From assembly GCA_945874835.1 (NCBI GenBank), contig CAMCJM010000004.1, forward strand, positions 1-39,826: DNA of 39,826 nucleotides, in the 5' to 3' direction. Positions 1 to 39,826 of this stretch are shown here, piece by piece. The notes under the pieces are model-generated. The model did no database searches and was not told the DNA's origin. It saw only the letters and a list, made by a program, of their open reading frames with translations. The position numbers and the translations under genes were made by a program. The first letter of the stretch is position 1. Each line of letters begins with the position of its first letter. Origin of the DNA: Pseudomonas synxantha. Lineage in GTDB: Bacteria > Pseudomonadota > Gammaproteobacteria > Pseudomonadales > Pseudomonadaceae.

Positions 1-129
1 CGCCACGTCGTGGAGTGCCTGTTCGGCAAACTGAAGCATTACCGGCGGATTGCTACGCGTTTTGAGAAAAAGGCCAGTCATTTCAAGTCTATGCTGGCCT
101 TCGCTGCAACCCTGTTGTGGCTCCGCTGA
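1..129 (+). mobile_element. C-terminal fragment of an IS5-family DDE transposase (gene runs off the left edge)
   Basis: Frame 1 reads RHVVECLFGKLKHYRRIATRFEKKASHFKSMLAFAATLLWLR*, which resembles the C-terminal end of IS5-family transposases (R-E/E-x-x-F-G-x-L-K-x-x-R-R-I-A-T-R-x-x-K). Confidence 0.8.
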
Positions 130-143
130 TACGTCAACAGAAC

Positions 144-365
144 CTAGGCGGGGTGTTTTATTCGATCAGCCTGCTGCCACCTTTTTGGCAAACGGTGTCG
201 ATGGCTAACCCGGTGCTGCACATGGTTAACGCCTTTCGTTACGGCATTTTGGGTGTATCAGATATCCGTATCGGTGTGGCCATCGGGTTTATGTTGGTGG
301 CGACAGCCCTGCTCTACGGCGTGTGCATTCGTTTGCTGATCAGCGGCCGGGGGATGCGCCAGTAA
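144..365 (+). pseudogene. 3' remnant of an ABC-2 type (YadH-like) transporter permease, truncated at the IS end
   Basis: LGGVFYSISLLPPFWQTVSMANPVLHMVNAFRYGILGVSDIRIGVAIGFMLVATALLYGVCIRLL resembles the C-terminus of ABC-2 permeases. Homology begins about 15 nt after the transposase stop. Confidence 0.75.
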
Positions 366-497
366 CGCCGATGCTCTGCAGGCTGGTGATGCACGTCCGG
401 GCTAAACGACGGCCGTGTCTAACATCGGGACACATGTTTAGCGGCGGATCGTCCACATCGCGCCGTTAGACTGAGCTTCTACAAAAAAAATCAGAGG

Positions 498-1535
498 TTG
501 TGTATGTTTGCCCGCACTGCTGCGATGCTGAGCGCCGTTATGCTGTTCTCCTTAGGGGCCAGTGCGCTGGTTCACGCCAACCCTGGGCCGCTGGTTGAGG
601 TGGTTAAACCTTTGCAGCAGTTGGTGCGTGATGAGCTGGTGACGTTCGGCTCGCTGACCCCTGATGAGTCGCTGATGATCCGCCCGGAAATAGCCGGTCG
701 GGTGGCGCAATTGCATTTCCGCGAGGGCCAGCGGGTGGCAGCCGGTGCTTTGCTGGTGAGCCTGGACGATGCCATCGCCCGTGCAGAACTTGCGCTGGCG
801 CAGGCTAATCTGAACCTGGCGCAAAAGAACTTCGAGCGCGCGCAGATGCTCTTCAAGCGCGGTGCCAGTAACGCCCAAGCGCTGGATGAAGCCAGTGCCC
901 AGCAGCAAGCGTCGCGTGCCAGCCTGGCGTTATCACAGGCGCGCTTGGACAAAACCCGTATTGTTGCCCCCTATGACGGCGTACTGGGTTTGCGTCAGGT
1001 CAGCCCCGGCGCGTACCTCAGCGAAGGGCAGGACATCGTCAACCTCGAAGTACTTGACCCACTGAAAGTGGATTTCCGTATTCCGCAAAAAGCCGTCAGC
1101 CAGATTCGCCTCAAACAGCAGATTGAAGTCAGCCTGGATGCTTATCCCGGCGAACGTTTCAGTGGCGAGGTATTCGCCATCAATCCGCGTCTGGACGAAG
1201 CCGGCCGCAGTCAGGCGATTCGTGCGCATATCAGCAACCGTGAAGGGCGCTTGAGCCCTGGGCAGTTTGTCCGGGTGTCGGTGATTCTGGCCGAACGCCC
1301 CAACGCCTGGGTGATTCCCGAGGAGGCGGTGATGCCGGTAGGCAATCGCTTGTTGGTCAACCTGGTGGTGGACGGCAAGGTTGAGCTGCGTGAGGTGCGC
1401 CTGGGCAAGCGCGAGGCGGGAAAAGTTGAAGTGGTTGATGGGCTGCAGGGCGATGAAACCCTGATCAGCGCAGGCTGGCAAAAAGTCCGCGCCGGTTCAC
1501 CTGTGCGCACCAAGGTGGTGGAGCCGCGTCCATGA
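498..1535 (+). CDS. RND efflux periplasmic adaptor (membrane fusion protein, HlyD/AcrA-like)
   Basis: 345 aa with an N-terminal signal peptide, lipoyl/coiled-coil region (RPEIAGRVAQLHFREGQRVAAGALLVSLD) and VAPYDGVLGLRQVSPGAYL. Overlaps the RND pump start by ATGA. Confidence 0.92.
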   Translation: MCMFARTAAMLSAVMLFSLGASALVHANPGPLVEVVKPLQQLVRDELVTFGSLTPDESLMIRPEIAGRVAQLHFREGQRVAAGALLVSLDDAIARAELALAQANLNLAQKNFERAQMLFKRGASNAQALDEASAQQQASRASLALSQARLDKTRIVAPYDGVLGLRQVSPGAYLSEGQDIVNLEVLDPLKVDFRIPQKAVSQIRLKQQIEVSLDAYPGERFSGEVFAINPRLDEAGRSQAIRAHISNREGRLSPGQFVRVSVILAERPNAWVIPEEAVMPVGNRLLVNLVVDGKVELREVRLGKREAGKVEVVDGLQGDETLISAGWQKVRAGSPVRTKVVEPRP

Positions 1536-4500
1536 CTTTGTCTGACATCTGTATCCGCCGGCCGGTGTTTGCCACGGTGCTGTCGTTGATTGTGGTGCTG
1601 CTCGGGCTGATGGCCTACGACCGCCTTTCGGTGCGTGAGTACCCGAATATCGATGTGCCGATTGTCACGGTGAACGTCACCTATCCCGGTGCCAGCCCGG
1701 AGATCATGGAATCGCAGGTCGCCCAGCCGATTGAAGATGTGTTGTCGGGCATTGAGGGGCTGGATTTTGTCACCTCGATCAGCCGTTCAGAAAACACCCA
1801 GATCACCGCGCAGTTTCGTCTGGGCAGCAATTCCGATGAGGCGGCCAACGATGTCCGTGATCGTCTGGGCCGGGTGCGCGGTTTGTTGCCGGATGAAATC
1901 TCCGAGCCGATTGTGCAAAAGGTCGAGGCCGATGCGCAGCCGGTGATCTGGCTGGCGTTTTACAGTGAACGCTACAGCGCCATGGAGATCACCGACGTGC
2001 TGGAGCGGGTGATCAAGGATCGCCTGCAGACCATTCCCGGCGTGTCTGAAGTGCAGATACGCGGTGGGCGTACCTTTGCCATGCGCATCTGGCTGGACCC
2101 GGAAAAACTCGCCGCACACAACCTCACCGTGCAGGACGTGGAAGACGCTTTGCGCCGACAGAATGTGGAGATTCCGGCCGGGCGGATTGAGTCGCAGCAG
2201 CGCGAATTTACCGTGTTGTCAGAAACCGACATGAACACCGCAGAGCAGTTTAACCAGCTGATTCTGGATGATTCGCGTGGCTACCAACTGCGTTTGAACG
2301 ACGTCGGCTATGCCGAAATTGGCGCGCGCGATGAGCGCAGCATCGTGCGCTTCAAAGGCCAACCCGCCGTGTCGATGGGCATGATCAAACAGGCCACGGC
2401 CAACCCGCTGGACATCTCCGACGGGCTTGAGGCCGCCATGCCGGATATCCGCGCACTGTTGCCCGACGGTATGGAAATCGCCGTGGCCAATGACAACTCG
2501 CAGTTTATGCGCGAGTCGATCAACAACGTATTTGTCACCATCTGGGAAGCGGTGGCGCTGGTCATCCTGATCATCTTTATCTTTCTGCGTTCGTTGCGTG
2601 CCACCTTGATTCCGCTGGTGACCATTCCGGTTTCGCTGATTGGTGCCTTCGCCCTGATGGCCTTGATGGGCTTTACCATCAATACCCTGACGCTGTTGGC
2701 GATGGTGTTGGCCATCGGCTTGGTGGTGGACGATGCCATCGTCATGCTGGAGAACATTCACCGGCATATCGAGGACGGCATGTCGCCCATGCAGGCCGCT
2801 TTTAAGGGCAGTCGAGAGATTGCGTTCGCGGTTATCGCCATGACCCTCACGTTGGCAGCCGTGTTCGCGCCCATCGGCTTTATGCAGGGCACCACCGGCA
2901 AACTGTTTACCGAGTTCGCCTGGACGCTGGCCGGTGCGGTGCTGGTGTCGGGTTTTGTTGCCCTGACGTTGACGCCGATGATGTGCGCTCTGTTGCTCAA
3001 GCCGCATCAGGCCGGTGAACGGCATAACGGGCTGTATAACCTGATTGAAAGCTTTCTCAACGGTTTGACCTACCGCTATAAGCACCTGCTGGCCAAGGCG
3101 CTCAGTATGTGGGTGCTGATGGTGGGGCTGCTGGTGCTGACCATCGTGGCGTGCGCTGTGCTGTTTATGTGTTTGAAGTCCGAGTTGGCGCCCACCGAAG
3201 ATACCGGCACCATCATTGGCGTATTCAGCGGCCCGGATGGCTCAACCCTGAATTACACCGGGCGTTACGCCCAGGAGCTGGAGGCGGCTTATGCCAGCAT
3301 CGAAGAAACCAACCGTTACCTGGTGATTGCCGGTTTCCCCACGGTGGCACAGGGCATTTCGTTTATGAAACTTGAGGACTGGGCGGATCGCTCGCGCAGT
3401 CAGTTTGAAATTCGCAACGAGTTGCTGCCGAAAATGCAGGACATTGCCGGCGTGCGTGCCTTTCCGGTCAACCGTCCGCCGCTTGGGCAAAGCGCGCGTT
3501 ACCAGCCGGTTAACTTCGTCATTCGCTCCTCAATGGAGTACAGCGAGCTGCAGGGGTATGTGGATCAGCTCATGGCCGAGTTGCGTGATTACCCCGGTTT
3601 GGAAAGCCTGGACAGCGACCTGAAATTGAATTCACCGCAGCTTAAAGTGGCGGTCAACCGTGAACAGGCAGTGGCGGTGGGCAGCGACGTGGCCACCATT
3701 GGCCGCAGCCTGGAGAGCCTGTTCGGTAGCCGTCAGGTGACGCGCTTTAAACAAAACGGCGAGCAATATGATGTGCTGGTGCAGTTGCAGGGCGTGGACC
3801 GCAGCAACCCGCAGGACCTGGACCGGGTCTATGTGCGCGGCCGCGATGACAGCATGGTGCAACTGTCCAACCTGATCGAGGTGCGCGAAACCGTAGCGCC
3901 GCGCGAGCTGAATCACTTCAACCAACTGCGCGCGGTAACCGTGAGTGCCAACGTGGGGGCGGGCTACACCTTGGGTGAGGCGTTAACGCACTTGGAAAAC
4001 ACAGCGCGCATGGTGTTCCCGGCGGAAACCCAGTACGACTACACCGGCACCTCGCGAGACTTTAAAGCGTCCAGCTCGGGCATCGCGTTGATTTTTGCCC
4101 TGGCGCTGGCCTTTATCTTTCTGGTGTTGGCGGCGCAGTTTGAGAGCTTTACCGACCCGCTGATCATTCTGTTCAGTGTGCCGTTGTCGATGGCCGGTGC
4201 GTTGCTGGCGCTGACGCTGTTTGGCGGCACCCTGAATATCTATTCGCAGATTGGTCTGGTCACGCTGATTGGTTTGATCACCAAGCACGGCATTCTCATT
4301 GTTGAGTTTGCCAACGTGTTGCTGCGCCAGGGTGTTGAATTGCGTTCGGCCGTGATTGAGGCATCGGTGCAGCGTCTACGGCCGATTCTGATGACCACCG
4401 GGGCGATGGTGCTCGGCTCGGTGCCCTTGGCGATCGCCACGGGTGCGGGGGCCGAAAGCCGACAGCAGATTGGCTGGGTGATTGTCGGTGGCCTGTTGGT

Positions 4501-4600
4501 GGGCACCTTTTTCACCCTGTTTGTTATTCCGACCCTGTACATGCTGCTGCGCCGTTGGCAGCCAATAAGGCAGGAAGCGTTAGAGGTTGCTGCGGCGTAG
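1532..4600 (+). CDS. RND efflux transporter permease (AcrB/MexB/MexF-type)
   Basis: 1022 aa. Typical N-terminus (MTLSDICIRRPVFATVLSLIVVLLGL), PNIDVPIVTVNVTYPGASPEIMESQV, GLVVDDAIVMLENIHRHIE, GLITKHGILIVEFAN. Confidence 0.97.
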   Translation: MTLSDICIRRPVFATVLSLIVVLLGLMAYDRLSVREYPNIDVPIVTVNVTYPGASPEIMESQVAQPIEDVLSGIEGLDFVTSISRSENTQITAQFRLGSNSDEAANDVRDRLGRVRGLLPDEISEPIVQKVEADAQPVIWLAFYSERYSAMEITDVLERVIKDRLQTIPGVSEVQIRGGRTFAMRIWLDPEKLAAHNLTVQDVEDALRRQNVEIPAGRIESQQREFTVLSETDMNTAEQFNQLILDDSRGYQLRLNDVGYAEIGARDERSIVRFKGQPAVSMGMIKQATANPLDISDGLEAAMPDIRALLPDGMEIAVANDNSQFMRESINNVFVTIWEAVALVILIIFIFLRSLRATLIPLVTIPVSLIGAFALMALMGFTINTLTLLAMVLAIGLVVDDAIVMLENIHRHIEDGMSPMQAAFKGSREIAFAVIAMTLTLAAVFAPIGFMQGTTGKLFTEFAWTLAGAVLVSGFVALTLTPMMCALLLKPHQAGERHNGLYNLIESFLNGLTYRYKHLLAKALSMWVLMVGLLVLTIVACAVLFMCLKSELAPTEDTGTIIGVFSGPDGSTLNYTGRYAQELEAAYASIEETNRYLVIAGFPTVAQGISFMKLEDWADRSRSQFEIRNELLPKMQDIAGVRAFPVNRPPLGQSARYQPVNFVIRSSMEYSELQGYVDQLMAELRDYPGLESLDSDLKLNSPQLKVAVNREQAVAVGSDVATIGRSLESLFGSRQVTRFKQNGEQYDVLVQLQGVDRSNPQDLDRVYVRGRDDSMVQLSNLIEVRETVAPRELNHFNQLRAVTVSANVGAGYTLGEALTHLENTARMVFPAETQYDYTGTSRDFKASSSGIALIFALALAFIFLVLAAQFESFTDPLIILFSVPLSMAGALLALTLFGGTLNIYSQIGLVTLIGLITKHGILIVEFANVLLRQGVELRSAVIEASVQRLRPILMTTGAMVLGSVPLAIATGAGAESRQQIGWVIVGGLLVGTFFTLFVIPTLYMLLRRWQPIRQEALEVAAA

Positions 4601-4662
4601 CCCGGATGTAATCCGGGAGCGGTGTGGCAGGCCATAGATTTCCCCGGATTGCTTCCGGGCTT
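4597..4662. repeat. Inverted pair of CCCGGAT-type intergenic repeats
   Basis: gtagcccggatgtaatccgggagc (4597-4620) and the inverted relative tccccggattgcttccgggcttc (from 4641). A related copy is at 15565-15632. Confidence 0.6.
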
Positions 4663-4674
4663 CAGACTGAGCCG

Positions 4675-4744
4675 GTGGGAGGGGCTGGGCGGCATTCCGC
4701 TTTAGCCGCGACGACTGCAATGTCGCGGCTAAAGCCCCTCCCAC
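4675..4744. repeat. REP-like palindrome (GTGGGAGGGGCT...TTAGCCGCGA / TCGCGGCTAAAGCCCCTCCCAC)
   Basis: The right arm tcgcggctaaagcccctcccac is identical to the one at 13599-13620. The left arm carries an extra segment. Confidence 0.8.
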
Positions 4745-4749
4745 AGGTA

Positions 4750-5766
4750 TCACTCGACTTTCAGCACCAGCTTGCCGAAGTTTTCACCGCTGAACAGTTT
4801 CAGCAGGGTTTCCGGGAAGGTCTGCAGTCCGCTGACGATGTCTTTCTTAGACGTCAACTGGCCGCTGGCCAGCCAGCCGCCCATCTCCGCAGCGGCTTCG
4901 GCGAAGCGCGGGGCGTAGGTCATCACTACCATGCCTTCCATGCGCGCACTGTTTACCAGCAGGTTGAGGTAGTTGGCCGGGCCCTTGATCGCCTGCTTGT
5001 TGTTGTATTGGCTGATGGCCCCACAGATCACCACCCGCGCTTTAAAAGCCAGGCGGGTGAGAACGGCATCAAGAATGTCGCCACCGACGTTATCGAAATA
5101 CACGTTCACGCCTTTCGGGCATTCACGCTTGAGGCCGGCGATCACGTCTTCGTTCTTGTAGTCGATGGCGCCGTCGAAGCCCAATTCATCAATCAGAAAT
5201 TTGCACTTGTCTGCGCCGCCGGCAATCCCGACCACGCGGCAGCCCTTGAGCTTGCCAATCTGCCCGGCCACGCTGCCCACAGCACCTGCCGCGCCGGAAA
5301 TCACCACGGTTTCGCCGGCTTTCGGTGCGCCGACATCGAGCAGGGCGAAGTAGGCGGTCATGCCGGTCATGCCCAGTGCGGAGAGGTAAAGCGGCAGCGG
5401 GGTGCGTTTCGGATCGACCTTGTAAAAGCCGCCTGGCTCGCCGAGAAAGTAGTCCTGCACGCCGAGCGCGCCGTTAACGAAATCGCCCACGGCAAAATCC
5501 GGGTGCTGCGAGGCGATGACTTCACCCACACCCAGGGCGCGCACGACCTCGCCCAGACCGACTGGCGGGATATAGGACTTGGCATCGTTCATCCAGCCGC
5601 GCATGGCCGGGTCCAATGACAGGTAGGCGTTTTTCACCAGAATCTGGCCAGCGGCAGGTTCGCCCACACTGGTTTTAACAAAGCTGAAGGTGTCGCGGCT
5701 GGGTAAGCCCACGGGGCGTTGGGCGAGCAGAAATTGGCGATTGAGCAGGGCAGTTATGGCGTGCAC
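4750..5766 (-). CDS. NADP-dependent oxidoreductase (MDR family, CurA/leukotriene B4 dehydrogenase-like)
   Basis: Typical LLNRQFLLAQRPVGLPSRDTF N-terminus, VISGAAGAVGSVAGQIGKLKGCRVVGIAGG Rossmann motif, VNVYFDNVGGDILDAVL. Start codon uncertain (GTG at 5766, ATA at 5757, or upstream ATG at 5814). Confidence 0.9.
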   Translation of the reverse strand: MHAITALLNRQFLLAQRPVGLPSRDTFSFVKTSVGEPAAGQILVKNAYLSLDPAMRGWMNDAKSYIPPVGLGEVVRALGVGEVIASQHPDFAVGDFVNGALGVQDYFLGEPGGFYKVDPKRTPLPLYLSALGMTGMTAYFALLDVGAPKAGETVVISGAAGAVGSVAGQIGKLKGCRVVGIAGGADKCKFLIDELGFDGAIDYKNEDVIAGLKRECPKGVNVYFDNVGGDILDAVLTRLAFKARVVICGAISQYNNKQAIKGPANYLNLLVNSARMEGMVVMTYAPRFAEAAAEMGGWLASGQLTSKKDIVSGLQTFPETLLKLFSGENFGKLVLKVE

Positions 5767-5978
5767 TCTTTTTAGTGAAAGGGCGTTGATAGCCTGCCCG
5801 TGCGCAGCAGGCAAGAATTGCTCTCAGTACGAATGCAGTCTAATCCATCAGGCTTATGGCAACTTTTAGGTTTAATCACTGATATGGATGAAGACTTCAC
5901 TCTCAGTTTGATAGTGCTGCCGCCTTACTCAGTGGCTGACTAAAATCGAGCGATCTTATTCATGTTGAGGGTACGCAG

Positions 5979-6740
5979 ATGAGCTTTAGCTTTTCCGGCC
6001 GAGTTGCCTTGGTTACCGGTGGTGCTGCAGGCATTGGTCGTGCGACGGCCCTGGCGTTCGCCAATGCCGGCTTGCAGGTGGTGGTGTCGGATGTGGATGT
6101 TGCCGGGGGTGAAGGCACCGCCGCGATGATTCGCGATGCCGGTGGCGAAGCTTTGTTTGTGCGTTGTGACGTGACTCGTGACGCCGAGGTTAAGGTGTTG
6201 ATGGAGCGTACGCTGGGTGCCTTTGGTCGTCTGGATTACGCCTTCAATAATGCCAGCATTGAAATCGAGAAGGGCAAGCTGGCGGAAGGCAGCGAAGCTG
6301 AGTTCGACGCCATCATGGGCGTCAACGTTAAAGGCGTGTGGTTGTGCATGAAGCACCAGATCCCCCTGATGCTGGCGCAGGGCGGTGGTGCCATCGTCAA
6401 TACAGCCTCGGTAGCTGGCTTGGGTGGAGCCCCGAAGATGAGTATTTACAGCGCTTCTAAGCACGCGGTAATCGGCCTGACCAAGTCCGCTGCGGTTGAG
6501 TATGCGCGGAAGAAGGTGCGGGTGAACGCGGTGTGTCCGGCGGTGATCGACACCGATATGTTCCGCCGCGCGTATTAAGCTGATCCGAAGAAGGGCGAGT
6601 TCGCCGCCGCCATGCACCCGGTCGGGCGCATCGGTATGGTGCAAGAGGTCGCCAGCGCTGTTCTGTACCTGTGCTGCGACAACGCAGGATTCACCACCGG
6701 GCATTCCCTGGCGGTTGACGGCGGTGCTACGGCGATCTGA
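5979..6740 (+). pseudogene. SDR family oxidoreductase interrupted by an in-frame TAA (6576-6578)
   Basis: [48 protein letters not shown][57 protein letters not shown]. The reading frame is continuous through the stop with normal SDR C-terminal sequence after it. Confidence 0.88.
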
Positions 6741-6797
6741 TTGGCGCGTCGCGCTGCGACAGTTCGCAGACTGGCGGCCATAGCGGCCCGTCCTATC

Positions 6798-6822
6798 AAA
6801 GGTGCCCTGGTGGCACCTTTTT
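6798..6822 (+). terminator. Rho-independent terminator-like hairpin
   Basis: aaaggtgccctggtggcacctttt: perfect stem followed by a T run, downstream of the SDR gene. Confidence 0.7.
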
Positions 6823-6928
6823 ACATATCAAGCGCTCGGGTCGGGCGATTGGCCGCTAAAGTCACTGCGAATGCCTGTGGGCAATCGCCAGAATCGCTGC
6901 GCCGTCCCGATCCCGGAGTAGAGTAACC

Positions 6929-7813
6929 ATGACCGCTGATCCCTTACTGACCCTTTTCCTACCCATCGCTCTTGGCATCATCATGCTCGGCCTGGGTTTA
7001 TCGCTAACGCTGGCGGACTTTGCCCGCGTGGCCAAGTTCCCCAAGCCGGTGTTGATCGGCCTGGGGTGCCAGTTGGTCTTGCTGCCTATCGTGTGTTTCT
7101 TTCTGGCCAAGGCATTTGGTCTGGCCCCGGCGCTGGCGGTGGGGTTGATGTTGCTGGCAGCCTCTCCAGGCGGCACAACGGCCAATCTCTACAGTCACCT
7201 GGCCCATGGCGACGTAGCCCTGAATATCACCCTGACGGCGGTGAATTCCGTGGTGGCGGTGCTGACCATGCCGCTGATCGTCAACCTGTCGCTGGCCTAT
7301 TTCATGGAAGGTGATCAAGCGCTGCCCCTGCAGTTCACCAAGGTGGTGCAGGTGTTCATCATCGTCCTGGGGCCGGTGGCCATTGGTCTGTGGATCCGCA
7401 GCCGTTTCCCCGGTTTTGCCTTGCGCATGGAAAAGCCGGTGAAGATTGTCTCGGCGTTGTTCTTGCTGGTTATCATCATTCTGGCGGTGGTTAAAGACTG
7501 GCAAACCTTTGTCGATTACGCCCCGCTGGTCGGCGGCGCGGCGTTGGCGTTTAACCTCATCAGCCTGGCAGTGGGCTATTGGGTACCGCGCCTGTGCAAG
7601 CTGAGCCTGCGCCAGTCGATTGCCATCGGCATGGAAATCGGCATTCATAACGGCACCTTGGCCATCGCCTTGGCGCTGAGCCCGATGCTGCTGAACAACG
7701 CCACCATGTCCATTCCAGCGGCGATTTACAGCATCATCATGTTCTTTACCGCTGCAGCGTTTGGTTGGTGGGTAAACTTTGCCCATGGCCAGGAACTGCG
7801 CCGCGGGGAATAG
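6929..7813 (+). CDS. Bile acid:sodium symporter family protein (BASS)
   Basis: 294 aa, multi-TM. LGLGLSLTLADFARVAKFPKPVLIGLGCQLVLLPIVCFFLAKAFGL, AASPGGTTANLYSHLAHGDVALNITLTAVNSV, GMEIGIHNGTLAIALA. Confidence 0.93.
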   Translation: MTADPLLTLFLPIALGIIMLGLGLSLTLADFARVAKFPKPVLIGLGCQLVLLPIVCFFLAKAFGLAPALAVGLMLLAASPGGTTANLYSHLAHGDVALNITLTAVNSVVAVLTMPLIVNLSLAYFMEGDQALPLQFTKVVQVFIIVLGPVAIGLWIRSRFPGFALRMEKPVKIVSALFLLVIIILAVVKDWQTFVDYAPLVGGAALAFNLISLAVGYWVPRLCKLSLRQSIAIGMEIGIHNGTLAIALALSPMLLNNATMSIPAAIYSIIMFFTAAAFGWWVNFAHGQELRRGE

Positions 7814-7831
7814 CGTGGGCAGGGGATAACA

Positions 7832-7864
7832 TGAAAAAGCCGGTCTGAGAGGACCGGCTTTTTG
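7832..7864. terminator. Bidirectional rho-independent terminator between convergent genes
   Basis: aaaaagccggtctgagaggaccggcttttt between the + symporter gene and - cysB. Confidence 0.85.
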
Positions 7865-7882
7865 CGTGATGCTGTGCGTCAA

Positions 7883-8866
<984 letters not shown>

Positions 8867-8968
8867 TCAAACAAAAAGTCAGCCGTTCAGGTCACCGGCC
8901 TTTTATATAACCATATTGATGATTGAAGCATTAAATCTAGACCAAAAACTAAAAAGTGCCGCGCTGTT

Positions 8969-9469
8969 TCAAAACTCACCCCGGCTGCGGTGCTGCAGCA
9001 TGGGTACCAGATACACCGGTACTTCGGACAACTGCACCAGCCGTGAGGCGGTGCGCCCCAGCGGGATGTCCATGTCTGTGCCATGGCTGTGACTGCCTAG
9101 GACCAGCAGATCCACGCCGAGATGCTGTGCTTCATCCAGAATCACCAGGGGCGGGTCACCCTGAACCACGCGCACGGCCTTGATCAGGTCAAGATCGTGC
9201 TGAGCGTCACCGATCTCGTCGCGAAAACCTTCTAAAACCCGTTGTTCGATGCTGGCCATCACCGTGCTCAGGCCATTTGTGCGCAGGTCCTTGAGCCGTT
9301 CTTCATCCAGGTAGGTTTGCAACACAGATTCGGCAAACAGGCCCATGGGTTCAACGGCGTGCACCACATACAGGCTGGCGTTGAACGAGCGGGTTAGCGC
9401 GAGGGCATGTTGCAGAATATAAGGGGCGTAAAGGCCAAGATCAGTGGCGTAAAGAATAGAGCGAATCAT
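8969..9469 (-). CDS. Universal stress protein (UspA family)
   Basis: 166 aa. MIRSILYATDLGLYAPYILQHALALTRSFNASLYVVHAVEP, LLVLGSHSHGTDMDIPLGRTASRLVQLSEVPVYLVP. Confidence 0.93.
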   Translation of the reverse strand: MIRSILYATDLGLYAPYILQHALALTRSFNASLYVVHAVEPMGLFAESVLQTYLDEERLKDLRTNGLSTVMASIEQRVLEGFRDEIGDAQHDLDLIKAVRVVQGDPPLVILDEAQHLGVDLLVLGSHSHGTDMDIPLGRTASRLVQLSEVPVYLVPMLQHRSRGEF

Positions 9470-9588
9470 GAGGCCTCCTTGACTGCCTGACTGGCGGGCC
9501 TCACGTCATCTTAGCAGCGTCACCGATAAAGCAAAAAAGCCGTTCTTTTAAGATCATGGCTCATAGATGGGCTGAATAGAGGCTCCCG

Positions 9589-10494
9589 TCAGCGCTTTAC
9601 TTCATTGCTGATGCCATGCGGCACATGCCCGGTGGCGACCACTTCGCGGGCCTTTTCGCAGTGACCGGCCTGGTCATCAAAAAACACATCGGCACCGAAG
9701 GTTTCCAGAATCGCGGCCTTCTCCAAACCGCCGAGGAAGAACGATTCATCCAGGCGAATATTCCACTTGCGCAGTGTGCGAATCACCCGTTCATGGGCCG
9801 GTGCCGAGCGGGCGGTGACCAGCGCGGTGCGAATCGGGCACTGCTCCTCGGGAAACTCCTGTTGCAGGCGGTGCAGGGCGGCGAGGAAGGGCTTAAAGGG
9901 CCCGCCACCGAGCAGTTCACGGGCCGACTGACGCTCATGGCTCTGGAAGGCTTCCAGCCCCGCTTGCTGATAAACCCGCTCGGATTCATCGGAAAACAGC
10001 ACAGCGTCACCGTCGAAGGCAATGCGCAATTCATTGCTCGCTGCCCGGCGCGCGCCACCCGACAAGATGGTCGCTGCGCCAAAACCGGCGGCCAGCGCGC
10101 TGCGCACATCTTGCGCATGGGTGGAGAGAAATAGATGGCAACCAAAGGCCGCCAAATAAGGATCAGGGCTGCGACCGCCGACAAATGCGGCGCGGGAGAT
10201 GCCCAAGCCGTAATGCTGGATCGAGTTGAAGGCGCGCAGGCCGGTATCGGCACTGTTGCGCGACACCAGAATCACCTCGACGTGTTGTTGCTGCAGCGTG
10301 CTGTTCAACGCCAGCAGTTTTTCCACCAGGGGAAAGGCGTCACCGGGGGCGAGGATCTCGTCTTCATGCTCGATCTGGTATTGGCGATAGGCCTCGACAC
10401 CTTGTGTTTCATAGATCCGGTGGCTGTCGCGCAGGTCAAACAGCGCACTTGAGGAGATCGCCAGTATCAGTTTGTCGCCTAATCCCTTGCTCAT
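9589..10494 (-). CDS. 5'-nucleotidase (cytosolic 5'-nucleotidase family)
   Basis: 301 aa. LILAISSSALFDLRDSHRIYETQGVEAYRQYQIEHEDEILAPGDAFPLVEKLL, TALVTARSAPAHERVIRTLRKWNIRLDESFFLGGLEKAAILETFGADVFFDDQAGHCE. Confidence 0.88.
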   Translation of the reverse strand: MSKGLGDKLILAISSSALFDLRDSHRIYETQGVEAYRQYQIEHEDEILAPGDAFPLVEKLLALNSTLQQQHVEVILVSRNSADTGLRAFNSIQHYGLGISRAAFVGGRSPDPYLAAFGCHLFLSTHAQDVRSALAAGFGAATILSGGARRAASNELRIAFDGDAVLFSDESERVYQQAGLEAFQSHERQSARELLGGGPFKPFLAALHRLQQEFPEEQCPIRTALVTARSAPAHERVIRTLRKWNIRLDESFFLGGLEKAAILETFGADVFFDDQAGHCEKAREVVATGHVPHGISNEVKR

Positions 10495-10503
10495 GGTGCT
10501 TTC

Positions 10504-11451
10504 CTAGTGTGCGCGCTGTTCGAGAAAACGCAGGGCCTGATAGAGCATTTGTGTGCGTGGCATGGCGCAACCGGCGTTGGTTGCAGCGGCCAGCGGCGCG
10601 GCATAGATGGCGTGCAATTCCATCGGGCGCTTGAGGGTGTAATCGTGGTACATGCTTGGCAGGTAATCGGGCATGCGGTCGGTGACAGCCAGCAACTTTG
10701 CGGCAAAGCCTTCTGGCAACGGATAACCGCACGCGCTGGCAGCATCCACTACTTCCTGCATGATGGCCTGAATTAAATCGCGGCTGTCAGTGTTGCCCAT
10801 CAGCGCTGTAGTGGCACTGCCGAGCAATACGGCCAGGCCGTTATACGGCACGTTCCACACCAGCTTCTGCCAGCGCGCCTGATTCAATTCGGCCATGGCG
10901 TTGGAATCAAGCCCGGCGGTTTTAAACAGATCGCAGCCTTGCTCAAGGAGTTGCTGACGGCTCTCGGCATCAGCGGCTGGGCCTGAGTGATAGCCGAGGT
11001 TAACGTTGCCCAGCGACTGATGCTCAACCACGCCGGGCGCGCTGCGGTGTGCGCAGATGTAGCAAAGACCGCCCAACAGGTGCAACGAATCCGGCAATAA
11101 AGGACGCAGTTCGTCTTCCACGGCCAGCCCGTTTTGCATCAGCACCACCTTGGCACCGGGTGCTGCCGCCTGAATGATCAGTGGCGCGAGTTCAGCGTTA
11201 CTGGTGGTTTTCGCACCTACCAGCAGCCAGTCGCAGGGCGGCATATCGGCAACCGACTGGTACGCCTGCACCGGTTGCAGGTGCAGTTCGCCGTGCACCG
11301 CGCTGTTGACCCGCAGGCCTTGGCTGGCGACGGCGGTAAACTCGCTGCGCAGCAGAAAGTGCACATCAAAGCCGGCGCGGGCGAGCATCAGGCCATAAAA
11401 GCCGCCAATTGCGCCGGAGCCGATGATGCCGATGCGGGGAGTTGTGTTCAT
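10504..11451 (-). CDS. 2-dehydropantoate 2-reductase family protein (PanE-like)
   Basis: 315 aa. RIGIIGSGAIGGFYGLMLARAGFDVHFLLRSE (NADP-binding motif), VVLMQNGLAVEDEL, ARWQKLVWNVPYNGLAVLL. Confidence 0.93.
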   Translation of the reverse strand: MNTTPRIGIIGSGAIGGFYGLMLARAGFDVHFLLRSEFTAVASQGLRVNSAVHGELHLQPVQAYQSVADMPPCDWLLVGAKTTSNAELAPLIIQAAAPGAKVVLMQNGLAVEDELRPLLPDSLHLLGGLCYICAHRSAPGVVEHQSLGNVNLGYHSGPAADAESRQQLLEQGCDLFKTAGLDSNAMAELNQARWQKLVWNVPYNGLAVLLGSATTALMGNTDSRDLIQAIMQEVVDAASACGYPLPEGFAAKLLAVTDRMPDYLPSMYHDYTLKRPMELHAIYAAPLAAATNAGCAMPRTQMLYQALRFLEQRAH

Positions 11452-11786
11452 CAGGGTAAATCCTCTGCGGGGCGCGACAGGGCGGTGTCCAGCGCCGGAA
11501 TAAGTTCAGTGCTGCGCAGACGGCTCTGCACCGCGCCGAAAAATTGACCATCGACGACGACAAACAGCGCCGGCAAATGGAATACCTCGTATCGCGTCAC
11601 TAAACCTGCGTTGTTGGCGGCATCAATCCACACCAAGCGTTCAACGGGAAGGTGCAGTTTAGGCAGCTCGCGGCGTGCCCAGCGACAACTGGCACAACCT
11701 ATGCTGGTAAAAACCAGCAGTGAAGTACCCGGCAGGTCCAGTAGTTGGCGATCTGCATCAAAATCGGTCAGTCCAAGTTCGGTCAC
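11451..11786 (-). CDS. Thioredoxin-fold family protein
   Basis: 111 aa. SLLVFTSIGCASCRWARRELPKL (CxxC), FHLPALFVVVDGQFFGAVQ. Confidence 0.8.
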   Translation of the reverse strand: MTELGLTDFDADRQLLDLPGTSLLVFTSIGCASCRWARRELPKLHLPVERLVWIDAANNAGLVTRYEVFHLPALFVVVDGQFFGAVQSRLRSTELIPALDTALSRPAEDLP

Positions 11787-11835
11787 TATACTGACCCATG
11801 TGGTATCAAATTGATGGCATTCGAGGTGGTCATAG

Positions 11836-12255
11836 ATGCGTCACTTTTTACGTCATCCCAGTGATATGCCGGTTGAATTGGTGTTGCGCAAACAGGCATT
11901 CGTGCCCAAACAGCGGCTCAACAATATCAGCCTCGGTGGTGTGGCATGCAGCTCCAGTCGCGCGTTCAGGCGCGGTACGGCAGTTGAACTGCGCATTCCC
12001 TTGTTTGGCGAACAAGCCTGCTACCCCGGCTTGGTGGCCTGGTGCCGCAAGCAGGAGGGCGATTACCTGGTGGGAATCGCCTTTGTCGACGAAGACACTC
12101 TGTTTCGCGCGCGCATGGTTGAGCAGGTCTGTCAGATCGAGCATTACCGCCAGCAACGCGAGCGGGTATTGGGCTGCAGCCTGCCCATCGAAACCGTGGC
12201 GCAAGAGTGGATCACTCAGCACGCCGCCGAGTTCTCGCGCGCCAGCCTGAATTAG
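11836..12255 (+). CDS. PilZ domain-containing protein
   Basis: 139 aa. MRHFLRHPSDMPVELVL...NISLGGVACSS...LVAWCRKQEGDYLVGIAFVDED, a PilZ RxxxR...(N/D)xSxxG arrangement. Confidence 0.88.
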   Translation: MRHFLRHPSDMPVELVLRKQAFVPKQRLNNISLGGVACSSSRAFRRGTAVELRIPLFGEQACYPGLVAWCRKQEGDYLVGIAFVDEDTLFRARMVEQVCQIEHYRQQRERVLGCSLPIETVAQEWITQHAAEFSRASLN

Positions 12256-12393
12256 CCTCGCCTTGCGGCTAAGCCATTGTCGAGGCGGGCCTTTACGCGC
12301 TAAGGTTCGGCTTCCCCGCTGTGCTCATATTGCTGTGCTCCGCCACACGGGGATCGCTGGCGGCCGGCACCCGTGACCTGATGACTCTGACTG

Positions 12394-13482
12394 ATGAATA
12401 GCACGATGGCTGATTTACCGATTGATGACCTGAACGTTGCCTCCAACGAAACCCTGATAACCCCCGCACAGCTCAAGCGTGAAATCCCGCTGACCGATGC
12501 TGCGCTGCGCACGGTTGCCAGTGGGCGTGAGGTGATCCGCAATATTCTCGATGGCAAGGATCATCGCCTGTTTGTGGTGGTCGGGCCGTGCTCGATCCAC
12601 GATATCAAGGCCGCTCACGACTATGCCGCGCGTCTTAAAGCGCTGGCCGCCGAGCTGTCAGACAGCCTGTATCTGGTCATGCGCGTGTATTTCGAGAAGC
12701 CGCGTACCACCGTGGGCTGGAAAGGCTTGATTAACGATCCGTTTATGGACGACTCGTTCAAGATTCAGGATGGCCTGCACATTGGTCGTCAGTTACTGCG
12801 TGATTTGGCCGAAATGGGCCTGCCGACGGCCACCGAAGCCCTTGACCCGATCTCCCCGCAGTACCTGCAGGACTTGATCAGCTGGTCGGCCATCGGCGCG
12901 CGCACCACCGAATCGCAAACCCACCGCGAAATGGCCTCTGGCCTGTCGTCTGCAGTGGGTTTCAAGAATGGCACCGACGGCGGCCTGACCGTGGCGATCA
13001 ACGCCCTGCAGTCGGTTTCCAGTCCGCACCGTTTCCTCGGTATCAACCAGGAAGGTGGCGTGTCCATCGTCACCACCAAAGGCAACGCCTACGGTCATGT
13101 GGTGCTGCGCGGTGGCAACGGCAAGCCGAACTATGATTCGGTCAGCGTCGCCGTGTGCGAGCAGGAGCTGACCAAAGCCGGCATCCGTCCGAGCATCATG
13201 GTTGACTGCAGCCACGCCAACTCCAACAAGGACCCGGCCCTGCAACCACTGGTAATGGATAACGTCGCCAACCAGATTCTGGAAGGCAACCAGTCCATCG
13301 TCGGCCTGATGGTTGAAAGCCATTTGGGTTGGGGCGCTCAGTCGATCCCTAAAGATCTGGCGCAGCTCAAATACGGCGTGTCGATCACCGATGCCTGCAT
13401 CGATTGGGACACTACCGAGAAAACCCTGCGCGGTATGCATGCCAAGCTTAAGGAAGTGCTGCCTAAGCGTCAGCGCGGCTAA
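12394..13482 (+). CDS. 3-deoxy-7-phosphoheptulonate synthase (class I DAHP synthase)
   Basis: 362 aa (possible alternative start at 12406). VVVGPCSIHDIKAAHDYAARLK, RVYFEKPRTTVGWKGLINDP, ARTTESQTHREMASGLSSAVGFKNGTDG, VDCSHANSNKD. Confidence 0.97.
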   Translation: MNSTMADLPIDDLNVASNETLITPAQLKREIPLTDAALRTVASGREVIRNILDGKDHRLFVVVGPCSIHDIKAAHDYAARLKALAAELSDSLYLVMRVYFEKPRTTVGWKGLINDPFMDDSFKIQDGLHIGRQLLRDLAEMGLPTATEALDPISPQYLQDLISWSAIGARTTESQTHREMASGLSSAVGFKNGTDGGLTVAINALQSVSSPHRFLGINQEGGVSIVTTKGNAYGHVVLRGGNGKPNYDSVSVAVCEQELTKAGIRPSIMVDCSHANSNKDPALQPLVMDNVANQILEGNQSIVGLMVESHLGWGAQSIPKDLAQLKYGVSITDACIDWDTTEKTLRGMHAKLKEVLPKRQRG

Positions 13483-13498
13483 CTTCAGCGGCTGCAAT

Positions 13499-13537
13499 AA
13501 AAACGGGCTTATGCGTGATGCATAAGCCCGTTTTTAT
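13499..13537 (+). terminator. Rho-independent terminator after DAHP synthase
   Basis: aaaaacgggcttatgcgtgatgcataagcccgttttta: long perfect stem plus T run. Confidence 0.88.
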
Positions 13538-13560
13538 TGAACGACTGAAAGGGGCGCTGT

Positions 13561-13620
13561 GTGGGAGGGGCTTTAGCCGCGAACCTTTATCGCTGTTGTC
13601 GCGGCTAAAGCCCCTCCCAC
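13561..13620. repeat. REP-like palindrome with 22-bp perfect arms
   Basis: gtgggaggggctttagccgcga ... tcgcggctaaagcccctcccac, perfectly complementary arms. Same family as 4675-4744. Confidence 0.88.
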
Positions 13621-13627
13621 GGGACAC

Positions 13628-14827
13628 TTAAACGTCCCGCTTGCCCCAGTTGAGAATCGCCAGGGTCAGCAGCCCCGCAACAATCCCCCAGAACGCAGAG
13701 CCCACCGAGAACAGGGTCATGCCTGAGGCGGTGACGAGAAAGGTGATCAGCGCCGCTTCGCGTTCTTTCGGCTCGCTCATGGCTTGGGTCAGGCCGCCGA
13801 TGATTGAAGCGAACAGGGCGAGGGCGGCGATGGACAGGATCAGCGCTTTCGGCAATGCGGCAAACAGCGCGGCCAAGGTTGCACCGAAGATGCCGGCGAT
13901 GCCATAGAACACACCGCACCAGATAGCGGCGGTGTAGCGTTTTTTCGGGTCTTCGTGGGCTTCCGGGCCAGCGCAGATCGCCGCGCTGATGGCCGCCATA
14001 TGGATGCCATGGCTGCCGAACGGCGCGAGCAGCATGGAGGTCAGGCCAGTGGTGGTCAGCAGAGGGCTGGCCGGCACGTCATAGCCGTTGGCGCGCAGCA
14101 CAGCCATGCCGGGCAGGTTCTGCGAGGCCATGGCGACGATAAACAGCGGAATGCCAATACTGACGGCCGCGGCCACGGAGAAGCTTGGCGTGGTCCATTC
14201 CGGCACAGCCAGTTGCAGCTCGAAATGCTCGAAGTTGAGCAGGCCGAAGAGCGCAGCCAGCACGCTGCCGACAATCAGTGCCGCCAATACGGCATAGCGC
14301 GGAAACAGGCGTTTACCAAACAGGTAAGCCAGCAGCATGGCCACCACCAACACCGGCTGTTGCTCGGCGGCCACGCAGATTTCCAGGCCGATCTTGAACA
14401 GCACACCGGCAAGCAGCGCGGCGGCGATGGAGGCGGGGATGCGGCGCATCAGGCGGTCGAAGCTGCCGGTCAGGCCAATCAGAACAATCAGCCCGGAGGC
14501 GAGGATGTAGGCACCGATCGCTTCGCTGTAAGACACACCGGGCAGGCTGGTGATCAGCAGGGCAGCGCCTGGGGTGGACCAGGCGATCATGATCGGCGCG
14601 CGGTAGCGCAGCGACAGGCCGATGCAGCAAATCGCCATGCCAATCGACAGCGCCCAGATCCACGAGGAAATCTGTCCGTTAGTCAGGCCCGCGGCCTGGC
14701 CTGCCTGAAACATCAGCACCAGGGAGCTGGTGTAGCCGGTCAGCATGGCGATAAAACCGGCGACCACCGCCGAGGTTGAGGTGTCAGCCAGTGGCCGCAA
14801 GCGGGTGTGTGGCAGATCGTGCATCAA
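13628..14827 (-). CDS. benE: Benzoate/H(+) symporter BenE family transporter
   Basis: 399 aa, multi-TM. AVVAGFIAMLTGYTSSLVLMFQAGQAAGLTNGQISSWIWALSIGM, IAWSTPGAALL, APFGSHGIHMAAISAAICAGPEAHEDPKKRY. Confidence 0.93.
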   Translation of the reverse strand: MMHDLPHTRLRPLADTSTSAVVAGFIAMLTGYTSSLVLMFQAGQAAGLTNGQISSWIWALSIGMAICCIGLSLRYRAPIMIAWSTPGAALLITSLPGVSYSEAIGAYILASGLIVLIGLTGSFDRLMRRIPASIAAALLAGVLFKIGLEICVAAEQQPVLVVAMLLAYLFGKRLFPRYAVLAALIVGSVLAALFGLLNFEHFELQLAVPEWTTPSFSVAAAVSIGIPLFIVAMASQNLPGMAVLRANGYDVPASPLLTTTGLTSMLLAPFGSHGIHMAAISAAICAGPEAHEDPKKRYTAAIWCGVFYGIAGIFGATLAALFAALPKALILSIAALALFASIIGGLTQAMSEPKEREAALITFLVTASGMTLFSVGSAFWGIVAGLLTLAILNWGKRDV

Positions 14828-15435
14828 AGCAATCCGCTGTCAGCGAAAATGGGGTATAGCGAGGCTAACAGCAGCAGGGCCATGCCGATATTGAAAACAC
14901 GTAAGCGCTGCGCATCCTGCAACCAGTTGCGCAGAAGGCTACCGGCAACGATCCAGGCACTCGTGGTCGGGCAATTGACCAAGACAAATAGCGCTGAAAT
15001 CAGCAGTACATTGGTTATGAAATTGTCCTGCGGCGTATAGTTGGTGATCGCCCCAATCGCCATGATCCACGCCTTCGGGTTAACCCATTGAAAAGCCGTA
15101 GCCTGAAGGAAACTAAGCGGTTTGCCGAGGGCAGAGGCTTGCCTGCTAGGCGCGCAAGCATTGGCGATCTTCCAGGCCAGGTACAGCATGTAGGCCTCTC
15201 CGACATAGCGCAGCACGGTATAGAGCACTGGTACCTGTTCAAACACCTGGCCGAGCCCCAGGCCGAACGATAGCACCAGCAGCATCAGTCCCAGGCTGCT
15301 GCCCAGCATATGCGGCAAGGTCCGCCTTAGCCCGAAGTTTGCCCCAGAGGCAAGCAGCATGGTGTTGTTCGGCCCCGGCGTTACGGAGGTGACAAAGGCA
15401 AAGGCGATAAAGGCGAGCAACAATTCGGCGGTCAT
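14824..15435 (-). CDS. LysE family translocator
   Basis: 203 aa. LLLAFIAFAFVTSVTPGPNNTMLLASGANFGLRRTLPHMLGSSLG and AFQWVNPKAWIMAIGAI. Confidence 0.93.
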   Translation of the reverse strand: MTAELLLAFIAFAFVTSVTPGPNNTMLLASGANFGLRRTLPHMLGSSLGLMLLVLSFGLGLGQVFEQVPVLYTVLRYVGEAYMLYLAWKIANACAPSRQASALGKPLSFLQATAFQWVNPKAWIMAIGAITNYTPQDNFITNVLLISALFVLVNCPTTSAWIVAGSLLRNWLQDAQRLRVFNIGMALLLLASLYPIFADSGLL

Positions 15436-15564
15436 GGCAGTGGCACTCAGGGACAGTGCTGTTCAGCCTAAGGGGCGCAGGGCGGGGCGTCGCGGTACAG
15501 CGGGGCGGGCATTGGGCGTAACAGTTAAAAAGTGTTTAGGTAAAAGCCCCGTACAGTTAAATGC

Positions 15565-15632
15565 GTATCCAGAATGTAATTCGGGAAAAAGTAGCCAGCC
15601 TGACGTCCGTTCCCGGATTGCATCCGGGCTAC
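15565..15632. repeat. CCCGGAT-type intergenic inverted repeat
   Basis: gtatccagaatgtaattcgggaa (15565-15587, degenerate) facing tcccggattgcatccgggctac (15611-15632). Same family as 4597-4662. Confidence 0.6.
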
Positions 15633-15644
15633 CTGGGCAGGGGA

Positions 15645-16085
15645 CTAGCGCCACGCCAGCGCCTGGTTGACCTTGAGCCAGCCTTGCACCGCGCCGTCAT
15701 CCACTTCAGCGAAGACGCGTTGCAGCAGTTTGGCCTGCTCGCGGCGCAGCGCTTGTTCCAGCTTGGCCCCTTCGGCGGTAAAGCTGAGCAGGCGTTTACG
15801 TTTGTCGTCTTCGGCGGTCAGGCTGTGCACCAAGTGCATTTCTTGCAGCTGGCGCAGCGGGGTGTTGAGCGCCTGTTTGCTCACGCCCAGGTAGGCCAGC
15901 AGTTCTTTCATGCTCAGCCCTGGGTATTTGGCGATAAAAAACAAAATGCGGTGATGCACCCGCGACAGGCCGCGACGCGCCAGCATTTCATCGGCTTTGG
16001 CGGTGAACGCCTGATAGCCAAAGAAGAAGGCTTCCATGGCAATCTGTTGAGAAGATGTGCTCTTGAGATCCAACATTAAGGTCAA
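15645..16085 (-). CDS. MarR family winged-helix transcriptional regulator
   Basis: 146 aa. LARRGLSRVHHRILFFIAKYPGLSMKELLAYLGVSKQALNTPLRQLQEMHLVHSLTAEDDKRKRLLSFTAEG. Confidence 0.9.
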   Translation of the reverse strand: MTLMLDLKSTSSQQIAMEAFFFGYQAFTAKADEMLARRGLSRVHHRILFFIAKYPGLSMKELLAYLGVSKQALNTPLRQLQEMHLVHSLTAEDDKRKRLLSFTAEGAKLEQALRREQAKLLQRVFAEVDDGAVQGWLKVNQALAWR

Positions 16086-16187
16086 GCCTGTTGACGTATC
16101 TGGGTGGGTCGTCGTAGTTCCCGGACATGCCCATTTCGGTCAAACAGTTTGACCTATTTTTATTTGCCCATGCTACCGGTGAGATCC

Positions 16188-17354
16188 ATGGCCTTTTCTG
16201 CACGTGTTGCCCGCCTTAAAAGCTCCCTTATCCGTGAAATCCTGGCTGCGGCGCAGCGTCCGGAAGTCATGTCGTTTGCCGGTGGGCTGCCTGCCGAACC
16301 CATGCTGCCCAAGGTCGACTGGGCCGACATGCCCGCTAGCATGGGTCAATACGGCATGAGTGAAGGCGAGCCGGCCCTGCGTGAAGTAATTGCCGCCGAA
16401 GCCCGCGCCGTGGGCGTGCCTTGCGACGCGAGTCAGGTGATGATCGTCAGCGGCTCGCAGCAAACCCTCGATTTAGCCAGCAAGCTGTTTATTGATCGGG
16501 GCACCGAGGTGCTGCTCGAAGCGCCCACCTATTTGGCCGCGCTGCAGGCGTTTCAGTTTTTTAGTGCCGATTGCATCGCCGTGCCGCAGGAGGCCGATGG
16601 CCCGCAACTCGATGCCCTGCGCCAGCGTCTGGAAAACCATAAACCGGCTTTCGCCTATTTGATTCCGACCTTCCAGAACCCTTCGGCGGTGCGTTACAGC
16701 GAAGCCAAGCGCGATGCCGTCGCGGCCTTGCTCGATGAGTTCGGCGTGACCCTGATCGAAGACGAGCCCTACCGCGAGCTGGTGTTTGACGGTGGCAGCG
16801 CCACGCCGATTGTCAGCCGCCTGCAGAAAGCCAGCTGGATCTACACCGGCACCGTGTCGAAAACCCTGTTGCCGGGCCTGCGCGTCGGCTACCTGATCGC
16901 CACCCCGGATCTGTACCCGCACTTGCTGCGCTTGAAGCAATCGGCCGACTTGCACACCAACCGCATTGGCCAGTGGCAGGCGTTGCAGTGGTTGGGCAGC
17001 GAGAAATACCGTGGCCATTTGGCTGAACTGCGTGACTTCTACCGCCTGCGCCGTGACGCCATGCAGGCCGCGCTGGAAGAACACTTCAGTGATTTGGCCG
17101 ACTGGCAAATTCCCCAAGGCGGGCTGTTCTTCTGGCTGACCCTCAAGCAACCGCTGGACACCCGTACGCTGCTGGCTCCGGCCCTGGCGCAGAACGTGGC
17201 GTTTATGCCGGGTGAGCCGTTCTTTATCGACCCGGACGCTCATCCTGGTCACCTGCGCCTGAACTTCAGCCATGTCGCACCGGAGCGCCTGGGTGAAGGG
17301 CTCAAACGCTTGGCCGAGGTGATCCGTCAGGCGCAGGCTGGCGCAGCAGTTTGA
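16188..17354 (+). CDS. PLP-dependent aminotransferase (class I/II, MocR/LysN-like)
   Basis: MAFSARVARLKSSLIREILAAAQRPEVMSFAGGLPAEPMLP, VSGSQQTLDLASKLFIDRGTEVLLEAPTY, YTGTVSKTLLPGLRVGYLIA (PLP lysine motif). Confidence 0.93.
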   Translation: MAFSARVARLKSSLIREILAAAQRPEVMSFAGGLPAEPMLPKVDWADMPASMGQYGMSEGEPALREVIAAEARAVGVPCDASQVMIVSGSQQTLDLASKLFIDRGTEVLLEAPTYLAALQAFQFFSADCIAVPQEADGPQLDALRQRLENHKPAFAYLIPTFQNPSAVRYSEAKRDAVAALLDEFGVTLIEDEPYRELVFDGGSATPIVSRLQKASWIYTGTVSKTLLPGLRVGYLIATPDLYPHLLRLKQSADLHTNRIGQWQALQWLGSEKYRGHLAELRDFYRLRRDAMQAALEEHFSDLADWQIPQGGLFFWLTLKQPLDTRTLLAPALAQNVAFMPGEPFFIDPDAHPGHLRLNFSHVAPERLGEGLKRLAEVIRQAQAGAAV

Positions 17355-17360
17355 ACTAGG

Positions 17361-17468
17361 TGTAGGAGCCAGCTTGCTGCGGTCCGGCGTCCTGGCGATC
17401 GGCTGCAAGCGAAAGCATCGCCAGTACGTCGGCCGCAGCAAGGACTAGGCGTCCCCTTGGCTCCTACA
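17361..17468. repeat. Imperfect palindromic intergenic repeat
   Basis: tgtaggagccagcttgctgcgg ... ccgcagcaagg...ttggctcctaca: complementary ends and inner CTGGCGAT/ATCGCCAG. Confidence 0.65.
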
Positions 17469-17501
17469 GATAGCAGATGGATAGGAAATACAGGAGGCTT
17501 T

Positions 17502-18104
17502 ATGCACAAGGTCTACGGCGACTGCCGTTCCGGCAACTGCTACAAGATCAAACTGATGCTGCACCTGCTTGCGCTGCCTTATGAGTGGGTGGCGATTGAC
17601 GTGCTCAAGGGCGAAACCCAGCGCGATGATTTTCTGGCCAAGAACCCCAACGGTAAGATCCCGGTGCTGGAGTTGGCAGACGGCACCTGCCTGTGGGAGT
17701 CCAATGCCATCCTCAACTTCCTTGCCGATGGCACGGAATATTTGCCGAGTGAACCGCGCTTGCGCACCCAGGTGCTGCAATGGCAGTTTTTTGAGCAATA
17801 CAGCCATGAGCCTTATGTGGCGGTCGCGCGCTTTATTCAGCTGTATCAGGGTATGCCTGAGGAGCGTCTTGCCGAGTACAAGGAATGTCACGTTCGTGGG
17901 CACAAGGCATTTAAGGTGATGGAGCAGCAGTTGCAGCGCACGCCTTATCTGGTGGGCGACAAGCTTTCGATTGCCGATATCGCGCTGTATGCCTACAGCC
18001 ATGTGGCGGATGAAGGTGGTTTCGACCTGTCGCCATACCCAGCCATTGGTGCTTGGTTAGCGCGGGTTGCCAGCCATCCGCGTTATGTGGGCATGCTCGA
18101 CTGA
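17502..18104 (+). CDS. Glutathione S-transferase family protein
   Basis: MHKVYGDCRSGNCYKIKLMLHLLALPYEWVAIDVLKGETQRDDFLAKNPNGKIPVLELADGTCLWESNAILNFLA; caggagg SD upstream. Confidence 0.95.
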   Translation: MHKVYGDCRSGNCYKIKLMLHLLALPYEWVAIDVLKGETQRDDFLAKNPNGKIPVLELADGTCLWESNAILNFLADGTEYLPSEPRLRTQVLQWQFFEQYSHEPYVAVARFIQLYQGMPEERLAEYKECHVRGHKAFKVMEQQLQRTPYLVGDKLSIADIALYAYSHVADEGGFDLSPYPAIGAWLARVASHPRYVGMLD

Positions 18105-18205
18105 CAGCCGGCCGGGTGAAATGAGCGTTGATAGGCTCTGAGCTTTCTCACCGCTCAGTTTCCAGCTCCCTGTAAAAAGCACTTATCATTCAACGATCTA
18201 TCTAT

Positions 18206-20140
18206 TTGACTGGGTCGCGGATGCCATCTGCTGTTCAGCGCTATAAGCGACTCATCTCCGCTACCCTGGCGCGTTATTTCCCGCACACCACCGCCTACCT
18301 GCGCGCCGAGCGTGAAGCGGCTGCAGCGCTCAAGCAGCCTGTGCTCGCGGTTAAAAAAGCCGCCCGGCAGAAGCCGCCGGGTGCGGCTAAGGCGCGCCGC
18401 ACAAGCGCTAAAACCCCCACTGCAGGTATTTACGGGCCGGCGTTGCTGGCGGTGGATGCCGCGCGTTGTCAGGCCATGCGTGATCAGGTGGCGCGGGGCG
18501 TGACGGCTGGTGTACTCAGCGCCCCTTCGGATGAGCAGTGGGCGATGATTCTCAGTCCGCATCCGCTCACACGGATTTTTGCCGGGGCCGGTTCGGGCAA
18601 ATCCACCACGCTGGTGCTGCGCGTAGTGTTTATGTTTTGCCACCTGGGTATCAAGCCTGAACAGCTCACGGTGATTTCCTTCACCAACGCCTCCTGCGCC
18701 GAGTTGCGCGAACAACTGTGCACAGTCTTGCCGCTGTTTGCTTACCCATTCAATGCCAAACAAGCGCGCGACTGTGTGCGCACCTTTCATTCGGCCATGG
18801 CCACCTTGGCTAAGCCGCTACTGGGTAATCCTGGCTGGTTTGAGCAACTGGGCGATAAGCAAGCTGCCGCGCATGAGCTGGACAATCCGCTTGCCAGCGG
18901 GCGTTTGCGGCCGGCCCAGCAGCGCTGTCTAAAGCAGGCGTATCAGCAGTGCTATGCCGAACAAGTGGGCTTTCGTCAGGCGGTGCATACGCTGTTGCAA
19001 CTGCCCTTGCCCAGCGATGGCAAGCCTGTGCCCAAAGCCCCTCTGGAACCCTACAAATTGCCGGGTGAGTTTCACACTGCGCCCCTGTACGAGGTGTTTT
19101 ACAACCAGGCCGGTTTTGCCCAGAGCATCGGCATTGCGCCAGCGGCTTTACAGGCTCAGGCGTTGGCTGGGTCGGCGCAGGTGCGCGCATTTGCCCAGGC
19201 GCTGGCGTTGTTCTGGCCGTATTTCGAGCGTGATCTGCAGACTCAGGGGCTGCTCACCTTCAATGACGCGTTTGCCCAACTGACGGCGCGTTTGAATAAC
19301 CACGAAGAGGCGTTCCCCGTTGAGCGGCTGGCAACTTTTAGTCACCTGTTGATCGACGAGTTTCAAGACATCTCGCCGCAGATTGTCCTTTGGCTGCAGG
19401 CCGTCCAGCGTCGTCTGGCCGGGCAGGGTACAAGCGTTAGCCTGATGGCGATTGGTGATGACTGGCAATCGATCTACGGTTGGCGCGGCAGCTCGCCTGA
19501 GTTGTTTATCGATTTCGACCGGCACTTTCCGGGTAAAGGCCGGGCCAAGCGCAGCGCCGTGCTGAGCCTGGCCAATAACTACCGCTCGATTGAGCCGATT
19601 ATCCGCGACGGCGAAGCGTTGTTGGGCGGCGTGCAGCACAAACAAGCAAAAACCAGCCAGGCGATCAAAACCACCCAACCCGGCGAGCATGGCGTGCGCT
19701 TGATTCAGCGCTTCGACAGCAAGTCGCGTTTGCCGGAGTTGCTCGCGCACATCAACCAGCAATGCGCCTACGCGGCCGAGCACAACAGCCGTGAGCGCAA
19801 CGCGGTGCTGCTGCTCAGTCGGCGCAACGAGCCGTTGCAGGCCATCACCGCGCAGTTGGATAAAAAGCTGCCGGTCAAAGCCTGCACCATCCACCGCGCC
19901 AAGGGTTTGCAGGCTGAAGTGGCGATCATCCTCGACGACTGCCAACCGCCGGAACCACACCCGCTGCGCAACGCGCTGTACGCCTATTCGGGCTTCTTCG
20001 CCGGCAGCTACGACCAAGCCATGCAGGACGAAAGCCTGCGCCTGGCATACGTAGCGGTGACCCGTGGCGTCAGCCGGGTGTTTTGGTACTGCCAGAAAAC
20101 CCAAGGCGCAACGCGCATCCTGGCAGGGCGGGGCAAGTAG
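18206..20140 (+). CDS. UvrD-helicase domain-containing protein (SF1)
   Basis: 644 aa. GAGSGKSTTLVLRVV (Walker A), LLIDEFQDISPQIV (Walker B), AIGDDWQSIYGWRGSSPELF, CTIHRAKGLQAEVAIIL, LAYVAVTRGVSRVF. Confidence 0.93.
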   Translation: MTGSRMPSAVQRYKRLISATLARYFPHTTAYLRAEREAAAALKQPVLAVKKAARQKPPGAAKARRTSAKTPTAGIYGPALLAVDAARCQAMRDQVARGVTAGVLSAPSDEQWAMILSPHPLTRIFAGAGSGKSTTLVLRVVFMFCHLGIKPEQLTVISFTNASCAELREQLCTVLPLFAYPFNAKQARDCVRTFHSAMATLAKPLLGNPGWFEQLGDKQAAAHELDNPLASGRLRPAQQRCLKQAYQQCYAEQVGFRQAVHTLLQLPLPSDGKPVPKAPLEPYKLPGEFHTAPLYEVFYNQAGFAQSIGIAPAALQAQALAGSAQVRAFAQALALFWPYFERDLQTQGLLTFNDAFAQLTARLNNHEEAFPVERLATFSHLLIDEFQDISPQIVLWLQAVQRRLAGQGTSVSLMAIGDDWQSIYGWRGSSPELFIDFDRHFPGKGRAKRSAVLSLANNYRSIEPIIRDGEALLGGVQHKQAKTSQAIKTTQPGEHGVRLIQRFDSKSRLPELLAHINQQCAYAAEHNSRERNAVLLLSRRNEPLQAITAQLDKKLPVKACTIHRAKGLQAEVAIILDDCQPPEPHPLRNALYAYSGFFAGSYDQAMQDESLRLAYVAVTRGVSRVFWYCQKTQGATRILAGRGK

Positions 20141-20369
20141 AAGTTCCCTCTTGGTGTCAGTGCTGCGATGTCGTTGGCAGATTGGCTAAATCACTTCTGC
20201 TTATTCACCCAGACGGGATCGCTGCACTTGTCGGCCAAAGCCGCGCGCGGGCTGCAGGTTCGCTGCGAATGGCGGCAAATCCCACCATTTCGTCTCAGTA
20301 ACCCTCGGGCTAGAGCCTTAGAAATAAATTGACGCAACTTCTGCGAGTGGTTAGTTTTGCCCTCTTTAT

Positions 20370-20388
20370 GCAAATGCTAATTGTTCGC
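20370..20388 (+). promoter_or_regulatory. Candidate Fur box upstream of the siderophore operon
   Basis: gcaaatgctaattgttcgc matches the 19-bp Fur consensus GATAATGATAATCATTATC at 12/19 positions by hand; it lies just upstream of the first biosynthetic gene. Confidence 0.55.
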
Positions 20389-20401
20389 ATTGGCGTTAAA
20401 T

Positions 20402-21582
20402 ATGGAGGTTGGAGTGAATGCATTGACGCGTGTCGCTCGAAGGGGATCCCCGTGGGGCGATATCTATGCACCCACTTATCGGTTCTACTCCCCCGAAGGC
20501 GGGGTTGAGGCCAGCGGTTGTTTCAAGGCCATCGACACACCGGCAGGTGAGGAGGGTCAAGGCGTTGAACTGGCGGTAGAGGCGGCCTTTGCCGAGGCTA
20601 AGGTGGCGGGCTTGGAGCAGCCGATGGTGGTCGGGGTGATTCCCTTCGACAAGCAGCAGCCTTCCAGTCTGTTTGTTCCGCGCCATGTTTCGCGCCTGTT
20701 GCCAGGCGCACCGCCAACCAGTGTTTGCGGTTTATCCTGCGGCAAGGCCCGCCAATGCATCGAACAGCCGGATCAGGCTGGTTTCAAACAAGCCGTCGGT
20801 CGTGCCGTCGAAGTGTTGCGTGGCGGCAAGGTGAGCAAGGTGGTGTTGTCGCGGTTGTTGCAACTCGAGTTCGACAACGCACCATGCGCCGCAACGGTGT
20901 TCCAGGGGCTGCGCCAGCAGAACCCCGAGGCCTATCACTTTTCCATGGATTTGCCGGATGGCGGTGTGCTGATCGGCGCCAGTCCTGAGCTGTTGCTGCG
21001 TCAATACGGTCGGCATTTCACCTCCAATCCACTGGCCGGCTCGGCCAAGCGTCTGGCTGACCCTGCTGCCGATGCGTTGGTGGCGCAGGCGCTGCTGCAA
21101 TCGACCAAGGACCTGCACGAGCATCGTCTGGTGATCCAGGAGCTGGATCGCCAGCTGCGGCCGCTGTGCCGCAGTCTGAACGTGGCCGATGCGCCTTCGT
21201 TGTTGAAAACCGCCCGGCTCTGGCACCTTTCGACGCAGATCGCTGGCGAGCTGACTACTCCGGCGTCTGCGTTGAGTCTGGCTTGCAGCCTGCACCCTAC
21301 GCCGGCGCTGTGCGGCTTTCCGACGGCGGCGGCTAAGCGTCTGATCGCCGAACTGGAGCCGTTTGATCGCGGCGTATTTGGCGGCATCGTCGGCTGGAGT
21401 GATGCCGATGGCAACGGTGAATGGGCGGTGGTGATCCGCTGCGGCATCGTCGAGCACACGCGGGTCAGCCTGTTTGCCGGAGCGGGGCTGGTTACCGCGT
21501 CCTGCCCCGAATCGGAGTGGCTGGAGACCGGCAACAAGCTCGGCACCATGCTCTCGGCCTTCGGCCTGGAACGGGAGGCACT

Positions 21583-21586
<4 letters not shown>
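20402..21586 (+). CDS. entC: Isochorismate synthase (EntC/DhbC/AmoC-like)
   Basis: [79 protein letters not shown]. Start could be ATG 20402 or GTG 20414 (GGAGG at 20404-20408). Confidence 0.95.
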
Positions 21587-23223
<1,637 letters not shown>

Positions 23224-23235
23224 GGAAATCCCCTC

Positions 23236-24108
23236 ATGGCTATCCCGGCTCTGCAGCCCTACAGCATCCCCAGCGAATGGACGCCAAACAAGGTCAAGTG
23301 GACGCTTGATCCCGCTCGCGCGGTGTTGTTGATTCACGATATGCAGGCGTACTTCGCCGACTTCTGGGAGGCCGACAGCGCCTTCGTTCAGGCCTTGGTC
23401 GAGCGGCTGGCAGCAGTGCGTGCGCAGTGCAAGCTGCTGGGCATTCCAGTGGTCTACACCGCCCAGCCCGGCGTGCAAAGCGACGCCGAACGGGCCCTGC
23501 TTAACGACATGTGGGGGCCGGGCATTACCCAGCACCCCGAGCGCCAGGCGATCATCGCCGGGCTGGCGCCGGAGTCTGATGATACGGTGCTGGTGAAGTG
23601 GCGCTACAGCGCCTTTCAGCGCTCGCCACTTGAGCACATGCTCAAGGAACTGGGGCGCGAGCAACTGATCATCGGCGGCATCTACGCCCATATCGGCTGC
23701 CTGATGACCGCCTGCGACGCCTTTATGCGCGACATTCAGCCGTTCCTGCTGGCCGATGGCGTGGCCGACTTCAATCAGACCGACCACCAGATGGCGCTGA
23801 ATTATGTGGCGAGCCGTTGCGGCCAGGTGATTCGCTGCGCCGATGTGCTCAGCTTGGGCCGCGCGGGCACTCCGGCGTTGACCCGCGCCACCTTGCAGGC
23901 GCGCCTGCTGAGCCTGCTGGATGAGCTGGACGAACCCTTCGATCCCGACGAGAACCTGCTCGACTATGGCCTGGACTCGATTCAGGTGATGGCGCTGCTC
24001 AGTGAGTGGCGCGCGCAAGGTCTGGAACTGAGTTTTACCGACCTGGCCAAGACGCCGACGCTGAACGGCTGGTGGAGCCTGATCGAACAGAATGGCGGTG
24101 TCGCATGA
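23236..24108 (+). CDS. entB: Isochorismatase with C-terminal aryl carrier protein domain (EntB/DhbB/AmoB-like)
   Basis: MAIPALQPYSIPSEWTPNKVKWTLDPARAVLLIHDMQAYF, GGIYAHIGCLMTACDAFMRDIQPF, C-terminal ArCP LLDYGLDSIQVMALL. Confidence 0.97.
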   Translation: MAIPALQPYSIPSEWTPNKVKWTLDPARAVLLIHDMQAYFADFWEADSAFVQALVERLAAVRAQCKLLGIPVVYTAQPGVQSDAERALLNDMWGPGITQHPERQAIIAGLAPESDDTVLVKWRYSAFQRSPLEHMLKELGREQLIIGGIYAHIGCLMTACDAFMRDIQPFLLADGVADFNQTDHQMALNYVASRCGQVIRCADVLSLGRAGTPALTRATLQARLLSLLDELDEPFDPDENLLDYGLDSIQVMALLSEWRAQGLELSFTDLAKTPTLNGWWSLIEQNGGVA

Positions 24109-27100
24109 GGCGCTTGGGAGTCGCCCAGCAGGGCCTGTGGCACGGTTATGTGCTGAATGAAGACCGCGCCATGTTCAACACCGCCGAATGCATCGCCTTC
24201 GCCGGCAAGATCCAGGCGGCGCCGCTGATGGCCGCGCTGCGCCAGGCGGTCAGTGAGTGCGAAGCACTGTCCGGGCATTTCGTGGTCGATGGCGAGCAGG
24301 TGTGGTTCAACCCTGCCGAACTGCCGCTCAGTGTGGCGCAGGTGCAAATACCGATCGGGATCGATGCCCAGGCCTGGGTGCAGCAGTGGAGCATGGCCGA
24401 GATTCGCCAGCCGTTCGATCTGGAACGCGAGCTGCCATGCCGCTTCACTCTGCTGCAGGGCGAGCAGGTGGATTTTCTCTACGGCTGCATTCACCACATC
24501 GCTCTCGACGGCTATGGCAGCAATCTGCTCTATCAGCGCGTTGCCGAGCTGTATGGCGCGGCAACACGCGGTGAACCGGCCGCGCCTTGCGAGTTCGGCG
24601 ACTACGCCGCCGTGTTGAGTGAGGATGCCGAGCGCGAAAGCCAGTGCCGCACGGCTGCGGCTCGCGACTACTGGTGTGAACAGCTGGGTGCGCTGCCTGA
24701 GGCAGTCAGCTTTAGCGAGCGTGTCGCGCCGCTTTCGGCGACCTTCCTTCGTCATTCGGCAGCGTTTCCGCCGGCGCTGTGGCAGGCACTCAATCAACTG
24801 GCCGAGGCCAACAAGCTTGGCTGGCCAGACTTGCTGCTGGCCGCACTCTCAGCGCAGCTGCGCCAGGTCAGCGGCTGCGCCGCCCAGGTGCTCGGTCTGA
24901 TGGTGATGAACCGCATGGGTTCGGCCTCCTTCAACGTGCCCTGCATGCAGATGAACATTGCACCGCTGTGCCTCGATCTGAGCGATCAGGCCAATCTGCT
25001 CGAAGCCGCGCAGAGCATCGGCAAGCTGCGCCGCAGCAGCCGCAAGCATCAGCACTACCGCTACGAGTCACTGCGTCGCGACCTCGGTCGGGTTGGCGGC
25101 GAGCAGCGCCTGTTCGGGCCGCTGATCAATATCATGCCGTTCGACCGGCCGCAGACCTTCGGTGACTGTCCGGCGCGCACTCTGAGCCTGAGCGCCGGCC
25201 CGGTGGAAGACCTGACCCTGGAAGTGCACCTGGGGGCTAACGGTGTGCCGCTGCTGGATTACGACGCCAGCCCGGCCTGCTACAGCCAGGCGCAGGTACG
25301 CGCGCTGCAGGAGGAATTGTTCAGCCTGCTGGCCGCCTGGTTGCAGGCCCCGCAACAGCCGCGTGATCAGTTGCTGAGCGCCTGGAGCGCGCAGTACCGC
25401 GCGCAGCATATGCTTGGCGCACCGGCCGCCGAACAGGCCGCCATGGCCGAGGTCGGCAGCGTGCTGCTGGCCATTCGTGCCCAGGCCGAACGCCAACCGC
25501 AGCAGCTGGCGCTGTGCCAGGGCGAACGCCAATTGACCTACGCCGAGTTGCAGGCGCAGGCCGAAACCCTCGCCGCTGCCTTGAGCGAGCGTGGCGTGCA
25601 GCCGGGCGAGCGGGTTGGGGTGATGCTTAGTCGCAGCCCCGAGGCGATTGTCGTGCAGCTCGGCGTGCTGTTGGCCGGGGCGGTGTATGTGCCGCTCGAC
25701 CCGGAGCAGCCTGGCGAGCGTCAGCGGCTGATCTGCGCCACCGCGCAGCTGGCGCTGGTGGTCACCGAGGCGGCGTTCCGCCATCGCTTGGCCGATAGCT
25801 ACAGTGGTCCGATCGAACTGGCGGGCGTGCTGCACAGTACCAAGCGCCTCTGCGCACCACGTCAGGGCGAGGCTGCGGCCTACCTGATGTTCACCTCCGG
25901 CTCCACTGGTACGCCCAAAGGTTTGGAAATCAGCCACCGCGCGCTGGACCACTTTATCCAGGCGGCGTGTCTGCGTTATGGCGTGGATGCCAGCGATCGC
26001 ATGCTGCAATTCGCCCCGTTCAACTTCGACGCCAGTATCGAGGAGGTATTTGTCTGCCTCAGCGCTGGCGCGACGCTGGTGCTGCGTACCGATGCGCTGC
26101 TGGAGTCGATCAGCGCCTTTGTCGAGGGTATCGAGCAACTGGCAATCAGCGTGCTCGACCTGCCGACCGCCTTCTGGAACGAGTGGGTGGTGGCCCTGCG
26201 CGCCGGCCTGGTGCAGGTGCCGAGTGGGCTGAAGAGCGTGATCATCGGCGGCGAGGCGGTCTATCCCGAACAACTGACGGTCTGGCAGCGCATGGCCCCG
26301 CCAGCGATTCGCCTGATCAACACTTATGGACCCACCGAAACTACGGTAGTGGCGAGCACCTGCGACCTGCAAGGTGTTGCGCCGGCCAGCGATAGCCTAA
26401 CGAGTAACGCCAACCTGCCGATTGGTCAGGCGCTGGCTGGCGTCACGGCGCTGGTGCTGGGCCGTGGCGAGCGTCCAGCCGAGGAAGGCGAGTTGCTGTT
26501 GTGCGGTGCGCAGTTAGCCAACGGCTACCTGGGCAGTGATTCGCAAGCCTTTGCCAGCCTGCTGATCGGCGCGCAGCAGACGCCGGTCTATCGCACCGGT
26601 GATCGGGTGCGCGTGGAGGGGGGTCGGCTGGTTTACCTCGGCCGTCTGGACAACGAATTCAAGATCAGCGGCTATCGCATCCAGCCCGGCGAAGTCGAGT
26701 CGCGTCTGCTGGCTTTGAGCGGTGTCGATGAGGCCTGCGTGCAGGGCCTGGAACTGGGTGGCGGGCTGCGCCGGCTGGTGGCCTTTATCAGTGGTCCGCG
26801 CGATGACCTGCGCGGCATTCGCCAGGCGCTGAGCAAGCTGCTGCCGGCGGCCATGGTGCCGACCGACTACCGGCACTACCCGGCGTTGCCGCGCACTGCC
26901 ACCAACAAGCTCGACCGCAAGCGCCTGCACACCGAGTACCTGCAAGGCTCGCGCGAGCAGGCGCTGGACGATGAGACCCAGCAACGGGTGCGCAGCATCT
27001 GGCAGCAGATTCTCGGCGTCAGTGCGATTCAGGCCGCTGACAACTTCTTCGAGCTGGGCGGGCAGTCGCTGCAGACCATCCAGATCGTTAACCGTCTGGC

Positions 27101-27224
27101 GAGTGAGTTCGGCACGGCGGTGAAGGTTTCCGATGTCTTCGATCACCCACGTCTGGCGGACTTCTGTCACTTCCTCGACAGCCTCGTGCTGCAGAGCGAA
27201 GCGCAGGTGGAACAGATTTGGTAA
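24105..27224 (+). CDS. Non-ribosomal peptide synthetase, C-A-PCP (AmoF/EntF-like, predicted Lys-type or other basic residue)
   Basis: Starts MRRLGVAQQGLWHGYVLNEDRAMFN. C motif HHIALDGYG; A motifs YLMFTSGSTGTPKG, NTYGPTETTV, YRTGDRVRV; PCP DNFFELGGQSLQTIQ. ATGA overlap with the upstream gene. Confidence 0.95.
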   Translation: MRRLGVAQQGLWHGYVLNEDRAMFNTAECIAFAGKIQAAPLMAALRQAVSECEALSGHFVVDGEQVWFNPAELPLSVAQVQIPIGIDAQAWVQQWSMAEIRQPFDLERELPCRFTLLQGEQVDFLYGCIHHIALDGYGSNLLYQRVAELYGAATRGEPAAPCEFGDYAAVLSEDAERESQCRTAAARDYWCEQLGALPEAVSFSERVAPLSATFLRHSAAFPPALWQALNQLAEANKLGWPDLLLAALSAQLRQVSGCAAQVLGLMVMNRMGSASFNVPCMQMNIAPLCLDLSDQANLLEAAQSIGKLRRSSRKHQHYRYESLRRDLGRVGGEQRLFGPLINIMPFDRPQTFGDCPARTLSLSAGPVEDLTLEVHLGANGVPLLDYDASPACYSQAQVRALQEELFSLLAAWLQAPQQPRDQLLSAWSAQYRAQHMLGAPAAEQAAMAEVGSVLLAIRAQAERQPQQLALCQGERQLTYAELQAQAETLAAALSERGVQPGERVGVMLSRSPEAIVVQLGVLLAGAVYVPLDPEQPGERQRLICATAQLALVVTEAAFRHRLADSYSGPIELAGVLHSTKRLCAPRQGEAAAYLMFTSGSTGTPKGLEISHRALDHFIQAACLRYGVDASDRMLQFAPFNFDASIEEVFVCLSAGATLVLRTDALLESISAFVEGIEQLAISVLDLPTAFWNEWVVALRAGLVQVPSGLKSVIIGGEAVYPEQLTVWQRMAPPAIRLINTYGPTETTVVASTCDLQGVAPASDSLTSNANLPIGQALAGVTALVLGRGERPAEEGELLLCGAQLANGYLGSDSQAFASLLIGAQQTPVYRTGDRVRVEGGRLVYLGRLDNEFKISGYRIQPGEVESRLLALSGVDEACVQGLELGGGLRRLVAFISGPRDDLRGIRQALSKLLPAAMVPTDYRHYPALPRTATNKLDRKRLHTEYLQGSREQALDDETQQRVRSIWQQILGVSAIQAADNFFELGGQSLQTIQIVNRLASEFGTAVKVSDVFDHPRLADFCHFLDSLVLQSEAQVEQIW

Positions 27225-27235
27225 GGAGCAAACAG

Positions 27236-27994
27236 ATGAACAGGCAAATGGACTTCAGCGGTCAGACCATCTGGGTCACCGGTGCCGGCCAGGGCATTGG
27301 CCGCAGCGTGGCGGAGGGGTTTGCCCAGTTGGGCGGGCAGGTGATCGGCTTCGATTTGAGCTTCCCCGAGCAGGACTATGGCTTTACCCGCTATGTGCTG
27401 GATATCGGCGATGCCCAGGCGGTGCAGCAGGCCTGTCAGGAATTGCTGGGTGCCCATGGGGTGATCGATGTGCTGGCCAGTGTCGCCGGTGTGCTGCGTC
27501 TGGCGCCGATTGAGGAGCTGGCGCTGGAGGACTGGGACGCCTGCCTGCGGGTGAATGTCTCCGGGCCGTTCTATCTGTTGCGCCAGCTGATGCCGCGTTT
27601 CAAGGCCTGGCGGCGTGGCGCGGTAGTGGCGGTAAGCAGCAACGCGGCGCATGTGCCGCGCATGCAGATGGCCGCTTACAGCGCGTCCAAAGCGGCGCTG
27701 AGCAGCCTGATCCGCACCGCCGGTCTGGAGCTGGCGACCCATGGCGTGCGCTGCAACCTGGTGTCGCCGGGGTCCACGGACACGCCGATGCAACGCGGCA
27801 TGTGGCGCAGCAGTGACGCGCCGGCGCGCACGATCGATGGCTTTCCCGAGCAGTTCAAGCTGGGCATCCCGCTGCAGAAGATCGCAACCCCGGAAGAGGT
27901 TGCCAGCGTCGTGCTGTTCCTGGCATCGAGCTTGGCCAGCCACATCACCCTGCAAGACATCGTGGTTGACGGCGGCGCAAGCCTGACCGATTAA
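27236..27994 (+). CDS. entA: 2,3-dihydro-2,3-dihydroxybenzoate dehydrogenase (EntA/DhbA/AmoA-like)
   Basis: MNRQMDFSGQTIWVTGAGQGIGRSVAEGFAQLGGQVIGFDLSF, LASVAGVLRLAPIEELALEDWDACLRVNVSGPFYLLRQ, AVSSNAAHVPRMQMAAYSASKAAL, CNLVSPGSTDTPMQR; aaggag SD. Confidence 0.96.
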   Translation: MNRQMDFSGQTIWVTGAGQGIGRSVAEGFAQLGGQVIGFDLSFPEQDYGFTRYVLDIGDAQAVQQACQELLGAHGVIDVLASVAGVLRLAPIEELALEDWDACLRVNVSGPFYLLRQLMPRFKAWRRGAVVAVSSNAAHVPRMQMAAYSASKAALSSLIRTAGLELATHGVRCNLVSPGSTDTPMQRGMWRSSDAPARTIDGFPEQFKLGIPLQKIATPEEVASVVLFLASSLASHITLQDIVVDGGASLTD

Positions 27995-28004
27995 GAGGTA
28001 GTTA

Positions 28005-31000
28005 ATGGACACTAATATCATCGGCCTGCTGAGCCAGCTGGCCCGTCAGGGCGTGCAGCTGAGTCTGAATGCTCAGGGCCAGCTGGTTTCCCAGTCGAGC
28101 AAGGACGCCATCACCCCGGAGCTGGGCCAGCAGATTCGCGCGAACCGCGACGCCATCGTCACCTGCCTGGCCGCCGCCAGCGCCTTTGCCGCGCCGATCC
28201 AGGCGCAGCATGCCGAAAGTGGCCCGCTGTCGTCATCGCAGAGCGGCTTGTGGTTTATCGAGCAGTACGAGGAAAGTTCGCACCTGTACAACATGCCGGT
28301 GTATTTCCGCCTGACCGGCGAGCTCGATGTGCCGGCGCTGGCGTTTGCCTTCGATGCGCTGGCGCAGCGCCACGCCAGCCTGCGCACGCGCTTTGTGCGT
28401 AATGCCCAGGGTCGTGGCGAACAGCAGATATTGCTGCACCGACAGCTGCAATTGGACGTTGAGGATGTGTCCGCCCTCGAGCCACAAGCCCGCGAGGCGC
28501 AGGTGGCGCAACGGGTGCGCGATGAGATCAACCAGCCCTTCGACCTCACCACTGGCGAGCTGACCCGCGTGCACCTGCTGCGCCTCGGTGCGAGTGAGCA
28601 CGTGCTGCTGATCACCCAGCACCACATCATCTCCGACGGCTGGTCGGTGAAGAACATGTTTGCCGACCTCAAAACCGCGTTTCTGGCTTTCCAGAATCGC
28701 CAGCCATTGAACTGGCAAGCGCCGGCGCTGAACTACATCGACTACGCCAGCTGGTTCAATTCGCCGCTGTTCCGTGACTACCACGAGCAGTTCAAACCCT
28801 TCTGGGTCGAGCGCCTGCGCGGCATCGCCGATGTGCACAGCCTGCCGCTGGACAAACCGCGCCCGGCGCATCAGGCCAGTGGTGGCGAGCTGGTGTTTTC
28901 GACTATCGACAACGCGTTGTGGGCGCGCTTTAAACAGCTGTGCCAGCAGCACAACACGTCGCCCTTTATCGGCTTGCATGCGCTGTTTGCGCTACTGCTG
29001 GCGCGCCACAGTGGTGAGCGCGACATCGTTATCGGCACGCCGCTGGCCTACCGTGAACGTCCGGATATCGAAGGCTTGGTGGGCTTTTTCGTCAACACCC
29101 TGGTGCTGCGCACCCAGCTGCCCGAGCGGCAGAGTTTTAGCGATTACTTGCAGGCTTGCCGCAAGGATGATCTGGAGGCCTTCGACCACCAGCTTTATCG
29201 CTTCGAGGCGCTTAGCGAGGCACTCGGTATGGATCGCCACACGGCGATCAACCCGATCTTCCAGATCATGCTGGTGTACCAGGCGCGGGTCGATTTCAAC
29301 GACCTGATTCCCGGTTGCCAGGCGGTAGAGGAAACCTCGCCAGTGCTGCCGGCCAAGACCGATATCTCGGTCAAAGTCACCGAATTGATGGGCTCGGTGC
29401 GGGTTGACTGGCTTTACGCCACGGCGCTGTTCGAGCACGCCACGGTCGAACGTTATGCCGAACGCCTGTTATTGCTGCTGGAAGCTGTGGTCGAACAACC
29501 CGAGATGGATATCTGGGCGCTGCCGCTGCTCGATCAGCCACTGGTGCAGCAAACCGCCGCGCGTCTGGCCGCGTTGCCTCGCGAATATCCCAATCGGCGC
29601 ACGGCTCTGGGCCTGTTCGAGGACATGGCGCGGCTGTATTCGCAGCGTCCGGCGCTGGGTATTGGTGAGCAGGCGATAAGCTATGCCGAGTTGGATGCGC
29701 GGGCCAACCGCCTGGCGCATTGGCTGCTCAGCCAGGGCTGCGGACCGGGCGCGCTGCTGGGCGTACTGGCGCGCCGCGAAAATGCCTTCGCGGTGGCGGT
29801 TATGGCCATCTGGAAAATCAACGCCGCCTACGTGCCGCTGGATCCGGCCTACCCGCGTGAACGCTTGCAGCACATCCTTTGCGATGCCGGCATTGAGCTG
29901 ATCGTCGCTCAGGGCGAACCACCCTTCGCGCTGGACGCCGTTGTGCGCTGGGTCGATCTGCTGGATGCCAACCTGCAGACGCAACTGGACGGTATGTCGC
30001 CGACCACCCCGGCGCTCGGCCACGACCCGCAGCAGCTCGCCCAGGTGATCTACACCTCCGGCTCCAGCGGCTTGCCCAAGGGCGTGATGGTCGAGCAGGG
30101 CAGCCTGGTCAACCTGCTGCAGGACCACGCCCAGCTCCTGCAATTGGGCTGCCAGGCACGCATGTTCAACTGCATGTCGCTGTCCTTCGACGCCGGTAAT
30201 ATGTGTGCGCTGCTGCCGCTGACCCACGGTGCGAGCCTGGTCTGGGGCGCCCCGGACGAGGGGCTGCTGGAGCAGCTTGAGCGCAGTGCCAGCAGTCATA
30301 TGATCTGCCCCACGGCCTTGCTCGCGACTCTGCCCGAGCGTGAGTTGCCGGCTTTGCAGGCCATCGGCTTCGGCGGTGAGGCGTGTCCGGCCGGGTTGAT
30401 CGAGCGCTGGGCCGGACGCGTGCGCCTGATCAATATGTACGGGCCGACCGAGGCCACGGTGACTGCGCTGTGCAAGCATTTGCTACCAGGCAGCAGTCTG
30501 ACCATCGGTACGCCAATAGACGGTATGCAGGCGCTGATTCTTGATGAGCTGGGCAACCTCTGCCCGGTCGGTGTGCTGGGCGAACTGTGCTTGGCCGGCC
30601 TCGGTCTGGCGCGCGGCTATTTGAACCAGCCGCAGCGTACGGCAGCGGTGTTCCGCGAACACTGCGTGGCTGGCGTCACGCTGCGCCTTTACCACAGCGG
30701 CGACCGCGCACGGCTGTTGGGCAATGGTGAGTATGAATACCTGGGCCGCCTCGATGAGCAGATCAAACTGCGCGGTTACCGCATCGAACCTGGGGAGATC
30801 GAAACCCAGTTGAGCCTCAGCTGCCCGGCGCTGCAACAGGTCAAGGTGCTGGTGCTGCGCGATGGCCAGCGCCAGGCCCTGGTTGCCTATGCTGTGCTCA
30901 AGCCCGGTGAGGCGCAGCCTTCTGCCGATACGGTGCTGCATGACGTGGCGCAGCGCCTGCCGGAATATATGGTGCCGAGCAGCCTGGTGCTGCTCGAACA

Positions 31001-32567
31001 GATGCCGCTGACGCCGAATGGCAAGCTCGACCTGCGCCAGCTGCCGAAGATCGACCTGGCGGCTGGCGGCGAACATACGCCGCCGGCCAACCCGCTCGAG
31101 GCCGAGATCCTTGCTATTTGGCAGGCCGTGCTGAATCATCCGCTCGGCGTGCAGAGCGACTTCTTCCAGTTGGGCGGCGATTCGATCCTGAGTATCCAGC
31201 TGACCACGCGCCTGCGCGATGCCGGCTATCCCTGCTCGGTCAAGGAAGTGTTCGAGGCCAAGACCGTGCGCCGCCTGTGCCGGGTGCTGGGCAGCAAGCG
31301 CGAGGCGGTCGCGGTGCAGGCCGAGCAGGGCGTGCTGACCGGAGAATTCCCGCTGCAGCCGATTCAGCGCTGGTTCTTCGAGCAGCCCCTGGCCACCCCG
31401 CAGCACTGGAACCAGGGGGTATTGCTGCGCCTGCCTGCGGGCGTTGCGGTGACGCAGTTGCGCGGTTATCTGCAGCAGCTGTTGCAGCATCACGATGCCC
31501 TGCGCCTGACGGTGACGCCGAGCAGTCAGCGTTACCTGGAGAATCTGCCGCTGGCGGCCCCTGCAACCCTCGATTACGCCGAACTGGGCGAAGCCGGTTT
31601 GCAAGCGGCGTTGACCGAGCTGCAAAGCCACTTCGAGCCGATGCTGGGGCGCAGCCTGAGCTGGGCGCTGGTGGAAAACCTGCCGCAGGGCCGCGCAATG
31701 TTTATCGCCTGCCACCACCTGGTGGTCGATGCGGTGTCCTGGCGCATCCTCGCCGATGACTTGGCGCGGTTGCACCGTGGCGAAGCGCTGCCGGCCAAGA
31801 CCAGCAGCTACCGGCAATGGGGTCAGGGCCTGACCGCCTATGTGCTGCAAGCCGGTGCGCAGCTGCGCTTCTGGCGCGAGCGCATGGCTGCGATGGATTA
31901 CCGTGTTCCGGCTGACTGGATCAGCGTCGAGCCGACCCAGGCGCATCTACTTGAGCTGGAATCGGCGCTGACCCAGCAACTCAGTCAGCACGCCACTCAG
32001 GTGTTTGCCTGTGAGATGCGCAGTCTGTTGCTTGCTGCCTTGACCCGTACCCTGCGCGAGATGGGCCTCGGTCAGCGCCAGTGGATTCTGCTGGAAGGCC
32101 ATGGCCGTGAGGTGATTGACCCGAGCCTGGATGTCAGCCGCACCCTGGGCTGGTTCACCAGCATGTACCCGCTGGTGCTGGATGATCAGGCGGACTGGGC
32201 GCAGCTGATCGCGCAATGCGCCGAGCGGCTGCGCCAGGTGCCGGATAACGGCGTCGGTTATATGCCCTTGCGTGCCAGCTTGCAGGAACCCAACCCTTTG
32301 CCGCTGCCGCCCGTGGCGTTGAATTACCTGGGCAGTGCGCGCAGTGGCCAGGGCGACTGGCAGCCGTTGTCCATCGCACCGGGCCGGCCAAGTGCGGCGG
32401 ACAACCGCTCAGCGGAGCTGATCAGCCTGCACGGTGGGATTTTTGATGGTCGCCTGACCCTGCGGCAGATCGGCTGCCTGCGCGGCGATCTCAGCGAGCA
32501 ATTGCGGCAGCGTCTGCGTCAGCACCTGACTGAGCTGGCCAGGCTGGCGATGGAGGTACAGCCATGA
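28005..32567 (+). CDS. Non-ribosomal peptide synthetase, TubC-like docking-C-A-PCP-E (AmoG-like)
   Basis: 1520 aa. N-terminal MDTNIIGLLSQLARQGVQLSLNAQGQLVSQ...ITPELGQQIRANRDAIVTCLA (TubC_N-like); C motif HHIISDGWS; A motifs YTSGSSGLPKGVM, NMYGPTEATV; PCP DFFQLGGDSILSIQ; E motifs HHLVVDAVSWRIL, EGHGRE, TLGWFTSMYPL. Confidence 0.95.
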   Translation: MDTNIIGLLSQLARQGVQLSLNAQGQLVSQSSKDAITPELGQQIRANRDAIVTCLAAASAFAAPIQAQHAESGPLSSSQSGLWFIEQYEESSHLYNMPVYFRLTGELDVPALAFAFDALAQRHASLRTRFVRNAQGRGEQQILLHRQLQLDVEDVSALEPQAREAQVAQRVRDEINQPFDLTTGELTRVHLLRLGASEHVLLITQHHIISDGWSVKNMFADLKTAFLAFQNRQPLNWQAPALNYIDYASWFNSPLFRDYHEQFKPFWVERLRGIADVHSLPLDKPRPAHQASGGELVFSTIDNALWARFKQLCQQHNTSPFIGLHALFALLLARHSGERDIVIGTPLAYRERPDIEGLVGFFVNTLVLRTQLPERQSFSDYLQACRKDDLEAFDHQLYRFEALSEALGMDRHTAINPIFQIMLVYQARVDFNDLIPGCQAVEETSPVLPAKTDISVKVTELMGSVRVDWLYATALFEHATVERYAERLLLLLEAVVEQPEMDIWALPLLDQPLVQQTAARLAALPREYPNRRTALGLFEDMARLYSQRPALGIGEQAISYAELDARANRLAHWLLSQGCGPGALLGVLARRENAFAVAVMAIWKINAAYVPLDPAYPRERLQHILCDAGIELIVAQGEPPFALDAVVRWVDLLDANLQTQLDGMSPTTPALGHDPQQLAQVIYTSGSSGLPKGVMVEQGSLVNLLQDHAQLLQLGCQARMFNCMSLSFDAGNMCALLPLTHGASLVWGAPDEGLLEQLERSASSHMICPTALLATLPERELPALQAIGFGGEACPAGLIERWAGRVRLINMYGPTEATVTALCKHLLPGSSLTIGTPIDGMQALILDELGNLCPVGVLGELCLAGLGLARGYLNQPQRTAAVFREHCVAGVTLRLYHSGDRARLLGNGEYEYLGRLDEQIKLRGYRIEPGEIETQLSLSCPALQQVKVLVLRDGQRQALVAYAVLKPGEAQPSADTVLHDVAQRLPEYMVPSSLVLLEQMPLTPNGKLDLRQLPKIDLAAGGEHTPPANPLEAEILAIWQAVLNHPLGVQSDFFQLGGDSILSIQLTTRLRDAGYPCSVKEVFEAKTVRRLCRVLGSKREAVAVQAEQGVLTGEFPLQPIQRWFFEQPLATPQHWNQGVLLRLPAGVAVTQLRGYLQQLLQHHDALRLTVTPSSQRYLENLPLAAPATLDYAELGEAGLQAALTELQSHFEPMLGRSLSWALVENLPQGRAMFIACHHLVVDAVSWRILADDLARLHRGEALPAKTSSYRQWGQGLTAYVLQAGAQLRFWRERMAAMDYRVPADWISVEPTQAHLLELESALTQQLSQHATQVFACEMRSLLLAALTRTLREMGLGQRQWILLEGHGREVIDPSLDVSRTLGWFTSMYPLVLDDQADWAQLIAQCAERLRQVPDNGVGYMPLRASLQEPNPLPLPPVALNYLGSARSGQGDWQPLSIAPGRPSAADNRSAELISLHGGIFDGRLTLRQIGCLRGDLSEQLRQRLRQHLTELARLAMEVQP

Positions 32568-34042
32568 CAGTCATGCAACAGAACCTCGGCGTGCCGCTGC
32601 TGGGCACGCACCTGGCGCAGGTGTTCGCCGAGCATGCCGGTGCGCCAGCGTTGGACTGGGCTAGCGACAGTTACAGCTATGCGCGGCTGGCCGCGCGCAC
32701 GGCGGCGATTGCTGCGCAACTGACAGCACGGGGCGTGCCGCCGGGCGCGCGGGTCGGCTTGTACCTGCAACGCTCGGCCGACTTGTTGGCGGCGACCCTG
32801 GCCTGTTTGCATAACGGCCTGTGCTTTGTGCCGCTGGATCCGGAATTCCCCTTCGAACGCTTGCAGGGCATTGCCGAGGATGCCGATCTGGCGCTGGTAC
32901 TGCAGGATGCTCATGGCCAGGGCAGCTTCGCTATGCCGAGTCTGCAACTGCAAGACGGTGAGGGAGGCGAGCTGAGCTGGCCGGCGCTGGATGAGCAACT
33001 GCCGGCTTACATGATGTTTACCTCTGGCTCCACCGGGCGGCCAAAAGGCGTGGTGATCAGCCGCCGCGCCCTGACCAATTTCCTCAGCGCTGCCAGCCGC
33101 CGGCTGCAGCTGGGCAGCGCCACCCGCTGGCTGTTTATCACCACCCCGGCCTTCGATATCTCCCTGCTGGAAATGCTCGGTCCGCTGTGGGCCGGTGGTG
33201 CGCTGGAAGTGGTCGGCAACCCTGCACATAAGGACCCGGACGCGCTGCTCAGACTATTGGCCGAGCATCCCGAAATCAATACTCTGCAGGCCACTCCAGC
33301 GTTCTGGCGCATGCTGCTCAAGGCTGGCTGGTCGGGCCGCTCTGGGCTGACTGCACTGTGTGGTGGCGAGGCACTGGATGCGCCCCTGGCCGAGCGTCTG
33401 GCGCCATTGGTTGACCAATTGTGGAATTGCTACGGCCCCACCGAGGCCACGGTCTGGTCGCTGATGGCGCAGGTGCAATTGCCGCTCGGCGAGCAGGGTG
33501 TGTTGCTGCGTCAGTCCCTCAATGGCTATCGCCATTGGGTGCTGGATGAGGTCGGTGATGCCTTGGCCATTGGTGGCGAGGGCGAGTTGTGCATCGAAGG
33601 GGCGTCGTTGGCCAGCGGCTACTGGGCGCGTGATGACCTGACTGAACAAAGCTTTATTACTTGGCAAGGCCGCCGACTGTACCGCACCGGTGACCGCGTG
33701 CAGCGGGTCGGCGAAGACGCCTACCGCTATCTGGGGCGGCGTGATGAGCAGATCAAGCTACGTGGCTTTCGCATCGAACTGGGCGAAATAGAAGTCTGTC
33801 TGCGGCGTATCGACGGCGTGCAGGACGCGGCGGTCAGGCTGCATGGCAGCGGCGATGAAGCTTGCCTGGTGGCCTACGTGGAACTGCGTGAGGGCGCTGG
33901 TCTGGGTCGTATGACCATTCGCCGCGCGCTGCAGCAACGGCTGCCGCACTACATGATTCCGGCGCGCATTCTTCTACTCGACAGCCTGCCGAAAACGGCC
34001 AGTGGCAAGCTGGATAGAAAGCGCCTGCCGGCTCCGGAATAG
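32564..34042 (+). CDS. Stand-alone NRPS adenylation domain protein (AmoH-like, predicted glycine)
   Basis: 492 aa. YMMFTSGSTGRPKGVVISRRAL, FDISLLEMLGPLWAGG, NTLQATPAFWRMLLKAGW, NCYGPTEATVWS, YRTGDRV; ends at GKLDRKRLPAPE* with no PCP. Confidence 0.95.
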   Translation: MTVMQQNLGVPLLGTHLAQVFAEHAGAPALDWASDSYSYARLAARTAAIAAQLTARGVPPGARVGLYLQRSADLLAATLACLHNGLCFVPLDPEFPFERLQGIAEDADLALVLQDAHGQGSFAMPSLQLQDGEGGELSWPALDEQLPAYMMFTSGSTGRPKGVVISRRALTNFLSAASRRLQLGSATRWLFITTPAFDISLLEMLGPLWAGGALEVVGNPAHKDPDALLRLLAEHPEINTLQATPAFWRMLLKAGWSGRSGLTALCGGEALDAPLAERLAPLVDQLWNCYGPTEATVWSLMAQVQLPLGEQGVLLRQSLNGYRHWVLDEVGDALAIGGEGELCIEGASLASGYWARDDLTEQSFITWQGRRLYRTGDRVQRVGEDAYRYLGRRDEQIKLRGFRIELGEIEVCLRRIDGVQDAAVRLHGSGDEACLVAYVELREGAGLGRMTIRRALQQRLPHYMIPARILLLDSLPKTASGKLDRKRLPAPE

Positions 34043-34043
34043 T

Positions 34044-34126
34044 TGTAGGTTGGGTTGAGGAGCAACGCGACGAAGCCCAACACGTCATGGCGCGTTGGGC
34101 TTCGCTGCGCTCAGCGCCAACCTACA
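34044..34126. repeat. Inverted repeat / possible bidirectional terminator between convergent siderophore operons
   Basis: tgtaggttggg...gaagcccaac acgtcatggc gcgttgggcttc...ccaacctaca: nested complementary arms. Confidence 0.65.
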
Positions 34127-34135
34127 GACATTCGT

Positions 34136-35077
34136 TCAGTTCTTGATCGGCTTAGCGTCAGCCTTCCCGATCAGTTGTTCGATATCGGCAATCACTTGCA
34201 AGGCGGCTTGCGGGCCGCCGAGCGAGGTCCATAGCGAACCATCGACTGCGCCAAAGCGTTTGCCCTGGATTGCCGAGAGTTGTTTGAACGCCGGGGTTTG
34301 TTCGGCCTGCTGAAGGGCTTCCACCGCCTCGCCGCTGGTGCTCAGGGTTCCGATCACCAGCCAGTCGGCATCCAGCAGTTGCAGTGATTCCAGGCTCAGG
34401 GCCATGGAGTGGGTATGGCCGGGGTCCTGCTGGTAGCTTGGGCGTTTCATACCTACGTCGCTGATCACGCTGCTGGCAAACGAGTCCTTGAACATGTAGG
34501 AGGGGCCTTTGGGGTTCCAGCGCACGATGCTGAAGGTCTCGCCTTGGTGAGTCTTTAAGCGTTCACGGGCTTCGGCGGCGCGGGCGTTGTAGCGTGCCAG
34601 CAGCGCTTCGGCGGCTTCGCTGCGATCAAGCGCGTTGGCGGTGCGCTGCAGGCTTTCCTGCCAGGGCTTGGTCCAGGCAAAGGTGATTACCGTTGGGGCG
34701 ATTTCATTGAGGATCGCCAGTTGCTCGGGTTTTACCGGGCCGGTAAGGATCAGGTCGGGCTCCAGTTCCAGCAGGGTTTCCAGGTTGGGGTTGTCGATAT
34801 CGCCGACCACCTTGATCCCGGCTACTACTTGGCTGTCGAGATAACGTGGCGGCGCGGCCTGGCCACGACCGTTAATCGTGCCGACCGGAGTGATGCCTAG
34901 GGCCAGCGCCGCATCCAGATCCAGCTCACTCAAGGTGATCACCCGCTGCGGTGCATTTGGCACAGTAACCGGGTTGCCGAAAGCATCTTCGATCTGGCGG
35001 GTGTCGGCCACGGCGGCCGCGCTTAACAGCTGGCTGGCAAGCAGCAGTGGCAGGCTCCAGCGCAATAGAGTAGTCAT
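34136..35077 (-). CDS. Iron-siderophore ABC transporter substrate-binding protein (FepB/FhuD-like)
   Basis: MTTLLRWSLPLLLASQLLSAAAVADTRQIEDAFGNPVTVPNAPQRVITLSELDLDAALALGITPVG, LETLLELEPDLILTG, IAPTVITFAW. Confidence 0.95.
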   Translation of the reverse strand: MTTLLRWSLPLLLASQLLSAAAVADTRQIEDAFGNPVTVPNAPQRVITLSELDLDAALALGITPVGTINGRGQAAPPRYLDSQVVAGIKVVGDIDNPNLETLLELEPDLILTGPVKPEQLAILNEIAPTVITFAWTKPWQESLQRTANALDRSEAAEALLARYNARAAEARERLKTHQGETFSIVRWNPKGPSYMFKDSFASSVISDVGMKRPSYQQDPGHTHSMALSLESLQLLDADWLVIGTLSTSGEAVEALQQAEQTPAFKQLSAIQGKRFGAVDGSLWTSLGGPQAALQVIADIEQLIGKADAKPIKN

Positions 35078-35081
35078 CGGA

Positions 35082-35918
35082 TTAGTCCTGTGCAGAGTGG
35101 ATGGGGTTGCGCCGGCGCGGCACCACCACCGGGGCGCCGTCATCGGGCGCCGCGAGGATGTCCACGTCGGTGTCATAGAGTTGGTCGATTAAGGTCTTGT
35201 TGATCACCTCACGGGCCGGGCCCATAGCGGCGATGCGGCCGTTGTCGAGGGCGATGATTTCATCGCAGTAACGCGCGGCCACGCCCAGGTCGTGAATCAC
35301 GATCAGTACGGTGCGACCCTCACCGACGATATTCAGCACCGCCTCCATTACCTCGGCCTGGTGGCCGATATCCAGGGCGCTGGTAGGCTCATCGAGCAGC
35401 ACCAGGTCGGTGTTCTGCGCCAGGATCATGCCCAGCCAGGCGCGTTGGGCCTGGCCACCGGAAAGCGAAGAAGCCACCTGCTGCCAGATGTCCTGCAGTT
35501 GCATGGCATCGCGGGCGCGGGCGACCTGAAGGGCGTCTTCCGCGCTCCACTGGTTGAACCAGCCCTGGTGCGGATGGCGGCCGTATTGCACCAGTTGCTC
35601 GACGCGAATGCCTTCGGCCATCACAGGGCGCTGCGGGAGAAAGGCCAGCTCGCGGGCCAGTGCCTTCATCCTGTAGCGCTGCAGCGGCGTGCCATTGAGT
35701 TCGACCTTGCCGTCCTGCAATGGCAGTTGCCGCGCCAGCAGCTTGAGCAGGGTGGATTTGCCGCTGCCGTTTGGCCCGACAATGCCGATCAGCTTGCCCT
35801 TGGGCAGCTCGAACGAGACGTCCTGCAACACGCGCTTGGCCTGGTAGGCAAAGCTCAGGTTGTGCGCACGCAACTGCGCAGGTCGGGGCTGGGGTATTGG
35901 CGTGGACAACAGCGTCAT
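35082..35918 (-). CDS. fepC: Iron-siderophore ABC transporter ATP-binding protein (FepC-like)
   Basis: Starts MTLLSTPIPQPRP. GIVGPNGSGKSTLLKLLARQL, SLSGGQAQRAWLGMILAQNTDLVLLDEPTSALDIGHQ. Confidence 0.96.
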   Translation of the reverse strand: MTLLSTPIPQPRPAQLRAHNLSFAYQAKRVLQDVSFELPKGKLIGIVGPNGSGKSTLLKLLARQLPLQDGKVELNGTPLQRYRMKALARELAFLPQRPVMAEGIRVEQLVQYGRHPHQGWFNQWSAEDALQVARARDAMQLQDIWQQVASSLSGGQAQRAWLGMILAQNTDLVLLDEPTSALDIGHQAEVMEAVLNIVGEGRTVLIVIHDLGVAARYCDEIIALDNGRIAAMGPAREVINKTLIDQLYDTDVDILAAPDDGAPVVVPRRRNPIHSAQD

Positions 35919-36961
35919 CAATCGGAGCCTTTGCGGTCTTTGAACAACAGGATCAGTAGCAGAACGCCGCCAAGCAGGCGGGTCATGATCCCGGTGGGAA
36001 TTTCTTCGGGTTGCGCCAGCAGACGTGCCAGGGTGTCGCTGCCCACCAGCAGCACCGCGCCACATAACGCTGCCAGCCAAATCGGCGCGAGGTGATCGCG
36101 GGCCAGCCAGGAGGCGATGATCGGCGCGGCCATGGCGATAAATATCACCGGGCCGCCGATGGCGGTGCCCAGTGCCGCCACCAGAATCGCCACGCCAAGC
36201 ACTGCCAGTTGCAGCGCCGCGACCTTGATGCCGAGGTTCTGCGCCGTCGCTTCACCGAAGCGCAGCAGTGCCAGCGGACGGTTAAGCCAAGCCAGCAGCG
36301 GGCAGAGCGCCAGCAGAATCAACGCAATCGGTATGACCGTCTGGTAGCTGGCTCCGGCGAAGTGACCCATGGTCCATAGGTAGATGCTGCCCAGGTGCAC
36401 CAATGGTTGCGTGGCCATCATAAAATCACCGATGGCGCCGAGCAGCTCTGACAGGGCGATGCCAATCACGATAAACAGATAACCCTGTTCGCCCGGTCGG
36501 CGGCACAGCACGAACAGCGCCACTGCAGCCAGCGCCGCACCCAGTGGCGAGGCCCACCAGAGCCAGCTGCCAACAGTCAGATAAAGCGCGAAGCCGATCA
36601 CCGCCAGTGATGCGCCTTCGTTGACTCCGACCATATCCGGGGTGGCTAGGCGGTTGCGTACCAGCGTCTGGATCAGGCAGCCGGCCATGCCCATGGCGAG
36701 TCCCGCGACCACTACGGCGGCGACTCGTGGCATGCGGATCTTGAACACCATGATGTCGTTCATCTTACTGCCCTGGCCGCTCAGCGTGGCCAGTATATCG
36801 AGGACACCCATGCGCCCTGAGCCGCGGCTGATGGCCATGATTACCAGCGCCAACAGCACCGCCAGTACCAGCAGGCTGAGCAGCCAGGTGCGCCGATGCA
36901 GCAGCAGGTTCAGGTGGCCCAGCCGCAGATGCCAGAGTCCGGAGGGTTGATGGCTGGGCAT
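35918..36961 (-). CDS. fepG: Iron-siderophore ABC transporter permease (FepG-like, FecCD family)
   Basis: 347 aa. FKIRMPRVAAVVVAGLAMGMAGCLIQTLVRNRLATPDMVGVNEGASLAVIG, GGPVIFIAMAAPIIASWLARDH, EIPTGIMTRLLGGVLLLILL. Confidence 0.95.
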   Translation of the reverse strand: MPSHQPSGLWHLRLGHLNLLLHRRTWLLSLLVLAVLLALVIMAISRGSGRMGVLDILATLSGQGSKMNDIMVFKIRMPRVAAVVVAGLAMGMAGCLIQTLVRNRLATPDMVGVNEGASLAVIGFALYLTVGSWLWWASPLGAALAAVALFVLCRRPGEQGYLFIVIGIALSELLGAIGDFMMATQPLVHLGSIYLWTMGHFAGASYQTVIPIALILLALCPLLAWLNRPLALLRFGEATAQNLGIKVAALQLAVLGVAILVAALGTAIGGPVIFIAMAAPIIASWLARDHLAPIWLAALCGAVLLVGSDTLARLLAQPEEIPTGIMTRLLGGVLLLILLFKDRKGSD

Positions 36962-36963
36962 GT

Positions 36964-38001
36964 TTATTTCACCGCCAGTAGAGAACGGAAGCCGCCGCGC
37001 AGAACGATGGCGATCAAGGCCGGTGCGCCAAGCGCAGCCAGGAGGGTGCCGACAGGCAGCTCGTAGGGTTGCACAAGCCAGCGCGCGAGGATGTCGGCGG
37101 TGAGCAGAAACAGCATGCCGAACAGGCTGGAAAACAATAACTGACGCAGCAAACCCACCGGCTCCAGTAGTCGAGCGCTATAGGCGGCAAGAAAACCGAC
37201 AAAGCCAATCGGGCCGGCCAAGGCTATGGCGCAGGCGGTCAGCAGGGTGGCGGCGAGCAGCACGCCAACGCGCACCCAGGTAGTCGAGATACCTAGGGCG
37301 CGGGCCTGACTGTCGCCCATCTGCATCAGCGTCAGTTGCCTGCAGAGCAGGGCGGCGAGCACCAAGCCAAGCAGCGCCAGTGGGCTGACCGTGGTCACTG
37401 CCGACAGTTCGGAGGCCGACAGTGAACCGAGGTTCCAGTAGCGAAATTGCTCCAGCGCCACCCGAGTGGAGAGCAACAGAAAGTTGGCGGTGCCGCCGAA
37501 TACTGCCGCCAGCGCCATGCCAGCGAGGATCAGCTTGAGCGGGCTGATCTGGCCGAGCATTACGCCGATGCCTAGCACCAGGAGGTTGCCCAGCAGCGCC
37601 CCTGCACCGGCCCAAAGCAAATAGCCCTGGGTCGATTCGACGCCAAAGTAGATCAGCCCGATCACCAGGCCGAGCACTGCGCCAGCATTGACACCGAGTA
37701 GGCCAGGTTCGGCCAGTGGGTTGCGGGTGGCACTTTGCAGCAGGGTGGCGGCCAGCGCCAGGCTGGCGCCGACCAGCAGCGCGGCGAGGGTGCGTGGCAG
37801 GCGCAGGCTATTGACCACCATGGCCAGTTTGTCATCGGCCAGGCTGCTGGGGTCGCCCAGTAGAAAACCGAGCACATCTGCCGCGCCGTATTGTCCGGCA
37901 CCGGTGGCCAGGGATAGCGCCAGCAGGCCGAGCAGCAACAGGCTGCCGGCGAGCAGGACGTGGCGTTGCCGGATATGGAAGGTGCGGGTTAGTTGGCTCA
38001 T
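36964..38001 (-). CDS. fepD: Iron-siderophore ABC transporter permease (FepD-like, FecCD family)
   Basis: Starts MSQLTRTFHIRQRHVLLAGSLL. LRLPRTLAALLVGASLALAATLLQSATRNPLAEPGLLGVNAGAVLGLVIG, ELPVGTLLAALGAPALI. Confidence 0.95.
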   Translation of the reverse strand: MSQLTRTFHIRQRHVLLAGSLLLLGLLALSLATGAGQYGAADVLGFLLGDPSSLADDKLAMVVNSLRLPRTLAALLVGASLALAATLLQSATRNPLAEPGLLGVNAGAVLGLVIGLIYFGVESTQGYLLWAGAGALLGNLLVLGIGVMLGQISPLKLILAGMALAAVFGGTANFLLLSTRVALEQFRYWNLGSLSASELSAVTTVSPLALLGLVLAALLCRQLTLMQMGDSQARALGISTTWVRVGVLLAATLLTACAIALAGPIGFVGFLAAYSARLLEPVGLLRQLLFSSLFGMLFLLTADILARWLVQPYELPVGTLLAALGAPALIAIVLRGGFRSLLAVK

Positions 38002-38027
38002 GGTTCTACTGGGCAGAATTCGGGTAA

Positions 38028-38050
38028 CCCCGGCGACAGGCGCCGCCGGG
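38028..38050. other. GC-rich hairpin between receptor and permease genes
   Basis: CCCGGCG (38029-38035) and CGCCGGG (38044-38050) with an 8-nt loop; lies in the short gap between the receptor stop and fepD start. Confidence 0.5.
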
Positions 38051-38059
38051 ATACGGGTG

Positions 38060-39826
38060 TTACAGGTCGTAGCTAAAGCCGACAAATACCGTGCGGCCCA
38101 TCAGGAGATGGTCGATGGACTGCGCCACATCATCGCGTTTGCTATCGGTCAGGTTGTTTACCCCGGACTTGAGCGCGAGTTCCTTGGTGGCCTGGAACTT
38201 GGTGCCCAGGCTGACGGTGTGGTAGGCATCCGATTCAACACTGGAGGCGTTGTTGGGGATTACCAGCATCTGGTTGCCGGTGTACTGGTAGTCCAGGTTC
38301 AGGCCCAGTTTCGGCAGTGCCTGCCAGTCGATACCGATATTGCCAACGTGCTTCGGGCTGTAGTTCAGCTCGTTGCCCGTGTCACGGTTTTCGGCGTCGG
38401 AATAGGTGTAATTGGCGCGTGCTGTAACAGCATCGGTAAAGGCGTAGCTGCCCTGCAGCTCATAACCCTGAATACGCGCCTTGCTGACGTTGGTGTAGGT
38501 CATGACACGTGGTCGGTAGAGCGGCGGCCGCCAGCTGTCGCTGACGATCATGTCTTCGATCTCGTTGTTGAAGAACATGATGCCGGCTTGCAGGCGCTCG
38601 TCCTGATACAGGGTGCCCAGCTCATAGCTGACCGAGGTTTCCGGTTTCAGGTCCGGGTTGCCGACGATCTGACACATGCCACGGCAAGCCAGCACGCTGT
38701 AGTTCTCGTCGGACTGGGTAATGTCCGGTGCCTTGAAGGCCTTGCCGACACCGCCCTTGAGCACCCAGTTGTCGGTGAGGTTGTAAATGCCGTAGAGGCG
38801 TGGGCTGAATGCGCCGCCGAATACTTCGTGGTCATCCCAGCGTCCGGCGAGTGTGATATCGAGGGCGCCGAGGGAAAACTCGTCCTGCAGGTAGACGGCC
38901 TTCTGGTCGACTTCGGTTTCCTCACCGAGGTTCTGGTTGTGCTCCAGGGTAGTACGACGCAGCTCGCTACCGGCGGTCAGCAGATGGCTGCCCAAGGTGG
39001 TCGAGATCTGGCCGTCTACGGTGTGGTTATTCTGCTCCACTTCACCCACGCGGCCGCGCAGGGTGGTCATGATCTGCGAGTCGTCGGTCAGGTCGACCTT
39101 TTCGTAGTAGTAGCGCACGCGGGAATTGAAGCTGTCCCAGTTGCCGTTATGGGCCAGGCCGAAAGTGGTGCGATCCATCTCCTGTACGTTGGTGACCAGC
39201 GGGGCAAGGGCGCCGGCATTGTTCCAGCGTGCCTTGCGCTCATCCTTGCGGTGGCTGAAGTCCAGGTCGATGCTCTGCTGCTCGTCGAGCAACCAGCTCA
39301 GTGAGCCGAGCACATTGGCGCCTTGGCGCTTTTCTGTGGCGTCGGTGCCCTTGAGGCTGAGCTTGTCGGTTTGCCAGGTGGCCTGGTCGGTGGATTCGAC
39401 AATCAGATTGCCCAGCAGCTTGTCCTCAATCAGTGCGCCGCTGAGGTAGCCGCTGCTGATGTGGCGGTCGCCGTTATCACCCTTGGTCGGGTGCTCGTAG
39501 CTATAGGCCACGCCAGCTTCGGTGCTGTTGGTGGGCTGACGCAGGATGACGTTGACCACCCCGCCCAGGGCATCGGCGCCATACAGCGAAGACATCGGGC
39601 CACGGATCACTTCGATACGCTCAACCGCTGCCATGGGGATCGAGGACAGGTCGAAGTCGTTGGCATAATTGGAGGTCAGGGCGTCACGCGAGTTGATGCG
39701 GCGGCCGTTGACCAGTAGCAGGGTGTAATCCGAATCCATGCCGCGAATCTTGATCTCCTTGCGGCCATAGGCCGAGGAGGTGTTGATATGTACGCCGGGC
39801 AGACGTTTTATCGCATCGGCCAGGTC
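38060..39826 (-). CDS. TonB-dependent siderophore receptor (FepA/CirA-like), 5' end beyond the right edge
   Basis: Plug-domain IKIRGMDSDYTLLLVNGRRINSRD, VERIEVIRGPMSSLYGADALGGVVNVILRQP, GNPDLKPETSVSYELG, C-terminal GRTVFVGFSYDL*. Frame stays open to 39826. Confidence 0.95.
   Translation of the reverse strand, partial: DLADAIKRLPGVHINTSSAYGRKEIKIRGMDSDYTLLLVNGRRINSRDALTSNYANDFDLSSIPMAAVERIEVIRGPMSSLYGADALGGVVNVILRQPTNSTEAGVAYSYEHPTKGDNGDRHISSGYLSGALIEDKLLGNLIVESTDQATWQTDKLSLKGTDATEKRQGANVLGSLSWLLDEQQSIDLDFSHRKDERKARWNNAGALAPLVTNVQEMDRTTFGLAHNGNWDSFNSRVRYYYEKVDLTDDSQIMTTLRGRVGEVEQNNHTVDGQISTTLGSHLLTAGSELRRTTLEHNQNLGEETEVDQKAVYLQDEFSLGALDITLAGRWDDHEVFGGAFSPRLYGIYNLTDNWVLKGGVGKAFKAPDITQSDENYSVLACRGMCQIVGNPDLKPETSVSYELGTLYQDERLQAGIMFFNNEIEDMIVSDSWRPPLYRPRVMTYTNVSKARIQGYELQGSYAFTDAVTARANYTYSDAENRDTGNELNYSPKHVGNIGIDWQALPKLGLNLDYQYTGNQMLVIPNNASSVESDAYHTVSLGTKFQATKELALKSGVNNLTDSKRDDVAQSIDHLLMGRTVFVGFSYDL

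What the first reader, a model, noticed from the sequence alone, without database searches (positions are those of the whole stretch)
20370..34042. Amonabactin-type (amoC-E-B-F-A-G-H order) catecholate siderophore operon in a Pseudomonas-like genome
Seven consecutive + strand genes encode isochorismate synthase, DHB-AMP ligase, isochorismatase-ArCP, C-A-PCP NRPS, DHB dehydrogenase, C-A-PCP-E NRPS and a lone A domain. From my knowledge of the family this is the order of the Aeromonas amonabactin locus (DHB, Lys, optional Gly, aromatic residue), and two A-domain codes fit that logic. The neighbouring cysB/usp/DAHP synthase block looks like a pseudomonad chromosome, so this would be an amonabactin-like siderophore outside its classical host. 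The product may differ.
Basis: partly seen in the sequence, partly recalled or inferred. Interest (0 to 1): 0.85.

Follow-up and report, generated by a model that had tools for sequence, protein, structure and literature searches.

The report
Amonabactin siderophore genes in Pseudomonas
A small group of Pseudomonas carries the gene set for amonabactin, an iron-scavenging molecule best known from Aeromonas; it is a known kind of system, but one assembly enzyme lacks the two domains expected to add the optional glycine although the glycine-activating gene is kept.

Summary
Window 20.4-34.0 kb holds an intact seven-gene operon in amoC-E-B-F-A-G-H order. It sits on the contig of a Pseudomonas MAG and converges on a catecholate-type uptake operon that the contig end cuts. 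The amonabactin reading is well supported: all three NRPS specificity codes equal those of Aeromonas, and a six-gene tree puts the locus inside the amonabactin family, sister to Stutzerimonas and then Aeromonas.

"Outside its classical host" is only partly new. Stutzerimonas is already reported to carry the cluster and to make amonabactins; for Pseudomonas in the narrow sense it had not been reported by 2023. In this genus it is rare (2 of 400 sampled genomes besides the window). It forms part of a ~22.9 kb presence/absence block and is the only NRPS found in every carrier checked.

Aeromonas-type AmoG ends in C-A-T-E-C-T (~2,080 aa). Here, in all Pseudomonas and Stutzerimonas examined and in Aeromonas diversa, it stops after E (~1,520 aa). 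The lone glycine A domain AmoH has therefore lost its apparent partner, yet it is under strong purifying selection. Either glycine is loaded on another carrier, or only glycine-free forms are made. Chemistry was not testable here.

The parts
20329..20388 (+). amoC promoter: TTGACG (20329) -17 bp- TAGTTT (20352), overlapped downstream by a Fur-box-like GCAAATGCTAATTGTTCGC (20370-20388)
   Evidence: Promoter and Fur-like element aligned and conserved in 15 Pseudomonas/Stutzerimonas loci; a near-identical element lies between the MFS and fhuF genes of G553. The raw consensus score alone is not above chance.
20402..21586 (+). amoC, isochorismate synthase (start codon uncertain, 20381 or 20402)
   Evidence: TIGR00543 above cut-off; ortholog in all complete amo loci
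21580..23223 (+). amoE, 2,3-DHB-AMP ligase
   Evidence: TIGR02275 and NF008192 above cut-offs
23236..24108 (+). amoB, isochorismatase with aryl carrier domain
   Evidence: PF00857 + PF00550; carrier serine motif YGLDSI
24105..27224 (+). amoF, NRPS C-A-T, lysine-type code DAEDIGTVV
   Evidence: Pfam; code identical to Aeromonas AmoF
27236..27994 (+). amoA, 2,3-dihydro-2,3-DHB dehydrogenase
   Evidence: TIGR04316 above cut-off
28005..32567 (+). amoG, NRPS TubC_N-C-A-T-E (1520 aa), aromatic-residue code DAMIGGMVT; lacks the terminal C-T of Aeromonas AmoG
32564..34042 (+). amoH, stand-alone A domain, glycine-type code DILQLGCVW
   Evidence: dN/dS about 0.09 in the Pseudomonas clade
34136..35080 (-). 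periplasmic ferri-siderophore binding protein
   Evidence: PF01497; ortholog follows amoH in Aeromonas, Stutzerimonas and most Photobacterium loci
35082..35918 (-). siderophore ABC transporter ATPase
   Evidence: PF00005, FecE/FhuC-like
35918..36961 (-). FecCD-type permease 2
   Evidence: PF01032
36964..38001 (-). FecCD-type permease 1
   Evidence: PF01032
38060..39826 (-). TonB-dependent catecholate receptor, N-terminus cut off by the contig end
   Evidence: Frame open to the last base; CirA/FepA-like; complete 671-aa frame in G553, followed there by an MFS gene

Best explanation
An iron-regulated amonabactin-type biosynthesis and uptake locus. AmoC, AmoB and AmoA make 2,3-dihydroxybenzoate (DHB) from chorismate. 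AmoE activates DHB and loads it on the AmoB carrier domain. AmoF (C-A-T) loads lysine and joins DHB to it, and is used twice. AmoG (C-A-T-E) adds phenylalanine or tryptophan and inverts it to the D form. Release is by an unknown step, because no thioesterase lies in the locus. The convergent TonB receptor, binding protein and FecCD/ATPase transporter bring the ferric complex back. AmoH activates glycine for the optional DHB-Gly branch. Because the AmoG C-T pair is absent here, I infer that AmoH charges an existing carrier (most likely AmoF T) so that DHB-Gly still forms, or else that glycine-free forms dominate. Gene content, codes, phylogeny and domain loss are shown; the order of chemical steps follows published Aeromonas work; the glycine route is inference. 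The confidence below is for the amonabactin-type assignment, not for the glycine route.
For: Enzyme families and intact motifs. All three A-domain codes identical to Aeromonas amo loci. Seven-gene order shared with Aeromonas, Stutzerimonas, Pectobacterium and Photobacterium. The tree nests the window with Pseudomonas records, then Stutzerimonas, G496, Aeromonas. P. stutzeri VS-10 makes amonabactins (PMC5345036). amoH is constrained about as tightly as amoC-G (dN/dS about 0.09). No spare C domain or NRPS-type carrier in the complete relative G553. Conserved promoter with Fur-like element.
Against: No product data for this genome. The domain make-up of AmoG differs from the experimentally studied one (PMC11861348 gives 2089 residues and three condensation-type domains). 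Code identity does not prove substrate. The locus is cut at the receptor. The genome is a MAG at 87% completeness, so absences in it are provisional.
Confidence: 0.88

Rival explanations
1. The same assembly line, but without the C-T pair glycine can no longer be added: only the two glycine-free amonabactins (P693, T732) are made and AmoH does something else or little.
For: The C-T pair, the natural partner for a lone A domain, is absent in all Pseudomonas/Stutzerimonas loci; no replacement C domain in G000, G553, G131 or G202; Stutzerimonas TS44 has an internally deleted amoH.
Against: amoH is kept in every other complete locus with an essentially unchanged glycine code and strong purifying selection. 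A metabolomics paper assigns P750 and a mass-789 amonabactin by mass to cultures of Pseudomonas sp. SST3 and P. zhaodongensis SST2 (PMC10609385); the S. zhaodongensis record seen here (L025) has the short AmoG.
Confidence: 0.4
2. A different catecholate siderophore, myxochelin-like or enterobactin-like, assembled by a superficially similar operon.
For: The best NCBIfam match of AmoF is MxcG (924 bits); an enterobactin-like cluster is reported in Pseudomonas (PMC10165715).
Against: The MxcG score is far under its cut-off of 2300, and AmoF has neither a reductase nor a thioesterase domain; codes, order and tree match Aeromonas amo loci.
Confidence: 0.03
3. A decayed or silent acquired cluster.
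For: Patchy distribution and a higher GC content than the left flank.
Against: All frames open, catalytic motifs intact, dN/dS 0.05-0.10 for all seven genes in the Pseudomonas clade, conserved promoter, sole NRPS siderophore system of the carriers.
Confidence: 0.04

Closest known systems
Amonabactin locus of Aeromonas (amoCEBFAGH; MIBiG BGC0001502 as cited in PMC12704434)
   Same: Gene order, enzyme families, all three A-domain codes, lone A domain AmoH, binding-protein gene convergent downstream
   Different: AmoG lacks the C-terminal C-T pair (1520 against about 2080 aa); AmoE/F/G/H about 57-68% identical
Amonabactin cluster of Stutzerimonas (reported in PMC10165715; product of P. stutzeri VS-10 in PMC5345036)
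   Same: Same order and same short AmoG without C-T; sister clade in the tree
   Different: About 66-82% identical per biosynthetic protein; different genus
Amo locus of Aeromonas diversa (L030)
   Same: Also a short AmoG without C-T, with amoH kept
   Different: Groups with the other Aeromonas loci, so its loss of C-T appears independent
Amo locus of G496 (unnamed species of another Pseudomonadaceae genus)
   Same: Same operon; sister to the Pseudomonas+Stutzerimonas clade
   Different: Keeps the C-T pair (AmoG 2081 aa)

Membership tests
Amonabactin biosynthesis (amoCEBFAGH) | Seven genes in the order C-E-B-F-A-G-H, one strand | tested here: met
Amonabactin biosynthesis (amoCEBFAGH) | A-domain codes for Lys (AmoF), Phe/Trp (AmoG), Gly (AmoH) | tested here: met
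   Codes identical to 15-16 Aeromonas loci
Amonabactin biosynthesis (amoCEBFAGH) | Phylogenetic grouping with Aeromonas amo proteins | tested here: met
   Pseudomonas+Stutzerimonas+G496 (97% SH-aLRT) sister to Aeromonas, with Pectobacterium/Photobacterium loci as outgroup
Amonabactin biosynthesis (amoCEBFAGH) | AmoG with three condensation-type domains, C-A-T-E-C-T | tested here: not met
   C-A-T-E only; Aeromonas form and PMC11861348
Amonabactin biosynthesis (amoCEBFAGH) | Iron (Fur) control of the operon | tested here: inconclusive
   Fur-like element conserved in 15 promoters, but its consensus score is not above shuffled sequence
Amonabactin biosynthesis (amoCEBFAGH) | Production of P693/T732/P750/T789 | not testable with these tools
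   Needs LC-MS; amonabactins reported for Stutzerimonas relatives (PMC5345036; masses in PMC10609385)
Myxochelin synthetase MxcG | NCBIfam NF038078 above cut-off, terminal reductase domain | tested here: not met
   924 bits against 2300; no reductase domain
Enterobactin synthetase EntF | C-A-T-TE with NF007605 above cut-off | tested here: not met
   355 and 299 bits against 2400; no TE domain

The most novel reading that the evidence does not exclude
In the Pseudomonas/Stutzerimonas lineage, and independently in A. diversa, the amonabactin line lost the C-T pair that should serve the glycine A domain, yet AmoH still adds glycine by charging a carrier of another module in trans. 'Optional' glycine would then be competition of two A domains for one carrier, and the Aeromonas C-T pair would be dispensable.
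Probability: 0.4. Interest if true: 0.6.

Novelty: new variant of a known kind. Interest (0 to 1): 0.4.

Why it matters
The amonabactin line is cited as one of the most irregular NRPS pathways (iterative, alternative, optional; PMC8949500). How glycine is added optionally is a poorly resolved step. Two apparently independent natural losses of the C-T pair, with amoH retained, and one strain with a deleted amoH, give ready-made genetic comparisons to settle it. The locus also shows a small group of Pseudomonas with no pyoverdine NRPS relying on an Aeromonas-type catecholate as its only NRPS siderophore.

Tried and rejected
Myxochelin and enterobactin families: scores far under cut-offs and wrong terminal domains. 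A separate C domain or NRPS-type carrier elsewhere that might replace the C-T pair: no further C domain in G000, G553, G131 or G202, and no NRPS-type carrier in G000 or the complete genome G553; a few carrier matches on large frames in draft G202 were not examined. A dedicated thioesterase: only weak partial matches on unrelated contigs. NIS siderophore synthetase as a second system: none. Plasmid-borne transfer of close relatives: best plasmid matches are under 60% identical. tRNA-Tyr at 4579 as an integration site: ARAGORN reports it but Rfam does not, and it lies 16 kb from the operon. The Aeromonas biosynthesis paper (10.1007/s00253-016-7773-4) is not held, so its mutant results are known to me only through PMC8949500 and memory.

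Full report
**What is there.** The seven + strand genes exist as described. Junctions overlap as ATGA at amoC/amoE, amoB/amoF and amoG/amoH, as in one transcription unit. Motifs needed for catalysis are present in every carrier, C, A and E domain; the last AmoG domain is an epimerisation domain. Immediately downstream and convergent lie a periplasmic binding protein, ATPase, two FecCD permeases and a TonB-dependent catecholate receptor. The receptor is cut by the end of the window, which is the end of contig C4.

**Whose genome.** The window's assembly is a 3.3 Mb, 277-contig genome estimated 87% complete. Its genus includes G202, which I identify as Pseudomonas sp. sp1636 because its contig carrying amoF has the same length, 102,802 bases, as NZ_JARRAB010000019.1. 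The nearest named loci are Pseudomonas MAGs and HGW-Gammaproteobacteria-13, 94-95% identical in AmoF.

**Is it amonabactin-type?** Sixty loci were fetched with AmoF; fifty-two carry an orthologous operon or part of one: Pseudomonas, Stutzerimonas, Aeromonas, Pectobacterium/Samsonia, Photobacterium, Salinivibrio, Motilimonas. The remaining eight are distant NRPS matches in Microcystis, Planktothrix and one Ignavibacteriales MAG. Nine-residue A-domain codes were extracted against the GrsA segment (typed from my own knowledge): AmoF DAEDIGTVV, AmoG DAMIGGMVT, AmoH DILQLGCVW, the same in the window and in all Aeromonas loci. Reading these as Lys, Phe/Trp and Gly rests on the published Aeromonas assignments (PMC8949500) and general knowledge of glycine codes. 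Position 278 of AmoG depends on the alignment. A six-protein tree puts the window in a Pseudomonas clade, sister to Stutzerimonas, then G496, then Aeromonas, all with high SH-aLRT support (quick method, no bootstrap).

**The difference.** Aeromonas, Pectobacterium, Photobacterium, Salinivibrio and Motilimonas AmoG is about 2,080-2,200 aa with a C-T pair after E; published A. hydrophila AmoG is 2,089 aa with three condensation-type domains (PMC11861348). In the window, all other Pseudomonas and all Stutzerimonas loci examined, and A. diversa, AmoG ends after E. G496, a Pseudomonadaceae of another genus, keeps C-T. On the tree this needs two changes; since the C-T stretches of Aeromonas, Pectobacterium, Photobacterium and G496 are homologous at 45-53% identity, two losses are the simplest reading. 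The tree alone does not separate loss from gain.

**AmoH without a partner.** A lone A domain needs a carrier. The C-T pair next to amoH looks like the rest of its module. No other C domain exists in G000 or in three related carriers; the complete genome G553 has only short acyl-carrier-type matches besides the amo ones. Yet amoH shows median dN/dS 0.09 in Pseudomonas and 0.16 in Stutzerimonas, no looser than its neighbours. In Aeromonas the C-T stretch itself is looser (0.25) than the genes of the operon as wholes (0.10-0.17). In Stutzerimonas TS44 amoH has a large internal deletion. I infer that AmoH still works, on another carrier; AmoF T with the AmoF C domain joining DHB to glycine is the most economical route. 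That step is inference.

**Masses.** Two DHB, two Lys and Phe plus water give 693.301 (neutral); glycine adds 57.021; Trp in place of Phe gives 732.312 and 789.333 (own arithmetic). PMC10609385 reports 693.3010, 750.3217 and 789.3335 as [M+H]+ for Pseudomonas sp. SST3 and P. zhaodongensis SST2 cultures. These equal the neutral masses, and its 'unidentified' 694.3082 equals [M+H]+ of P693. If right, glycine forms occur in a short-AmoG lineage, but the AmoG of strains SST2 and SST3 was not checked here.

**Regulation and complete locus.** A TTGACG-17-TA(G/A)NTT-like promoter followed by GCAAATG(A/C)TAAT is conserved upstream of amoC in 15 loci. The complete relative G553 shows what the window lacks: a 671-aa receptor frame, an MFS transporter gene after it, a divergent fhuF-like gene and a Fur-like element between these two.

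**How it sits in the genome.** In G553, G131 and L016-L018 the locus follows the same helicase gene as in the window. In G280 and G176, which lack amo, that helicase is followed directly by the genes found beyond fhuF in G553, with flanks at about 80-94% DNA identity; about 22.9 kb is absent in G280. In G202 the locus is elsewhere. Only 2 of 400 evenly drawn congeners besides the window, plus G553, carry it. This fits a laterally gained block, though loss elsewhere is not excluded. GC is 63-68% in the biosynthetic operon against 56-62% left of it. Carriers G553, G131 and G202 have exactly three C/E domains each, all amo, so no pyoverdine NRPS, and no IucA/IucC.

**Prior knowledge.** The Stutzerimonas BGC and absence of reports in Pseudomonas are stated in PMC10165715 (2023); amonabactins of P. 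stutzeri VS-10 in PMC5345036. I found no paper describing the short AmoG in the held library, which lacks most subscription journals.

**Verdict.** Correct family call; host range claim only partly new; a real, previously unflagged architectural variant that makes the glycine step testable.

Noticed in passing
L021 (Stutzerimonas stutzeri TS44) 18536-18880: amoH is reduced to its two ends by a large internal deletion: a natural amoH mutant in an otherwise intact operon.
   Followed up: partly
L030 (Aeromonas diversa) 13890-18467: AmoG lacks the C-T pair although the other Aeromonas loci with a complete amoG have it, an apparently independent loss.
   Followed up: yes
L098 8457-10620 (G553): An MFS transporter gene after the receptor and a divergent fhuF-like gene with a Fur-like element between them; probably exporter and ferric reductase of the system, beyond the contig end in the window.
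   Followed up: partly
window 4579-4668: ARAGORN calls a tRNA-Tyr overlapping the end of an RND pump gene; Rfam finds nothing there, so probably a false positive.
   Followed up: yes
L060 20359-22473 (Pectobacterium carotovorum): AmoH has about 200 extra N-terminal residues with no Pfam match that look to me like a piece of a condensation domain.
   Followed up: no
L105 18237-20000 and L106 (G604 region 18237-25053): A 6.8 kb stretch, partly of much lower GC (about 55% against 67-71%), separates amoH from the uptake operon.
   Followed up: no
L107 (G473): A distant AmoF relative (42% identity) in another Pseudomonadaceae genus, possibly another DHB-peptide cluster.
   Followed up: no
PMC10609385: The m/z values printed for amonabactins equal neutral masses, and the unassigned ion 694.3082 fits [M+H]+ of amonabactin P693.
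   Followed up: partly
NZ_AP026896.1 in the plasmid collection: A 4.9 Mb Aeromonas caviae record listed among plasmids is evidently a chromosome.
   Followed up: no
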